A stretch of 64,000 bases of DNA from Kocuria sp. TGY1127_2. Its GTDB lineage: Bacteria > Actinomycetota > Actinomycetes > Actinomycetales > Micrococcaceae. The notes under the pieces are model-generated. The model did no database searches. It had not been told where the DNA came from and saw only the letters and a list, made by a program, of their open reading frames with translations. Below are positions 1-64,000 of this stretch, in pieces (within the stretch, counting starts at the first letter, position 1; the number at the start of each line of letters is the position of its first letter). The position numbers and the translations under genes are program-made. The DNA is taken from positions 1 to 64,000 of the forward strand of contig NZ_AP022834.1 in the NCBI RefSeq assembly GCF_013394385.1. The letters run 5' to 3'.

Positions 1-1692
1 GTGAGCATTCAGGGCAACAACGAGATCCAGTCCCAGTGGGACGCGTGCATTACGGATCTTCAGGCAAATGCCGCCATCGCCCGCCGCTTGCGTGCTTTTC
101 TTCCCCTGGCCAAGCCACAGGGGCTCTTCGGCACCACGTTGATCGTTGCTGTCCCCAACGAATACACCCGCGGAATCTTCCAATCAGATATTCATCAGGC
201 GTTTAAAGAGGCCATCTCCAAGACCTTCGGCGAGGACATCACCGAAGCATTCGTCATCGACCCTGAGATGGATGTCTCCGAGTCCACGTCGGCTGCCCCC
301 GCGAAGACGCAAGATCAGAAACCCCAACCCTCAGAACAGTCCGCACCCCAGGAAAACCAGACAACGAGCTCGCCTGCTTCCCGGTCCCAGCCTGAACCGT
401 CTCTCAACCACGAGAATTCAGTGACCGTATCCGGCGTTTCGATTCCGCCGATCAATGAGCTCGAAGCCGAACGAGGCCACGCCACGTCCCATACTTCGCC
501 CGTCGACGTCCAGCACACGGACGAAGCCAGCGCCCCTCGTATCAAGAGGGACGACGTCGAATTGCCGGCGCCTCGAGTTGATCCTCCCCGCCAGGAACGC
601 AATATTCCGCGCGACTCATATGACCGGACTCAGGATGACATCGAATGGGACAGCTCAGCACGCCTCAACGACAAGTACATGTTCGATACTTTCGTGATCG
701 GGCAGTCCAACCGTTTCGCTCATGCGGCGGCGCTAGCCGTGGCCGAGAACCCGGCCAGCGCGTATAACCCGTTGTTCATATATGGAGACTCCGGGTTGGG
801 CAAGACACACTTGCTCCACGCAATCGGTCACTATGCCAAACGCTTTTACCCGAATCACCGCGTGCGGTACGTGAACTCCGAGGAATTCACCAACGATTTC
901 ATCAACTCGATTCGCGATGACGAGGGGTCCAGTTTCAAGCAGATCTATCGGAACGTGGATCTGCTTCTCATTGACGACATCCAGTTCTTGGCGGGCAAAG
1001 AGCACACGCAGGAAGAGTTCTTCCACACTTTCAATGCGCTGCACAACCACAAGAAGCAGATCGTGATCACCTCCGATCTGCCGCCCAAGCAACTGTCCGG
1101 ATTCGCAGAGCGCATGCGTTCCCGTTTCGAATGGGGATTGATCACTGACGTACAGCCTCCCGAGCTGGAGACACGTATTGCGATCCTCCGGAAGAAGGCT
1201 CAGAACGAAAACCTTGATGCTCCCGGGGACGTCATGGAGTACATCGCATCCAACATCACCACGAACATCCGTGAACTCGAGGGTGCTTTGATCCGTGTGA
1301 CGGCGTTCGCGTCGCTGAACAAGCAACGGGTCGATCTGCCTCTGGCCGAGTTGGTGCTCAAGGATCTGATCACCGATGACGGCGTCCCCGAAATCACTTC
1401 TTCTGCGATCCTGGGACAGACCGCGAACTATTTCGAAATTTCCTTGGAAGAGCTCCGCAGCAAATCACGTAACCGTACTCTCGTGACGGCCCGCCAGATC
1501 GCGATGTATCTGCTTCGGGAGCTGACTGACATGTCCTTGCCCAAGATCGGACAGGAATTCGGCGGCCGTGACCACACCACCGTGATGCACGCGGATCGGA
1601 AGATTCGAAAGCTCATGGGGGAGCGTCGTCAGATCTTCAACCAAGTCACCGAGCTCACCAACAGGATCAAACAGCAGCAGCGCGAAGGCTGA
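1..1692 (+). CDS. dnaA: Chromosomal replication initiator protein DnaA
   Basis: DnaA binds DnaA boxes at oriC, forms an ATP-dependent filament and opens the duplex for helicase loading. The 563-residue protein shows the four-domain layout: an N-terminal interaction domain (about 1-90), a long acidic and proline/serine-rich linker (about 91-215), and an AAA+ core with Walker A GDSGLGKT (262-269) and Walker [11 protein letters not shown] (321-330). It ends in the DNA-binding domain with the DnaA signature [15 protein letters not shown] (521-535). The start is GTG at base 1, so its promoter and ribosome binding site lie outside the window. The unusually long linker is normal for actinobacterial DnaA. 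oriC follows directly and dnaN comes next on the same strand. Identification is certain. Confidence 0.99.
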
Positions 1693-2128
1693 CCTTTATC
1701 CACACTTCCGCGGGATCACGCGGCAAGAGCTGTTTATTAACACCTGTGGATAAGTTTGTGGAATAAACCCCAAAATCTGTGGACCTTAAGGGGACGCAGA
1801 GGCAGAACCTGTGGAGTCGGCTCGCGGGCCCTCAAATCTCTGCACATCCCGTCCACCAGGGTGATCGATTTAACCCACATCCTGTCTACAGCCTGAACCC
1901 TGTGCCGGCACCGCTTAAGGCACTTATCCACAGTATCCACACGGGTTATTAACACTACCCATCGTTTAAAGAGATCATTCCAAATAACAAAACTCTGCTC
2001 CGAGTCCTGCCGGCGGAACCGGATGAGTCGCCCACCGAAATCCGTAATTACAAGAATCCTATGGAGACTCCGTCTCCGGTAGGCTCTATACAAAGACCCA
2101 CCATCTTCCAGAGAGGGACTTCGCGCAC
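1693..2128. other. oriC: Origin of replication oriC (dnaA-dnaN intergenic region)
   Basis: This 436-base gap between dnaA and dnaN holds perfect DnaA boxes TTATCCACA at 1696-1704 and 1924-1932 (plus strand) and 1745-1753 (minus strand). Near-matches include GTATCCACA at 1933-1941 and looser TGTGGA-type boxes around 1757, 1778, 1810 and 1871. AT-rich stretches with TTATTAAC occur near 1735 and 1946, and a long AT-rich segment covers about 1940-2060. Position and box density are those of a typical actinobacterial oriC. The dnaN promoter must lie in the last part of the gap (TAGGCTCTATAC near 2080), but its exact boxes are not clear. Confidence 0.93.
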
Positions 2129-3253
2129 GTGAAATTCTCAGTTGACCGGGACGTACTGGCCGAAGCCGTCACATGGACGGCACGTTCTCTCTCGCCTCGT
2201 CCGCCCGTACCGGTTCTCTCAGGCCTTCTGATTAAGGCTTCGGGTAACGAGGTCTCCATCGCGAGCTTCGATTACGAGACCTCGGCCAAACTGAACATTG
2301 CAGCCGAAGTCATTGAAGAAGGCGAAACGCTTGTTTCTGGTCGTCTGCTCGCGGATATCTGCCGTTCACTGCCCTCGGCACCCGTGGAGTTGGAAACCCG
2401 CGATTCCAAGGTCTATCTGAGCTGTCGTTCCTCGAAGTTCAACCTGGCAGCCATGCCGGTCTCCGAATACCCGGATCTCCCCGCACTTCCTGAGATCTCC
2501 GGAACCGTCGATGGCGCAGCTTTCGCACACGCAATTTCTCAGACCATCGTGGCAGCTAGCAAAGACGACACTCTTCCGATCCTCACGGGCGTACGTGTGG
2601 AAATCGAAGGTTCAACCATGACCCTTCTGGCCACGGATCGATACCGCCTTGCGATGAGAGAACTCACGTGGGAACCCACTGACCCGGAGATTTCCACGGC
2701 TGCTCTTATCAAGGCCAAAACGTTGAACGAGGTCGCCAAGACCCTGGGCAATGCTGGCCAGATGAACCTTGCGTTGTCCGATTCTCACGAATTGGTGGGC
2801 TTCGAATCGGGTGGACGCCGCACCACGAGTCTTCTGGTCGATGGCGAATACCCCAAAATCCGTTCTCTTTTCCCGGAGCAGACGCCGATTCATGCCGTCG
2901 TCAAGACCTCGGAATTGGTGGAAGCAGTTCGTCGCGTGTCTTTGGTGGCCGAACGAAACACACCCGTTCGTCTTGCCTTTTCACAGGGTCAGCTTGCGTT
3001 GGATGCGGGTACGGGAGAAGACGCCCAAGCCAATGAAATACTCGATGCCCGACTCGACGGCGACGACATCACAGTTGCTTTCAACCCGGTCTACTTGAGT
3101 GAAGGCCTGCACGCATTCGGAAGCGAGTACGTGCGATTTTCCTTTACGACGCCGCCCAAACCGGCCGTTTTGTCCGCTCAAGAGGACCCCGAGGGTGAAG
3201 ACGGTAAGGACTACCGCTACCTGTTGATGCCCGTGCGCCTACCGAACCAATAA
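2129..3253 (+). CDS. dnaN: DNA polymerase III subunit beta (sliding clamp)
   Basis: DnaN is the dimeric ring clamp that tethers DNA polymerase III to its template and recruits repair and regulatory proteins. The 374-residue length and opening MKFSVDRDVLAEAVTWTARS are typical. The three-fold repeated clamp domain organisation is implied by length and by family motifs such as PILTGVRVEIEG and the C-terminal YLLMPVRLP peptide. A GTG start at 2129 is preceded by an AGAGAGG-like ribosome binding site. It lies downstream of oriC and 12 bases upstream of recF, so dnaN, recF and the DUF721 gene are probably co-transcribed. Confidence 0.98.
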   Translation: MKFSVDRDVLAEAVTWTARSLSPRPPVPVLSGLLIKASGNEVSIASFDYETSAKLNIAAEVIEEGETLVSGRLLADICRSLPSAPVELETRDSKVYLSCRSSKFNLAAMPVSEYPDLPALPEISGTVDGAAFAHAISQTIVAASKDDTLPILTGVRVEIEGSTMTLLATDRYRLAMRELTWEPTDPEISTAALIKAKTLNEVAKTLGNAGQMNLALSDSHELVGFESGGRRTTSLLVDGEYPKIRSLFPEQTPIHAVVKTSELVEAVRRVSLVAERNTPVRLAFSQGQLALDAGTGEDAQANEILDARLDGDDITVAFNPVYLSEGLHAFGSEYVRFSFTTPPKPAVLSAQEDPEGEDGKDYRYLLMPVRLPNQ

Positions 3254-3265
3254 AGGAGCCGCGAG

Positions 3266-4489
3266 GTGTATATAGATCACCTCTCGCTCATGGACTTCAG
3301 AACCTACGGGTTCTTGGATCTGCCATTGACTACCGGACTGACTGTCATGGTCGGTCCCAACGGTGTGGGAAAAACCAACATCGTCGAGGCTGTCGATTAC
3401 AGCGCAAATTTGGCCTCGCACCGTGTCAGCAACGATTCTCCGCTCATCAGGGTCGGAGCCGACCGGTCCTACATCCGTTCCCGAGTGATCCGGGGCCATC
3501 AGCAGACAGTCATGGAACTCGAGATCACCCCGGGCAAAGCCAACCGGGTTCGTATCAACCGCGCAGCTCCGGTTCGCGTCCGAGAAGCCCTCGGGATTTG
3601 CCAGACGGTTCTGTTCTCTCCGGAAGACCTTGGACTCATCAAGGCAGAACCTGCCGGTCGTCGTCGTTTTGTCGATGATCTTGCCGTTTCACTTCGCCCA
3701 GTTCTGGGCGGATACCGTGCCGACTACGAAAAAGTTCTTCGTCAAAGAAATGCCCTTCTCAAGTCCCTCCGCAAACGAGGGCCGGGCAGGGCTTTGGGCG
3801 AGGACGAGCAGGCAACGCTCGATGTATGGAACGGCCAGCTCGTCAATCTCGGGGCACGCATCATGCAGGCACGCTTCCAAGTCCTTGCGGGACTGTTACC
3901 CCAAGCCGACCGGGCGTACGAGCAGCTCACGGACGGCGGCAAGAACCTCGGTTTCGTCTACGAATCTTCGTCTCTAGGCCCCCGGGACGGGTCTGACATC
4001 GTGTCTTTGGCACGAATCCCGTTGCTTGAATTAGGCGCAATGATCGAATCCGCGCTCGAGGAGCGAGCCCCGGAGGAAATCGAACGCGGGATGAGCCTTG
4101 TCGGTCCGCATCGCGATGAAATCACGCTCATGCTCGGAAATATTCCTGCGCGAGGATATGCTTCCCACGGGGAGACATGGTCCTACGCTCTGGCCTTGCG
4201 GCTTGGCTCCTGGTACATGCATCAAGCGGATCATGACGATCCATCTGCATGCCCCATTCTGATCCTGGACGACGTCTTTGCTGAACTCGACGCCACACGT
4301 CGTGCCCGACTCGCGAAGATCGTATCCGGCGCCGAACAAGTGCTCGTGACCTGCGCTGTCGAACAAGACCTCCCGAAAGAGCTCGATGCCGCTCGCCGTA
4401 TTGTCAGGGTCAGCCCTGGTCAGGCGGTCGTTGCCGAAGACGTGCATGTCGAGGAGGACGTGTCTCAAGGCGGTGACCCCGAAGAATGA
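3266..4489 (+). CDS. recF: DNA replication and repair protein RecF
   Basis: RecF is an SMC-like ABC ATPase that helps load RecA at single-strand gaps during recombinational repair. The 407-residue protein starts with the typical MYIDHLSLMDFRTY. It carries Walker A VGPNGVGKTN (about 29-38), the RecF signature around SLVGPHRDE, and Walker B ILILDDVFAELD near the C-terminus. The start is GTG, preceded by AAAGGAG. Its 3' end overlaps the next gene by four bases (ATGA), indicating translational coupling. No gnd gene sits between dnaN and recF, unlike in some Arthrobacter relatives. Confidence 0.97.
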   Translation: MYIDHLSLMDFRTYGFLDLPLTTGLTVMVGPNGVGKTNIVEAVDYSANLASHRVSNDSPLIRVGADRSYIRSRVIRGHQQTVMELEITPGKANRVRINRAAPVRVREALGICQTVLFSPEDLGLIKAEPAGRRRFVDDLAVSLRPVLGGYRADYEKVLRQRNALLKSLRKRGPGRALGEDEQATLDVWNGQLVNLGARIMQARFQVLAGLLPQADRAYEQLTDGGKNLGFVYESSSLGPRDGSDIVSLARIPLLELGAMIESALEERAPEEIERGMSLVGPHRDEITLMLGNIPARGYASHGETWSYALALRLGSWYMHQADHDDPSACPILILDDVFAELDATRRARLAKIVSGAEQVLVTCAVEQDLPKELDAARRIVRVSPGQAVVAEDVHVEEDVSQGGDPEE

Positions 4490-5121
4490 CACCTTCCCGT
4501 TCGGACGATGTTCCGGAGGAGGCCACCCGTCGGTCCCTTGAACAGAACCAAATCGACGCTCCGGCGTCGCTATTGCAACGACTGCGCACCGCAGCCAAAG
4601 AACGGGGTGAAGGCCGACTCACGGGTAATGCCGCGAAGAAGGTTATACGCGATTTTGGTGAGATCGTCTCTGCCGAACCAGGGCAGTCCACCAAGAGGCG
4701 GTGGCGCGAAGAAGGCTGGGACCCCCGGACGCTGGGAGGATATACGGGTCCCGGGAAATCCTCGCGCGATCCGCAGGGTCTGGGGTCGGTGATCAACCAC
4801 ATGATCGCTTCACGTGGATGGAAAGAACCGGTCGCGGTCAGCAGTGTTCTCGCCAGATGGTCGGACATTGTGGGGCCTTCCATCGCGGCCCATTCGACAC
4901 CTGAGAACTATGAGAACTCGGAGGTCGTGATTCGGTGCGACTCGACGAACTATGCCACTATTCTGCGCACCATGACGCCGCAACTGATGCATACCTTTGA
5001 ATCAGAATTGGGCCCCGGAATCGTGACGAAGATCAGCGTTTTCGGCCCGAACGTTCCCACATGGCGCAAAGGACGGCGAGTGGCCCCTGGCGGCCGAGGG
5101 CCACGAGATACCTACGGGTAG
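4486..5121 (+). CDS. DUF721 (DciA-like) family protein
   Basis: This 211-residue protein has an N-terminal basic, low-complexity half and a conserved C-terminal DUF721 domain from about residue 95, containing WSDIVGPSIAAHS and a segment ending GPNVPTWRKGRR. DUF721 proteins next to recF and gyrB are standard in actinobacteria. Members of this superfamily include DciA, reported as a loader or operator of the replicative helicase in bacteria lacking DnaC, so a replication role is likely by family and position. The start overlaps recF by four bases. The 3' end overlaps the convergent fdhD gene by ten bases. Function in this lineage is inferred, not shown. Confidence 0.9.
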   Translation: MTPSRSDDVPEEATRRSLEQNQIDAPASLLQRLRTAAKERGEGRLTGNAAKKVIRDFGEIVSAEPGQSTKRRWREEGWDPRTLGGYTGPGKSSRDPQGLGSVINHMIASRGWKEPVAVSSVLARWSDIVGPSIAAHSTPENYENSEVVIRCDSTNYATILRTMTPQLMHTFESELGPGIVTKISVFGPNVPTWRKGRRVAPGGRGPRDTYG

Positions 5122-5966
5122 GCGAGCTCCGAGACGGGCAGGACCCGGTGATCCCCGCTGTACAGCACAAACCGATTGCCCCGGACGAAACCGGCCAAGG
5201 TCATGCCCGCATCCTTGGCGAGGTCAACGGCCAGAGAGGACGGCGCAGAAACCGAAGCCAACATCGGTATGCCTGCCATGGCCGCTTTCTGAGTCAGCTC
5301 GAAGCTGGCTCTTCCCGAAACCATCAGAACGTGCTGACTGAGCGGAAGTTTCCCATGCAGGAGAGCCCAGCCCAAGACTTTGTCGACGGCGTTGTGGCGT
5401 CCTACGTCCTCTCGAATAGCGACCAATTCCCCGGTCTCACCGTTGAAAAGGCCAGCGGCGTGCAGGCCGCCCGTGCGGTCGAAGACTTTTTGTTTGGCCC
5501 GCAGGATTTCCGGCATTTCGAGCACGAATTCCTCGGACAAGCGCAGAGGATCCTCGTCAACCGGGAACAAGGATTTCTGATGCACCTGATCGATGCTCGT
5601 TCTACCGCACATTCCACACGCGCTCGACATCACGACGTTGCGTTCCTGGTAATGGAAAGGGGGCAAGACCCAAGGTTGGAGGACGACGTCGACGGTGTTG
5701 TCCCCGTCTTCGGCACCCGGGCCGAAGTCCTTGCGGCAGTACCTGATCGACGAGACCTGCTCGCCGTCGGTAATCACACCTTCGCTCAGCAGAAAACCCG
5801 CGGCGAGGGAGAAATCTTCGGTCGGGGTACGCATGGTCACCGCGAGGCGACGCCCGTTGACGCGGATCTCGAGCGGCTCTTCGGCAGCGACCATATCGGC
5901 ACGCGCTTCTCTGCGGCCGTCTTGATCCACTCGAATGACCCTGGTGCGGGATTCACTACGACTCAT
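5112..5966 (-). CDS. fdhD: Formate dehydrogenase accessory sulfurtransferase FdhD
   Basis: FdhD transfers sulfur from a cysteine desulfurase to the molybdenum cofactor of formate dehydrogenase, which needs the sulfido ligand for activity. The 284-residue protein has the family CxxC in SSACGMCGRTS (Cys117 and Cys120), the N-terminal PLEIRVNG element and the late VSGRASFELTQKA motif. It is transcribed away from gyrB and follows a DUF6457 gene with a 6-base gap, so the two form an operon. No formate dehydrogenase subunit lies in the window, so the target enzyme must be encoded elsewhere. The 3' end overlaps the DUF721 gene tail to tail. Confidence 0.95.
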   Translation of the reverse strand: MSRSESRTRVIRVDQDGRREARADMVAAEEPLEIRVNGRRLAVTMRTPTEDFSLAAGFLLSEGVITDGEQVSSIRYCRKDFGPGAEDGDNTVDVVLQPWVLPPFHYQERNVVMSSACGMCGRTSIDQVHQKSLFPVDEDPLRLSEEFVLEMPEILRAKQKVFDRTGGLHAAGLFNGETGELVAIREDVGRHNAVDKVLGWALLHGKLPLSQHVLMVSGRASFELTQKAAMAGIPMLASVSAPSSLAVDLAKDAGMTLAGFVRGNRFVLYSGDHRVLPVSELAYP

Positions 5967-5972
5967 GAAACT

Positions 5973-6293
5973 CTATTCACCTGCATCCGGATCGATCCCA
6001 GCTTGGCGCTGGGTCCGGGCGACGAGCTCTCTGATCTGCTCGGACAATTCTATGAGTTGCTCTTCTGCCGGAACGGCGGCCTCGGCGGAGTTGGATTGAG
6101 CAGCCAAACGCAACCCGAGAGCCACCCCCACAAGGTACGAGCTCGTGGGTGCGCCCGGTCGAACGATTCCGTGAGCCACGTCCTTGGTCATCTTGAGAAT
6201 CGGTCCCGGAACCACGACGTCGCGCGGCAAATCGAGCTCGTCGGCAACCATCTCGAGCCATTCCACAAGGTCAGGCAATTCTTGGTCGGTCAT
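5973..6293 (-). CDS. DUF6457 domain protein, molybdenum-cofactor-associated
   Basis: A small helical protein of about 106 residues with the DUF6457 pattern (LVEWLEMVADELDLP, then GIVRPGAPTSSYLVGVALG). In actinobacteria this domain is also found fused to or next to MobA-like nucleotidyltransferases, which links it to molybdenum cofactor handling. Here it precedes fdhD in an apparent two-gene operon. The ATG at 6293 is preferred because AGAAAGG lies six bases upstream. A GTG ten codons earlier (6323) is in frame but has no clear ribosome binding site. No catalytic motif is visible, and an adaptor or cofactor-binding role is only inferred. Confidence 0.8.
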   Translation of the reverse strand: MTDQELPDLVEWLEMVADELDLPRDVVVPGPILKMTKDVAHGIVRPGAPTSSYLVGVALGLRLAAQSNSAEAAVPAEEQLIELSEQIRELVARTQRQAGIDPDAGE

Positions 6294-8721
<2,428 letters not shown>

Positions 8722-8813
8722 CCGAATCCAAATATTTCAACTAGGGAATATTGCGGATCAAAGGCCCGGTATCGAGCGACTGAAGACTTTCATCAGGACG
8801 GAACACAAGAAAC

Positions 8814-11486
8814 ATGAGTACCGAAGACAACGGTTCGAATCAGAATCCTCAAGAGGGCGAACCCATCGAGGGTGAGATCGTAGACAGCGACGCGGAGGCG
8901 ACCCCCAAAATCGCGGATCGCATCGAGCACATCGACCTCCAGACCGAGATGCAACGGTCTTACCTCGATTACGCCATGGCCGTCATCGTCGGTCGTGCAC
9001 TGCCTGACGTCCGCGACGGCCTCAAGCCGGTTCACCGACGCGTCATCTACGCGATGTACGACGGTGGGTACCGGCCTGATCGTTCTTTCAACAAATGTGC
9101 CCGCGTCGTCGGTGAAGTCATGGGGCAGTACCACCCGCACGGCGACTCCGCGATCTACGACACTCTCGTACGTCTGATCCAGAACTGGATCATGCGTTAC
9201 CCGCTTGCGCTGGGACAGGGGAACTTCGGCTCCCCCGGTAACGACGGCGCCGCAGCGCCTCGTTACACCGAGTGCAAGATGGCACCGCTCGCCATGGAAA
9301 TGGTGCGGGACATCCAAGAGAACACCGTCGATTTCCAGGACAACTACGACGGAAAGAATCAAGAACCGGTCGTCCTTCCGGCTCGATTCCCCAACCTCCT
9401 GGTCAATGGTTCCTCCGGTATCGCCGTTGGTATGGCAACCAACATCCCACCGCATAACCTCCGAGAGGTAGCGGAAGGCGTTCAGTGGTACCTCGAGAAT
9501 CCCGAGGCATCCGACGAAGAGCTGCTCAATGCCCTGATTGCGCGTGTCAAGGGGCCGGACTTCCCGACGGGCGCGCAGATCCTCGGGCACAAGGGGATCG
9601 AAGAGGCCTACCGGACGGGCCGTGGATCGATCACCATGCGGGCCGTCGTCAATGTCGAGGAGCTTCACGGGCGTACTTGCCTCGTGGTCACGGAATTGCC
9701 TTACCAGGCCAATCCCGACAACCTCGCCATCAAGATCGCCGACCTGATCCGCGACGGCAAGATCAGCGGAATTGCGGATCTGCGGGATGAAACCTCCGGT
9801 CGCACGGGTCAACGCCTCGTCATCGTGCTCAAGCGTGACGCCGTGGCCAAGGTTGTTCTCAATAACCTGTACAAGCACACCCAGCTGCAGGAGAATTTCT
9901 CGGCGAACATGCTCGCGATCGTCGACGGCGTTCCGCGCACGCTGTCGCTGGACGCATTCATCCGCCACTGGGTACAGCACCAGATGGACGTCATCGTCCG
10001 CCGCACGCAGTTCCGACTGCGCCAGGCGGAAGAAGAGGCGCACATCCTCCGCGGCCTCCTCAAGGCCTTGGACGCCCTGGACGAAGTCATTCAGCTGATC
10101 CGCAACTCCTCGACGGCCGATGATGCCCGCACGGGACTCATGGAGTACCTGGACATCGACGAGGCGCAGGCGCAGGCGATTCTGAACATGCAGTTGCGTC
10201 GTCTCGCGGCCCTGGAACGCAAAAAAATCCAGGACCGTCACGACGAGCTCATGCGTCTGATCGAGGGATACAAGGAAATCATCGCTTCCGAGCAGCGTCA
10301 GCGCGACTTGATCTCGGAGGAAATGCGGGACGTTGTTAACCGTTACGGCGATGACCGACGGACCCAGATCCTGATGGGCTACGACGGAGACATGTCGATC
10401 GAGGATCTCATTCCCGAAGAAGACATGGTCGTCACGATTACCCGGGGTGGTTACGTCAAGCGGACCAGGATCGACCAATACCGTTCGCAGCATCGCGGCG
10501 GTAAGGGCATCCGGGGGGCGCAGTTGCGCGGCGACGACGTCGTTGAACACCTCGTCGTCACCACGACGCACAACTGGATTCTGTTCTTCACGAACTTCGG
10601 TCGCGTGTACCGCACGAAGGCCTATGAACTCATCGAAGCGGGTCGCGACGCCAAGGGTCAGCACGTGGCCAACCTTCTGGCCTTCCAGCCAGGAGAGACG
10701 ATCGCCCGTGTGATGGCTCTCCGGACGTACGAGGACGCGCCATACCTGGTCTTGGCGACAAAACACGGCTTGGTCAAGAAATCTCGTCTGAGCGATTACG
10801 ACACCAACCGTACCGCCGGCGTCATCGCGATCAATCTGCGGGACGAGGACGAGCTGATTTCGGCTCAGCTCGCGCATTCCGACGACGACCTCATGCTCAT
10901 CTCGCGCAAGGGCCAGTCCCTGCGTTTCACCGCGACCGACGAAGCGCTTCGCCCCATGGGCCGCGCGACGAGCGGTGTGACCGGCATGAAGTTCCGGGAC
11001 GGTGATGAGCTCCTCGCTGCAAATGTCGTGAGCGATGATTCGTACGTGTTCGTGGTCACCGAGGGCGGCTACGCCAAACGGACCAAGGTCGAGGAATACC
11101 GCGTCCAAGGGCGTGGTGGACTCGGTATCAAGGTTGCCAAACTCGTCGAGGACCGTGGCGACCTGGTCGGAGGCCTGATCGTTGGTGCCGACGACGAAGT
11201 CCTGGTAGTCATGCAGTCGGGCAAGGTAGCTCGGTCGCTCGTGTCGGAGGTGCCCGCAAAGGGTCGTGACACGATGGGCGTAATATTTGCCAAGCCCGGC
11301 AAGAACGACAGGATTCTTTCCATCGCTCGAAACCAGGACAAGGGTATTGACGAGGGCCAAGAGATCGCCGAAGACGGAACGGTTGAGGTGCTCGACGCCG
11401 AAAATGAAGTACCGTTGGACAACGGTAGTGAACAGACTGATACCCCGGCCGAGTCGGAATCTTCATCACACGGAGGTAGTGAGTGA
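8814..11486 (+). CDS. gyrA: DNA gyrase subunit A
   Basis: GyrA is the DNA cleavage and religation subunit of gyrase. The 890-residue protein has the winged-helix and tower region, with the catalytic tyrosine in APRYTECKM, and six beta-pinwheel repeats in the C-terminal domain. The GyrA box is QHRGGKG. The quinolone-resistance region reads [10 protein letters not shown], keeping serine and aspartate at the positions equivalent to E. coli Ser83 and Asp87. There is no intein. The acidic, serine-rich tail after about residue 850 is typical of actinobacterial GyrA. The stop overlaps the start of the DUF3566 gene. Confidence 0.98.
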
Positions 11487-12067
11487 GCACCAATAACCCT
11501 GGTAACGCGGCAGGAAGACCCTCCACGTCCGCCAGCTCCTCTGCGCGAAAGCCCGCGGATAATCGCCGCAAGCCAGCCGCCAACTCCAATCGTGGTGACT
11601 CGGTGACAGCGACCAAGTCTGCACCATCCAACGGACCCGCCAACGGAAAGAAACGACCGGCGTCTTCGGGAGGTCGGCCTTTGGTTCGGCCAGCGCCGCG
11701 TTCCAAAGTCCGCCGTGCCCACTTGACAGTGGCCAAAGTGGATCTTTGGTCGATTGCCAAGCTGGTTTTTCTTCTCTCCGTTGCCGTAGGCATCGTCGTC
11801 GTGGTGGCAACCGTGATTCTGTGGCTGGTATTCGACATCACCGGTATCTTCGGTGGAGTGGACTCGGTCCTATCGATGCTTTCCAGTCAGGGCAATGCGG
11901 TATCGATCACGGATTACCTGTCCTTGGGCCAGGTGGCTCTCTATGCGACAATCCTTTCGATCGTGAACGTTGTTCTCATGACGCTCCTGGGTGTCATCTC
12001 GGCGTTCCTGTACAACATTGCGGCTAGACTGGTGGGCGGTATCGGAGTGACCCTCACCGACGACTGA
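11483..12067 (+). CDS. DUF3566 domain membrane protein
   Basis: This 194-residue protein has a long basic, disordered N-terminal half rich in Ser, Pro, Lys and Arg. From about residue 80 follows a conserved DUF3566 domain starting [29 protein letters not shown], with two membrane segments (about 95-120 and 150-175). The GTG start overlaps the gyrA stop by four bases. DUF3566 directly after gyrA and before tRNA-Ile is a hallmark of actinobacterial origin regions. Its function is unknown. Position next to gyrase and a basic cytoplasmic arm have prompted ideas of a membrane link to the origin, but the sequence gives no proof. Confidence 0.92.
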
Positions 12068-12164
12068 CAGACGTGGTGTCTTCTCCTGTGGGGGAGGTCA
12101 CCGAAGGTGAATTTGGCCCGGGCGGGGTAGTCATGTAGTGTTTTATCTCGGCCCAAGGCCAAAG

Positions 12165-12238
12165 GGGCGTATAGCTCAGACGGTTAGAGCGCTTCGCTGA
12201 TAACGAAGAGGTCCCAGGTTCAATTCCTGGTACGCCCA
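12165..12238 (+). tRNA. tRNA-Ile (anticodon GAT)
   Basis: A 74-base cloverleaf. The acceptor stem GGGCGTA pairs with TACGCCC, the anticodon stem is CTTCG/CGAAG with loop CTGATAA (anticodon GAT at 12199-12201), and the T-arm is CAGGTTCAATTCCTG. The discriminator is A, and the 3' CCA is not encoded. It sits in the usual actinobacterial position after the DUF3566 gene. Confidence 0.98.
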
Positions 12239-12266
12239 CAGAATCCTTTCCAAGGAGGAGGTTCCC

Positions 12267-12386
12267 ATGAGGAAGATCCTGGCAGCCCTCGCGGCTGGTA
12301 CGGTAGCTTTCGTGGTAACCAAACGTGTGAAGGATTCTCAGGAAACCAAGAGAACGTGGAGTACTTCCACCGACAAGGTTGACTGA
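12267..12386 (+). CDS. DLW-39 family small protein
   Basis: An open frame of exactly 39 codons lies between the two tRNA genes and is preceded by a strong AAGGAGGAG ribosome binding site six bases before the ATG. The peptide begins MRKILAALAAGTVAFVV, a short hydrophobic helix, and ends in a charged tail with a Trp at position 30 (KRTWSTSTDKVD). This matches the DLW-39 family of actinobacterial micropeptides in length, position between tRNA-Ile and tRNA-Ala, and the Trp-containing tail, although the exact Asp-Leu-Trp triplet is Arg-Thr-Trp here. The function of the family is unknown. A single membrane-inserted helix is likely. Confidence 0.85.
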   Translation: MRKILAALAAGTVAFVVTKRVKDSQETKRTWSTSTDKVD

Positions 12387-12391
12387 CCTGC

Positions 12392-12464
12392 GGGGGCGTG
12401 GCGCAATTGGTAGCGCATCTGCTTTGCAAGCAGAGGGTTAGGGGTTCGAGTCCCCTCGCCTCCA
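12392..12464 (+). tRNA. tRNA-Ala (anticodon TGC)
   Basis: A 73-base cloverleaf. The acceptor GGGGGCG pairs with CGCCTCC (one G-T pair). The anticodon stem TCTGC/GCAGA carries loop TTTGCAA, with anticodon TGC at 12425-12427. The T-arm is AGGGGTTCGAGTCCCCT. The CCA end is only partly present (ACC), so it is not fully encoded. It begins only five bases after the DLW-39 stop codon. Confidence 0.98.
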
Positions 12465-12474
12465 CCGAATGAAT

Positions 12475-12507
12475 GAGGACCCGGCATTGAGCCGGGTCCT
12501 CATTTTT
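12475..12507 (+). terminator. Rho-independent terminator after tRNA-Ala
   Basis: A perfect 11-base stem GAGGACCCGGC / GCCGGGTCCTC (12475-12485 and 12491-12501) with loop ATTGA is followed by A and TTTTT. This is a strong intrinsic terminator that closes the gyrase / tRNA transcription block. Confidence 0.93.
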
Positions 12508-12537
12508 GTCTCAACGCCGCGGCGGAGCAGCGGACCT

Positions 12538-12586
12538 GGTTGCTGTTCCGGCCTCAGGCGCAACGCCAACCTCCGGAACAGCAACC
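12538..12586. repeat. Inverted repeat, possible terminator of the MFS gene
   Basis: Arms GGTTGCTGTTCCGG (12538-12551) and CCGGAACAGCAACC (12573-12586) are a perfect 14-base match. The spacer carries a further small GGCG/CGCC pair. It lies just beyond the 3' end of the minus-strand transporter gene and probably stabilises or ends that transcript, though no T-run follows. Confidence 0.55.
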
Positions 12587-12620
12587 ACGCACCGACGTTG
12601 CGCAGTAAACCGCAGACGGT

Positions 12621-13925
12621 CTAATACCGGCCGATGTGGACCGGCCGGCTGGCCATCGCACCAGCTAACAACTGGGCGATCAAGAGCAGGCCCAGAACAA
12701 TCAACGGAACGGTCCACGTTCCGGTCAGGGAATGCACCGCGCCGATTCCCAGCGGCCCCAGGCCCGCCAGGAGGTAGCCGAAGCCTTGCGACATCGTCGA
12801 AAGATGCCCCGTGTGGTGAGTATCCGGTGATCGCCACACGATGTACGTCAGCGACAAGCTGATGGAAGCACCTTGGCCCAACCCGAGCAATGTCATCCAA
12901 ACGTAAGGGCTGGACAGCGGTGCCAGACCGATTCCGAGATACGCGCTACCAGTCAGGAACACGGCGACCGCCACAGGCAACCAGCTGGGGCGTATACGTT
13001 TTGCGATCGTCGGTGTCACCAGAGATGCAACGATGCCCGGGAACGCGGAATAAGACAACATCCATCCGGCCGATCCGGCATTCATGCCTGCATCCTGAAA
13101 CATCGTCGGGACCCAGGTGAGGGTTGTGTAGTAGCTGACGCTCTGGAGGCCCATGAGCGCCGTGACCGCGATGGCAACAGGGCTCGTGAGGATTGACCGG
13201 AACTTTGGTTCCCCGTGTTCGGAAGGGGCATCTGCGACGTCGTGGCCCTGCTTCATGTGCCCCGGCGAACGAAGCATCTGAGGAATCCAGATCAGGGCCG
13301 CGAGAAGCGCCGGGACGGCCCACAGGGCCAAGGCCAGGCGCCAATTACCGCCTGTGAGAGGCAACATCGGCACGGTGAGGCCCGAAGCCACTGCAGCCCC
13401 GACGAACAGAGCCGTCGAGTACAGGCCCATCATGAGGCCAGCGCGATGGGAGAAATCCTGTTTGATAGCCGGTGGCATCGCGACGTTTCCGATTGCGATG
13501 GCGGCTCCGATGATCGTGGTGCCGAGGAAGAGGCTGACCAAACTTGGGTGCAGGCGCAGCGCAATCCCCAAAGCCAACGCAATCATCGTGACACCGAGCA
13601 ATCGATGCATTCCCAAGCGTCGTGTCAGGCTCGGCGTCAGGAAAGCGAACACACCGAACGCAAACACGGGGATCGTCGTCAGTAAACTCGCCGACGTCGC
13701 GGACAAGCCCAGAGAGGACCGGATCTCCCCAAGCACCGGACCGATCGAGGCGACTCCGATACGGAGATTCAACCCGATGAGAATCAAACCGACCCCGAGG
13801 ACAACCAGACTCCACGCGCCTCGGGCGGACTCGGGCGGATCTTCCACTTCCCAAGAATTCGGTGGTTCTCCGCCGGGGATCGGGGACTCAGCGGTGTCCT
13901 CCGCCTGGTGAGTACTGACTGACAT
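12621..13925 (-). CDS. CynX/NimT family MFS transporter
   Basis: A 434-residue, 12-helix major facilitator protein. After a roughly 40-residue acidic cytoplasmic N-terminus, the first helix reads LVVLGVGLILIGLNLRIGVASIGPVL, typical of the CynX/NimT branch (cyanate and 2-nitroimidazole transporters). It is divergently oriented from an AraC-type regulator, the same arrangement as the E. coli nimR-nimT pair, so export of a small toxic heterocycle or similar compound is a reasonable guess. The substrate cannot be read from sequence. An inverted repeat follows the gene. Confidence 0.85.
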   Translation of the reverse strand: MSVSTHQAEDTAESPIPGGEPPNSWEVEDPPESARGAWSLVVLGVGLILIGLNLRIGVASIGPVLGEIRSSLGLSATSASLLTTIPVFAFGVFAFLTPSLTRRLGMHRLLGVTMIALALGIALRLHPSLVSLFLGTTIIGAAIAIGNVAMPPAIKQDFSHRAGLMMGLYSTALFVGAAVASGLTVPMLPLTGGNWRLALALWAVPALLAALIWIPQMLRSPGHMKQGHDVADAPSEHGEPKFRSILTSPVAIAVTALMGLQSVSYYTTLTWVPTMFQDAGMNAGSAGWMLSYSAFPGIVASLVTPTIAKRIRPSWLPVAVAVFLTGSAYLGIGLAPLSSPYVWMTLLGLGQGASISLSLTYIVWRSPDTHHTGHLSTMSQGFGYLLAGLGPLGIGAVHSLTGTWTVPLIVLGLLLIAQLLAGAMASRPVHIGRY

Positions 13926-14062
13926 AGGTTCCTTTCGGGCGAGGTGCTCATGGGCAGCTCCATGGACGACTCCGGCTCAACGGTCGGAGACATCGCAGTG
14001 ATGCAGCTTCAACCCATTCCACGCTCGTGCACCTCGGCAGGCAACCGATAAACTGACGCCTG

Positions 14063-14812
14063 ATGCCTGAATCCCGCCATACGATGCTCAGCCCTGAGCA
14101 GATCCATCTCCTGGGCCACGACGAGCACACCCCGGCTCACGTCCACGGAAGGGGACACATCGTCTACCCTTCGACTGGAGTCCTATCGATGGTCACCGAA
14201 GACGGCTCCTGGATCGCACCACCGAATCGGGCGGTATGGATCCCCGCAGGTTTCACTCATCAGCACCGCGCACACGGGGCTACCGACATGAGGATCGTTT
14301 TCATGTCCCCGGAGTTGGCCGGCCTTCTTCCCGAACGACCGGCGGTATTGGCCCTGACCGCACTGGCCAGGGAGGCCGTTCTTGCACTGACGGAACCTTT
14401 CACGCGATCGACCGAGAGCCGGGATCGGCTGAGGCGAATAATCATCGATGATGTCAGTGCCGCACCCGAACAGCCCCTTCACCTTCCCGAACCGCATGAC
14501 GATCGCCTGCTGGCGGTGACCCACCTCGTCGAGCGCGACCTGGCAAGCCCCGCCGCCTTGGCGAGTCTGGGGCGACGAGTGGGCGCGAGCGAAAGAACCC
14601 TGAGTCGCTTGTTCCAACGGGAAACCGGCATGAGTTTTCGGCAGTGGCGCACTCAGTTGCGGATCCACAGATCTCTTCTGATGCTGACGGAAGGGGTCTC
14701 GGTCGTGGACACGGCGACGGCCTGCGGATGGTCCAATCCGAGCGCGTTCATCGACGCTTTTGACTCGCTGGTGGGTCAGACTCCGGGCAAGTACCAGCAC
14801 TCGTTGGGCTGA
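14063..14812 (+). CDS. AraC family transcriptional regulator (NimR-like)
   Basis: This 249-residue regulator has an N-terminal cupin-type sensor (about 10-90, with IVYPSTGVLSMVTEDG and PPNRAVWIPAG) and a C-terminal double helix-turn-helix AraC domain (about 150-249, with LGRRVGASERTLSRLF and GQTPGKYQ). It is divergent from the CynX/NimT exporter, with 137 bases between start codons, so it very likely controls that gene. No ribosome binding site precedes the ATG. A -10-like GATAAA at about 14047 would place the transcript start almost on the ATG, suggesting a leaderless message. Confidence 0.87.
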   Translation: MPESRHTMLSPEQIHLLGHDEHTPAHVHGRGHIVYPSTGVLSMVTEDGSWIAPPNRAVWIPAGFTHQHRAHGATDMRIVFMSPELAGLLPERPAVLALTALAREAVLALTEPFTRSTESRDRLRRIIIDDVSAAPEQPLHLPEPHDDRLLAVTHLVERDLASPAALASLGRRVGASERTLSRLFQRETGMSFRQWRTQLRIHRSLLMLTEGVSVVDTATACGWSNPSAFIDAFDSLVGQTPGKYQHSLG

Positions 14813-14915
14813 CATGTCACCGGTATCCGCGGATCGACGTCGTCGTACGATTCAAGACGTGCAGGACGCAGTCTGAAGCAGAAAACGTCAGCTGTCCAGC
14901 CTACCCAGCACCATA

Positions 14916-15004
14916 GTTAATCTCACAGCTTTCGGCCGCGATGTTAACCTTCTGTTCACGTATTCACCTCCGGGACTTCAGATACGCGTCGGCATAATTC
15001 TTAT
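14916..15004 (+). promoter_or_regulatory. PHO-box-like repeats and leaderless promoter of the phosphate transporter
   Basis: Two 11-base units, GTTAACCTTCT (14943-14953) and GTTCACGTATT (14954-14964), are exactly phased. They resemble the actinobacterial PhoP direct repeat (consensus start GTTCACC). Related heptamers lie at 14916 (GTTAATC) and 14962 (ATTCACC). A -10-like CATAAT at 14993-14998 lies six bases before the GTG start of pit, which would give a leaderless transcript. Phosphate-dependent control by PhoP is inferred. Confidence 0.5.
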
Positions 15005-16285
15005 GTGGCACCTGAACTCATCATCCTCGCAATTGTCATCGTCACGGCATTGGTCTTTGACTTCACGAATGGCTTCCACGACACCGGCAACGCCATGGCC
15101 ACGTCGATCGCGACGGGCGCTCTCAAGCCGAAGGTTGCGGTCGCTCTCTCTGCGATTCTGAATCTCGTAGGTGCTTTCCTATCCATCGAGGTCGCCAAAA
15201 CGGTGGGCAAAGAGGTCGTGAACCTCGAACTGACCTCCGGCAGTGACCTGATGATCATTGTGTTCACGGGGCTCGTCGGTGGTATCACCTGGAACCTTTT
15301 AACCTGGCTTTTGGGGTTGCCGTCCAGCTCATCCCATGCGCTCTTCGGTGGTCTGATCGGCGCGACCATCGCTGGTCTTGGCCTCAGCGGTGTCCTGTGG
15401 ACCAGCATCGTCGCGAAAGTCATCGTCCCGGCCGTTGCGGCCCCCCTTGTCGCTGGCATTATTTCTACGGTGGGCACCGCCTTGATCTACCGTCTGACCC
15501 GCAGCGTGGGAGACGAACAAAAAGAGCGTGGTTTCCGGTGGGGACAGGTGGGAACAGCGTCGCTGGTCTCCCTCGCCCACGGAACCAATGATGCCCAGAA
15601 AACGATGGGCGTGATCTTCCTGGCGTTGGTGGCTTCCTCGGCCATCGATCCGAACGCCGACATTCCCTTCTGGGTCAAACTGACGTGCGCCGCAGCCATT
15701 GCCCTGGGAACTTACCTGGGTGGCTGGCGGATCATCCGGACTTTGGGCAAAGGTTTGGTTGAAATCGATTCGCCTCAGGGCATGGCTGCCGAAGGCGCTT
15801 CCGCAGCCATCATTCTGACGTCCTCCCACTTCGGTATGGCCTTGTCCACAACCCACGTGGCGACCGGTTCGATTCTGGGAACCGGCCTCGGGCGGAAAGG
15901 TGCCGAAGTTCGTTGGTCAGTAGCCGGACGAATGGTCGTCGCGTGGATTATCACGATCCCCGCGGCGGCGATCGTCGGAGCCGTCACCTGGTTCCTCGGT
16001 CACATGGTGGCGATGATGACGAACGACCTCGTGGGCGCGCTCGTGATTTTCGCATTGCTCCTTGGCCTGTCCGGATACATGTGGCACCGGTCCCGTCAGT
16101 CGCCCGTAACCCACGACAACGTCAACGACGAATGGCAGGGGGAGACGCCGGCTGCCGACGGAGCGGCAACGGAAGCCATCAACTCGGAGAGCACCCTGAC
16201 CGGGACCATGGTTCATGTCAAAGTGGGCGAGATGATTGGTCACGAGTCACGCGGTGGTGCCCGCAAGCACTTCTCTCACAAGTAA
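15005..16285 (+). CDS. pit: Inorganic phosphate transporter, PiT family
   Basis: This 426-residue low-affinity metal-phosphate:H+ symporter has about ten membrane segments. Both PiT signatures are visible: NGFHDTGNAMATSIATG near the N-terminus and SLAHGTNDAQKTMGVI in the second half. The C-terminal 60 residues are a hydrophilic extension. The GTG start follows a likely -10 box with no room for a ribosome binding site. An upstream PHO-box-like repeat suggests regulation by phosphate. A small membrane protein and a DUF3349 gene follow on the same strand. Confidence 0.95.
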   Translation: MAPELIILAIVIVTALVFDFTNGFHDTGNAMATSIATGALKPKVAVALSAILNLVGAFLSIEVAKTVGKEVVNLELTSGSDLMIIVFTGLVGGITWNLLTWLLGLPSSSSHALFGGLIGATIAGLGLSGVLWTSIVAKVIVPAVAAPLVAGIISTVGTALIYRLTRSVGDEQKERGFRWGQVGTASLVSLAHGTNDAQKTMGVIFLALVASSAIDPNADIPFWVKLTCAAAIALGTYLGGWRIIRTLGKGLVEIDSPQGMAAEGASAAIILTSSHFGMALSTTHVATGSILGTGLGRKGAEVRWSVAGRMVVAWIITIPAAAIVGAVTWFLGHMVAMMTNDLVGALVIFALLLGLSGYMWHRSRQSPVTHDNVNDEWQGETPAADGAATEAINSESTLTGTMVHVKVGEMIGHESRGGARKHFSHK

Positions 16286-16300
16286 CCACGGAGTCTGAGC

Positions 16301-16597
16301 ATGAACTTTCTACAACTCATCTCAAACCTTGTCCCCGTGACGATCGCCGGGTTGATCCTCGGGGCAGGCCTTCCCGCTCTGTTTGCGGTCGGAATGCGCC
16401 TCTCCGCCGGTCAGACTCAGCATCAGGAAGACGGAAGCGTCATCCAGGTGCGGCCTCCTTCCACAGCGATGCGGCTTCTCGGAGGAATCGTCTTCGCCAT
16501 CATCCTCGCGGCCATCGCCATGGGGATTCTCTGGATCGCCAAAGATTTTCTGTTTCACCTAACCGGATTCAATTTCTTGGGTCTCGCCAAAAAATAG
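16301..16597 (+). CDS. Small two-helix membrane protein downstream of pit
   Basis: A 98-residue protein with two predicted membrane segments (about 7-32 and 60-85) separated by a polar loop containing QTQHQEDGSVIQVRPPS. It starts 15 bases after pit. Small proteins of this type commonly follow actinobacterial pit genes and may be accessory to the transporter, but no function is established. Preceding bases (ACGGAG) give a usable ribosome binding site. Confidence 0.8.
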   Translation: MNFLQLISNLVPVTIAGLILGAGLPALFAVGMRLSAGQTQHQEDGSVIQVRPPSTAMRLLGGIVFAIILAAIAMGILWIAKDFLFHLTGFNFLGLAKK

Positions 16598-16630
16598 GGC
16601 CCGCCACGGAGCTCTAGGAAAGGGGGCGAC

Positions 16631-16909
16631 ATGCGAAATATCGCTGCCTCCGTGATCAGATGGCTCCGCGCCGGTTACCCGGACGGTCTGCCCAGCCAGG
16701 ACTACATTCCCCTCGTCGCCGTATTACGGCGGCGGCTGGGAGACGAAGAAGTCCTCGAGATCTGTCGGCAGCTCATCGCTGAAGGCGTTATGCCTGCCGG
16801 AAGCGTCGACATCGGCGTCGAAATCACCAAAATAACCGACGAGATGCCGTTGCCGGAAGATGTTGCCCGGGTGGAAGAACACCTGCGCCACGGCGGATGG
16901 GACCTCTGA
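16631..16909 (+). CDS. DUF3349 domain protein
   Basis: A 92-residue soluble protein matching the DUF3349 pattern: VIRWLRAGYPDGLPSQDYIPLVAVLRRR, followed by a helical DEEVLEICRQL and a C-terminal VEEHLRHGGWDL. A strong AGGAAAGGGGG precedes the ATG. It is the third gene of the pit transcript. The family is common in actinobacteria and its role is unknown. Confidence 0.85.
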   Translation: MRNIAASVIRWLRAGYPDGLPSQDYIPLVAVLRRRLGDEEVLEICRQLIAEGVMPAGSVDIGVEITKITDEMPLPEDVARVEEHLRHGGWDL

Positions 16910-16954
16910 CCTCGAGAGCACATCCGAGTTCCGCCAAGCCACTTGGTCACAAAA

Positions 16955-16993
16955 AACGACGCCGCCACGCTGGTTGAGCGCGGCGGCGTCGTT
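16955..16993. terminator. Bidirectional terminator between convergent genes
   Basis: A 12-base stem AACGACGCCGCC / GGCGGCGTCGTT (16955-16966 and 16982-16993) is preceded by a run of six A. Read on the minus strand this gives a stem followed by TTTTTT. It lies between the DUF3349 gene and the convergent coiled-coil gene and probably ends both transcripts. Confidence 0.88.
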
Positions 16994-17026
16994 GTCTAAA
17001 AGTTCAGGCGAACCTGGACTCCGATT

Positions 17027-17914
17027 TTATTTGTCGCCCTGGTCGGACTTGGGTGCCTGGTGCTTGCCGGCACGCTTCTCCGCCTCGGTGTTCTGAGGCG
17101 CATCGCCGGGACGCGGGATCGAGGACTGGGAATCATCAGCGCTCTTGGCGTCGGATTCCTTGTCCTTGTCCGCTGCCGGGGTCCCCTGGACCGACGTGGC
17201 GGGCTTGTCCATCGGGGCACCGGGGCCCGGATGGCTGGTGTTCTTGGGATCGTTCAACGACTTGACCTCCTGGTTGGAGGGGGCAGCCGACGAAGCAGGT
17301 TTGGTGACTTTCTGCTCGGACGGGTCAGCCTTGGCCGTTGAAGAGGACTGGTCGCCGCCCTTGCTCTCGGAGGGCTTCTGGTTGGCATCCGCGGGTGTCT
17401 TCCAAGGATCCTCAACCGGACGGGAAGCACGCCACGCGGCAACGCCGGCAGTCGCTCCCGCAGCGAGCAGACCGAAGAACACGAGACCCTTGTGGGACTT
17501 CTTGTTGGCCTTCTTCTGCTGCTTGGCGAACTCTTCGGCTCGCTTCGCAGCGGCCTTCTGAGCCTTCTTCAGAGACTTCTTGTTACCCGTGACCTTGGCG
17601 GCGAGGGCCTCGACCTGCGGGTGAGCTTCGGTGCTGTTCAGCTTGCCCGCCAGTGCCGTGGCAGCCTCTCCGGCGCGCTCGCGGGCATTGGAGACGGCGT
17701 TCTCCACCGCGGGAGTCGCACGATCGATTTGCTCCTGGATACGAGGCGCGACCTCCTTCTGTGCCCAGTCGTTGGCCTGGTCGGCACGTTGCTGGAGCTT
17801 GTTGGTGAGGTCGTTGACCTTGTCGACGCCCTCGGCGTAGCGGGCATTGGCCGTTTTCCTGGCCTGCTTCGCAGCCTTCTGAGCCTTCTTTTCAGCCTTC
17901 TTCTGGCATCCCAT
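17027..17914 (-). CDS. Coiled-coil membrane protein with disordered C-terminal tail
   Basis: A 295-residue protein of unknown function. The N-terminal 140 residues are Lys/Ala/Glu-rich and helical, resembling apolipoprotein-like coiled coils. One membrane segment follows (about 143-162, GLVFFGLLAAGATAGVAAW), then RPVEDPWKTPAD and about 125 disordered residues rich in Ser, Pro, Lys and Asp. No signal peptide is present. Ribosome binding site GGAGGTAACCC supports the ATG at 17914. Proteins with this helix-membrane-PW-disorder plan are widespread in actinobacteria, and a cell-envelope scaffold role is only a guess. A single residue, Cys3, sits next to the start. Confidence 0.75.
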   Translation of the reverse strand: MGCQKKAEKKAQKAAKQARKTANARYAEGVDKVNDLTNKLQQRADQANDWAQKEVAPRIQEQIDRATPAVENAVSNARERAGEAATALAGKLNSTEAHPQVEALAAKVTGNKKSLKKAQKAAAKRAEEFAKQQKKANKKSHKGLVFFGLLAAGATAGVAAWRASRPVEDPWKTPADANQKPSESKGGDQSSSTAKADPSEQKVTKPASSAAPSNQEVKSLNDPKNTSHPGPGAPMDKPATSVQGTPAADKDKESDAKSADDSQSSIPRPGDAPQNTEAEKRAGKHQAPKSDQGDK

Positions 17915-18054
17915 GGGTTACCTCCTCGTGGATCCGGTGCGCAGACAGAATCTCTGCCAGCGCCACCCGTCGAGAGACGGGCTGTTTTACCGAGTCAGTT
18001 TTAGTCCACTCTCAGGATATGTAATAGAGGGTGAAGTGTCCCCACCCCCAGGGG

Positions 18055-18087
18055 GTTCCGCCGCGTTGTTTTCACTGTAGGCGGAAC
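18055..18087. repeat. Inverted repeat in the divergent promoter region
   Basis: GTTCCGCC (18055-18062) and GGCGGAAC (18080-18087) form eight-base arms 17 bases apart, adjacent to a CCCCCAGGGGG palindrome at 18045-18055. They lie between the divergent coiled-coil gene and the cyclophilin gene and could be an operator or overlapping promoter element. Confidence 0.35.
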
Positions 18088-18127
18088 ACTATTGGGAGCT
18101 AGCTCGCCTCATGGGAAAATAACTGTC

Positions 18128-18670
18128 ATGACTGCGATTCCCACTGCCAAAGCGACCCTTCATACCAACCACGGTGACATCGTGGTTAACCTGTTCGGTC
18201 ATCAAGCCCCTAAGACCGTCAAGAACTTTGTCGGTCTGGCCGATGGTTCCCAGGAGTGGACCGACCCCAAGACGGGTGAAAAGAAGACCACCCCGTTGTA
18301 CGACGGAGTGATTTTCCACCGCATCATTCGTGATTTCATGATTCAGGGTGGTGACCCCCTCGGCCAGGGCATCGGTGGCCCCGGGTACCAGTTCGATGAC
18401 GAGATCAGCCCGGACCTCGACTTCAACGACCCCTACAAGCTGGCCATGGCGAACGCCGGTATCCAGAACGGCAAGGGGACCAATGGATCCCAGTTCTTCA
18501 TCACCACCGTTCCGACCACCTGGCTTCAGGGCAAGCACACGATCTTCGGTGAAGTTGCCGACGACGATTCCAAGAAGGTTGTGGACGAGATCGAGGGTGT
18601 CGCAACCGGAATGATGGATCGTCCGGTCGAAGACGTTGTCATCAAGAACATCGAGATCGAACAGCTCTAG
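18128..18670 (+). CDS. ppiA: Cyclophilin-type peptidyl-prolyl cis-trans isomerase
   Basis: A 180-residue cytoplasmic cyclophilin that catalyses proline isomerisation during folding. Family motifs are clear: FHRIIRDFMIQGGDP, GTNGSQFFITT and GKHTIFGEV. The ATG at 18128 is chosen because the family normally begins MTAIPTAKATLHTNHGD. An in-frame ATG 12 codons earlier would add residues not found in relatives. The ribosome binding site is weak, so the message may be nearly leaderless. A cyclophilin gene here, followed by a rhomboid protease, is conserved in actinobacterial origin regions. Confidence 0.96.
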   Translation: MTAIPTAKATLHTNHGDIVVNLFGHQAPKTVKNFVGLADGSQEWTDPKTGEKKTTPLYDGVIFHRIIRDFMIQGGDPLGQGIGGPGYQFDDEISPDLDFNDPYKLAMANAGIQNGKGTNGSQFFITTVPTTWLQGKHTIFGEVADDDSKKVVDEIEGVATGMMDRPVEDVVIKNIEIEQL

Positions 18671-18713
18671 AACCAACGACTTCAGCACGGGGACCTCTCG
18701 GTGCCCGATTGAT

Positions 18714-18751
18714 CGAGGCCCTTCCGCGACACCGCGGATGGGCCTCGTTTT
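18714..18751 (+). terminator. Terminator after the cyclophilin gene
   Basis: The outer stem CGAGGCCC/GGGCCTCG (18714-18721 and 18740-18747) has an inner CCGCG pairing and is followed by TTTTG. It separates the cyclophilin and rhomboid transcripts. Confidence 0.85.
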
Positions 18752-18791
18752 GTCTATGCCGTACAAGCACGTAAGCGAGGAACACAGTTTC

Positions 18792-19601
18792 ATGAATCAA
18801 GGACCGCCCCAATACGGACAACGCGACGACGCAGCCGCCTCCGGGGGTGAGCGCCCCGTTTGTCCGCGTCACCCGGACACCGTTTCGTACGTGACGTGCA
18901 ATCGATGTCACCGTCCGGTCTGCCCGACGTGCCAGGTTCAGGCTCCTGTGGGAGTTCAATGCGTCGACTGTGTCCACGAGGCGAATCAGGAGGCTCGCCG
19001 CCGCGGTGCTTCTGTCCACAACAGGAATTCGATCTTCCCGGGCGCGTCCGGACTGGGAGTGACGTGGACTCTGATCGCGGTGACGGTCGTGGTCTTCGTT
19101 CTGCAGTGGGTCATCCCTCGACAGATGGTCCTCAATACGTTCGCGTACGCTCCGGTCCTCACCACCGTAGAACCCTGGCGCATGCTGACCAGCGGATTCG
19201 TACATTCCCCGGGAAATCTGCTGCATATCGGTTTGAACATGTACACGTTGTACATCTTCGGTGCAGCGCTCGAGCCGCGAATGGGGCGATGGCGTTTCCT
19301 TGCGGTCTATCTGCTTTCGATCATCGGTGGATCCGTGGCGGTGTACCTTCTTGCCAGTCCGTACACATTGGTCGTTGGTGCTTCCGGAGGGGTCTTCGGG
19401 CTGTTCGGGGCTTTGTTTGCGTGGACCAGGTTCCGCGGTGGTGAGACCCGAGGATTGCTCATTCTAGTTGCAATCAACCTGGTCTTCGGGTTCGTGGTTC
19501 CCGGAATTGCCTGGCAGGCGCACGTGGGCGGGCTCGTTGTGGGTGCCGTTATGGCCCTGATCTTCGACGTGACATCGCACCGGCGTCGGCAGAGACGATG
19601 A
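18792..19601 (+). CDS. Rhomboid family intramembrane serine protease
   Basis: This 269-residue membrane protease has an N-terminal cysteine-rich, B-box-like zinc finger (about 24-63, CPRHP, CNRC, CPTC, CVDC). Six membrane helices follow. The catalytic serine is in GASGGVFG (Ser198) and the catalytic histidine in WQAHVGG (His244), with the HIGLNMYTL motif between. The ATG at 18792 follows GAGGAAC. It lies next to the cyclophilin gene, as in many actinobacteria. Substrates are unknown. Confidence 0.94.
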   Translation: MNQGPPQYGQRDDAAASGGERPVCPRHPDTVSYVTCNRCHRPVCPTCQVQAPVGVQCVDCVHEANQEARRRGASVHNRNSIFPGASGLGVTWTLIAVTVVVFVLQWVIPRQMVLNTFAYAPVLTTVEPWRMLTSGFVHSPGNLLHIGLNMYTLYIFGAALEPRMGRWRFLAVYLLSIIGGSVAVYLLASPYTLVVGASGGVFGLFGALFAWTRFRGGETRGLLILVAINLVFGFVVPGIAWQAHVGGLVVGAVMALIFDVTSHRRRQRR

Positions 19602-19646
19602 CGTCCGACAAGACTTGTGATTACAAGAAGTCAGTCGCCGGAAAAG

Positions 19647-19801
19647 TTATCCACAAGGGTTACCCACAGCTGTTAATAACTACAGGCCTGTAACTCCACA
19701 CATGTTAATAACTCTGTGGATGTCCGTCTTCCCTGAGTTTTCGGGCGTTTCGTGGCTCGAGGAACCTTTTTGAACCTTAACTTATCCACGCCTGTGGATA
19801 A
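19647..19801. other. Second cluster of DnaA boxes
   Basis: A gene-free stretch downstream of the rhomboid gene contains perfect DnaA boxes TTATCCACA at 19647-19655 (plus) and 19793-19801 (minus). Near-matches are TTACCCACA at 19660-19668, TTATCCACG at 19782-19790 and TGTGGATGT at 19715-19723. GTTAATAAC occurs twice between them (about 19672 and 19704), echoing the TTATTAAC elements of oriC. It could titrate DnaA, act as an accessory origin element or regulate a nearby gene. The remaining bases up to the promoter at about 20186 show no gene. Confidence 0.7.
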
Positions 19802-20185
19802 CTCTGTGCACGGGGTGGGGATGCGGACGCCGGCTACTGCCGCGCATCATTGTAATTTCAGGCGCCGAGTTCCACATGCACGCGACGATGTTGCCTCCAT
19901 CAGTCACATGGAGACCCTATGGCCGGAGACCGGGGCGCCTGGCGGAAGGTGCCCCCAATTTGTCCGCGCCGCAGCGCTTGTCTCATCATTTCCGATGGTG
20001 CGCTCCCATGGCATATAGGCGTAATTACAATAAATTCAATTCAGGAGGGCAATCGGCCTTACTGATGACTCTTCGGATGCGTCCGAGAATAGATCTAACT
20101 CGAAAACTCAGGCTTACTGCCGCGGTTTGTTTAACGTTAGTAAAACAACACGTGACGTGGGATACCCCAGGAATTGTCCCTGTGC

Positions 20186-20397
20186 TATATTGAGCCTGCC
20201 GATCGATACATAGATCTGCTTCTCTGGGAGGCTTGCCGTACCCTGCCGCCGCCCAGAGAACCTGAACTCAGGACAACCTTTGGCAGGGGCGAGGTGTTGG
20301 ATGGGGTTCTCTTCCTCACAAGACTCCGAGGGTAAGTGGTTTTGCTGACTGGGGTTCCTTGATGGATCTTGCACCAACCGCGTAGGCAAAGAGGAGG
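20186..20397 (+). ncRNA. Probable c-di-AMP riboswitch (ydaO/yuaA type) with promoter
   Basis: A -10-like TATATT at 20186-20191 precedes a structured leader. A closing stem pairs CTTGCC (20232-20237) with GGCAAAG (20385-20391). GCCGTACCCTG then follows at its 5' side, and AACCGCGTAGGC sits at the 3' side. These correspond to the conserved GCCGAAYCC and AACCUCGUARGC ends of the ydaO motif. Internal segments AGAGAACC, ACAACCTTTGGCAGGGGCGA and CCTG/CAGG fit the middle of the motif. CTCTGGG/CCCAGAG (20222, 20252) and CCCTGCC/GGCAGGG (20240, 20282) interlock like a pseudoknot. The element ends at the ribosome binding site of a cell-wall hydrolase gene, a classic context. Several conserved positions deviate. 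Confidence 0.6.
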
Positions 20398-20409
20398 AAA
20401 CCATTTCCC

Positions 20410-21489
20410 ATGGCTCAACAAATCACTCGTGTTCGCCCAGTTACCCAGTCACACTTCTTTCGCAACACCGGAATCGGGTTAGCGACCGTCGGAATCGTCG
20501 CCGGTTCCATGACTTCAGCGAACGCTTTCGCATCCGCAACTCCGTCATCAACCTCGACCACACCTCAGACTCGACCCAGCTTGGCACTTGCAACTTCCTC
20601 CCCGGTTGCTCACACTTTTGTGGACTCCCAAGCATCTGCGCCGACCGGCGCCGCCCCCGCGGTTCAGCAGCCTGCTCCTGCCCCTGCGCCCACACCTGCT
20701 CCTGCCGCCCAGCCGGCAGCCAGTGTTCCTCAAGCGCCCTGGGCTCAGCAGCCCGTTGACGATGGCGCTGACACGTCGACTAATGTTCAAGCCTCTGAAC
20801 CGGCAGCTACCCCTGTAGCTGATACGACGGCCCAGGCCCCGGCCCCCGCGGCTGTCCCGGCCGCTGAGACGACTCCGGTATCTGACCCCGTCGATGAGGG
20901 TGTTCAAGACGATCTGGTTGCCGACGATCTCGACAACGGAGCGGAAGCAGCCAACGATGCTGCCGACGCACCGATCGAGACCGTTCCTGCGGCAGAGACC
21001 ACCCCGCAGCAGGATCTCGGCTCCGAGGTTGCCGACCAGGCACAGTTGGCACCTGTGGATCAGTCCCAGTCGACTGACACATTGTCGGCGCAGGCAACCG
21101 ATGTCCAGCCCGTGGCGTCCACCGATGCCGTAACCGGTAGTCGTGCCCAGATCGTCCAGGACGCCCTGGCCGGGGTCGGCGGATCCTATGTGTGGGGCGG
21201 TCAGGACTATATGGCCTGGGATTGCTCCGGATTCGTCTCCTACGTCTACGCTCAATCGGGGATCAATCTGGATGCGTACACGTACAGCATGAAGGACCAG
21301 CTCGTGCCGACGTCTGCACCCCAAGCCGGGGACGTCGTTTTTACGAACAACTATGCCCACGTAGGCATTTATCTCGGTGACGGGCAGATGGTATCCGCGC
21401 TCAACCCGGAACAGGGAACGCAGATCACCGCAGTCGACGGCGGCGGAATGATGACGGTGGACGGTTACTACGCCGCTCCCGGACTCTGA
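20410..21489 (+). CDS. Secreted NlpC/P60 family cell-wall peptidase
   Basis: A 359-residue exported protein. A signal peptide is predicted at about 1-42 (hydrophobic core IGLATVGIVAGSM, cleavage near ANAFA). About 200 residues of Ala/Pro/Thr/Gln-rich linker follow, then a C-terminal NlpC/P60 domain from about residue 243. Catalytic Cys272 lies in WDCSGFVSY and His317 in NYAHVGIYLGDG. It probably cuts peptide crosslinks or stems in peptidoglycan. GAGGAGG 12 bases upstream is the ribosome binding site, at the end of a probable c-di-AMP riboswitch. Such control links wall turnover to osmotic state. Confidence 0.92.
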   Translation: MAQQITRVRPVTQSHFFRNTGIGLATVGIVAGSMTSANAFASATPSSTSTTPQTRPSLALATSSPVAHTFVDSQASAPTGAAPAVQQPAPAPAPTPAPAAQPAASVPQAPWAQQPVDDGADTSTNVQASEPAATPVADTTAQAPAPAAVPAAETTPVSDPVDEGVQDDLVADDLDNGAEAANDAADAPIETVPAAETTPQQDLGSEVADQAQLAPVDQSQSTDTLSAQATDVQPVASTDAVTGSRAQIVQDALAGVGGSYVWGGQDYMAWDCSGFVSYVYAQSGINLDAYTYSMKDQLVPTSAPQAGDVVFTNNYAHVGIYLGDGQMVSALNPEQGTQITAVDGGGMMTVDGYYAAPGL

Positions 21490-21517
21490 TATCCGATAGC
21501 ACTCCCCATTCCAAAAA

Positions 21518-21549
21518 CAGGGGTTGCGGACAACTGTCCGCAACCCCTG
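21518..21549. terminator. Stem-loop between convergent genes
   Basis: A perfect 14-base stem CAGGGGTTGCGGAC / GTCCGCAACCCCTG with loop AACT, preceded by AAAAA on the plus strand, reads as a stem followed by a T-run on the minus strand. It lies between the NlpC/P60 gene and the convergent csbD gene. Confidence 0.8.
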
Positions 21550-21624
21550 CCGTCGTCTCCACCTCAAAAGGGTGAATTCGCCCGGACTGGATAACGAGAT
21601 GTCGAGTTTTCCGGCTTTAAAGAC

Positions 21625-21662
21625 CTGTGGCGGGCCACCCGTACAGGTGGCCCGCCACAGGC
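21625..21662 (-). terminator. Long stem-loop at the 3' end of the CsbD gene
   Basis: A perfect 16-base stem CCTGTGGCGGGCCACC / GGTGGCCCGCCACAGG (21625-21640 and 21647-21662) with loop CGTACA begins 23 bases beyond the csbD stop codon. On the minus strand it is followed by TCTTTAAAG, giving a moderate T-tract. Confidence 0.75.
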
Positions 21663-21684
21663 AGGCAAATGTGAATGCCGGGTA

Positions 21685-21879
21685 TTAGCCCTTGAGCTTG
21701 TTCCCGATGTTGCGGGCGGCATCCTTGACCTTCTCGGCGCCGTCCTTGACGGCTGCGCCGAGCTGGTCGCCCTTGCCTTCATTCTTCAAATCATCATTGC
21801 CTACTGCTTCGCCGACTTTTTCCTTGGCGTTGCCGGAGGCATCCTGAAATGCGTTATTGGCCTTATCCTCGATACCCAT
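21685..21879 (-). CDS. CsbD family stress protein
   Basis: A 64-residue, very hydrophilic helical protein (MGIEDKANNAFQDASGNAKE at the start) with the CsbD-like pattern of KxxGxxKEKVGEAVGND and a second Lys/Asp-rich half. CsbD proteins are general-stress proteins of unknown biochemical role. GAAAGGAG precedes the ATG. A similar 48-residue gene lies 69 bases upstream on the same strand, so the two may be co-expressed. Two stem-loops close the unit. Confidence 0.85.
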   Translation of the reverse strand: MGIEDKANNAFQDASGNAKEKVGEAVGNDDLKNEGKGDQLGAAVKDGAEKVKDAARNIGNKLKG

Positions 21880-21948
21880 ATGGGACTCCTTTCATTGGGG
21901 TGCCCCTAGGAAATGTCCGAGGGACAAGCAAGAACGAACAACGACAGA

Positions 21949-22095
21949 TTAGTTGTTGCCGAACTTATCGTTCAGCGCATCCTTGGCCTTGTCGACATGT
22001 TCGTCCTTGACGGTGTCTTTGCCAGTCTTGTCATTGACGGTGTCCTTGCCCTTGTTTAGAGCGTCGCCCGCCTTGTCACCAATATCGAAACCCAT
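21949..22095 (-). CDS. 48-residue hydrophilic stress-like peptide
   Basis: A short frame starting MGFDIGDKAGDALNKGKDTV, rich in Lys and Asp, with a repeated KDTVxDK unit (about residues 17-23 and 26-31). An AAGGGG ribosome binding site precedes the ATG. The composition resembles CsbD and the MT0933-type small antitoxin family of actinobacteria. No partner toxin gene is visible. It sits directly upstream of csbD on the same strand. Its coding status rests on the ribosome binding site, clean frame and family-like composition. Confidence 0.65.
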   Translation of the reverse strand: MGFDIGDKAGDALNKGKDTVNDKTGKDTVKDEHVDKAKDALNDKFGNN

Positions 22096-22311
22096 AGTTG
22101 GCCCCTTTCGTCTCGGCGATCCTTGCTATTTTCAGTGGTGCGGACCGCCACTTGTGTTCGAGACTAGGGCAAACAAGGGGTGATGTGAACCGCTTTCGCG
22201 TATCAGATCGAATTGTTCACCCCTGGCAAAACGTCGTTACCAAAACTCCACCAAACATCCAGGGAATTTTGAGGACGGAGATAGTTAGTTTGGTTTTTTA
22301 CTAAACGAGAT

Positions 22312-23427
22312 CTATCGCTTGGCTCGATAGAACTGATCCGGCCAATCCGTATCCTGGCGCAATTCCTGAGCGGCCCTGAGAACCCATCGAGGGTCGCGCA
22401 ATGCTTCGCGGCCAATGCTGACCGCATCGGCCTGACCCGTCGCAATGGTGTGCTCGGCCTGAACCGGGTCCGTAATGATTCCGACGGCGCTTGTCGTGAT
22501 CCCTGTTTCGCGCCGGATATGTGCCGCGAATTCGGTCTGGTACCCCGGTACGGGAACAACATGCGGCTGGGGCAGATTGCCACCACTGGACACATCCACC
22601 ATGTCGACACCGAGTGTCCCTGCCTGCCGGACGAATTCCGTGATGTCGGCGAGATCCGCGTCGTTGGCGCGGCGGGCTGCCTCGGAGCCTGCCTCTTCCT
22701 TCCAATCGACCGCAGAAACCCGGATCATCAACGGCATGTTTTCCGGTATCGCGGCACGAACCTGGCGGACAACCTCGAGCGGGAACCGCATTCTGTTCTC
22801 CAGGTCATCGCCACCCCACTTGTCCTCGCGGGTGTTGACGTCCTTTTGCAGGAACTCGTGAAGCAGGTATCCATGAGCGGCGTGAATCTGAACCGTGTCC
22901 ACTCCGGCGTCGACGGCGCGGGTCGCTGCCTTGCCGAAAGCTCGAGCCGTGTCCAGGATGTCCTGTTCGGTCATGGCCTGTGGGGCATCGAAGGGGCCGA
23001 ACGCCTGATCCGTGGGAGCCAGAGTCGTCCAGCCGCCCTCATTCTTCTCCAGTGAACCTTCGGGGTAGCCGGGCAGGGCATGATGCGTGGAAGCTTTCCG
23101 GCCTGCGTGGGCCAGCTGGATGCCGAACTTGGCGCCTTGGCCATGTTCATGGACGAAGTCTGCGATACGAGCAAACTGTTGGGCCTGGTCGTCATTCCAC
23201 AGTCCCAAATCTCCTGGCGAGATTCGTCCCTCAGGCACGACCCCGGTTGCTTCCGCTGTGACGAGGGCGAAGCCGCCGGTCGCGAACGAACCCAAGTGCA
23301 TCAAATGCCAGTCGGTGGGAACGCCGTCGTCGGCTGCGCTGTACTGGCACATCGGTGCGACAAAAGCTCGGTTCTTGAGGTCAAGGCCTCGGAGGGTCAA
23401 CGGCTGGAATAGGTATGAAAAAGCCAC
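22312..23427 (-). CDS. Old yellow enzyme family NADH:flavin oxidoreductase (YqjM-like)
   Basis: This 371-residue FMN-dependent ene-reductase belongs to the thermophilic-like/YqjM class: N-terminal PMCQYSA with Cys27 near the FMN, the HAAHGYLLHEF histidine pair that binds phenolic ligands, and GGxDLENR-like FMN contacts. Such enzymes reduce activated C=C bonds using NADPH, often as detoxification. It is monocistronic. A palindrome ACTCGCGAGT (23622-23631) lies in its upstream region and could be an operator. No regulator is adjacent. Confidence 0.93.
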   Translation of the reverse strand: MAFSYLFQPLTLRGLDLKNRAFVAPMCQYSAADDGVPTDWHLMHLGSFATGGFALVTAEATGVVPEGRISPGDLGLWNDDQAQQFARIADFVHEHGQGAKFGIQLAHAGRKASTHHALPGYPEGSLEKNEGGWTTLAPTDQAFGPFDAPQAMTEQDILDTARAFGKAATRAVDAGVDTVQIHAAHGYLLHEFLQKDVNTREDKWGGDDLENRMRFPLEVVRQVRAAIPENMPLMIRVSAVDWKEEAGSEAARRANDADLADITEFVRQAGTLGVDMVDVSSGGNLPQPHVVPVPGYQTEFAAHIRRETGITTSAVGIITDPVQAEHTIATGQADAVSIGREALRDPRWVLRAAQELRQDTDWPDQFYRAKR

Positions 23428-23820
23428 AAAGCCGCCTTTCGCGGGGAGGAATTGTGATGGGCGTGCTCATCTCAACTTGAGTGGCCGGGTCGTTATTCCC
23501 CTGCGGGCGGCCGCGCCCTCTGAACGTTTCGAAGCTCACAAAGACTTGCCTTCCAAGCATCTGCTTCGATGGCTTCGACATAAAGATTTGATAACGATGT
23601 GCGCGCCTTGTTGTGAAACGTACTCGCGAGTGTTTTATTGGTACCTATCGATATCGATCGGTGCTCCAGCACATCGGAAATTCCGCCTCATGGGCCTGCA
23701 GTGAGGCGGTTTTAAGGGAATGAACCACGTGAGTCAGGCACGGGGCGGAACGCAAGAAAAGCGTTCCGCCCCCGTAGACAAATAATGAATTTTAATTAAA
23801 TTCTGTTCTTTTTGAGCGCT
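23428..23820. other. Intergenic region with inverted repeat downstream of galK
   Basis: About 390 bases without a gene. It contains the presumed promoter of the old yellow enzyme gene (near 23600-23670, with palindromes ACTCGCGAGT and CGATATCG). A 12-base inverted repeat GGGGCGGAACGC / GCGTTCCGCCCC (23742-23753 and 23761-23772) probably forms the 3' end of the galK message. An AT-rich stretch runs from 23780 to 23815. Nothing else is recognised. Confidence 0.5.
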
Positions 23821-25197
23821 TTAGATATCACGGTTAGCCGGGCGCCCCGGCGCCAAGGGAAGGAAAACGGGGACCTCAAAACCTTGTGCTGCGAAGGCAG
23901 CGGCTACGGCCTGTGCAGTCTCCGCAACTGCTTCGCGGGTCGTCAGAGCCAGTACGGCTCCACCGAATCCGCCGCCCACGAGTCGGGCACCCAAGGCACC
24001 GTGTTCCAGGCACGTCTCCACGGCGATGTCGAGCTCTGCCCGCGATGCGCCGAGATCGTCACGCATCGAGGTGTGGGAGGTTGTGAAGAGCCGACCCAGT
24101 TCCTCCCATGTTTCTCGAGAGGTCGGAGTCCGATCCGTGAAAAGAGTGCGAGCACGCTCGACGAGCATCATGTCCGTGAAGACGTGCTTCAACCAACTAT
24201 GCAGCTTTTCCGCGCCGATCCGCTCCGGGACCCCCGATAGGCGCGCGCAGCGATCCAGAGTCTCATTGACGGTCAGCTCGCGAGCTCGACGCGCGTCGTC
24301 GGCCGCGAGTTCGGGGAAGCCGAGCTCCTCCGGCAGGAGATCGCGAAGTTTGTCGACGCCCGCCAACTGCCTGAGCTCCTCGCACACGTCTCTCCGGCTG
24401 GAGTACTGCCCATCAGCCAGGTCGTGGGGCGCGCGGGTATCGATTACCAGGAATGCCAGGCCGGCCTCGGTCACGTTCACGTCGACGGGTTCGATCGAGA
24501 AATCCCGGAAATCCACGACCATTGCCTGCCCGGGAAGAGACCGGAGCGACGTCGTCTGATCGAGGCCGCCGGTCACGGCGCCAGCCACCTCGTTTTCGGC
24601 CCGCATGCACACCCGGGCAAGTCGTGCCCGAAGGTCGTCGTTGTCGGGGCCGCAGCCGCCGACCGGCAACGGCTCCATGGCCGCCTCCGTGCGGAGTGGG
24701 CAGGACAGTTCCAGCAGAGCGAGGGCCGTGGAACATTCCAGAGCGGCCGAAGAGGACAGTCCGCCGCCGACCGGAACCGTGGAATCGATGAGTAAGTCCG
24801 CTCCGAAATCCGGCGGCAAGGCGATGTCTTGGCCGCCCTCTTGGTTCATGGACCACGCAACGCCACCGACGTATGCGAACCATCCGGAAATGGTTCCGGG
24901 AGCGATCTCCGGGACTGGAAATTCAACGGGATTCGACATCTGCCGGGACTCCGCGTGGAGGATTCCATCCCGTCGAAGCCGTCCTGCGATCAGGGTCCGG
25001 TAGGGAAGGGGCGTGGGAAAACACGAGCCCCCATTGAAGTCGACGTACTCTCCGAGGAGATTCAGGCGCCCCGGAGCCGACCAGATGCCATCGGGTTCCG
25101 AGCCGTACCTGTCGATGAAGGCCTCGCGCAATGATTCCACCTGCGCAGTGTGGTCCGGCAGGGAGGCCCACTGGGCCACGATCGAGGCCTCGGTCAT
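23821..25197 (-). CDS. galK: Galactokinase
   Basis: This 458-residue GHMP kinase phosphorylates galactose at C1, the first step of the Leloir pathway. Motifs are GRLNLLGEYVDFNGG (43-57, the galactokinase signature, with Tyr in place of the usual His), the ATP loop PVGGGLSSSA (142-151) and GARLVGGGFGG near the C-terminus. The ATG at 25197 is preferred over an in-frame GTG 21 codons upstream. Neither has a strong ribosome binding site. No galT or galE is adjacent. A TetR gene lies upstream on the same strand. Confidence 0.92.
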   Translation of the reverse strand: MTEASIVAQWASLPDHTAQVESLREAFIDRYGSEPDGIWSAPGRLNLLGEYVDFNGGSCFPTPLPYRTLIAGRLRRDGILHAESRQMSNPVEFPVPEIAPGTISGWFAYVGGVAWSMNQEGGQDIALPPDFGADLLIDSTVPVGGGLSSSAALECSTALALLELSCPLRTEAAMEPLPVGGCGPDNDDLRARLARVCMRAENEVAGAVTGGLDQTTSLRSLPGQAMVVDFRDFSIEPVDVNVTEAGLAFLVIDTRAPHDLADGQYSSRRDVCEELRQLAGVDKLRDLLPEELGFPELAADDARRARELTVNETLDRCARLSGVPERIGAEKLHSWLKHVFTDMMLVERARTLFTDRTPTSRETWEELGRLFTTSHTSMRDDLGASRAELDIAVETCLEHGALGARLVGGGFGGAVLALTTREAVAETAQAVAAAFAAQGFEVPVFLPLAPGRPANRDI

Positions 25198-25336
25198 GGA
25201 GTTGTACCTGAATTCTTCTCGTTGATGGTGTGATTCGGCGCGGATTCGGATTTCGGGCACCGCGATACAGGTCGCGGAACTCTCGGCTCACAACGCGCCC
25301 CAATTTATTGTAAAGCGCGGGAGGCTACCCCCTCGA

Positions 25337-25945
25337 CTAGGAGGTATGTGATCCTTCCACAATGCCCAGAACGATGGAACTGACTCCGAAATCGCATGCT
25401 TCGGCGTCGTCCGAGGCCATAACGGGGCGCTCGCCGGTCGGGGCGGATGGCGATTCAAGCCGGATTCGGTTATGTGCCGTCGAGACAAAACCGAGGACCG
25501 TGTACAGCACGGAACGGGCTCCCCAATCGGCTCGTCGCTCGCACACACCGCCGAATTCCAGGCAGTTGCGGATCGACACGAACGCAGAAACGGAATCGGG
25601 ATCGGCGGCCAGGGCGATTCCGATGACGTCTGCGCCGTCTTGAAAACGCAGAACGGAATCTCTGACGGCTCGAGCCTGTCCGACTACGGCCTCGATCAGC
25701 TCCCGCTCGGTCATCGCCTCAGGCTGCGAAGCTTCGGCGCCGCCCGGGGACAACAACGGCTCCGGGTCGAGCATTTTGCTCGCCAGCTGCGTAAGCAATT
25801 CCTGTTTGTTCTTGACGTGATAGTACAAAGCGCCGGGGGCAACCCCGAGTTCACCAGCTACCCTGCGCATGGACAGATCACCCAGCCCGTACTCGCTCAA
25901 GAGCGACAGGGCTGTTTCCAGGATGCGTTCACGGGTGAGGGCCAC
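25337..25945 (-). CDS. TetR family transcriptional regulator
   Basis: This 202-residue regulator has an N-terminal helix-turn-helix (about 1-50: ILETALSLLSEYGLGDLSM, then VAPGALYYHVKNKQELL) and a C-terminal ligand domain of the TetR_C type. The start is GTG. It lies between the DJ-1/PfpI gene (44 bases upstream) and galK (139 bases downstream), all on the minus strand. It may regulate itself and one or both neighbours, but no ligand or target is evident. Confidence 0.9.
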   Translation of the reverse strand: MALTRERILETALSLLSEYGLGDLSMRRVAGELGVAPGALYYHVKNKQELLTQLASKMLDPEPLLSPGGAEASQPEAMTERELIEAVVGQARAVRDSVLRFQDGADVIGIALAADPDSVSAFVSIRNCLEFGGVCERRADWGARSVLYTVLGFVSTAHNRIRLESPSAPTGERPVMASDDAEACDFGVSSIVLGIVEGSHTS

Positions 25946-25989
25946 GGGAAGAGTCTACCGATTCCATCCCGAGTCCCTGCCCGCGCGGT

Positions 25990-26529
25990 TTATGAGGAGA
26001 GTGCCTCGGAAATTGCGGCGTTGAAAGCGTCGATGTCGCCGGGGTTGCGACTCGTGATGAGGTTTCCGTCCACCACGACCTGTGAGTCTTCCCAAAGCGC
26101 ACCGGCGTTGATCAGATCGGTCTTGGTCGAGACGAACGAGGTGAGCCGACGTCCACGAGCGAGTTCCGCCTGGGCCAGGATCCACGGAGCGTGGCAGATC
26201 GCGGCGACGGTCTTCTCCTGGTCGAAGAAGGCCCTCACGAATTCGGTTGCGCCCTCGGCAATGCGCAAGGTGTCCGAGTTGATGGTGCCGCCGGGCAGGA
26301 CCAAAGCGTCGAATGCATCTGGTTTGGCCTCGGAGAGAGGGAGGTCCACATCGAAGGAATCTCCATGATCCCAGTCGCCATTCATCGCCGTCAGTTTGCC
26401 TTCGGCGGGCGAGACGATGACGGTCTCGGCACCTGCGTCGTCGAGAGCCTTGCGCGGACGAGTCAGCTCGACCTCCTCCACACCGTTGGTCAGGAGGAAA
26501 GCGATTTTCTTGCCGGAAAGATCTGCCAT
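25990..26529 (-). CDS. DJ-1/PfpI family protein (type 1 glutamine amidotransferase-like)
   Basis: A 179-residue protein of the DJ-1/PfpI fold. The nucleophile elbow AAICHAPW carries Cys112 followed by His113, and Glu18 sits in NGVEEVEL. Members act as proteases, deglycases or chaperones, often under stress. The ATG at 26529 is preceded by AGAAGGG. An in-frame start 28 codons earlier is unlikely. It is divergent from bioB and upstream of the TetR gene. The exact activity is not determined by sequence. Confidence 0.93.
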   Translation of the reverse strand: MADLSGKKIAFLLTNGVEEVELTRPRKALDDAGAETVIVSPAEGKLTAMNGDWDHGDSFDVDLPLSEAKPDAFDALVLPGGTINSDTLRIAEGATEFVRAFFDQEKTVAAICHAPWILAQAELARGRRLTSFVSTKTDLINAGALWEDSQVVVDGNLITSRNPGDIDAFNAAISEALSS

Positions 26530-26658
26530 GATCTGCACCCTTCTATGTGATGTTCTTATCTCAAACCTATTGCGACGCGGCATGGATGGGAATAGATGTG
26601 CGCTGAGAGCCAATCCCTGCTTCGCACGTCATATGACCAGCCATGGCCGAGTACATAC

Positions 26659-26673
26659 TTGAACACTGTTCAA
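26659..26673. promoter_or_regulatory. BioQ-type palindromic operator upstream of bioB
   Basis: The perfect palindrome TTGAACACTGTTCAA has the core TGAAC-N3-GTTCA, very close to the operator described for BioQ, the TetR-type biotin repressor of corynebacteria. It ends 20 bases before the bioB start codon, where a bound repressor would block transcription. Confidence 0.65.
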
Positions 26674-26693
26674 AAACGGGCTTCAATGCATCC

Positions 26694-27866
26694 ATGCACA
26701 TTTCATACACGGAACTCGCTCACGAGGTGGCTGCTGGCCGCCACCTAACCCGAGACGAAGCTCTAACCCTCTTATCGGCCAGTGACGCCGAAACCTTCGA
26801 GATCGTCAACGCCGCATCCATCCTCCGACGCGCGAACTATGGCAACACGGTCAAGGTCAACTACCTGGTCAACCTCAAGTCCGGCCTGTGTCCGGAGGAT
26901 TGTTCGTATTGTTCCCAACGCTTGGGATCGGCCGCGGAGATCCTGAAGTACACGTGGATCAAACCGGAGGAAGCCGTCCGTCAGGCCAGCATGGGCGTGA
27001 TCGGCGGGGCTTCACGCGTGTGCATGGTCGCCAGTGGAAAAGGCCCCACGGACCGGGACGTCGAACGGGTTTCTCGCATGATCGAAGGCCTTAAGAAAAG
27101 CAATCCGGACATCGAGGTCTGCGCGTGTCTCGGAATCCTGAAAGAAGGGCAGGCCGAACGCCTCAAATGTGCCGGCGCGGATGCGTACAACCACAATCTG
27201 AATACTTCCGAGGACCACTACGCGGAGATCTGCTCGACACACTCGTATTCCGAACGAGTTGCCACGGTTGAACAAGCGCACGACGCCGGACTCCAAGCTT
27301 GCTCGGGTCTGATCGTCGGGATGGGGGAAAGTCCCGAGCAACTGGTCGAGGCGGTATTCTCCCTCGTTGACCTGGACTCCGAGTCGATTCCGGTCAACTT
27401 CCTCATGCCCTTCGAAGGAACCCCCTTGGAAGGCACCTGGGAACTTACCCCACTGAAGTGCCTGAGGATCCTTTCGATGGTTCGCTTTGCCGCGCCGGAA
27501 GCGGAGATTCGCATGGCCGGTGGCCGCGAAATGCATCTGAGATCTCTTCAATCCGTGGCCCTCCACGTCGTCAACTCGCTCTTCTTGGGCGACTACCTCA
27601 CCAGCGAAGGTCAATCGGCTCTGGACGATCTGCGCATGATCCAGGACGCAGGATTTGTAGTGTTGGGCGCCGAGGACAGAGACCTCGTCGCGGAACACGA
27701 AGCATATCTGGAAGCTCACCACGCAGACGGTGCGGAGCCGGAAACACCGGCCAGCACGCCGCCTTGTGGTCAAAGCCCTCATTGTTCCGCCGGCGGAGAA
27801 GGTGCGCCGGTTCCGGTCACGATCAGGCGGCGCGGCGTGGGTACTTCGGTCGCCCCAAATGCCTGA
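26694..27866 (+). CDS. bioB: Biotin synthase
   Basis: BioB is a radical SAM enzyme that inserts sulfur into dethiobiotin. This 390-residue protein has the CxxxCxxC cluster motif CPEDCSYC (Cys66, Cys70, Cys73) plus [12 protein letters not shown], a hallmark of BioB. The last 45 residues form a Cys- and Gly-containing low-complexity extension ([13 protein letters not shown]) seen in some actinobacterial BioBs. The ATG at 26694 is chosen because an upstream in-frame ATG (26643) precedes the operator palindrome and would put it inside the gene. No other bio genes are adjacent. Confidence 0.95.
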
Positions 27867-27937
27867 ATCGGAATAGACAGTCAGTCCGCCTCCGAAAAAT
27901 GTTATTTCTGCCGGGCTCGGTCGGATAAAGTCGAAAC

Positions 27938-29593
27938 GTGGACTTCTTGATCGTCGTCATTGTGATCTTGTTGGCGACCCTCGTCCTCGTGGGGGTCGGC
28001 GACAGATTCAACCTGCCCTGGCCGGTTCTTCTGACACTGGCGACCGCCGCCATGATTTTCATTCCCGGCGTGCCGAATGTGACCATTCAGCCTGAGCTCA
28101 TCCTCCCGATATTCTTGCCTCCACTTCTGTGGGCACTGGGGCAGAGAGCCAGCTGGCAGATGTTCCGGACCAACTGGCGAGCGATCGTGATCTATTCGGT
28201 GGTCCTCGTGTCCATCACTATCCTGGCGGTCATGTGGACCTCCATGGTCTTCATCCCCGGAATGACCGTGGCTGCTGCCGTCGCGATCGGTGCGGCCGTA
28301 GCCCCTCCGGACCCCGTGGCGGTCGAAGCCGTCGCGGAACCCGTCGGAATACCTCGACGCATCGTTTCGACCTTGCAAACCGAGGGCCCCTTCAACGACG
28401 CCGTCTCCTTGGTGGCGTTCCAGGCGGCTCTCGCAGCCATTACCGTCAATAGCCATCTGTCTGCACCTGTTCTCGTCCTCGAATTCCTGTATACGGCTTT
28501 TGCTGCGGTGGTCATCGGTCTGCTCTTCGGCTGGCTGGGCGGAATCGCGCGGCGTCACCTCAACTCGCATGTCGCACGATCCGGCCTGACACTCATTATT
28601 CCGTTCGCCGTATATATCGCCTCCGAAGAGGTTCGCGCCTCCGGAGTCATTGCCGTGGTCGTTGCTGCCGTCCAAATGTCCAGCACGATGGGAGACCTGG
28701 AACCGGAGGATCGATTGACCGGAACGGCGTTCTGGGAAGTCATCGAGATGCTCATCACCGGCGTCGCCTTCGGGCTGATCGGGTTGCAAGTTCGGCAAGT
28801 CGTTGAGGATGCAGGAGATCGCATCGGAGAGATGCTTCTCCACGGATGCATCATCGCGGCCGTCGTCATCTTCATTCGCCTCGCGTGGATGAGCATCATT
28901 GTCGGTTTCAACCATTCCAAGGCACGCCGACCCATGACGCCACGGACCATGGGCGAGGCGCTCGTGATGACATGGTCAGGGATGCGAGGTCTCGTCACGT
29001 TGGCCCTCGCGCTGTCCCTGCCGGCCGAAGGATTCGGATTCCGGTCCGAAGTTCTGGTGATCGCAACCATGGTCTTGCTCTTCACCATGGTTTTCCCCGG
29101 GCTGACACTTCCGTTCCTCGTCAAAATGCTCGGTCTCGATCAAGAGGATCAACAGGATCGACAAGAGCGCGAACTCCTGAAGAGGGCGCAGAACGCGGCG
29201 ATGGAAGCGGTTGGCCGCTACGCTCAGGACGCCCCACCTGAACTCGTGTCCATGGTCTCGGACCTGTACCGACGGATGGTCCCGAAGAGCCCCCAGGAAG
29301 TGGAGAACCAGGAGTTCTACGAGGCGCAGCTGGCGGAGCGCAACAAACGCCGTAAGCTCTTCGCCAAAATGAGAGACACCGCCCTGAACGCTGCCCAGGA
29401 CGAAATCATCAGTGCGCGCTCTGATCGCGGAGTGGACCCGGCCACCGTCGACCACGTGCTTCGGAAGCTCGACCAGATGGCCGCCGTTCAGAACCCCGAT
29501 ATGGCAAATCTGCTCCCGGGGCTTCAATCAGGCCTCTCATCTCCACCGGCGGGCAAGCCCCAAAAACCGCCCCGGCCACCAAAACAGAGCTAG
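27938..29593 (+). CDS. Na+/H+ antiporter, CPA1 (NhaP-like) family
   Basis: A 551-residue protein with about 12 membrane helices (residues 1-410) and a soluble C-terminal domain of about 140 residues containing KRAQNAAMEAVGRYAQDAPPE. Family motifs are AVAPPDPVAVEAV and EGPFNDAVSLVAF (the conserved Asp is the ion-binding site). It exchanges cytoplasmic Na+ or other monovalent cations for protons. The start is GTG. A small two-helix membrane protein follows after 49 bases. Confidence 0.92.
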   Translation: MDFLIVVIVILLATLVLVGVGDRFNLPWPVLLTLATAAMIFIPGVPNVTIQPELILPIFLPPLLWALGQRASWQMFRTNWRAIVIYSVVLVSITILAVMWTSMVFIPGMTVAAAVAIGAAVAPPDPVAVEAVAEPVGIPRRIVSTLQTEGPFNDAVSLVAFQAALAAITVNSHLSAPVLVLEFLYTAFAAVVIGLLFGWLGGIARRHLNSHVARSGLTLIIPFAVYIASEEVRASGVIAVVVAAVQMSSTMGDLEPEDRLTGTAFWEVIEMLITGVAFGLIGLQVRQVVEDAGDRIGEMLLHGCIIAAVVIFIRLAWMSIIVGFNHSKARRPMTPRTMGEALVMTWSGMRGLVTLALALSLPAEGFGFRSEVLVIATMVLLFTMVFPGLTLPFLVKMLGLDQEDQQDRQERELLKRAQNAAMEAVGRYAQDAPPELVSMVSDLYRRMVPKSPQEVENQEFYEAQLAERNKRRKLFAKMRDTALNAAQDEIISARSDRGVDPATVDHVLRKLDQMAAVQNPDMANLLPGLQSGLSSPPAGKPQKPPRPPKQS

Positions 29594-29642
29594 CAACCAT
29601 GCCTCATACGCGAGTCCAAGACGGACGTGATGAAATAGGTAT

Positions 29643-29876
29643 ATGAACTATCGCGTCTTCCTCACCCCTGCGTACTTGACCTCGTTGCTCGTGCTGTTCG
29701 TGGGTGCCATCCTCATCACGGCCCACCTGGGAATCCTCGGCTGGATCCTGGTGCTTGCCGGTATCGCTCTCAATGTCGTTGCTTCCATGGTGAGCCACAA
29801 TCGCGAGGAACTGCGCCGCGCCGAAGAAGCCGGCCAGTCCAAACGATCCGGTTCCACAACGTCGCCCAAGCGTTGA
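29643..29876 (+). CDS. Small two-helix membrane protein
   Basis: A 77-residue protein: two membrane helices (about 8-28 and 33-52), then a charged tail (NREELRRAEEAGQSKRSGST). It follows the antiporter gene by 49 bases and precedes a terminator, so it is probably the second gene of that transcript. There is no recognised family and the function is unknown. Confidence 0.65.
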   Translation: MNYRVFLTPAYLTSLLVLFVGAILITAHLGILGWILVLAGIALNVVASMVSHNREELRRAEEAGQSKRSGSTTSPKR

Positions 29877-29885
29877 ACAGAAAAG

Positions 29886-29919
29886 CCCGTGGCTCGCGAT
29901 GCGCGTCGCGAGCCACGGG
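29886..29919. terminator. Bidirectional terminator
   Basis: A perfect 14-base stem CCCGTGGCTCGCGA / TCGCGAGCCACGGG with loop TGCGCG lies between convergent genes. AAAA precedes it and TCTTCACTTAGTTTT follows, so it can serve both the antiporter unit and the marR-type gene. Confidence 0.9.
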
Positions 29920-29948
29920 TCTTCACTTAGTTTTGTCGCCCGGGTGTC

Positions 29949-30422
29949 TCAGCCCTGTAAGAGCCGCTGGCGAACTTGAGCGAAAAGCCGCTCGATCGAC
30001 TCGGCCTCCTCGACGCTGACGAGGTCGTTAAGGATCTCATTGACGTGCTGTCGATGAGTTTCGCGCGCTTGGAGGAAAACGTCCACGCCGTGGCTGGTCA
30101 GTTCCGCGAATGCGGCGCGACCGTCGGAAGCGTCTTCAATGCGACGCAGCACGCCTTTGTCGCACAGGACCCCCACCTGGTAACTCAGACGTGACGGTGA
30201 GAAAACCATGATGTGCGCGATGTCTCCCAGGCGCAATCGGTGATCCGGGGCGTTGTAGAGGAGCTGGCAGACATCGTAATCGGCCAGCCGGAGCGCTGTG
30301 TCTTTGCGCAATAATTGTTCGAGACGATTTGTGAGCATCTGCGACGTCTCAAAAAACTGGCGCCATGAAGCGGCTTTGATCTGTGCATCAGCGTCAACTG
30401 GTTCCTGTTGCAGCTCTGTCAC
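29949..30422 (-). CDS. MarR family transcriptional regulator
   Basis: A 157-residue winged-helix regulator. The recognition region reads LRLGDIAHIMVFSPSRLSYQVGVLCDKGVLRR, and the wing contains EDASDGRAAFAELT, the DxR wing motif of MarR proteins. The GTG at 30422 is preferred because AAGGGAGAG lies just upstream. A longer in-frame start at 30497 has no such support. A near-palindrome TCAAAGCTTCAA around 30535 could be its own operator. No adjacent target gene is obvious. Confidence 0.88.
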   Translation of the reverse strand: MTELQQEPVDADAQIKAASWRQFFETSQMLTNRLEQLLRKDTALRLADYDVCQLLYNAPDHRLRLGDIAHIMVFSPSRLSYQVGVLCDKGVLRRIEDASDGRAAFAELTSHGVDVFLQARETHRQHVNEILNDLVSVEEAESIERLFAQVRQRLLQG

Positions 30423-30628
30423 TTGTTCTCTCCCTTGGTGGTCACTTAGTCCGCGACGGCAGTTCGCCGGATCCTTGGTCCAAGGCGGCGAAAACATCCG
30501 TCACAGATTCAAAGGGTACTAGTATTTCCGGTTGTCAAAGCTTCAACTTAATAGACTGCCTTGCGAGTGCCGTATTGAGAATGGTTCTTCGGAGTAACTT
30601 GGGGGAGGCGTGGCACACGCGCCCAGGA

Positions 30629-31291
30629 TTAGTGGTCCAGGAATGCAAGGACCGCGCGGACGCGTCGATTCCCGGCGTCGCTGTCCAACCCCAGCTTGTC
30701 GAAAATATTGCCGATGTGTTTGGCCACCGTCGCGGAAGAAACGTAGAGCTCCTGCTCGATCTCCGAATTCGCCTTGCCCTGCGCCATCAGCTTCAGGATC
30801 TCGAGTTCTCGCGGGGTCAGCCGTTCCAAGGCCGCCGACCTGTTGTCCGACGCGGCATTTCCCATGAGGTGCTTGACGACGTCGGGGTCGATGACGGTCC
30901 CGCCGCCGGCCACCGTTTCCAGGGCCCGCGCGAAGTCCTCGATTTTGCCGACACGGTCCTTGAGGAGGTAGCCCAGGCCGGACGAGTCTTCTGAGAACAA
31001 CTCCCGGGCATATGCAGAAGCAATGTACTGGGAGAGAACCAGGACGGGGAGCCTGGGATACCGCTCACGGAGGGTGTGTGCGGCCTGCAGGCCGTCCGAG
31101 GTATTGGTCGGAGGCATACGCACGTCCGTGACCACGACGTCGACCCCTTCCTGTCCTTGCGCTTGGTCCACGGCGGCCAGAAGCCCAGGGGCATCCCCGA
31201 CCTCACGGGAGACCTCATGGCCGAGGCGTTTGAGAACCATCACGAGGCCCTCTCTGAGGAGGGTGGAATCTTCGGCGAGAATGATACGCAC
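30629..31291 (-). CDS. LuxR/NarL family response regulator
   Basis: A 220-residue two-component response regulator. The receiver domain carries acidic residues near the N-terminus, phospho-acceptor Asp56 in VVVTDVRMPP and the late Lys in YLLKDRV. A C-terminal LuxR helix-turn-helix follows (about 155-215, LTPRELEILKLMAQGKANSEI). The GTG at 31291 is preceded by AGAAAGGG. It lies 100 bases downstream of a histidine kinase gene on the same strand, forming a two-component pair. Its regulon is unknown. Confidence 0.94.
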   Translation of the reverse strand: MRIILAEDSTLLREGLVMVLKRLGHEVSREVGDAPGLLAAVDQAQGQEGVDVVVTDVRMPPTNTSDGLQAAHTLRERYPRLPVLVLSQYIASAYARELFSEDSSGLGYLLKDRVGKIEDFARALETVAGGGTVIDPDVVKHLMGNAASDNRSAALERLTPRELEILKLMAQGKANSEIEQELYVSSATVAKHIGNIFDKLGLDSDAGNRRVRAVLAFLDH

Positions 31292-31391
31292 GGGACCCTT
31301 TCTGAGAAACGAAAATACGAATCGGGTTATGGAAGTGTCGATGCCAGATGTCGATGGTGCGTGCTCAGTACGTTTCCGACAGTGCATCGGG

Positions 31392-32759
31392 CTATTCGGC
31401 GGACAATGCAGGTGAAGTCTGCTTCTCCTCCAAGGGTATCGAGCCGAAGAGCGTCGTGGGCCCGCCAGGGGGCGAAACCAACCAGACCTTGCCGTTCATG
31501 GTTTGAACACGTTCGTTCAGGCCCGAAACGCCTGTTCCGCCACGAGAGTCGGCACCGCCCTGGCCGTTATCGGTGATTTCGATATGCAGAACATTGTCCT
31601 CTGTATACGCAGTGATCCAAATGGTGCTGGCGGTCGAATGTTTGAGGGTGTTGGTCACTGCCTCGCTCGCGATGTAGTACGCGCTGCGTTGGATGTCCTG
31701 GGGGAGCTGGTCAGCTGCGGTGTAGACCAGGTGGACAGGCAGCATGCAGTTGTTCGCGAGTTCTTCGAGCGCCGCTCGCAGACCGTGGTCTTCGAGGACC
31801 GCAGGGTAGATTCCCCGGACCGTATTGCGCAACGTTTGGAGAGCATGGTCCATCTGTTCTTGAGCGCGGGATACTTCTTGCCGTGCGGCGGCGACGTCGA
31901 TCCCCTGGTTCTCCAGGGCTTGGAGTTCGTATTCGGCCATGCCCAGCCTCAGTGTGAGGTTCACGAGCTCTTGTTGAACCCCATCGTGCAGATCCCGCTC
32001 TATACGGCGCCGCTCGGACTCGAATGAGTCCATGATCCGGGCGCGTGACGACGTCAACTGTTGAACCTGACGCTCGATCTCCTCCGGACGCGGGCTCAGG
32101 AGTGCCTTCGACGCCGAGCCTGTAATGGCGGCCAGCAGCCCGTTGAAATAGGCGAAGACGACGAGCGAAGCGAGCGCAACGAGCGGGAACTTCCACCAAT
32201 CATCCGGGGTGACGTCCCCGTCCGTCATCAGACGGATGAACTTGAACAATCCGGGGAGCTCATTGGCCGGAATGGTCCTGTGGAATTGTCCGGTCAAGAT
32301 CCACAGAAACCCCATGGTTGCCAGAGTCAGGGTTTCGAGTGCGAGCAGTACCGTATTGACGATTCCGAAGACACCCGTGACTACGAGAGCAAGGACGTTG
32401 CGCCAAGAGGCGGGTTCACGATATCTGGTCTTGAGCCATACCAAGAAAGGCTTGAGGGGCAGATTGACGTGGGCCGAGGGAACGTTCTGAAAGCCCATCA
32501 TCCACAGCCGGCCACGCTCGATGTAACCGAACCACAGGCCTACTACGGGCAGAAAAATGAGCCCCAGCAATGGGATCCCGAAGAAAAAGAAGCTCAGCGC
32601 ATAGTCGTTGCTGGATATGAGCGCCATGACGAGAAATACGGCGAAAAACGCTACGAAAAACATCATCGGCTGGATGACGATGGCGATGAGGGCGACCCAG
32701 GGACCGGCGGATACGAGGTACCAGGGACTCGCCAGCTTGCGCCACATCGAAACGTTCAT
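31392..32759 (-). CDS. Sensor histidine kinase (HisKA_3 type)
   Basis: A membrane sensor kinase of about 455 residues. The N-terminal half has several membrane helices. A HisKA_3 dimerisation helix follows, with the phospho-acceptor histidine in RRIERDLHDGVQQELV, then an HATPase domain with ASEAVTNTLKHS and a G-box DSRGGTGVSGL. The ATG at 32759 is favoured by AGAGGA immediately upstream. The paired LuxR-type regulator follows. The architecture resembles LiaS/DesK-like envelope sensors, but the signal is not identifiable. Confidence 0.93.
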   Translation of the reverse strand: MNVSMWRKLASPWYLVSAGPWVALIAIVIQPMMFFVAFFAVFLVMALISSNDYALSFFFFGIPLLGLIFLPVVGLWFGYIERGRLWMMGFQNVPSAHVNLPLKPFLVWLKTRYREPASWRNVLALVVTGVFGIVNTVLLALETLTLATMGFLWILTGQFHRTIPANELPGLFKFIRLMTDGDVTPDDWWKFPLVALASLVVFAYFNGLLAAITGSASKALLSPRPEEIERQVQQLTSSRARIMDSFESERRRIERDLHDGVQQELVNLTLRLGMAEYELQALENQGIDVAAARQEVSRAQEQMDHALQTLRNTVRGIYPAVLEDHGLRAALEELANNCMLPVHLVYTAADQLPQDIQRSAYYIASEAVTNTLKHSTASTIWITAYTEDNVLHIEITDNGQGGADSRGGTGVSGLNERVQTMNGKVWLVSPPGGPTTLFGSIPLEEKQTSPALSAE

Positions 32760-33002
32760 GGTTCCTCTCATCGATACGCGTAGCGTTTTTCTGCTGGCGA
32801 CGTTACAGGTTTCCCAGCAACGTGTGGGCCGACCCAGGAAACGACCGGTCGCCCGGAGAACAAGGGTGCTGTGGTCGAGACGGGCTCGTTCTGCCGGGTG
32901 GGAGGAAACCGTTCCTGGATCAGCCGAACGCTATGTCTCCATATTTCATGAGCGAGAGGGGGCACGGCAGTGGGGGAAGGTGTGATTCATGGGTAGAGCA
33001 GG

Positions 33003-33863
33003 CTATACCTCGGACAAGCCGAAGAAATCGGTGATCACGTCCGCCGCGGTAAATGCTCGTGTTCCCGGGCCAAGGCTCGCAGGCAGCTCGTGGGGGACCG
33101 GGACCACATGGCCCATACCGTGCACCGTCCACAGGTGAACCGGCTCCAGATCTTGTCCGGCCCATTCGGTGACGACGACGTCTTCATGCCATTGGGTCTC
33201 GGTGGGTGGTGTACGAATGCCATTGCGCTCGGCAAAGTATCGGGCGGAATCGGGTGCAGAAAGGACCGCACCTCGAGACTGCTTTCCCCACAGGGATGCT
33301 TGCCCACCATCGTAGGGAGCCAGCTGATCCTCGGTCCCGTGGATTGCGAGAAGGCGTACGGGTCTCGGCAACGTGGGGAGTCTGCCGGCAAGCAGGAAAT
33401 TCTCCGGGGTCGGTTGTGTCGCCGCAATCGTGGCCGCCCCGGCCAGGAGTTTCGGGGCTTCGTGAATCAAACGGATAACCATATGACCGCCATTCGAATA
33501 CCCGACCACGAAGACCCTGGACTCATCGATTCCGTGAGTCCTGCTCAGCCTTTTGATCGTGGCGGCCGTGAAAGCGACGTCGTCGATCCCGAGCTCGCGG
33601 CATCGGAAGTTCGCCCCCACGCGGGAATCGTTGAAGTGCCGATCGAAGCCATCGATGTAGGCGAGGACGGCGCCGTTGCGCGCGGCGGCGTCGAAGGTTC
33701 CCGCGGTGAATTTTCGGAATACGCGAGAACTCTGCTGAGAACCGTGGAAAACAATCACGAGCGGCGGGTCCGACGGGAGATTTTTCGGCACGACCAACGT
33801 CAGGGTGCGCTCGCGGCCCTGGACGGTCAGGGACTTCTGGGACGCAGTCAGGCAATCGTTCAC
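33003..33863 (-). CDS. Alpha/beta hydrolase, LpqC/PHB-depolymerase-like esterase
   Basis: A 286-residue hydrolase with HG in VIVFHGSQQSS (oxyanion hole), nucleophile Ser123 in VVGYSNGGHM, a putative acid in GTEDQLAPYDG and catalytic His in GMGHVVPVP. This family includes secreted poly-3-hydroxybutyrate depolymerases and feruloyl esterases. Here no signal peptide is visible, suggesting a cytoplasmic esterase. It is monocistronic, and the VOC-family gene upstream lies on the same strand. Confidence 0.85.
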   Translation of the reverse strand: MNDCLTASQKSLTVQGRERTLTLVVPKNLPSDPPLVIVFHGSQQSSRVFRKFTAGTFDAAARNGAVLAYIDGFDRHFNDSRVGANFRCRELGIDDVAFTAATIKRLSRTHGIDESRVFVVGYSNGGHMVIRLIHEAPKLLAGAATIAATQPTPENFLLAGRLPTLPRPVRLLAIHGTEDQLAPYDGGQASLWGKQSRGAVLSAPDSARYFAERNGIRTPPTETQWHEDVVVTEWAGQDLEPVHLWTVHGMGHVVPVPHELPASLGPGTRAFTAADVITDFFGLSEV

Positions 33864-33990
33864 CCGATCATCCTAAGCACCGAAGACCAGGGGCCGACGT
33901 GCAGAGATCCCCGGAAGAAACGGGCACCAGGCAGAGCACACGTCATGCCAAGCCGTACGGACATTCGATGGCCCGAGGAGACCGAGATGG

Positions 33991-34389
33991 CTATGGCTGT
34001 GTGCCGAAGATTCTGATCTCGATGCCGTCGGGATCGTGGAGGAGCAGCACGTTGCCATTGGGGGTCGATTCGGGAGAACCGTAACCGAGTTGAACGAGAT
34101 GCTCTTTCCACGCGGCCAATTCGTCATGGTGGGGGACGAACAGCGAGAGGGGATCGAAGCCGTGAATCCCTTCAGCAACCTTTGGATCCTGCCGGAGGGC
34201 GATGGAGAGGAACGCGTCGCCCTCGGGCGAGGTCAGAGTCCCGGCGACGCCGCGCACCACGCCGTCGTCGTCCTGGAAGTTGTGATTGACTTGCAGCCCG
34301 AGCACTGCCTCATACCACCGTCGGCTCTGATCGATGTCGCTGACGGGGATCTTCACATGGTGGATGCCTGACAGGGATGGGATGGCCAT
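33991..34389 (-). CDS. VOC superfamily protein (glyoxalase/bleomycin-resistance fold)
   Basis: A 132-residue metal-binding fold protein beginning with the typical LSGIHHVKIPVSDIDQSRRWYEAVLG and ending LHDPDGIEIRIFG, which together supply the His and Glu metal ligands. Such proteins are glyoxalases, dioxygenases or antibiotic-binding proteins, and the activity here is not predicted. The start at 34389 is chosen because GGAG lies eight bases upstream. An ATG two codons earlier is too close to it. Confidence 0.88.
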   Translation of the reverse strand: MAIPSLSGIHHVKIPVSDIDQSRRWYEAVLGLQVNHNFQDDDGVVRGVAGTLTSPEGDAFLSIALRQDPKVAEGIHGFDPLSLFVPHHDELAAWKEHLVQLGYGSPESTPNGNVLLLHDPDGIEIRIFGTQP

Positions 34390-34632
34390 GTTCATTGCTC
34401 CGTAGGTTGAGGCGTCACCGGCCGGACGGCTACGACTCGCACCAGGGGCGAGGCTCTCAGATCGCATCCTTGCCATCTTGACCGTCGCGGAATGGTCGGG
34501 TGTGGAAGCCGGAGGCTTTCACCTCGAGACTACATAGCCTTGGGTCCGGTGCGATAGGACACCGCACCGCCCCGTTCCGGTCCGTTGCGGCTCGACGGTG
34601 CCGTCATCGAATTCCGTTGAGGCGGCGAGGGA

Positions 34633-35307
34633 TCACGCCTCGCCGTTCAACAGCTGATCGAAAGGGGTGACCCTGAGCGGAGGAAGCCCCCCACCGCCGG
34701 CGAGGGACGGCGCTTTCGGCTCGGACTTCTTCTCCACGGATGGCGCCCTCTCGGCCCGGTTGGTCCCGGCCTGCCAGGCGATGCGATCAGCCAGCTCGAG
34801 GCCTGCCCGATCGATACGGTGCTGAAGCGAGGAGTCTGCCCCAAAATCGTCCGTTGCCGCGAATACTCCGGTCGGTACGACGTCGGCGTGAAGGTACGCG
34901 AACAGCGGGCGCAGGGAAGACTCGATCATGAGCGAGTGACGAGCTGTGCCGCCGGTAGCGGCGACGATCGTGGGGGTTCCCACAAGATCGTCGTCGTCCG
35001 TCAGATCCCAGAAGGATTTGAACAGCCCGGTGTATCCGGCCTTGAAGGTGGGTGTTACCGCTATGATCGCATCCGCGGAACGTACCGTGTCCAGCGCTCT
35101 GCCGACTTCGCCCGAAGGAAAGCCCATGGTTATGTAATCAGCGATACCGTGGGCCAAGCCTCGGAGACTGATGGTCTCGACCTGAGCGGTCAGACCAGTA
35201 CCGTCGAGGCGGGCAAGCGTGGAATCCGCGAGGCGTTCGCCCAGAAGAGCCGTCGACGACGGTTCGGACAGTCCCGCAGTGATCACGACGATCTTGGGAT
35301 TACGCAT
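34633..35307 (-). CDS. LLM-partnered FMN reductase, CE1759 family
   Basis: A 224-residue NAD(P)H-dependent FMN reductase with a flavodoxin-like fold (N-terminal KIVVITAGLSEPSST, later AVTPTFKAGYTGLFKSFWDL). It supplies reduced FMN to the monooxygenase encoded just upstream, whose 3' end overlaps this start by eight bases. GGAG six bases before the ATG supports the start. The matched pair corresponds to the CE1759/CE1758 families of actinobacteria. The C-terminal 35 residues are a low-complexity tail. Confidence 0.9.
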   Translation of the reverse strand: MRNPKIVVITAGLSEPSSTALLGERLADSTLARLDGTGLTAQVETISLRGLAHGIADYITMGFPSGEVGRALDTVRSADAIIAVTPTFKAGYTGLFKSFWDLTDDDDLVGTPTIVAATGGTARHSLMIESSLRPLFAYLHADVVPTGVFAATDDFGADSSLQHRIDRAGLELADRIAWQAGTNRAERAPSVEKKSEPKAPSLAGGGGLPPLRVTPFDQLLNGEA

Positions 35308-36400
35308 GGTTTGCTCCTTCCTGAAACTCCCGAGATTTGGCGACGCGCGGGTGAACCGGAGCTTCCGGCACCTCGGGGTTGTGCGAGGCCGCGTACTCCT
35401 TCCGAAGCTCGGGCAGGACCTGCTCGCCGAACATGTCAAGCTGCTCCAAAACGGTCTTGAGGGGCAGGCCCGCGTGGTCCACGAGGAACAGCTGGCGTTG
35501 GTAATCGCCTGCGTACTCCCGGAACGAAAGGGTCTTTTCAAGGACTTCTTGAGGAGAGCCGACCGTCAACGGGGTTTGGTCCGTGAACTCTTCCAGCGTG
35601 GGGCCGTGCCCGTAGACGGGAGCGTTGTCGAAGTAGGGACGGAATTCCCGCCATGCGTCCTGGCTGTTCTGCCGCATGAAGAACTGTCCGCCCAAGCCGA
35701 CGATCGCCTGCTCGGCCTTTCCGTGACCGTAGTGTTCGTAGCGCTCGCGGTACAGATTGATCATCTGCTCCGTGTGCTCCTTGTTCCAGAAGATGTTGTT
35801 GTGGAAGAAGCCGTCTCCGTAATATGCCGCCTGTTCGGCGATCTCCGGGGTGCGGATGGAACCGTGCCATACGAAGGGCGCGACGCCGTCCAACGGCCGC
35901 GGCGTCGAGGTGAAGGACTGCAAGGGGGTACGGAACTTGCCTTGCCAGTTCACGACGTCCTCATTCCAGAGGCGATGCAACAGGTTGTAGTTTTCCACCG
36001 CAAGGTTCACGCCTTGGCGAATGTCCTTACCGAACCACGGGTAGACCGGCCCGGTATTGCCGCGACCGAGCATCAGATCCACGCGGCCTTCGGACAGGTG
36101 CTGGACGTAGGAGTAGTCCTCCGCCAGACGAACCGGATCCATCGTGGTGATGAGGGTGGTCGAGGTCGACAGAATGATGTTCTTGGTTACGGCGGCGAGA
36201 TACGCCATGAGCGTGGGAGGGTTACCCGGAGCCACGAACGGTGGGTTGTGGTGCTGACCCGTCGCGAAAACGTCCAGGCCGATATCGTCGGCCTTCTTGG
36301 CGATCTCGACGGTCGCTTTGATGCGTTCATTTTCGGTCGGTGTGGTGCCATTGGTGGGGTCCTGGGTGACATCCCCGATCGTCATGATTCCGAGCTGCAT
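35300..36400 (-). CDS. Luciferase-like flavin monooxygenase, CE1758 family
   Basis: A 366-residue TIM-barrel flavin-dependent monooxygenase of the bacterial luciferase superfamily: N-terminal MQLGIMTIGDVTQDP, GLDVFATGQHHNPPF (the EHH-like motif) and SEGRVDLMLGRGNTGP. It uses FMNH2 and O2 to oxygenate an unknown substrate. The ATG at 36400 follows AGGAGG. It is translationally coupled to its FMN reductase. Substrate and physiological role of this conserved pair are not established. Confidence 0.92.
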   Translation of the reverse strand: MQLGIMTIGDVTQDPTNGTTPTENERIKATVEIAKKADDIGLDVFATGQHHNPPFVAPGNPPTLMAYLAAVTKNIILSTSTTLITTMDPVRLAEDYSYVQHLSEGRVDLMLGRGNTGPVYPWFGKDIRQGVNLAVENYNLLHRLWNEDVVNWQGKFRTPLQSFTSTPRPLDGVAPFVWHGSIRTPEIAEQAAYYGDGFFHNNIFWNKEHTEQMINLYRERYEHYGHGKAEQAIVGLGGQFFMRQNSQDAWREFRPYFDNAPVYGHGPTLEEFTDQTPLTVGSPQEVLEKTLSFREYAGDYQRQLFLVDHAGLPLKTVLEQLDMFGEQVLPELRKEYAASHNPEVPEAPVHPRVAKSREFQEGANHA

Positions 36401-37260
36401 GGTGACCTCCTGATGGTCTGTCAAAGGCGAATCACCAAGGTCAACATGATAATAGTTCCGCTTATTCCCGGTGAAAATTATTTGAACCGTAAAGCAAGTG
36501 CGTGACGTCGGGGTGAGCTCAAGATGTTGGGCGGGGAGAGGCTTGGTGCCGTTCCCGTCATGCTGGTCAAGGCCGTAATACAGCAGATTCGGAGACGGCT
36601 CATGGGCCGAGAGACCCCGGCACAGACCTTCTTCGGCCCAGTCCGAATTAGTTCCGACTTTGTCTTGCCTTGAGCCTTGGACAGATTGCTCATGGTCTCA
36701 TCGTTCTGGGCTGGCGCGGGTACGTGCCTCCTCGAACCACACCCGTACAACGAAAGTGGCATGTTTGACGAGGCCCAGCAGCGTCGCTTTCGAAGACACG
36801 AGCCGTCTTACGGGCTTCGGCTTCAGTCAGACCGTCAAGACCGGAAGCAATCATGTCTCTACGCTGTTCAATAAAGGCCGCTGACCGTGCGTCAGTGTCT
36901 GCGGCACAAAGGTCCGGATGACCTGGAGTCGTGATGTACTAAATCTGCTCCATACATGGACAAATATGATGAGGGTACACATCCGCACGGTACTCAACCG
37001 GGCGAATGTGCGCGATCGTGAGTAAGGCTTAGGGGCCGTTGCCAACTTGAGTTAAGTCGACTTGGCAAACCTAGGCTATAGCTCAACCCATCGATGTCCT
37101 GGTGATGCGTATCCAGGGGCCGGCGAGAGCACTCGACGGGTCACATATAGCAACGGAAAGCTTCGCGGTCGACACCCTGGCACAGGACGGACTAGCCTAG
37201 TCTGCGCGCAATGGGGCGATTGTCATCGAAGCGAATCCCCTCCACCCAGGAAGGTCAGCC
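36401..37260. other. Gene-poor region with a DinB remnant
   Basis: About 860 bases without an intact gene. The central part holds a frameshifted DinB-type gene (listed separately). The segment 36480-36690 may be its degraded 3' part, though no family match is visible there. The last 200 bases precede the MFS gene and contain its AGGAAGG ribosome binding site at about 37248. Confidence 0.5.
36698..36932 (-). pseudogene. DinB (DUF664)-like pseudogene, frameshifted
   Basis: Read on the minus strand from about 36932, one frame gives ADTDARSAAFIEQRRDMIAS and GLDGLTEAEARKTARV. A second frame continues with SKATLLGLVKHATFVVR and VWFEEA, then ends at TGA (36698-36700). Together these are the start of a DinB/DUF664-type protein (helix with LTEAEA, then LLGLVKHxxxVxxxWF), interrupted by one frameshift near 36800. 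No start codon remains at the expected place and the C-terminal half is not recognisable, so the gene is dead. Confidence 0.7.
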
Positions 37261-38502
37261 TTGACCACTCTCACACCCGCTCGTCGGAGTATTGCCCTTT
37301 TGGCCATCGCTCTCGGCGGTTTTGGCATCGGGGTCACCGAATTCGCCTCCATGGGTCTCCTTCCTGATATTGCGCGGGACCTCCTGCCGAAATTCGATCA
37401 ATCCCCCGAAACCGAGATCGCCAAGGCAGGCAGGCTCATCACGATGTACGCGCTAGGCGTCGTCGTAGGAGCCCCGACAATCGCAGCCCTCGGCGCCAAA
37501 GCCTCGTATACGCGACTGGCGTTGCTGCTCTTGTGCCTGTTCATCGTCGGGACATTGGCGTCCGCATTCGCCCCGACCTTCGGGCTGCTCTCGACCTTCC
37601 GGTTCATTGCCGCCCTGCCTCACGGTGCGTACTTTGCGGTGGCCTCCCTGCTCGCGGCCCGGATCATGGGTCCGGGGAACCAGGGGAAGGGAATTGCCCT
37701 GGCCCTTTCCGGACTCACGATCGCGAACGTCGTGGGCGTTCCCCTCGCGACCTGGCTCGGCCAGAATTTCGGCTGGCGTTCGGCCTATTTGATGGTCGCG
37801 GCGATTTTCGCCCTTGCACTTGTTCTCGCGTTCTTTTCGCTTCCGCGTTACGCAGGGGACCCCACGCGCACAGCGGGATCCGAGCTCCGGGCCTTTAAGA
37901 ACATACGTATCTGGATCATGATCGCCGTGGGCTCCATCGGGTTCGGTGGATTTTTCGCGGTGTACTCGTACATCACCGAGGTCTCGACTCAGGTCGCGGG
38001 CCTCTCTTCGTCGGTGGTCCCTTGGGTCCTGGCGGTCATGGGCATCGGCATGACGATCGGCAATATGATCGGTGGCTGGGCCAGCGACCGCAATCTCACC
38101 AAGACAGTGCTCTTCGGCTTCACCGCGTTCATCATTTCGCTGGTGCTGTACACACTGCTCGCCCCGTCCAAGCCCGGTCTTTTTATTACGGTGTTCCTGA
38201 TTGGCGTCACCCAGTCGATTCTGATTCCGTCCATCCAGGCGCGTTTGATCCGCATCGCGGGCAAGGCTGCGCTCCTCGGTGCGGCGGTGAACCACTCGGC
38301 GTTCAACATCGGCAATGCCCTTGGTGCCGCGCTGGGTGGCGCTTCGATTGCCGCAGGCTTTGGATACCTCTCGCCCGGTTGGATCGGCATAGGACTCGCC
38401 GTGCTGGGTCTGGTTCTGGCTCTTGTCAGCTTGGCGGTCACGCGGCACGACAAACGGGCAAGCCGGGACACTGTGGGTATCAGCATCGTGAAAAAACACT
38501 AA
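37261..38502 (+). CDS. MFS transporter, DHA1 / AraJ-like
   Basis: A 413-residue, 12-helix major facilitator resembling the arabinose-efflux (AraJ) branch of drug:H+ antiporters. It starts RRSIALLAIALGGFGIGVTEF, followed by MGLLPDIA, and includes FRFIAALPHGAYFAVA. The start is TTG with AGGAAGG six to eight bases upstream. Its stop overlaps the end of the convergent recombinase gene by four bases. The substrate is unknown. Confidence 0.88.
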   Translation: MTTLTPARRSIALLAIALGGFGIGVTEFASMGLLPDIARDLLPKFDQSPETEIAKAGRLITMYALGVVVGAPTIAALGAKASYTRLALLLLCLFIVGTLASAFAPTFGLLSTFRFIAALPHGAYFAVASLLAARIMGPGNQGKGIALALSGLTIANVVGVPLATWLGQNFGWRSAYLMVAAIFALALVLAFFSLPRYAGDPTRTAGSELRAFKNIRIWIMIAVGSIGFGGFFAVYSYITEVSTQVAGLSSSVVPWVLAVMGIGMTIGNMIGGWASDRNLTKTVLFGFTAFIISLVLYTLLAPSKPGLFITVFLIGVTQSILIPSIQARLIRIAGKAALLGAAVNHSAFNIGNALGAALGGASIAAGFGYLSPGWIGIGLAVLGLVLALVSLAVTRHDKRASRDTVGISIVKKH

Positions 38503-39191
38503 CGGCCTCGTTGAATAACGTGATGGCCCCTTACCCCCGGCAAGTGGTCGCCAGTCATGAACCTTGAACCATTCGCGATTTTCCTCCATGCGAATCTGGG
38601 TTGAGCGAGCTGTCCCTTGCCTTCAGGCAGTCCACGTGGGCTACTGGCCCTGGCCCGTTGAATTGCTCTGCAAACCGTAGACCGGGACGCGCCGAACCGC
38701 TCCGCGATGTCTGCGATCGTGATCTCCCTACCGCGATGCAGCGACACCAGATGTTTCTTCTGAGACGGAGAAAATTTCGGCTTTTTGTCCCCCAACCGGC
38801 CGTTTTCATTGGCTGCGGCCATTCCTTCGCGGGTGCTTAGCCGGTGGGCCTCGGAATCGGCGCCCATGCTAAGCACTCGGAACAGCAACCGGCCGACCGG
38901 GTCATGGACACTTCGTCCAATATTTGGAGTCACGCCCAGGGGCGTCAATTCAGGAGCAATTTCCCGGGCACACGGTAACGACCGAGCGAGCCGATCTAGT
39001 TTGGCGACTACTAGGACCTCCCCGGTGCGGACTGCGGCCATTGATCCCCACAGATCGGGCCGGGACCCGTTGGCCCCGGCTAACCCGTGGTCAACATACA
39101 TCTGCGCTTCGGCAACACCGAGTTGGGACAGGCTGTCCCTTTGGGTATCGAGGTCTTGTTCGGTCTTCGAGACCCGGGTGTCGCGAAACAA
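38499..39191 (-). pseudogene. Decayed serine recombinase (resolvase family)
   Basis: A 230-residue frame with most of a Tn3-type resolvase: TRVSKTEQDLDTQRDSL (the catalytic Ser in the RVS element), VAKLDRLARSL and a C-terminal helix-turn-helix IADIAERFGASRSTVCRAI. The expected first strand (IGYAR) before TRVS is missing. The E-helix region is shortened (SMGADSEAHRLSTREGM instead of the usual longer FExDLIRxRTREGM). About 45 residues of unrelated sequence follow the helix-turn-helix. It is probably a non-functional relic of a transposon or invertase and marks the edge of the accessory region. Confidence 0.7.
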
Positions 39192-39397
39192 CCTGTCAAC
39201 GACTGTGCCCGTTGGCGTGTGACGACCGGGCCTTTACGTGGTCGGGCTATATGTGAATTCAAGAACTGCGTATTCAGCGGCGACCCAACTCATCGAGTGA
39301 CCTCATCCGAGTGTCCCAGTGAGGGGACATGTCTCTGACGGAGACGCCTGCATCTTGCCTCGCGTGTGCTGGGTGCCTCAGCCCACCTGTTGCTAAG

Positions 39398-39416
39398 ATT
39401 ACATATTGCATGTAAT
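39398..39416. promoter_or_regulatory. Palindromic operator upstream of the GntR gene
   Basis: ATTACATATTGCATGTAAT has seven-base arms ATTACAT / ATGTAAT around five bases. It overlaps a -10-like TAAGAT (39394-39399), and the GntR gene starts 23 bases downstream. FadR-type regulators bind such sites, so autoregulation and control of the following operon are likely. Confidence 0.6.
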
Positions 39417-39438
39417 TTGGCCAACAAGGAGGGCAACA

Positions 39439-40146
39439 ATGACTCAGCTCACATTGGATACCAGTTCCATCAGTAGAGGCGATGGCCTCACGGATCAGGC
39501 CTACAAGGTAATCCGCGACGCGATCCTCAGCCGGCGTCTGGCACCAGGGAGCCGGCTGTCCATCCCCGAGATATCTCGGCAACTTGATATCAGTCGAAGT
39601 CCTGTGCGGGAGGCCATTGCTCGCATCGAGTACGAAGGTCTTGCGGAGAGCATCTCCCACCGCGGGGCCGTCGTCGTTGAGATCGGCCTTGACGAACTCA
39701 TCGCCATCTATGACGTGCGCGAGGTCCTCGAAGGACTCGCAGCCCGCCTCGCAACCCGAACCGCAGATGCTGCACTGATCGATGACCTGGAACGGAACTG
39801 GCAGGCCCACCACAATGCCGTCGAGAGCGACGATGTGGAACAGCACATGAAGCTCGACGCCGCATTTCACCGTCGCATCCGCGACGCCAGCGGCAACCAC
39901 CGACTCTCGGAGAACCTGCGACAACTGCAAGGACAGATCAGGGTGGCCATGACGACCACCGTTGCCCGTCGTGGCGGTATGCATGCAGCCCTCGCCGAGC
40001 ACCGCACTCTCATTGACGCCATCCAAGGTGGCGACCCCGCAGTGGCGGAAAACGTCGCTCGCGAACATATCACTCGTTTGCGCGAGAGCCTCCATGATGC
40101 GGCTCTCGCGGACCATCACCACATCGACGAAAGGCACAAGCCATGA
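39439..40146 (+). CDS. GntR family regulator (FadR subfamily)
   Basis: A 235-residue regulator. An N-terminal winged helix (about 12-78, YKVIRDAILSRRLAPGSRLS, then SRSPVREAIARIEYEGL) is followed by an all-helical FCD ligand domain with metal-binding residues (DAAFHRRI, LAEHRTLIDAI and a terminal H). AGGAGGG precedes the ATG at 39439. It is the first gene of a five-gene catabolic operon, and its stop overlaps the next start by four bases. The inducer is probably the sugar acid or hydroxy acid degraded by this operon. Confidence 0.93.
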   Translation: MTQLTLDTSSISRGDGLTDQAYKVIRDAILSRRLAPGSRLSIPEISRQLDISRSPVREAIARIEYEGLAESISHRGAVVVEIGLDELIAIYDVREVLEGLAARLATRTADAALIDDLERNWQAHHNAVESDDVEQHMKLDAAFHRRIRDASGNHRLSENLRQLQGQIRVAMTTTVARRGGMHAALAEHRTLIDAIQGGDPAVAENVAREHITRLRESLHDAALADHHHIDERHKP

Positions 40147-41015
40147 CATTGACCGCTGTAATCGGACTAGGGACCATGGGAGGCCGTATCGCCCGCTCGA
40201 TCGGCGCCGGTGGCCATGAGGTTCGGGGCTTCGACCCCTTCAGGGGCGCTCGAGAGGCTGCCTCCGCTTCAGGCATCACCGTCTTCGAAACCGCCGAAGA
40301 GGCCCTGCAGGGGGCGGAGCTCGTCGTTATCTCCGTACCGCGTCCCGAGCACGTTCTTGCCTCTGCGCGCGGGCCACTGTCCACGGCTAAGGGAGCCGTC
40401 GTTGCCGATATGTCGACGATCGACCCAGGCAGTGCCAAGGAAGCCGCGGAGATCCTCGCCAAGCACGACGTCACCTACGTCGATGCCCCGGTGTTGGGCC
40501 GACCGGACAAGATTGGCAGCTGGACGCTTCCGACTGGTGGGCCCGAGGCTGCGACCGCACTGGTACGCTCCGTGCTCGAGGGCACGGTCGCCAAACAGGT
40601 CGTTCGCGTGGGCGATGTCGGTGCCGGCCATGCTGTGAAGGTCCTCAACAACCTCATGTTCGGCGCGATCAATGCGATCACCGCAGAAGTGCTCACCATC
40701 TGCGAGGCCGCGGGCGTCGATCCCGAAGTCTTTGTCACCACCGTTGCTGACTCTGGCGCCGCGACCGTTTCAAACCTATTCCGCGAGATTGCCCCGAAGA
40801 TGATCGCGAGTGATTTCGAGCCGGCCTTCGCCCTAGAGCTACTGGCAAAAGACAACAAGCTGGCCATCGATCTTGCCCGCTCTGTCGGCGCTCCGACACA
40901 CCTCGCCGAGATCATTGACCGTGTGAACACCGGAGCCATGGAGCAGGGGTTGGCCGATCGCGACACGGGAGCCGTCCAAGAGCTCTACCGCTCACAATCC
41001 GGAGCCAGTCGATGA
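40143..41015 (+). CDS. 3-hydroxyisobutyrate dehydrogenase-type NAD(P) oxidoreductase
   Basis: A 290-residue beta-hydroxyacid dehydrogenase. The Rossmann motif GLGTMG is at 8-13, the substrate-binding DAPVLGRPDK follows near 114-123, and catalytic Lys166 lies in GHAVKVLNN. Family enzymes interconvert 3-hydroxy acids and semialdehydes (for example hydroxyisobutyrate, tartronate semialdehyde). It overlaps the regulator by four bases and the next gene by four bases. The DAPVLG variant (usually DAPVSG) gives no clear substrate. Confidence 0.92.
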   Translation: MTLTAVIGLGTMGGRIARSIGAGGHEVRGFDPFRGAREAASASGITVFETAEEALQGAELVVISVPRPEHVLASARGPLSTAKGAVVADMSTIDPGSAKEAAEILAKHDVTYVDAPVLGRPDKIGSWTLPTGGPEAATALVRSVLEGTVAKQVVRVGDVGAGHAVKVLNNLMFGAINAITAEVLTICEAAGVDPEVFVTTVADSGAATVSNLFREIAPKMIASDFEPAFALELLAKDNKLAIDLARSVGAPTHLAEIIDRVNTGAMEQGLADRDTGAVQELYRSQSGASR

Positions 41016-42145
41016 GCAGCCTGCCCATCGAACGCATCGTCGCGCGGGTCCTTGAAAACCCCCTCGAGGAACACGTGCCGATGTCCTTCTCTCAGCTAAA
41101 CGCCCGACGTACCTTCCTGATCGAGGTCCACGCGGGTGGCGAGGTTGGGATCGGCGAGAGCTGGATCAACTACCCCGATTGGGCTGCCACTGAACGTCTG
41201 GCGACCCTGTTCGAGGGGGTAGCCCCGCTCGCCCTGGGGCGCGACGCGCTCGACCCCGGCTCATTGCTGGATTCCCTCGTCGCGGCCCTTGGCGGAGTAG
41301 GACGACAGTGGGGTGCGCACGGCCCAATCTGGCAAGCGATCAGCGGCGTCGACATTGCCCTGTGGGACCTACGAGGTCGTCTCGCCGGTACCTCCACCGC
41401 ACAGACGCTCGGCTTGCTCCGCGATAGCGTACCGGTCTATGCCAGCGGCGTCGGGCCCACCAAGGTCCATGATCTCACCGAGCGCGCACTCGAGCTGGGC
41501 CTGACCGCGGTCAAGACCAAGGTTGGCTTCGGCCAGGAGACTGACCGCGCCACCATCGCGGCGGTTCGCGAGGTGGCCCCGGAGATCCGTATCTTCGCGG
41601 ATGCCAATCAGGCGTGGACCCTTGAGGAGGCCATCGCGAACACGAAATGGCTGCAAGAGCAGGGCGTCGAATGGCTTGAGGAGCCCGTCTCTGGAGACGA
41701 CACCCGGGATCTCGCCACGCTGCACGAGACCACCGGTATGCCGCTGACCAGCGGCGAGAACGTGTATGGACTGGAGAATTTAGTTCGTCTCGTTACCACT
41801 GAGGGTGTTGTCCAGGCTCAGCCCGACGTCGCCAAATCAGGCGGGCTGACCGTCCTACTACGACTGGACGAGCGACTCGACGGCACTGGTTGCGGGCTGA
41901 GCCCGCACTGGTACTCCGGCGCCATCGGTCTGCGCGCCTCCCTGACACTCGCCACTGCCGTTGGCCACGCCGGATGGATCGAGCTCGACGTGCGCGCCAA
42001 CCCACTACGTGACGACCTCGTCACCGGCGGTTTTCCCCTTCGCGACGGCAATGCCCTCGCTCCCACCGCGCTCGGTCTCGTCGGTGATATCGACGCCGAA
42101 GCCGTGAACCGATTCCAGGTTCACTCCGAAGAACGGAGTTTTTGA
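41012..42145 (+). CDS. Enolase superfamily, mandelate-racemase subgroup
   Basis: A 377-residue enzyme with the full mandelate racemase active-site set: bases Lys168/Lys170 in AVKTKVG, metal ligands Asp197 (FADANQ), Glu223 (WLEEP) and Glu249 (SGEN), and the opposing Asp272/His299 dyad, spaced as in mandelate racemase. Such enzymes are sugar-acid dehydratases, racemases or lactonising enzymes acting through enolate intermediates. Translationally coupled at both ends within the operon. The substrate is unknown. Acid-sugar dehydration is a reasonable guess. Confidence 0.92.
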   Translation: MSSLPIERIVARVLENPLEEHVPMSFSQLNARRTFLIEVHAGGEVGIGESWINYPDWAATERLATLFEGVAPLALGRDALDPGSLLDSLVAALGGVGRQWGAHGPIWQAISGVDIALWDLRGRLAGTSTAQTLGLLRDSVPVYASGVGPTKVHDLTERALELGLTAVKTKVGFGQETDRATIAAVREVAPEIRIFADANQAWTLEEAIANTKWLQEQGVEWLEEPVSGDDTRDLATLHETTGMPLTSGENVYGLENLVRLVTTEGVVQAQPDVAKSGGLTVLLRLDERLDGTGCGLSPHWYSGAIGLRASLTLATAVGHAGWIELDVRANPLRDDLVTGGFPLRDGNALAPTALGLVGDIDAEAVNRFQVHSEERSF

Positions 42146-43560
42146 TGAGTACTACTTGCACCCCCGCAGCCCGCATCGGCTGCCAAACCCTCGAGGGCAT
42201 CGCCCATGACGTGATCGACCCCGCTACCGGCGCTGCCCTCGGGAGCGTCGGCTGGGCCAGCGCCGCAGACGTCGACCATGCAGTGGGCGTGGCCGCCGAT
42301 GCCTTCGCCGACTGGTCCTCCGCCCCGGCCAGGACCCGCGCCGCTGCTCTGCGCGCCATTGCCGCGGACCTGCGTTCCAAGGCCGCCAAGATTGCGCCCG
42401 TGATCGCCGCCGAATCGGGCAAGCTCCTTGCCGAAGCCACCGCCGAGGTCGAATTCTCCGCGAAGTACTTCGACTGGTTCGCTGAGGCTCCCGCGATCGC
42501 TGAGGAGGAGGCCGGCCGCGTCACGCCGCTTCGTCGCTTCCGTGTGCGCCGCCATCCTGTGGGAGTCGTCGCCGCGATCGGCACCTGGAACTTCCCGCTG
42601 TCAATCCCCGCCCGTAAGATCGCGGCCTCGATCGCCGCTGGTTGCCCAACAGTCCTCAAGCCCAGTGAACGCACTCCAGTCTCTTCTGACGCGTTGGTGC
42701 GCATCTGCGAGCGTCACCTCCCTGTCGGCGTCATCGGCCAGGTCATTGGTGATGGCCTTGAGATTTCGAATGCGTTGATCGACGACCCGCGCGTGGCTGC
42801 GGTGACCTTCACCGGGTCTACTCCCATTGGAAAAATCATCGCTGAGCGTGCGGGGCGTAGCTTAACTCGGGTCTGCCTCGAACTGGGCGGTCGAGCCCCC
42901 TTTATCGTGCGCGAAGACGCCGACGTGGCCGACGCCGTCGAACACCTGCTGATCGCGAAGCTGCGAAACAACGGCGAATCCTGCATCGCGGCGAACACCG
43001 TGTTCGTGCCCTCGACTTTGGCCGAAGATTTCCGGACAGTCCTTGCGGCGCGCATCGAGGCCACACGGCCTGGGGCCCAGACCGATGCCGAGGCCGACTT
43101 CGGCCCGCTCATTGACCAGGACGCGGTCACGCGTCTGACCGATCTCGTAGAACAGGCTGAGCAGAGCGGAAGACGTGTGGTGCGCGGCCAGACGGGTCCC
43201 GATAACGGTGCATTCATGGCCGCCGCTCTCGTTGAGGACGCCCGTGGCACCGAGCTGTATGAGCAGGAGATCTTCGGCCCCGTGATCGCACTGGTCACCT
43301 ACGACGATGAGTCCGCTGTCGTCGAGGAAATCAACGGGTGGGGCGTTGGACTGGCCGGCTACGTATGCGGCCGGGACCTCGCCGCGGCACAGAATCTCGC
43401 CGAGCGCCTGCGGATCGGCATCGTCGGTATCAACAATGGTGCCCCGAACACACCGGAAGTCCCCTTCGGTGGCTTCGGCGCCTCCGGAATTGGCCGCGAG
43501 GGCGGCATGGCCGGATATGACGAGTTCACCGAGCAGCAATCGATCTCGATCGCACGCTGA
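42145..43560 (+). CDS. NAD(P)-dependent aldehyde dehydrogenase
   Basis: A 471-residue ALDH with general base Glu246 (CLELGGRAP), nucleophile Cys280 (NNGESCIAAN), TFTGS for cofactor binding and EIFGPV near the C-terminus. It is closest in style to succinate-semialdehyde or 2-oxoglutarate-semialdehyde dehydrogenases. It starts one base before the end of the previous gene. In the pathway it would oxidise the semialdehyde made by the upstream steps to a carboxylic acid. Confidence 0.93.
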   Translation: MSTTCTPAARIGCQTLEGIAHDVIDPATGAALGSVGWASAADVDHAVGVAADAFADWSSAPARTRAAALRAIAADLRSKAAKIAPVIAAESGKLLAEATAEVEFSAKYFDWFAEAPAIAEEEAGRVTPLRRFRVRRHPVGVVAAIGTWNFPLSIPARKIAASIAAGCPTVLKPSERTPVSSDALVRICERHLPVGVIGQVIGDGLEISNALIDDPRVAAVTFTGSTPIGKIIAERAGRSLTRVCLELGGRAPFIVREDADVADAVEHLLIAKLRNNGESCIAANTVFVPSTLAEDFRTVLAARIEATRPGAQTDAEADFGPLIDQDAVTRLTDLVEQAEQSGRRVVRGQTGPDNGAFMAAALVEDARGTELYEQEIFGPVIALVTYDDESAVVEEINGWGVGLAGYVCGRDLAAAQNLAERLRIGIVGINNGAPNTPEVPFGGFGASGIGREGGMAGYDEFTEQQSISIAR

Positions 43561-43588
43561 CCGCTCCCTTCCCAAGAATGAGGCCATC

Positions 43589-44977
43589 ATGAACACAGTA
43601 GCCCTGCGCACCAAGCGTGATGTGATCACTTTTGTCAACAACCACCCCACCGGCAGCTCCCGAGGAAAGGTCATCGCTCTGATCGCCCTGGGCTCTATCT
43701 TCATCGACGCCTACGACTTCACGTCTCTCGCGATCGGCTTGGATTCGATGAAGGCGGAGCTTAGCCCCACCCCGTTCCAGGTGGGAACCACCACCTCAGC
43801 GATGGCGGTCGGCGCTCTCCTGGGCGCAATCTTCGGCGGATACCTCGTCGACAAGCTTGGTCGCTATAAGCTGCTGATCCTCGACCTGATACTTTTCGTG
43901 GTCGCGGCGATCGGCGCTGCGTTGTCTCCTTCCATCGAGGTGTTGATCATTTGGCGCTTCCTGCTGGGCCTAGGGGTAGGCCTGGACATGCCTGCAGCGC
44001 TGAGCCTGGTTGCGGAGTTCACTCGCAACAAAGATAAGGGCAAGTTCGTCAACCTCTGGCAGCCCATGTGGTACGCGGCGACGATCACCTCCGCGGCCCT
44101 GGTACTGCCACTGGTGTTCCTTGGTCTGGAGGAACACATGTGGCGCTGGGCCGTGGGATTCGGCGCTGTCCCGGCCTTGATTGTCTTGGCCCTACGCTTC
44201 CTTTTCGCTGACGAGAGCCCTATGTGGGCGGCCCACAACCTGGGCATGGAAGAGGCCGTGAAGATCCTCCATAAGAACTTCCCATCCACAGAATTCGTGG
44301 TCGAAGAGGGTGAAGTGGAGAAGGAAGCCGATACTCGTATCAGTCGCATCTTCGAGCGCAGATACCGTGTCCGATCCCTTGTCGTCGCGGTGGTCAGCGG
44401 CTTCCAAGCGGTCCAATACTTTGCTGTCGGATTTTATCTGCCCGTGATCGTAGGGTTGATCTTCGGGCTGGACGTCATTTCCATCGTAACCGGCACCATT
44501 CTGCTGAACTTGTTCGGTCTTTTAGGCGGCGGTATCCAGCCGTTCCTTACACATCGATTCGGCGGGCGCATGCTCACGTTGGTCGGCAGCGCGATCTGCG
44601 TCGTCGCGCTGATCGCGGTCGGCCTGGTCGAGTTGGAATCCACACCGTACCTTGCTGCGACTCTCGTGGGGGCGTTTATTTTCGGCCACTCCTTCGGCCC
44701 GGGATCGCAGGGCAAGACGATGGCGACGCTGTCGTACCCTACCGATCTGCGTGGCACGGGCACCGGATGGGCCGAGGCTTGCAGCCGTTTGGGGTCCATC
44801 GTGGGCTTCTACGTGTTCCCGCTGGTAATAGCCGCGGTGGGCCTGTCTCAGACGATGCTCATCCTCGCGGCTGTTCCGCTGATCATCTTCGTAACTGTGC
44901 TGGTGGCGCGCTGGGACCCGAAGAACGTCGAAATCGAGGCCGAGTCCGTCGGACCTGAGCGTGTCCGACGCGCCTAG
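43589..44977 (+). CDS. MFS transporter, sugar/organic-acid porter
   Basis: A 462-residue, 12-helix facilitator with FIDAYDFTSLAIGLDSMK in helix 1, GGYLVDKLGRYKLL (the inter-helix 2-3 signature) and RFLLGLGVGLDMPAALSL in helix 4. The C-terminal half contains GHSFGPGSQGKTM. It is the last gene of the GntR-led operon and presumably imports its substrate. The ATG at 43589 has a modest GAGG site. A much longer in-frame upstream extension overlaps the ALDH gene and is not used. Confidence 0.9.
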   Translation: MNTVALRTKRDVITFVNNHPTGSSRGKVIALIALGSIFIDAYDFTSLAIGLDSMKAELSPTPFQVGTTTSAMAVGALLGAIFGGYLVDKLGRYKLLILDLILFVVAAIGAALSPSIEVLIIWRFLLGLGVGLDMPAALSLVAEFTRNKDKGKFVNLWQPMWYAATITSAALVLPLVFLGLEEHMWRWAVGFGAVPALIVLALRFLFADESPMWAAHNLGMEEAVKILHKNFPSTEFVVEEGEVEKEADTRISRIFERRYRVRSLVVAVVSGFQAVQYFAVGFYLPVIVGLIFGLDVISIVTGTILLNLFGLLGGGIQPFLTHRFGGRMLTLVGSAICVVALIAVGLVELESTPYLAATLVGAFIFGHSFGPGSQGKTMATLSYPTDLRGTGTGWAEACSRLGSIVGFYVFPLVIAAVGLSQTMLILAAVPLIIFVTVLVARWDPKNVEIEAESVGPERVRRA

Positions 44978-45004
44978 GACGAACAAGCTCAAGGAGGAGT
45001 TCGC

Positions 45005-45364
45005 ATGGTTCAAAGCCGGTTCCCCCGCAAGGTTTATAACCGTGGGACTGAGCCCGACGCACGATTCAGCCTTGCCAATGAACGTACCTTCCTTGCATGG
45101 ATTCGCACTTCTCTCGCTCTCGTGGCCGCGGGCGTCGCCCTGGAGGCTCTGGACTTGCCGATCCATCCCGACTTGCGCCAGATCGCTTCGCTGATCCTCG
45201 TCCTACTTGGTCTACTTGCTGCGTGTTTATCTTTCGTACGATGGGCACGCACGGAACGAGCCCTGCGGGAGCGACGGCCCTTAACAGGGTTGGGGGCGGG
45301 TGCGCTTCTGACTTCAGGAGTCATCCTCGGCATTCTCGGAATCCTCGTAGGGCTCCTTCTGTGA
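45005..45364 (+). CDS. DUF202 (YidH-like) membrane protein
   Basis: A 119-residue protein with the DUF202 signature ARFSLANERTFLAWIRTSLAL followed by three membrane helices. AAGGAGG precedes the ATG. A second, shorter DUF202 gene overlaps its 3' end by four bases, the usual tandem arrangement. The function is unknown. Confidence 0.9.
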   Translation: MVQSRFPRKVYNRGTEPDARFSLANERTFLAWIRTSLALVAAGVALEALDLPIHPDLRQIASLILVLLGLLAACLSFVRWARTERALRERRPLTGLGAGALLTSGVILGILGILVGLLL

Positions 45365-45699
45365 ACGAGCCTAATGCGCTCTTCGATCCGGGGCTGCAGC
45401 CGGAGCGTACCCTACTCGCTTGGCAGCGAACATGCTTGGCGCTGGCCGTTGTAATTGCCGGCGGTACTCGCTTGGCTATGCCGGTCCTTGGAGCACCGAT
45501 CGTGGTGCTGGGCACTATCAGCCTCGCATTGCTGACGTTCTCCTGGTTGGGGACGATTCATCGATACCGCGGGGTTCATCGGTCCCTCACTGGTTCTCAG
45601 GCTGCCCTTCAGCAGAGCGGATGTTCCTTGGCCGTCCTCGCGGGCGCTACCTCTATCTTCGGTCTCGGTGGGTTCGCTTTCGTGTTGTTCGAAGGCTGA
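45361..45699 (+). CDS. Second DUF202 membrane protein
   Basis: A 112-residue, three-helix membrane protein beginning VNEPNALFDPGLQPERTLLA and followed by WQRTCLAL, the DUF202 core. The GTG start overlaps the preceding DUF202 gene by four bases, so the two are translationally coupled and probably act together. No enzymatic residues are apparent. Confidence 0.88.
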   Translation: MNEPNALFDPGLQPERTLLAWQRTCLALAVVIAGGTRLAMPVLGAPIVVLGTISLALLTFSWLGTIHRYRGVHRSLTGSQAALQQSGCSLAVLAGATSIFGLGGFAFVLFEG

Positions 45700-46293
45700 C
45701 GAGTGCAACTTGGCGACGCGTGAGGTCGTTGCCGTGTCGCGATTGTGGAGACTCGGCTTCCAGAGGGGAAGCAGGACACGATGGCCGCGCTGACCGAGGC
45801 CTGAAACGCTGAAGGTAAAGAGTGCGCCGAGGCCGAAACTTAAGGGGTTACTGATCCTCTATGGCACTGAATGGCCTCAGACAGCTGCGCAAATATTCAC
45901 CGGCACCATCGGTTCATACAGTGACCACCGTTCATCGGTTGTGCCTGCGATCCAGCTCCTTCAGGCGTCGATCTCGCGGCTCTTCCTGGAGGGGGATGAC
46001 GTGGAAACTAACGACGTCGTGTCGTGGTCACTGGTGGCTCACAACTTCTAGCAATCCATCGGCGGTTGATGGTCCGATGCACAAACCAGGGGACAGGTAA
46101 ACCGGTAACCCGCGGTTCACCGGATCCTGTCACCAACTAGTGGTGGCACCCATCGCGTGGACGACACCATCTTGAGCGTCCCCATGATTCGCGGCATTCT
46201 CGGTAGCAATAATGGCTATACCGGTATGGTGCTACGAAATGATTTCGGCATGAATTTTGACGTCGGAGCCTACATCGCATCGTCAGTGAGACA
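45700..46293. other. Intergenic region, no gene recognised
   Basis: About 590 bases. An imperfect inverted repeat at 46093-46130 (ACAGG/CCTGT outside, CCGGTAACC/GGTTCACCGG inside) lies beyond the end of the minus-strand OPT gene and may end that transcript. Short open frames on both strands have no family resemblance and no ribosome binding sites. The region may contain further degraded DNA. Confidence 0.4.
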
Positions 46294-47937
46294 TCAAATC
46301 CGAATGATCTTGCCGAGGTTGAACAGCGAGTCACCAGCAATCAGTCCAGCGCCAACCAGACCGACCTCTCGTTCACCTTCTTCACCGCGCCATTTGGTCC
46401 AGAGCTTTCGCGCAAGCAACCCGATGAGGACCAGCCATCCAGCGTTTGGCGAGGCCACCAGCAAACCCGTTGCGAACAATACGCCCAGCTGTCGCTGAGG
46501 GCCGCCCACGAGCTGAATGATCGCTCCCGGTATGGCCCACAGGGCCATTGTCTTGCCAATGGACGGGTCACTGACACCAGCTGTGATGGTGTCGGCGAAG
46601 ACTTGGGAGGTCGGCGGGATGGCGCCGCTGTTCAACAAGTTGTCCCACGAAATTGCGACGATGCCGATGGAGATCAGGATTGCTACCACAGACGCTTGCA
46701 GCTGTTGCTTGCGGCCGTCCATTTCGAATGCAGTGTACGGACGATGTTCTCTCCGCAGGATCCACCCGGCCTTGTAGTCATAACCCATATCAGCAAAGGC
46801 CGGTCCGGTCGCTGAACAATAGGCCACCAACAAGACCAGGGGCGCGGCTGGAATGTGAATCAACAAGCCAATAACCAGGAAGATCAGCGTAACCGCAAAA
46901 GCCGGGAACCAGCCCGCGTGCATTGCGGCCAAACCCACGATCAGTTCGTGGATGATTGCGGCCAAACCGGCAAACAGAACCAGACCCAGAATTTCCCACC
47001 ACGGCAGTCCTTCTAGGACGCCTGCGAAGCCGGTGAGAATTACCGCTCCCGCCACGAACGCCAAGTACCCAAACCCAAAAGCTCGAGCTAACTGTTGGGG
47101 ATTCACCGTGTACTTCATGGACGGATCCGTCTTGGCAGCTTTTGAGACTTCTGCCTCGCGCTTTTGCGCCGACTTGCTTCGCGAGCCAAAGATGATCCAC
47201 AGCACCTGAAACAGAGCGACGATGCCGGCCCCGATCATCAGCCCGTGCGGTATGTACAGCGCCGTCAGATCCACTTGGAACAGGGTAGGTGCGTACTGGG
47301 CAATCAGCAGGCCGATTCCGAACATCGTCAGGGACCACATATTGCCGATAAGGGCCACACCTGCAGCGGACATGGGCAGAGAAAGGAATGACCCTCCGAT
47401 ACCTACCGCGGTGCCAGCGGCGAGGATAAGCGCGCGTCTGCCTCCGCGTGAGCCCGCCTTAATGGTCTCGGCCGCAGCGGTTCCTGGCGGCCAAGCGTTG
47501 GATGCCGGAAAAAGCTTCGACCCGTAGACCTTGAAAAGGACAAAGACGTCTACCAGTACACCTATCGAGGCTCCGAGCAGCATGGGCCAAACGAGCTCAG
47601 GCATCCCCAGTGCGAATGGAATAGCGATGGGCGCCAAAAGACCGTTTGCTGCCGCGAACGTCGAGGCCGAAACCGCCGATTGCACCAGGTTCTGTCGATT
47701 TTCACTGCGGAGCTTGGATAACCCGAAGAAGGAAATCCTCCCCAACAGCATGGCGATCACTGCGCCGATGATGCTGGTATTTGCGGAGATTCCCAGTGTA
47801 GTAATCAGGTTCAACCCAACGATGGCGCCAAGAACACTCAGAATAATCGTGGGTATAAGCACCACGGGCTCGAAGGCTCCGGGGTGCCGCGTTTCGTTGC
47901 CTTCCGGGGCAACCTTGTTCTCAGCCACGTCGCTCAC
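46294..47937 (-). CDS. OPT family oligopeptide transporter
   Basis: A 547-residue polytopic membrane protein of the OPT family, with SNAWPPGTAAAETIKAG and many helices. Bacterial OPT proteins import small peptides or peptide-like metal chelates with protons. It is the last gene of a tightly packed minus-strand operon: class V aminotransferase, PepE, DUF1177, OPT (gap of 14 bases to DUF1177). The context suggests import of a peptide later cut by the PepE-like enzyme. Confidence 0.92.
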   Translation of the reverse strand: MSDVAENKVAPEGNETRHPGAFEPVVLIPTIILSVLGAIVGLNLITTLGISANTSIIGAVIAMLLGRISFFGLSKLRSENRQNLVQSAVSASTFAAANGLLAPIAIPFALGMPELVWPMLLGASIGVLVDVFVLFKVYGSKLFPASNAWPPGTAAAETIKAGSRGGRRALILAAGTAVGIGGSFLSLPMSAAGVALIGNMWSLTMFGIGLLIAQYAPTLFQVDLTALYIPHGLMIGAGIVALFQVLWIIFGSRSKSAQKREAEVSKAAKTDPSMKYTVNPQQLARAFGFGYLAFVAGAVILTGFAGVLEGLPWWEILGLVLFAGLAAIIHELIVGLAAMHAGWFPAFAVTLIFLVIGLLIHIPAAPLVLLVAYCSATGPAFADMGYDYKAGWILRREHRPYTAFEMDGRKQQLQASVVAILISIGIVAISWDNLLNSGAIPPTSQVFADTITAGVSDPSIGKTMALWAIPGAIIQLVGGPQRQLGVLFATGLLVASPNAGWLVLIGLLARKLWTKWRGEEGEREVGLVGAGLIAGDSLFNLGKIIRI

Positions 47938-47951
47938 TCCTGTTTCCGGGG

Positions 47952-48905
47952 CTATTTCTTGCCTGAGGTTTGGAATTGCTTCAACGACCCGTACTGCGTT
48001 TGGAGGTTTTCAAATTCGGAAGAATCGTAGAACTCAGCACGGCCCCACGTGAACTGAACTGCGGTTTCGAGTCCGAATCGAACCGCGTCCAGAATCGCGT
48101 CCGGATAGCTTGCTCCCGTCACGCTTCCGGGAACTGCGGCCTTGGCTGTCAGCGCGAGTCCAATGACCGGGGCAACTGTCGCAACGTGTGGCTGCATGAT
48201 CGAGTTGAAGTGGTAGAACCCGTTCTCATAGGGAGTGATGTCCTGGAGCGATACGGGGAAAGTGAATGCGGGTTCTCCTGTCGCGTTCTCCAGGATGCTC
48301 ACCAGATCGGGGGCGACCGGCAGAATGTAGCCTTGCTTCGCCGTCGCAGAGATGGCAATCCCGCGGTGATTGATGATTTTGTTGCCTTTGGAGGTGTCCA
48401 CGGAAAGGATCGCGTCCATGGTCTTGTCGACCTCGTGATCGTTCATTTTCGCGGAGCTGATGGGCGAGCCCATGAAATCTACCGGCTTGTGTTCCTTGAT
48501 CGACACATGCGTGGCGACGTGAGTGGTGATAATGACGTCACCCTGAAGGATGGCTCCGGCCTCGTGCATGCGAAGGAGCTTCAGCGCAAGCGCCAAGGCG
48601 ACAATGGATCCGTCGGAGTCGGAGACCATGCCTATGCGCTCAGGCTGAGCTTGCTGGGCTCCCAAACGACCGATGATGCCCAGTGTTCGTTGTTTCCCGC
48701 CATGGGTTTTACCGTTGTTTCCCGGAATAACGACTTTGATGAAGTCGCACTTGAATGGCAGATTCGGATCATCGTAGGGGATGGAATCAACCGATATGGT
48801 GCACCCTTTGGCGTTAGCAGAGTCCAAGAGTTTTTTCGCCTCTGCTCCGCTAAGGCTCGGGCTGTCGATGAGGTTGATGACTTCTGAAACTTCTTTAATG
48901 CTCAT
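47952..48905 (-). CDS. DUF1177 family protein
   Basis: A 317-residue soluble protein matching DUF1177: motifs RIGMVSDSDGSIVALALALKL, GDVIITTHVATHV and SILENATGEPAFTFPVSLQD. The overall pattern of conserved Asp, His and Glu residues would allow a metal-dependent hydrolase similar to M20/M42 peptidases or deacylases, but this is inference. It overlaps pepE by four bases and precedes the OPT gene by 14. No experimental function is known to me for this family. Confidence 0.85.
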   Translation of the reverse strand: MSIKEVSEVINLIDSPSLSGAEAKKLLDSANAKGCTISVDSIPYDDPNLPFKCDFIKVVIPGNNGKTHGGKQRTLGIIGRLGAQQAQPERIGMVSDSDGSIVALALALKLLRMHEAGAILQGDVIITTHVATHVSIKEHKPVDFMGSPISSAKMNDHEVDKTMDAILSVDTSKGNKIINHRGIAISATAKQGYILPVAPDLVSILENATGEPAFTFPVSLQDITPYENGFYHFNSIMQPHVATVAPVIGLALTAKAAVPGSVTGASYPDAILDAVRFGLETAVQFTWGRAEFYDSSEFENLQTQYGSLKQFQTSGKK

Positions 48906-49627
48906 TTCTTCCCCTTGATTTCGCCAAGACTAAACATTTCCCCGGCAGCGATCGTTCTGGGCTGGACGTTGTTGCTGAACACAAGCCCGTCGCGGTCACC
49001 GAGAATAGTTCCGGTATCCCCCTGGACGTGGAGGGCGCAACCTTCGTATAAGGCCAGGACTTCCTCATTACAGTTCAGGGTTACGAACTCGGTCAGCCGT
49101 TCTTCACGGCTTTCACCGTTGTGACCGGCCGGTTTGCCGGATACGAAATGAGGATTGATCTGGAAGGGAACTAAGCCCAGGCCCACGAAGGAGGGCGGTT
49201 GCACGATCGGCATGTCATTGGACGTTCGGATGCTCGCCGTAGCTACATTTGTTCCCGCGCTCCAACCGACGTATGGGATGCCCTCGTCCATTACTCGGCG
49301 ACGGATTGGGTCGACGAGACCTCCGTGATAGAGACGATTCAGCAAGGCAAAGGTATTACCGCCGGCCACCGCGATTGCCCCCGCTTCAGCTACTGCGCGG
49401 AGAGGATCCGGTTCGTGATGAATAGAGCGAATGGTGTAGCCAAGCCGTGAGAACGGTTCGGCAGCAAGTGCTTCGTATTCGTCGTAGGTCGGGGTAATCG
49501 CCGCATACGGAATATAGAGGACATCTCTTGGTCCGCTACCCAGCAGGGTTCTTAGCTGGCTGGAGGCATGTTCGAGGTAGCCCAAGTCGTCTTTCTTAGA
49601 GCTGCTCATTAACATTGCATTTACCAT
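48902..49627 (-). CDS. pepE: PepE-like dipeptidase (peptidase family S51)
   Basis: A 241-residue peptidase similar to Salmonella alpha-aspartyl dipeptidase PepE. The catalytic Ser-Asp-His set is kept: Ser123 in GWSAGTN, Asp138 in SNDMP, His160 in NPHF, with GGNTF nearby. PepE cleaves dipeptides with N-terminal Asp. Here the residue after NDMPIV is Gln rather than Asp, so specificity may differ. It overlaps the aminotransferase gene by one base and the DUF1177 gene by four. GAGGTAGG precedes the ATG. Confidence 0.92.
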   Translation of the reverse strand: MVNAMLMSSSKKDDLGYLEHASSQLRTLLGSGPRDVLYIPYAAITPTYDEYEALAAEPFSRLGYTIRSIHHEPDPLRAVAEAGAIAVAGGNTFALLNRLYHGGLVDPIRRRVMDEGIPYVGWSAGTNVATASIRTSNDMPIVQPPSFVGLGLVPFQINPHFVSGKPAGHNGESREERLTEFVTLNCNEEVLALYEGCALHVQGDTGTILGDRDGLVFSNNVQPRTIAAGEMFSLGEIKGKK

Positions 49628-50826
49628 CAGTGCCTACCTCGTTCCTTCTCGAGAAATGATTTGATAATCGAGGTCATGCGGTCGATCTCGGTCTGGGAAT
49701 TGAAGTAATGCAAGGATGCTCGCGCCATCGTTTCGATCCCATAAGCCTTCAGAATCGGCGTGGCCATGAAGTGCCCAGACTCGATGATGATGCCCTGTTC
49801 CGCGAGGGCGGCTACCAGTTCAGCCGGGTCGATTCCAGCAACGTTGAATGGAATGATGCCCAAGCGATGGGTGGAATCCGGGGGCCCATAAACAGATGCC
49901 CCGTCGATGGATCGAATTTTCGTCACGGCATATTCGGTCAGTTCCCGCACGTGTGCCTCGATGTCCGCGACACCGATGTTCTCTGCGTAGTCAATGGCCT
50001 TTTCGAGGGCCAGGATGACAGGCACGTTGGGGGATCCTGCCTCGAAACGGCGAGCGGTGTCCGGGAATCCGATTCCGCCGTCCTCGCCTATTGAAGCGTT
50101 CCACCAGCCAGCCAGTACGGGAGAGAGATTCGAAATATGTTCTTGCCTGACGTATAAGATGCCGGACCCTTCGACGGACCGAAGGCCCTTCCTGGTGCAC
50201 GCCGAGAGGAAATCACAACCGATTTGGTTGATGTCGGTGGGGATCATTCCCAAAGATTGCGCCGCATCCACGTGAGTGAGAACTCCAGCTTTTCGGGCCA
50301 CCTGACATATCTGGGCAACTGGTTGCACAGCTCCAGTCACGTTGGACAGGGACACAAAACTGATAAGCCTGGTGCGTTCGGAGATGGCGTTTGCAACCGA
50401 CGTGGGATCGATCAGACCGTGTTCATCTGCCCTGACGGTAACGATTCGAATGCCTATTTCCGACTCCAACTGGCGCCAGATGGCAACGTTGCTGAGCATC
50501 TCAGTATCGGGCAGGATCAGCTCATCGCCTGCCCTCCACACAATCCCTCGGCCTATCAAGGAAATCGATTCCGTACCGTTGCGGGTGAAGGCGATTTCCT
50601 CTGGTTCTGCGCCGATAAACCGTGCGGTTTTGCCCCGTATGTCTTCGATTTTTCGGTAAATCTCTGCTCGCAGTGACGGCAGGTACGGACCTGAGTCCAC
50701 CGTCTTGGCGAGGTAGTCGGTCATTGCTTGTACGGCACTTCTGACAGGCGGTGCAGCGGCTGCCGTATCGAAATATGCGTATCGATGGGTTACCGGGGTC
50801 TCATCCCTCACGCGTTGCCACTTCAC
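49627..50826 (-). CDS. Class V aminotransferase (cysteine desulfurase-like)
   Basis: A 399-residue PLP enzyme. Asp187 lies in HVDAAQ and the Schiff-base lysine is Lys213 in CTRKGLRSVEG. Class V members include cysteine desulfurases, kynureninases, isopenicillin-N epimerases and amine lyases. There is no obvious active-site cysteine loop, so a desulfurase role is not certain. GTG start with AAAGGTGG upstream. It is the first gene of the operon and is divergent from an IclR regulator (99 bases between start codons). Confidence 0.9.
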   Translation of the reverse strand: MKWQRVRDETPVTHRYAYFDTAAAAPPVRSAVQAMTDYLAKTVDSGPYLPSLRAEIYRKIEDIRGKTARFIGAEPEEIAFTRNGTESISLIGRGIVWRAGDELILPDTEMLSNVAIWRQLESEIGIRIVTVRADEHGLIDPTSVANAISERTRLISFVSLSNVTGAVQPVAQICQVARKAGVLTHVDAAQSLGMIPTDINQIGCDFLSACTRKGLRSVEGSGILYVRQEHISNLSPVLAGWWNASIGEDGGIGFPDTARRFEAGSPNVPVILALEKAIDYAENIGVADIEAHVRELTEYAVTKIRSIDGASVYGPPDSTHRLGIIPFNVAGIDPAELVAALAEQGIIIESGHFMATPILKAYGIETMARASLHYFNSQTEIDRMTSIIKSFLEKERGRH

Positions 50827-50925
50827 GGATCCACCTTTGTCTGCGGTTCTTTAGTTCTTGAACAAAAGTATGATCTGGGCAACACTGGCCATGCCAGAGT
50901 TTCCCGGAGAGAGGGATAAAAGATC
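50827..50925. promoter_or_regulatory. Divergent promoter and operator between the PLP-enzyme operon and IclR
   Basis: It contains the palindrome GTTCTTGAAC (50854-50863) and a -10-like TATGAT (50869-50874) reading toward the iclR-type gene. Its position suggests the IclR-type protein controls both directions. Confidence 0.5.
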
Positions 50926-51687
50926 ATGGTGGAACGTGTTCACGGAGCGGCACATGCTTTGGATGCCTTGCTGGCCTTCGATGCAGAACGTGACAGTCTG
51001 GGGGTTTCGGAACTCGCCAGACGTCTCGGTTGCAGCACATCGACAGCGCAGCGTGCCGTTAACACACTGTGCGAGCTCCAATTCCTGCGTCGTGACGACC
51101 AGACCAGGCGTTACTACCTGGGAACAGCCGTACTCCAGCTCACCAAGGCCTGGAATCGGGCAAGTTCTCTCAAGAGGTTCGCTGAACCCATCATCATCGA
51201 TCTGGCCGCAACCACGGGGTTAGTAGCGACGTTTGCTGTGCCTGATCATGCCCACATGCGCTCCCTCGTCGCTTGCGACGGTAAGGAAGGCGCACTGCGG
51301 GGGTACCCGATGGGAGGAGAGTTGTTCCCCGCTCACGCCGGGGCGATTTCTAAGGTCTACTACGCACAGTTGCCCGAGAAGGCACGGGCCAGGTTTGTCA
51401 CGGGTCGGCCGATGGCCAAGTTCACCGCTACAACTACAACCGTTCCATTACAGCTCGAGCAAGAGTTTCGAAAGATCGCGAGGGTCGGGTATTGCTCGAC
51501 TCATGGGGAATATGATGAAGCGGTCTCGGCTCTGGCGGTTCCTGTGCTGGTGAAAGACGACCCGCTCGGCGCCATTTCTGTTGCCACGCGAGGCGATCTG
51601 GTCGTCGATTCCACACTGATTGCACAATGCAAGCAGGCCTCCAGCGATCTGCAATCGTTGCTTTCCCTGCAACGTCGCAGACGTTAA
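50926..51687 (+). CDS. IclR family transcriptional regulator
   Basis: A 253-residue regulator. An N-terminal winged helix (about 8-65, with LGVSELARRLGCSTSTAQRAV) is joined to an IclR effector domain (residues about 80-250, with GYCSTHGEYDEAVSALAVPV). It is divergent from the aminotransferase / PepE / DUF1177 / OPT operon, so a local repressor or activator role is likely. The inducer is probably the imported compound or a product of it. Confidence 0.92.
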   Translation: MVERVHGAAHALDALLAFDAERDSLGVSELARRLGCSTSTAQRAVNTLCELQFLRRDDQTRRYYLGTAVLQLTKAWNRASSLKRFAEPIIIDLAATTGLVATFAVPDHAHMRSLVACDGKEGALRGYPMGGELFPAHAGAISKVYYAQLPEKARARFVTGRPMAKFTATTTTVPLQLEQEFRKIARVGYCSTHGEYDEAVSALAVPVLVKDDPLGAISVATRGDLVVDSTLIAQCKQASSDLQSLLSLQRRRR

Positions 51688-51726
51688 ACACCATAAAGAA
51701 CGAATTCGGCTTGGCCCTACCATCGT

Positions 51727-52020
51727 TGAGTGGACACCGAATTTAGGTAGTGGCTACTGCTGTTGTTAGGCGAGTGCAACGATGACAAGTGTGATGAGGA
51801 AGCGTCTGAGTTTCACCCCGGAGTATCAGCAGGATCTGTGATGCCGATGATCGAGCCTGCTCGCACAGGCGCCATTGTTCCCGTGGAAATCGGCGTCGGC
51901 GCGCAAACGCTGGGCGGAGGGCGACAGAAGATCGAGCTGGAGAAGGAGCTCTCGGTGGCCGCCTCGATGCGGCAGAAGGGGCTGGCAAGGGCATTAGCCC
52001 GCGGATGTTCGTTCTGGTGA
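51727..52020 (+). mobile_element. IS3-family transposase OrfA remnant
   Basis: At 51782 a frame reads MTSVMRKRLSFTPEYQQD, the typical start of an IS3-family OrfA (MRKRxxFTPEYRAE...), then stops. A second frame (from about 51850 to 52019) carries the remnant IEPARTGAIVPVEIGVGAQT and then ELEKELSVAASMR. The bases TGGACACCGAATTTAGG before it may be an IS end. The gene is truncated and frameshifted and cannot make a transposase. Confidence 0.7.
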
Positions 52021-52164
52021 CCACGATCGTAGCAGTGCAAGGTAGGTCTGTCTGCGTGGATTGGCAGAAAGGGGGGCTCAACACTGGTTGATAAAACGGC
52101 CGCACGTTACGGAGGGGCCGCACGGCCTCGGCTGACCGATCATTCTTCTGCTTCTATTTGATGG

Positions 52165-52360
52165 AGTTTTAAAACTGCGAACGTGCTTGGCTTTGGCTCG
52201 GCTCATCGGATTCGCTAGCCGACCGCACGTATGCCCTACTAGGCCAATCCTCACCACGGACTTGGTCTGTCCTACACATAGGGCACGGGAGTGGTTCGCC
52301 GCTCACGACATCAACCCAATCGACAAGATCGTTACCGACAATAGGCCTGCTACCGCGCTG
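52165..52360 (+). mobile_element. IS481-like transposase fragment
   Basis: A frame from about 52187 reads REWFAAHDINPIDKIVTDN, close to the DDE-region segment of IS481-type transposases (FFAAHGIxxxxVxTDNG). The next two bases break the frame. Reading on gives ACYRA, the expected continuation of the motif. The fragment covers only the middle of the enzyme and runs up to the end of the SorC gene on the other strand. It is clearly non-functional. Confidence 0.7.
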
Positions 52361-53357
52361 AGGGCTTCGCTTGGTCGATCAGTTGCTGCGCCGTTGTAAC
52401 GTCGGTGACCAGATGCGTTATAAGGCCTCCGTTCAACGCACCGTACAGGGCTGTCACCTTCCTGGCCCCACAGGTCACGCATACGCGGTAGCGACTGGAC
52501 CGGAGGCCCTCCAGGTCGGGACCGCTTGTTCTGCGGTTGAATTCAATGTCATGCGACGATCCGTCCTTTCGGAAGTACGTTGCCGAGATCTCACCGACAC
52601 ATTGCTCGGATTCGAGTTCTCGAGAGTCGTCCGTGCCGACGTAGTAGCCGGCCAGATAGGGGCCGTTGGGCAGGTTGTCGTCTAGCGTGCCGACGTTGAA
52701 AAGGACAAGGTCCGCCGTCTGTTGCAGGCGCCGGATTCGTGCAATGCTGCGTTCGGAAAACAGCGCGTCACGCGTCACGGGCGAGTCGAAGAAAAGCGGC
52801 ACAGGGAACTGTTGGACGTACGCGTTGAAAGCAGTACCGAACCTTTCCATGATCAGATTGGAGTAGTGGATCCCGCTGGTGATGGAGTTGCCGAATCCGT
52901 TGAGTTGAACGACTTGGCAATTGACGGTCGATTTGGGGGTCAGGCATCTGCTCACCGAATCGATCATGGTGCCCCAAGAAATAGCCATGACCATGTCGGA
53001 CTCCAGCAGCTCATGAACGAGATGCGCACCGCGCAGAGCAACCGCCTCAAGGCTTTCGCCCACGTCTGACGATCCAGTGGGAACCACCGTACAGCTTTCT
53101 AAGCCGTATTCGTCCTTTAGCCTATTCTCGATGACCAAGTCATTGGATCGTCCTGGACGGACTCGGACTTCGATGAGTCCGACCTCTTTAGCCCAGCTGA
53201 GCAGTCGGGAGACCGTTGAACGCGACATACCAAGAGCCCGCGCTATCGCCTGCATTGTTTGTCCCTGGGCGTAATACCGCGATGCGACTTCGAGGGCTTT
53301 GGCCCGCTTGTCGTGGAGATACGGGTCCCAATTGTCACCGGTCTGGGAAAGTGTCAC
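52350..53357 (-). CDS. SorC/DeoR-type sugar-binding transcriptional regulator
   Basis: A 335-residue regulator. An N-terminal helix-turn-helix (QAIARALGMSRSTVSRLLSWA) is followed by a sugar-phosphate-binding domain with SWGTMIDSV and VGEISATYF elements. The GTG start has weak ribosome binding. It is downstream of an MHS transporter (98 bases) and an FAD oxidoreductase gene on the same strand, which it probably controls. The inducer may be a phosphorylated sugar or organic acid derivative. Confidence 0.9.
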   Translation of the reverse strand: MTLSQTGDNWDPYLHDKRAKALEVASRYYAQGQTMQAIARALGMSRSTVSRLLSWAKEVGLIEVRVRPGRSNDLVIENRLKDEYGLESCTVVPTGSSDVGESLEAVALRGAHLVHELLESDMVMAISWGTMIDSVSRCLTPKSTVNCQVVQLNGFGNSITSGIHYSNLIMERFGTAFNAYVQQFPVPLFFDSPVTRDALFSERSIARIRRLQQTADLVLFNVGTLDDNLPNGPYLAGYYVGTDDSRELESEQCVGEISATYFRKDGSSHDIEFNRRTSGPDLEGLRSSRYRVCVTCGARKVTALYGALNGGLITHLVTDVTTAQQLIDQAKPSAR

Positions 53358-53454
53358 GTGGTGTTTCCACCCACTTCGTCATCGATCTTTGAGTGTTCCT
53401 GGGTGAAAAGCAATCCCACATCCAGGGGTCTTACTAGCCATTGTTGGAGCTAGT

Positions 53455-54792
53455 TCAGCTAGTCTCAAGTGCTCCATCCGCCTTGTACTTCTGGGGGTCG
53501 ACAAAGTCCATGTCACGTCGATCGGGTGTACCGACGACCCCGGCGATTGCTATGACACACAGTACGATCATGACCACTGACAAAGCCCAGGTGCCGGATG
53601 TCAGGTTACTGAGCCAGGCGAAGATAAAGGGCAACGTACCGCCGATCGCAGCGGATGCGACTTCGCGACTGAACGCCATTCCCGTGTACCGGACGTTCGT
53701 CTGAAACATCTCCGCCAACATGGACTGCTGCGAGCCCAGCATGAGGTCCAGAGCAAAGGTCAGCACCAAAACTATGGCGAACCAGATCGCGATCGTATTT
53801 TTGGTGTCGAGTAGCCAGAACATCGGGAAGGCAGCCAGGATCGTCAGGGTTGCGCCCGCGATGAAGATTCTTTGTCTGCCGAATCTGTCGGACAGATAGC
53901 CAGCCAGCGGTATTGTCGCGAGTTTGATGACATTGGCAATGAGCAGTCCGATTGTCCCTATGGAGGCGGCGAGCCCTAGGTTGTCCGTGATGTAGGTCAG
54001 CAGATAGACGCTTGGCACGTAGGTGGCCACGTTTGGCCCAATGCTCAACAGCAATCCCCGAATCACGGTCTTCGGTTCCCTCTTGAACACTTCTACAATG
54101 GGCGCTCTGGCCTGTGATTCCTGTTCCTCCACGTTGTGCACGTAGGCCGGGGTCTCCGTGAGCTTGGCTCGGAAGTACAGACCGACTACGACGAGCAGAC
54201 TACTGAGCAAGAATGGAACCCGCCAGCCCCACGCCAGGAACGCCTCCTGCGGTAGAAAGGTGAACGGAGTCAGTACGATCGCCGCGCCGGCAGCTCCCAG
54301 CCCGTTGCCTGCATTCGGCAATGCCGTGAAGAAGCCTCGCCGCGACTTGGGTGCATATTCTGCGGCCATCAGGGAGGCGCCGGCGAGCTCGGCTCCGGCG
54401 CCCAGACCCTGAAGGACGCGGAGGATGACCAAGAGGATCGGCGCTGCCACTCCGATTGTGGCATAGGAGGGAATGAGGCCCATGAGCGTGGAGGCTGCAC
54501 CCATGAGGATCACCGTTGCGGTAAGCACGGGCTTGCGCCCGACCTTGTCGCCGAGGTGGCTGAAGATTATCCCGCCAAATGGCCGGGCGAAAAAGCCGAC
54601 CGCAAAAGTCGCCAACGACTGGAGCACCCCGGCGGCCGGATCGCCCGATGGAAAGAATACGTGGCCAAATACTACGGCCGCCGCGGTTCCGAATAGCAAG
54701 AAGTCGTACCACTCCAACGCAGTTCCGATCACACTGGCAGCTACGACGCGATTGCGCATCGATCGTGAGGTGTCTGTCTTGTCAACTTTCAT
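53455..54792 (-). CDS. MHS family MFS transporter (organic acid:H+ symporter)
   Basis: A 445-residue, 12-helix transporter of the metabolite:H+ symporter family: RVVAASVIGTALEWYDFLLF in helix 1, FARPFGGIIFSHLGDKVGRK, and RVLQGLGAGAELAGA in helix 4. Members carry shikimate, dicarboxylates, tricarballylate and similar acids. It starts one base after the FAD oxidoreductase ends, with GGAGG inside that gene's tail, so the two are translationally coupled. Confidence 0.92.
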   Translation of the reverse strand: MKVDKTDTSRSMRNRVVAASVIGTALEWYDFLLFGTAAAVVFGHVFFPSGDPAAGVLQSLATFAVGFFARPFGGIIFSHLGDKVGRKPVLTATVILMGAASTLMGLIPSYATIGVAAPILLVILRVLQGLGAGAELAGASLMAAEYAPKSRRGFFTALPNAGNGLGAAGAAIVLTPFTFLPQEAFLAWGWRVPFLLSSLLVVVGLYFRAKLTETPAYVHNVEEQESQARAPIVEVFKREPKTVIRGLLLSIGPNVATYVPSVYLLTYITDNLGLAASIGTIGLLIANVIKLATIPLAGYLSDRFGRQRIFIAGATLTILAAFPMFWLLDTKNTIAIWFAIVLVLTFALDLMLGSQQSMLAEMFQTNVRYTGMAFSREVASAAIGGTLPFIFAWLSNLTSGTWALSVVMIVLCVIAIAGVVGTPDRRDMDFVDPQKYKADGALETS

Positions 54793-54793
54793 G

Positions 54794-56188
54794 TCACGCC
54801 TCCATCGGCACCTTGTAGCTGGGTCCGAGGTAAGCGCCCTCCTCAGTGAGCCGACGCTGCAATTCTGTGACGTCTACCTCGACCGGATTGACACCATGGT
54901 CGATTGCCAATCCGGCGGCCTCGCCGGCGGCCTGGCCGATCGCAAAGGCCGGTGGCATGACGCGCACAGCCGCCAGAGCCTCGTGTGTTGCCGATATGCA
55001 CCGACCGGCGGCGATCACACCAGTCAGCGAGATGGGGACAAGGGAGCTATAGGGGATCTCGTAGATATTTGCGGTGGCCGGCAACTCATCGTCGAAGGGG
55101 CCCTGCGTGCTTGAAGGGCTGTGGATGTCCGCGGGATATCCGGCAACGGCGATGACGTCGTTGAAATGTCGCCCTTCGACCAGATCGCTTAGGGTCAACG
55201 TGTACTGCCCGGTGATTCGCCGCGACTCGCGCACGCCTACGGTTGCGGCGGTCTCGGTGACGCGTGCCCGTTCCAGGCCGGGAAGCCGGTCGTGAAAGAA
55301 CCGCATGAGTTCGGGGATCTGGTGGCGTGTGATGATTTCTGCAGCGGTGAGATCTGCCGATTTCGTGCCGTCCTTGCCCAAGACTCGCGTTGTGTTGATA
55401 CTCCAGACACCGGGCTGCATGGTTTTGAATAGCTGGACTCCGCGGCGGGGAAGATCATAGGTGCCCTCTGCCTGTGCCTGTTCCACCAAGTGCTGGTAGG
55501 GGAAGTGCTCATCGGGATTTTGCCGTTTGTACTCTTCTACGGACTCGTCGTCTACATCTGCTATGCGGAAGAACACTGTCATCGGCTGAGTCAGTCCGTC
55601 CTCGGTGCGTCCGAGGTCGAACTTTCCACCACCATGCGCGACGACGTCACCGTCCCCGCTGCAGTCGATGGTGATTTTGGCCGGGAAGAACGTCAGGCCG
55701 TCTTTGTTCCCGACGATGACTCCCTTGACGTTCTCATGCTCGACAACGGTGTCGACAACAAAGCTGTGAAGCACGATGTCGACGCCGGCCTCTTGGCACA
55801 TATCCAGGGCCTCGAGTTTGGCGGCCTCCGGGTCGAATGGTGTGACGGCCTCGTGGCCGAACTTCATGAACCCAGCGTATGGCGTCCCTGACTTAGTCTT
55901 GGAAGGGTGCACAGCCGCACCCTGTTGTTCTAGTCGCGTAATGAACTCGTCGAAGATCCCCCGTACCAGTTGGACAGAGCCGTCCAGAGAGAATGATGTC
56001 ATGCACGGGTTCACCATCCCCGCCGTCAGGTTCCCGCCTAGAAAGCCGTACTGTTCCACGATTCGGGTGCTGTTGCCAGATCTTCCCGCGGCTATTGCTG
56101 CCGCCAACCCAGAAGGTCCACTGCCGACCACCAGTACGTCGGTTTCCGGCGCGATCGAGATTTTCTTCTCGTAGTGCATTGTGACCAT
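54794..56188 (-). CDS. FAD-dependent oxidoreductase
   Basis: A 464-residue flavoprotein of the PF12831 type: dinucleotide motif DVLVVGSGPSGLAAA, then EQYGFLGGNLTAGMVNPCM and a late GRCISATHEALAAVRVMPP. Such enzymes oxidise hydroxy acids, amines or unsaturated acids with FAD. The start at 56188 follows GGAGG, and a TTG six codons upstream is less likely. It is the first gene of the operon ending with the SorC regulator. The substrate presumably enters by the coupled MHS transporter. Confidence 0.88.
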   Translation of the reverse strand: MVTMHYEKKISIAPETDVLVVGSGPSGLAAAIAAGRSGNSTRIVEQYGFLGGNLTAGMVNPCMTSFSLDGSVQLVRGIFDEFITRLEQQGAAVHPSKTKSGTPYAGFMKFGHEAVTPFDPEAAKLEALDMCQEAGVDIVLHSFVVDTVVEHENVKGVIVGNKDGLTFFPAKITIDCSGDGDVVAHGGGKFDLGRTEDGLTQPMTVFFRIADVDDESVEEYKRQNPDEHFPYQHLVEQAQAEGTYDLPRRGVQLFKTMQPGVWSINTTRVLGKDGTKSADLTAAEIITRHQIPELMRFFHDRLPGLERARVTETAATVGVRESRRITGQYTLTLSDLVEGRHFNDVIAVAGYPADIHSPSSTQGPFDDELPATANIYEIPYSSLVPISLTGVIAAGRCISATHEALAAVRVMPPAFAIGQAAGEAAGLAIDHGVNPVEVDVTELQRRLTEEGAYLGPSYKVPMEA

Positions 56189-57299
56189 GATGCGTTTATC
56201 CTCCAATTGTCAAAGACTGGTCCACCGTCTGTAACGGTTTTCTCAAGCTAGTGGCCGTGTTCAGCAGGTCTCAACGATTTTGAACATTCGTGCGATATGC
56301 ACATCGGGTGCAGCCCACCTACTCCTCCATAAGTGCTTTCCCGACAAACGGGGTTGTAGAGCGGATGCCGATGCGACCTGGGCGCACATCTTGTTTGACA
56401 TCAAGGTCGTGTCAGGACGGTGGCCCGATCAGGCACGGCGGGTGCCGCGGGTCTTCTTCTGCGATGCCACCGAACTCTTCCCACTCGTCTCAGAGGGTGT
56501 CTGGGCACCTGCAATCGAGACGTCCCCCAGGGCAATACGACCGATATGAGTCAACGTGAGGGCCCCGCACACCTGACGAGAAGTATCAGAAGTATCAATT
56601 GCTCGAAGAGCATTGTCCGGGCAATCGGTTGGAACTGGTTGCCCGTCACCCCTCGCCCTGTGCGGGTTGATAAATCAGGAACGGATAATGCACCTCATGG
56701 CAAAGCTCGTAAGGCAATAACGGCGGCGAGATTGAGGGCGAGGGTATTGCGTTGGCGTCAAATGAACGGCTAACGCTGAAACGGATAAAGTCCTTGAGAC
56801 CTTACTGCGGAAACACAACGAAAATCGAAATGCCAGCAAATATGGCCACCGATCAAGGGCCGTCCATCCAGCAGGTGCAGGAATTTTTCCAACGGGCCGC
56901 GGGAGGAACATTCCGAAATAGACGCAGGCCTGTTGTAGCTACTGATTGATGCGGCGCGTAAGGCGGCGGTGGCCCACGGTACAGCCGTGCATGTACACCA
57001 TGTCCCGGGTAGGTTCCGAGCTTGCCGGTGACTTGTCCGTGGACTTGCGTGTGTGTGCTCGACTAGGTACACGATGCCTCACGCGGCGTTGGGTAACAGG
57101 GGAGCGGCGGACTTAACGCTTTGCTGCGCTGGGGTTGCCTGCTGATACGGTGACCTCTGTGATTCCGATAACCATCGTGTCCCCCAGGGGGTCGGTGTCC
57201 GCCGGCGGGCGGCCAATTAACTGAGCTTTCTCCAGGTGCGGACTTCTGAATCGGACCAATCCTCGCCTACTCTGGCACTGATTTTTGGAGAGAGATTTT
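56189..57299. other. 1.1 kb region without a recognisable gene
   Basis: The region between the FAD oxidoreductase and the MatC-like carrier has no frame with family resemblance or a convincing ribosome binding site. The outward promoters of both flanking genes must lie at its ends. It may be decayed insertion-element DNA like that at 51.7-52.4 kb, but no transposase motif was found. Confidence 0.4.
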
Positions 57300-58565
57300 T
57301 TGAGCGCGCCGCAGACCATATCCCTCATTTTGTTGGTTTTGATCTTGATAGGGGCGGTGTGGAAGAAAATCAACATTGGCACGCTGTCGTTGTGCGCTAC
57401 GTTCATCCTCCTGATCATCGCTGGCGCTTCGGTTGATGAAGTTTACAGTAGCTTCCCTGCCGACCTGGTGATTCTGATTATCGGCGTATCCCTGATGTTC
57501 AGTCACTTGGAGCTCAGTGGGGCTATTCGCTGGATTATCAACGGTGTCTTCCGTGTTGTCGGAGACCGCCATGCGCTGATTCCGTGGGTGGGCTTCCTCC
57601 TCGGCGGTTTCCTTTCTACAGTGGGCATTTTCGGTACTGGCCCGGTGGCCATTCTGGTACCGATCATCGCATTCATCTCCGTCAAATATCCGGGCACCTA
57701 CCTCATTAACGCGCTGGGCGTGATCATGGGATCCATCGGATTGGGAATGTCCCCATTGAATCCCACGGGAGCGACCGTCCATCACTTGGCGACGAAAGCA
57801 GGCGCCGATTACCCTGTATGGACCCTATGGCTTGTGGCCCTTGTGGTGACGGCTGCCGCTCTGGCGGTACTCCAGATCATTTTCGCCATCATGACCAAAC
57901 GCGGCAAAGCGCTGATTGAACCGCGTGCATCGCAGGTTGACGAAGGAGCCGAATCCAGTTCAGAAGCCATCAATACGCCCTATGCGGTGGGCTCGATCAT
58001 CGGACTGTTCCTGTTTGTGCTGTGCGTGATTGCCTTCGGCACCGACGTGGGTCTGACCGCCATGGCGATTACCGCAATTTTGCAGTTGATTTTTCATCCG
58101 GCTCAGAAAGACATGCTCAGTCGCGTCCCCTGGGGTGCCACGCTGCTGATCGGCGGGCTTCTGACCTACCTGGGTCTGCTGGAGTCCGTGGGGACGATCG
58201 ACTCGATTCAGAACTCAATGAACGGGGTTGCTTCAGGTGCGGTCCTCTTGCTTGTCCTGGCCTATCTGACCGCGGTGCTGTGCAATGTGGAATCCTCTGC
58301 CCTGGGCGTGTTGAGCCTTACCATGCCGTTGGCCTATGGATTCTTCTCCGATTCGCCTCACATTTTCTGGATCGTGGCGGCGGTTGCCATCCCCTCAGGC
58401 CTGATGGTCATGAATCCGATTCATATTGCCGGAACGTTGGTTGTCGCCAACGCGCAGCAAGATCGACAGAATGACGTGTTTAGGATCTTCCTCTTTACAT
58501 CCCTGGGCATGACGGTAGTGGTCCCCGGGTTGTTATCCCTTATTCCACTGGCCCTGAGTATTTGA
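57300..58565 (+). CDS. MatC-like dicarboxylate carrier / SLC13-type transporter
   Basis: A 421-residue polytopic protein with about 11 helices: LILLVLILIGAVWKKINIGT at the start, GIFGTGPVAILVPIIAF, and GMSPLNPTGATVH near the middle of the first half. It resembles the MatC N-terminal domain and the ion transporter superfamily that includes citrate and malonate carriers. The TTG at 57300 is preferred because GGAGAGAG ends five bases upstream. A TTG five codons earlier overlaps that site. It is followed by a PrpF-family gene 19 bases later, a likely operon. Confidence 0.85.
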   Translation: MSAPQTISLILLVLILIGAVWKKINIGTLSLCATFILLIIAGASVDEVYSSFPADLVILIIGVSLMFSHLELSGAIRWIINGVFRVVGDRHALIPWVGFLLGGFLSTVGIFGTGPVAILVPIIAFISVKYPGTYLINALGVIMGSIGLGMSPLNPTGATVHHLATKAGADYPVWTLWLVALVVTAAALAVLQIIFAIMTKRGKALIEPRASQVDEGAESSSEAINTPYAVGSIIGLFLFVLCVIAFGTDVGLTAMAITAILQLIFHPAQKDMLSRVPWGATLLIGGLLTYLGLLESVGTIDSIQNSMNGVASGAVLLLVLAYLTAVLCNVESSALGVLSLTMPLAYGFFSDSPHIFWIVAAVAIPSGLMVMNPIHIAGTLVVANAQQDRQNDVFRIFLFTSLGMTVVVPGLLSLIPLALSI

Positions 58566-58584
58566 AAGAGAATTCGGGCAAGAC

Positions 58585-59664
58585 ATGAACAACAAAATTC
58601 CAGTATCGATCGTGCGCGGTGGCACCAGCCGCGGTGTATTCCTCAGAATACGTGACCTACCCCGGGAGCTCTCCGAGCGGGAGGCCCTATGTGTTTCCTT
58701 GATCGGCAGTCCTGATCCACTGGCAGTCGATGGACTTGGGGGAGGGGCATCGTCAAACAGCAAGATTATGGCCGTCGACCTCCCGGACAGGATCACCGCT
58801 ATACCCGGAGCTGACAAATGTCCCGACGGCATCGACCTGGTTACCTTATTCGCCCAAGTGGATCCACGATCTCCCAGCGTTGACTGGAGTGGCAACTGCG
58901 GAAACCTCAGCGCCGCGGTGAGCGCATATGCGCTGGACCAGCAACTGCTTGCACGAAGCGGGCAGCGGGCGGTCGTGCGAGTCTGGAATATGAACACCAA
59001 TTCGATTTTCGAGCTGGAGCACGACCTCGACGGCGGCGTCCTGCCCCAGAGCGGTGATTTCACGATTCCCGGCGTGCCAACCCCCGGCCCTCGAATCGAC
59101 TTGAGGTTTCTGGCACCGGGAGGCGAAAAGACGGGATCAGTACTGCCCTGCGGCCCGATGACGTTTCTCCCTGAAGCTGGTATCGAAGCGTCTCTGGTCG
59201 ATGTCACCAATCCGTTGGTGCTAATCCGCGCGGCAGATGTTGGTCTTAAATCCTGCGGGATGCCAGAGGAACTCAATAAGGAACCAGCCCTACTGGAACG
59301 CCTCGAATCCATCCGTCGGGAGGCCGGCAAGCTCATGGGCCTGCCCCAAAGCACTGCGATCCCCCGTGTAACGTGTCTGTTCCCAGCTGCCGGGACGCAT
59401 GAAGTTCAAACGCGAACGACATCCATGGGGGTCCTACACCACGCGATTCCCGTAACCGGGGCGCTGGCGTTGGGCGCGGCAGCAGCACTTGGAGGCACCC
59501 TGCTCGATGAATTCGTGGCGCGGGCTCCCAGCGGCGATCTTGTGATCCAACAGCCCCAGGGTCTTGTCACAACCACGGCCCATACACACCAGGATCATCT
59601 GAAATCCGCCGGCATCGCCCGTACCGCCAGAATCATCATGGACGGCTTCACTTACTCGAACTGA
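58585..59664 (+). CDS. PrpF family isomerase
   Basis: A 359-residue protein of the PrpF / 4-oxalomesaconate tautomerase family, which has the diaminopimelate-epimerase fold. Key elements are VRGGTSRGVFLR, ASSNSKIMAV (Lys60) and WSGNCGNLSAA (Cys105), matching the Lys and Cys considered catalytic in PrpF. Family enzymes isomerise aconitate-like or methylaconitate double bonds. Here, coupled to a carboxylate carrier, it suggests uptake and isomerisation of an unsaturated tri- or dicarboxylate. No prpBCD or acnD is nearby. Confidence 0.9.
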   Translation: MNNKIPVSIVRGGTSRGVFLRIRDLPRELSEREALCVSLIGSPDPLAVDGLGGGASSNSKIMAVDLPDRITAIPGADKCPDGIDLVTLFAQVDPRSPSVDWSGNCGNLSAAVSAYALDQQLLARSGQRAVVRVWNMNTNSIFELEHDLDGGVLPQSGDFTIPGVPTPGPRIDLRFLAPGGEKTGSVLPCGPMTFLPEAGIEASLVDVTNPLVLIRAADVGLKSCGMPEELNKEPALLERLESIRREAGKLMGLPQSTAIPRVTCLFPAAGTHEVQTRTTSMGVLHHAIPVTGALALGAAAALGGTLLDEFVARAPSGDLVIQQPQGLVTTTAHTHQDHLKSAGIARTARIIMDGFTYSN

Positions 59665-60258
59665 GGCAGCAAGAATATGGTCAGGTCCCTGGGCGTCGGA
59701 GAAACCCGGAGCCGTGGTTAGGGTGCGAGCCCATATCCGCTCCCCTCAGGTATTGGTCGACCAGGATCCACGTTTGTTGATGATTCCTCCGGAGGCAATG
59801 GACTCCTGAATCATCTCTCTTCGAGGAGCTGATTTCGGGACTTTGCCCTATGCAAGGATGGAAACAACCCGCGAAGCGATGAAAACCGTTGCCTAGGCCG
59901 GTATGGCCAGGTCTGTGGTCATGCTCGGGATTGCTCCAGCCTCCGAGGCCGGTGGAACGTACAGTTCTCCGGTGACGACAGCTCCACCGCAGATGGTCCT
60001 GCGCTCTGGGTTCTCTCCGTTCCCCGCGCAGACGAGATGCGACCGTTGCTGGCGGAGACCTTCTGAGTCGTATACCGGAACGCAGCCGCGGTCGCGGGCG
60101 AATATGAGTCTGTCATTGTCGCCGTCAGATTCGCCTGACGATTCCGCCCGACGGTCCAGTAGGTTCGCCCATGAATCAAAGTTACCGGATCTGTACTTGT
60201 CAGTAGGCTACTATCTTTCCGTCGCTATTTTTAGCCTTACGAACCATTCAGGGGAACC
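59665..60258. other. Intergenic region, no supported gene
   Basis: About 590 bases. Two overlapping minus-strand frames stay open from about 60180 to 59900 without family resemblance, and neither has a ribosome binding site. They could be the remains of a truncated gene. AT-rich bases at 60200-60240 probably hold the promoter of the following secreted-protein gene. Nothing else is recognised. Confidence 0.4.
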
Positions 60259-60996
60259 ATGCCTGCAAACAATATCTCCCGGAGAACTATCGTCCGAGGC
60301 GCTGCGTGGTCTGCGCCGGTCATCGCTGCCGCGAGTACCGTGCCAGCTTATGCCGCATCCATATGCCAGGATGTCGCTTACCAGCCAGTGCTCAGCACCA
60401 GCACCATCACACGTTCCAGCTCGACCTCCGCTACGGGAAAATTCAATCCCACGATCACGCCCTCTTCGCCTACCGGGCCGGTAAAACCAACGGTCAATGT
60501 CTCGTTCACAGCGTCGGCGACCGGCGGCAAGATCATCAGCGCGGTGCAGAACCTCGCGGTGGCCGGGCAGCAGAACCAACTGGGATACAACGGTGCAGGT
60601 GACCTCGCAACCGACGGTATAGAACTCATCCAGAGGGGGCCGATTGGCTATGCAGCCCGGCAGATCCTAAACATCACATTCGATCGCCCCGTCAGCAATT
60701 TGAAGTTCACTCTCGCGGACTTCGATCAGTCGAATTACCTGGACCAGGTAGCCGTCTCCGGTTCTCCCATCATCACCAATGCTTCCGGCGTCAGCGGCTC
60801 CGGAACCCCAACGTCGCCTCTGGGGCCGAACCGCAACCGCGGTGATCTCAGGTCTGACAACACGAACTCGCGAAGCTTGGTTCAGTACACGCAACCCACT
60901 ACGTCGGTGACCCTCGAATTCTGGAGCAAAACGGGCGCAGGAAGCCAACAAATATTCCTCAGCAAAATGAGCTTCACCGCTAGTACCTGTCCGTAG
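60259..60996 (+). CDS. Tat-exported secreted protein of unknown function
   Basis: A 245-residue protein with a twin-arginine signal peptide (SRRTIVRGAAWSAPVIAAAS, cleavage near AYA at about residue 31). The mature part is rich in Ser, Thr, Gly and Asn, predicted beta, with two widely separated cysteines (near the N-terminus and the last but one residue) that could pair. The signal type is common in Micrococcaceae secreted proteins. An ATG at 60259 has AGGGGA upstream. There is no catalytic motif and no neighbour that explains it. A surface or matrix role is possible. Confidence 0.75.
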   Translation: MPANNISRRTIVRGAAWSAPVIAAASTVPAYAASICQDVAYQPVLSTSTITRSSSTSATGKFNPTITPSSPTGPVKPTVNVSFTASATGGKIISAVQNLAVAGQQNQLGYNGAGDLATDGIELIQRGPIGYAARQILNITFDRPVSNLKFTLADFDQSNYLDQVAVSGSPIITNASGVSGSGTPTSPLGPNRNRGDLRSDNTNSRSLVQYTQPTTSVTLEFWSKTGAGSQQIFLSKMSFTASTCP

Positions 60997-61121
60997 CTGG
61001 AAAAGCAGTGGACGCTGGGGCTCGACGGCCTCAGACAAAGTGTCCCAAGGGTTTCGTGATGCAACACAGTGCATGGAATCCTACGGCCAGGGATTCGAGT
61101 GGGGCCGGCCAGGCCGCGTGC

Positions 61122-61157
61122 GGCCTTGAATCCGCTGCCACATTGGCAGTCAAGGCC
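61122..61157. terminator. Bulged stem-loop after the secreted-protein gene
   Basis: GGCCTTGA / TCAAGGCC (61122-61129 and 61150-61157) with inner CTGCCA / TGGCAG forms an imperfect hairpin about 125 bases after the gene. No T-run follows, so it may be only a processing or stability element. Confidence 0.4.
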
Positions 61158-61224
61158 TCAGGGGTTGGTGATGGTGAGTCCCTAACTCATCAGCACAAAG
61201 CAGTGACGTGAAACACGGTGATGC

Positions 61225-61260
61225 TATATTGTTGGGGAATTAAACGAACTTAGTTCGTTT
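61225..61260 (+). promoter_or_regulatory. Promoter and palindromic operator of the APC permease gene
   Basis: A -10-like TATATT (61225-61230) is followed by the near-perfect palindrome AAACGAACTTAGTTCGTTT (61242-61260; arms AAACGAAC / GTTCGTTT around TTA). A repressor such as TetR bound here would cover the transcription start. The regulator itself is not in the window. Confidence 0.65.
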
Positions 61261-61306
61261 GCGGCGATGACCAATTGGCGTCGCGACCCGCCCCATCAGG
61301 AGCCCC

Positions 61307-62725
61307 GTGAAACAGCCGCAGCCTCCCCACTTGAAGCGCACCCTCGGCACCATGAGCCTGACTTTGTTTGGGCTGTCCTACATGGCCGTCGGAACCGTGT
61401 TCACAACGTATGGCATCGTCAATCAACTCACGGAGGGCCACCTTGTGGCCTCCTATCTGGTCGCCGTCATCGTCATGCTCTTCACGGCCAGTTCCTACGC
61501 GGCCATGGTGCGCCGATACCCCGTCGCGGGTTCGGCGTACACCTACGTCCAGCAGTCCTTCGGCGGAGGACTGGGCTTCCTCGCGGGCTGGACCCTGATG
61601 CTGGACTACCTCTTCATACCGATGATCAACTTCCTCATACTTGGGCTGTACATCGGCACGCAGTTCCCCTCGGTACCGCATTGGGTCTTCATCCTGGTCG
61701 CACTGATCCTCGTATTTGTATTCAACGTCCTCGGCATCTCCATTGTGGGCAAGCTCAACTCCGTCATCGTGGTGGTCTCGCTGGCTGCCGTGATGGTCTT
61801 CGCGGTTCTGGCCATCAAGACTGCCCTGGCGGACCCGACCGCACCGGGTCTGATGGATCCGTTCATCCCCAGTAGCTCGGACTACAACCCGGTCTTCACC
61901 GGCGCCGGCGTGCTTGCCCTGTCCTTCCTCGGCTTCGACGCCGTATCCACGCTCTCCGAGGAGGCAAAAAACGCTCGCAGGGACATACCGCGTGCCATCA
62001 TGCTCACTACGATTCTCGGCGGGCTGATCTTCCTCCTCGTCGCCTGGTGCGGCGCCCGCGCATACCACCTGGACGACTGGTCCCAGGCCTCCCAGGAGCT
62101 GCTCGATGCCGCAGGCATGGTGCTCTTCAGCCACGTAGGCGGAGAACCTCTCACCGTAGTCTTTCTCATCATCACCGTGGCAGGCTGTTTCGGTTCCGGC
62201 CTAGCCGGCCAAGTCGCGGTCTCCCGTATTCTCTACGCCATGGGCCGGGACGGCATCCTGCCCAGGCCACTCGGCTTCCTCTCCAAACGCCGCGGCACTC
62301 CGGTGGTCGCCGCCGCAGCCGTCTCCGTCGTCGCTCTGTTGTCGCTGGTTCTCTCCCTGGACCAAGCCGCGTACATGATCAGCTTCGGTGCGATAGCTGC
62401 ATTCGCCCTCGTGAATCTCTGTGTCATCCGGACTTATCTCTTCCCCCGCGGCGGTCGACCACGACGCGCGACCGCATTGGAACTGCTGCGCTTCGGCCTC
62501 GTCCCGCTCATAGGGTTCGGCTTGAGCGTGTGGCTTTGGGTTTCGCTCAATCCGTTGACCTGGGCCATCGGCGGGATCTGGATCCTTGTGGGCTTTGGCA
62601 TCCTGGTTGCCAAGACCCATGGTTTTCGTCGCCCCGTCCCCGCGCTGAAGTTCTCCGAGCCCATCCCAGACACCCAGATGATCGACGAGCTCGGCATCGG
62701 CCAGCCGCTCAAACACCACCGATGA
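61307..62725 (+). CDS. APC family permease
   Basis: A 472-residue amino acid/polyamine/organocation transporter with about 12 helices: LGTMSLTLFGLSYMAVGTVF in helix 1, MVRRYPVAGSAYTYVQQ and GVLALSFLGFDAVSTLSEEAKN, the typical helix 6-7 region of APC porters. AGGAG precedes the GTG start. It is co-transcribed with the amidohydrolase gene that follows, so the imported compound is probably an amide, cyclic amine or similar N-containing substrate. Confidence 0.92.
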   Translation: MKQPQPPHLKRTLGTMSLTLFGLSYMAVGTVFTTYGIVNQLTEGHLVASYLVAVIVMLFTASSYAAMVRRYPVAGSAYTYVQQSFGGGLGFLAGWTLMLDYLFIPMINFLILGLYIGTQFPSVPHWVFILVALILVFVFNVLGISIVGKLNSVIVVVSLAAVMVFAVLAIKTALADPTAPGLMDPFIPSSSDYNPVFTGAGVLALSFLGFDAVSTLSEEAKNARRDIPRAIMLTTILGGLIFLLVAWCGARAYHLDDWSQASQELLDAAGMVLFSHVGGEPLTVVFLIITVAGCFGSGLAGQVAVSRILYAMGRDGILPRPLGFLSKRRGTPVVAAAAVSVVALLSLVLSLDQAAYMISFGAIAAFALVNLCVIRTYLFPRGGRPRRATALELLRFGLVPLIGFGLSVWLWVSLNPLTWAIGGIWILVGFGILVAKTHGFRRPVPALKFSEPIPDTQMIDELGIGQPLKHHR

Positions 62726-62769
62726 ATCAGACTGTGCCAGACCAACCGCCTCACATTCCCAGGAGCACC

Positions 62770-64000
62770 GTGACGACCACCATTTACCACCACGCGACCG
62801 TCTTCACCGCAGAGGGTCCCGAAAAATCTCCTGATCAGGAAACCCCCGATGCACTGGCCGTGCGGGACGGATTGATCCTCGCGGTCGGGCCGTCGGACGC
62901 CGTGCGCGCAGCGGCAGGTCCAGGTGCCGAGGAAGTGGACCTGGACGGCCGTTTTGTGGCCCCCGGCATCATCGATGCCCATACACACCTGGACAGCTTC
63001 GGGGAGTCATTGGCAAAGGTCCAACTGCGAGACTGCTCCAGTCTGAAGCAGATCCTGCAGGCGCTCGTCGCGGCGCGCGCCGCCGATCCCAGGGCGTCAC
63101 GCATACTGGGCATCGGCTGGCTTTTCGATGCGGTGGGCGCTGAGCGACCCACCGCCGCAATGCTCGACGCCGTTCTCCCGGATGTGCCGGTCTACCTCGA
63201 CGCGAATGACTTGCACTCCGCGTGGGTCAACTCTGCTGCACTGGCAGAGATGGGCATCGACGATTCCACTCCGGATCCTGTCGGTGGCGAGATCGCTCGG
63301 GACGAATTCGGGCGCGCGACCGGCATGCTCTATGAGACTGCTTGCACGCGCTATGTCTGGAGCTTCCTGGCCTCCGTGGTCACGCCGGAAGATCGTATCC
63401 GTTCTCTGGACCGGGCGTTCACGTCATATCTCGGGTCCGGTGTCACGGGTGCTACGGACATGTCGATGAACGACGCCCAACTGTCGGCACTGCGCGCGAT
63501 CATCGACAGGGACGGTCGATTGCCGTTCCCGGTCTCGGCGCATTACCTGTTGGAGCCTTCGGGGTCATTGGAACAGGACCTGGCTGCCGTGTCGCATGTT
63601 GCGGCAGTACGTGAGGATGTTGCGGGTTCGGGCGAGGACGGCTGGTTGCGCATCTCAGGGGTGAAATTCATCCTGGACGGCGTGATCGATGCCTGCACAG
63701 CGCCCATGCGCTGGCCTTACGCAGACGGTACCAACGCCGATCCGATCTGGGGTCTTGAAGAGTTACTGCCCGTCGCGGAAGAGGCTGACGCGGAAGGGCT
63801 GCAATTGGCAATGCACGCCATTGGCGACCGCACCAGTCAGATCGCACTGGATGTAGTGGAGCACTGCGCCGCGGTGAACGGGTCACCCGCTCGACGGCAT
63901 CGGATAGAGCACCTGGAATCGGTCGCGGACGAGACCATCTCTCGAATGGCTGCTCTGGGTGTGACAGCTTCGATGCAGCCTGTGCACTGTGATCCGGCTG
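62770..64000 (+). CDS. Amidohydrolase (YtcJ-like, Amidohydro_3), partial
   Basis: The reading frame stays open to the window end (about 410 codons seen), so the C-terminus is missing. Motifs: TTTIYHHATVFTAEGP at the start, APGIIDAHTHLDSFGE (metal-binding HxH), GVKFILDGVIDA, LAMHAIGDRTSQ and HRIEHLESV. Such enzymes hydrolyse amide or cyclic C-N bonds with a metal. The GTG at 62770 has AGGAG five bases upstream. An in-frame ATG at 62722 overlaps the permease stop (ATGA) but lacks such a site. It is translationally close to the APC permease, forming an uptake and hydrolysis pair. Confidence 0.9.
   Translation, partial: MTTTIYHHATVFTAEGPEKSPDQETPDALAVRDGLILAVGPSDAVRAAAGPGAEEVDLDGRFVAPGIIDAHTHLDSFGESLAKVQLRDCSSLKQILQALVAARAADPRASRILGIGWLFDAVGAERPTAAMLDAVLPDVPVYLDANDLHSAWVNSAALAEMGIDDSTPDPVGGEIARDEFGRATGMLYETACTRYVWSFLASVVTPEDRIRSLDRAFTSYLGSGVTGATDMSMNDAQLSALRAIIDRDGRLPFPVSAHYLLEPSGSLEQDLAAVSHVAAVREDVAGSGEDGWLRISGVKFILDGVIDACTAPMRWPYADGTNADPIWGLEELLPVAEEADAEGLQLAMHAIGDRTSQIALDVVEHCAAVNGSPARRHRIEHLESVADETISRMAALGVTASMQPVHCDPA

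Follow-up and report, generated by a model that had tools for sequence, protein, structure and literature searches.

Introduction

The described gene clusters that come closest to the one reported here surround cyclodipeptide oxidases. According to the excerpted text of PMC11055893, these clusters are enriched in PF01177, DUF917, AroM, OPT and peptidase genes; in the same excerpts the AroM proteins are called uncharacterised and DUF1177 is not named. That paper was also the only one in open-licence PubMed Central in which 'AroM family' occurred together with OPT. In the same collection OPT was not found together with 'dipeptidase PepE', DUF1177 was mentioned only in connection with another family, and nothing was found on the gene set analysed here. 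For the pyridoxal phosphate (PLP) enzyme of this set, a comparison from another direction is offered by a review (PMC6411801), in the excerpts of which serine and alanine racemases are also reported to avoid an acid at the pyridine nitrogen, and the absence of this Asp in serine racemase is tied to racemization over elimination.

Results

Gene content of the cassette

The genes lie in a 64,000-nucleotide stretch of DNA from Kocuria sp. TGY1127_2, the whole of which is called the window below. A preliminary description of this DNA had listed four genes on one strand and a divergent regulator gene. All five were found where it had placed them, on the same strands, with overlaps of 1 and 4 bases and gaps of 14 and 99 bases:

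46294..47937, minus strand: OPT-family transporter, 547 aa (PF03169, 77.6 bits, cut-off 25.8)
47952..48905, minus strand: DUF1177 protein, 317 aa (PF06675, 377 bits, cut-off 25)
48902..49627, minus strand: PepE-like aspartyl dipeptidase of family S51, 241 aa (NF003642, 289.8 bits, cut-off 156; PF03575, 198 bits)
49627..50826, minus strand: class V PLP enzyme with the SufS fold, 399 aa (Pfam family match; Lys213)
50827..50925: divergent control region of 99 bases between the class V PLP gene and the IclR gene
50926..51687, plus strand: divergent IclR-family regulator, 253 aa (PF01614, 62 bits; PF09339, 41 bits)

Each protein exceeded the Pfam cut-off of the family for which it had been named. 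A palindrome had also been reported in the 99-base gap. Its perfect arms measure at most 5 bases, and 404 of 500 single-base shuffles equalled or beat this value; as the inverted repeat is not above chance against these shuffles, it was dropped as a regulatory palindrome. The cassette has a G+C content of 56.5%, compared with 59.4% in the window; at third positions, too, G+C was lower in its genes than in the six flanking genes measured. This base composition, together with the gene trees described below, points to acquisition of the cassette by horizontal transfer.

In the surrounding DNA, a catabolic-looking run on the plus strand (41012-44977) encodes an enolase-superfamily dehydratase with NCBIfam matches under cut-off, an aldehyde dehydrogenase (by eye) and an MFS transporter (Pfam), and its third-position G+C is above that of the cassette. 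It is followed by two adjacent small membrane proteins (45005-45699), the first a DUF202 protein by Pfam and the second similar by eye. Beyond the IclR gene, positions 51780-52100 resemble by eye the decayed start of an IS-type transposase. Further on, genes for a sugar-binding-domain (SorC/DeoR-like) regulator, an MFS metabolite symporter and an FAD-dependent oxidoreductase (PF12831) share a single strand (52350-56206), and a transporter followed by a PrpF isomerase-like protein, both recognised by eye, occupies 57285-59664.

Occurrence of DUF1177 and of the full gene set

DUF1177 is sporadic across the phylum, with 7 carriers in 296 genomes. It was found in 17 of 297 genomes of the window's order (16 above the family cut-off) and, in the order to which an enterobacterial carrier belongs, in 5 of 295 genomes (4 above the cut-off); each of these counts takes in the genome from which the search started, and the sub-cut-off matches in two genomes (G358, G614) were left out of the locus counts below. 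In the search of the window's order, DUF1177 was absent from all four further members of its genus. The closest record found was Kocuria sp. 36, with DUF1177 at 94%.

The full set of IclR, OPT, PLP, PepE and DUF1177 genes was present in six loci of Actinobacteria and Gammaproteobacteria: the window, a second Kocuria (L002), a Corynebacterium (L004), two Enterobacteriaceae (L003 and L005) and a Zobellella-like bacterium (L064). All six have the gene order PLP-PepE-DUF1177, while the positions of the IclR and OPT genes vary. Co-occurrence of the gene set exceeds chance, as it recurs in distant bacteria. For at least 33 of the 120 DUF1177 clusters listed, the longest contig had the same size as that of a listed PLP-homologue cluster, 119 of the 120 listed PLP values having been compared. 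In a search for E. coli carriers, no DNA matching the PLP-PepE-DUF1177 stretch was found among 20,395 records at blastn sensitivity. In the Corynebacterium cassette the OPT gene is broken across two reading frames (L004, 11010-12640).

Genes neighbouring DUF1177

We compared 37 DUF1177 loci, comprising the window, 4 loci from genome contigs, 6 from plasmids and 26 from genome searches; the second Planococcus plasmid (H2) was left out of the counts. Neighbours within 8 kb were called by their similarity to genes of the window and to genes annotated on plasmids. OPT genes were found at 24 of the 37 loci, PepE at 20, IclR at 26 and peptide-type ABC genes at 9; AroM occurred at 22, Asp/Glu racemase at 12, M29 peptidase at 16, DUF917 at 10 and HyuA-type genes at 7. 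The OPT and PepE frequencies bear out the earlier impression of a linked set resembling peptide uptake and breakdown. An occurrence of DUF1177 mostly apart from OPT or S51 genes had been named as grounds for refutation; the counts do not refute the link, with one or the other near DUF1177 at 28 loci, and OPT or peptide-type ABC genes at 30. The loci lacking both OPT and PepE are L016, L017, L063 and L035-L040, of which the first two do carry ABC genes of the peptide type, whereas no OPT, peptide-type ABC or PepE gene was found near DUF1177 in L063 and L035-L040. In L035-L040, all from one bacterial family, genes for DUF1177 and for an M29-like peptidase lie with divergent genes of DUF917 and HyuA type, the DUF917 protein being S-methyl thiohydantoin desulfurase-like.

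Most DUF1177 loci seen contain AroM, Asp/Glu racemase or M29 peptidase genes, without this PLP enzyme. A seventh PLP locus, on a Planococcus plasmid (L012), has different neighbours and no PepE. If it is counted with the six, AroM or Asp/Glu racemase is nearby in 0 of 7 PLP loci and in 22 of the 30 others (Fisher p 6e-4, with kinship ignored); the remaining 8 of the 30 have neither. This non-overlap largely reflects the history of a single clade. AroM is encoded elsewhere in the genome of two PLP-type Enterobacteria.

Separate descent of core and importer

The DUF1177 tree had 53 rows, from 35 loci and 18 database proteins; two loci (L073, L074) that are part of the neighbourhood counts and of the OPT, IclR and PepE trees are absent from it. 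The six window-type loci fell within one clade of 21 rows (SH-aLRT 100), in which 5 of the 15 database proteins come from records whose longest contig has the same size as that of a PLP homologue. The DUF1177 of L012 lies outside the main PLP clade. The PepE proteins of the six PLP loci also form a single clade (SH-aLRT 99), so for both proteins the window, Kocuria and Corynebacterium group with the enterobacterial and Zobellella-like loci. The OPT and IclR trees, from the former of which the short OPT piece of L012 was left out, differed from this. Here the proteins of the window, Kocuria and Corynebacterium nest among actinobacterial rows that are mainly AroM-type. Their OPT proteins join that of L044, a locus of this type (95), and belong with it to a 14-row actinobacterial group (100), and their IclR proteins join six actinobacterial rows, five of them AroM-type (99). 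Forcing the six PLP rows together was rejected for OPT (p-AU 3e-5) and for IclR (p-AU 2e-39), in tests for which the six-row group was chosen after inspection of the trees and long branches were present.

The gene set had been called fixed. According to the trees it is not: PLP, PepE and DUF1177 make up its core, and transporter and regulator were exchanged. Since OPT and IclR differ in descent from the core, the core seems to have acquired its transporter and regulator from resident AroM-type loci. A transporter and an inducer-binding regulator both meet the substrate, and thus PLP-type and AroM-type cores likely treat the same compound. Alternatively, the substrate may have changed along with OPT and IclR.

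Residues of the PLP enzyme

The window enzyme has the fold type I, class V fold, and Lys213 is in place as earlier claimed. Its score with TIGR01979 (cysteine desulfurase, SufS type) is 267 bits, under the cut-off of 475, and the 50 nearest solved structures listed are all cysteine desulfurases or selenocysteine lyases. Residues were mapped using E. coli SufS positions that we take to be H123, D200, Q203, H225, K226, C364 and R379; this mapping was consistent with two HMMER alignments. The position of the catalytic Cys of SufS is occupied by Met354, and by Met in all 118 homologues with a letter there. The position of the stacking His holds Met, Ile, Phe or Asn among the homologues, and the carboxylate-binding Arg369 is retained in 118 of 118. 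The Asp facing the pyridine nitrogen is replaced by Asn, Ser or Cys in 108 of 120 homologues; the window enzyme retains it (D187), as do 11 others. Judged from these alignments, loss of the pyridine Asp as a racemase signature is not universal in the subfamily.

With the PLP enzyme as query, 249 records of a plasmid collection matched at E ≤1e-30. Among the best 30 of these 249, only two exceeded 40% identity, both being DUF1177-bearing Planococcus plasmids; the class V protein of L012 (46% identity) was assigned to the same subfamily. In more distant relatives from the 249 records (~32-35% identity) the pyridine Asp was present in all five checked. A wider class V group with a GRKxLR motif includes L075, L076, L078 and L079; in annotated cases its genes adjoin amino-acid ABC, Xaa-Pro peptidase, amidohydrolase or carbon-nitrogen hydrolase genes.

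PepE and DUF1177 proteins

The window PepE has Ser123, Asp138 and His160 in place, in agreement with the preliminary description, and exceeds the NCBIfam equivalog cut-off for dipeptidase PepE. Among solved structures it matches the alpha-aspartyl dipeptidase 7c9b (E 1.2e-57). The replacement of a nearby acidic residue by Gln had also been pointed out. The corresponding residue of 1fy2, which we take to be PepE from Salmonella, is indeed Asp, but in 7c9b it is Tyr, so the Gln at position 143 carries little weight.

Comparison of a predicted DUF1177 structure with metallopeptidases, proposed at the outset, gave a predicted clan MH metallopeptidase fold over 238 residues of the model. The site is probably altered relative to clan MH. 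The Vibrio aminopeptidase positions that we assume for the mapping are H97, D117, E151, E152, D179 and H256, and a hand alignment of motifs, made without residue-level superposition, suggests that both His and both Glu are gone. Searches with phmmer, hmmsearch and Pfam, at E values as high as 10, revealed no sequence link between DUF1177 and peptidases, and no usable alignment to five ArgE/DapE proteins was obtained with hhalign. For M28 proteins of five genomes one match was strong and the others were weak.

Discussion

The operon likely imports and degrades a short peptide. Our preferred reading, to which we give a probability of roughly 0.4, is an IclR-controlled uptake and breakdown module for a single class of compounds, short peptides or peptide-like amino compounds, whose use requires a stereochemical change. 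From these comparisons we infer the direction of transport, the substrate, the racemase activity, the role of DUF1177 and the regulation. OPT would bring the compound into the cell and PepE would cut an aspartyl or aspartyl-like bond. Stripped of the cysteine desulfurase machinery, the class V enzyme may invert an alpha-carbon in the peptide or in an amino acid released from it, thereby doing the work presumed for the AroM and Asp/Glu-racemase proteins of the commoner DUF1177 loci. DUF1177, with its MH fold and non-standard site, might perform a further hydrolytic or binding step, and IclR would control the module. On the basis of the distribution of AroM and racemase genes (0/7 against 22/30) and of the core, OPT and IclR trees, the PLP enzyme seems to take the place that amino-acid racemases have in related gene sets; its proposed identity as a racemase or epimerase draws on its residues and on this gene exchange. 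We know of no racemase within its class V subfamily. A more detailed version appears unlikely to us: that a desulfurase-fold enzyme became a racemase or epimerase mostly by losing the pyridine-nitrogen Asp and took over from AroM and Asp/Glu racemase in a pathway that handles D- or iso-aspartyl peptides, DUF1177 being a new MH-fold hydrolase whose site is non-classical.

The same peptide module could instead use the PLP enzyme as a beta-lyase or other eliminating enzyme, like C-DES, or as an aminotransferase acting on the amino acid released by PepE. C-DES, a cystine C-S lyase, needs no catalytic Cys, and the window enzyme is related to SufS and C-DES in sequence and fold, retains the pyridine Asp and shares the invariant Arg369. 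We nevertheless consider this somewhat doubtful in view of the loss of the Asp in 108 of 120 homologues, the feature linked to racemization in serine racemase, the exchange of the stacking His, and a gene distribution complementary to that of racemase genes.

Opening or processing of ring compounds such as cyclic dipeptides or hydantoins, with DUF1177 as the ring hydrolase, would agree with the make-up of the cyclodipeptide-oxidase clusters and with the DUF917 and HyuA-type genes at some DUF1177 loci, but DUF917, HyuA, AroM and racemase genes are all absent from the six window-type loci and the published excerpts leave DUF1177 unnamed. Of the 33 genomes or records searched (G477 and G573 lay outside this search), only 2 have a nitroreductase gene no more than 8 kb from DUF1177, namely G054 and a Salinigranum plasmid, the enzyme of the latter being NfsA-like and not AlbA-like; cyclodipeptide oxidase was thereby rejected as a DUF1177 partner, and the ring-compound reading as a whole is improbable. 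The Salinigranum gene (L016, 11533-12390) is missing from the PLSDB gene table and sits between the M29 peptidase and racemase genes of the DUF1177 cluster. Import by OPT of a metal chelate or another non-peptide amino compound, with PepE linked incidentally, seems very improbable: some OPT proteins do transport metal-nicotianamine complexes, yet all six window-type loci contain PepE, and at several DUF1177 loci the place of OPT is taken by peptide-type ABC genes.

DUF1177 is a family without known function, and the swap offers a direct test: if the PLP enzyme does racemize a compound, AroM and racemase proteins should accept that compound and OPT transporters of the shared lineage should import it. 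A fold type I PLP enzyme would then also be working without the pyridine aspartate.

Comparison with known systems

Measured against the group II cysteine desulfurases SufS and CsdA, the window-type enzyme has Met for the catalytic Cys, Met for the stacking His and Arg instead of His before the Lys, usually lacks the pyridine Asp, and scores under the cut-offs of the NCBIfam models listed. The PepE protein resembles the alpha-aspartyl dipeptidases of family S51 (1fy2, 7c9b) over nearly its full length and in the catalytic triad; Asp-X cleavage is predicted, and it differs from known PepE in being part of a conserved cassette. The DUF1177 model is predicted to be similar in fold to clan MH (M28 aminopeptidase of Vibrio proteolyticus, M17, M42), with most zinc ligands and the catalytic Glu apparently replaced.

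With AroM and Asp/Glu/hydantoin racemase clusters, including the cyclodipeptide-oxidase clusters as far as the excerpts of PMC11055893 describe them, the window type has OPT and peptidase genes in common, and among the loci seen here also DUF1177. It differs in having the PLP enzyme, without AroM, racemase, DUF917 or oxidase genes nearby; in G000, G585-G588 and G857, no nitroreductase-fold gene (PF00881) was found at up to 8 kb from the cassette. Because it has the OPT and peptidase genes and lacks the rest, we file it as an uncharacterised peptide-uptake module and not as a cyclodipeptide-oxidase cluster. The window cassette is a variant within the DUF1177 group.
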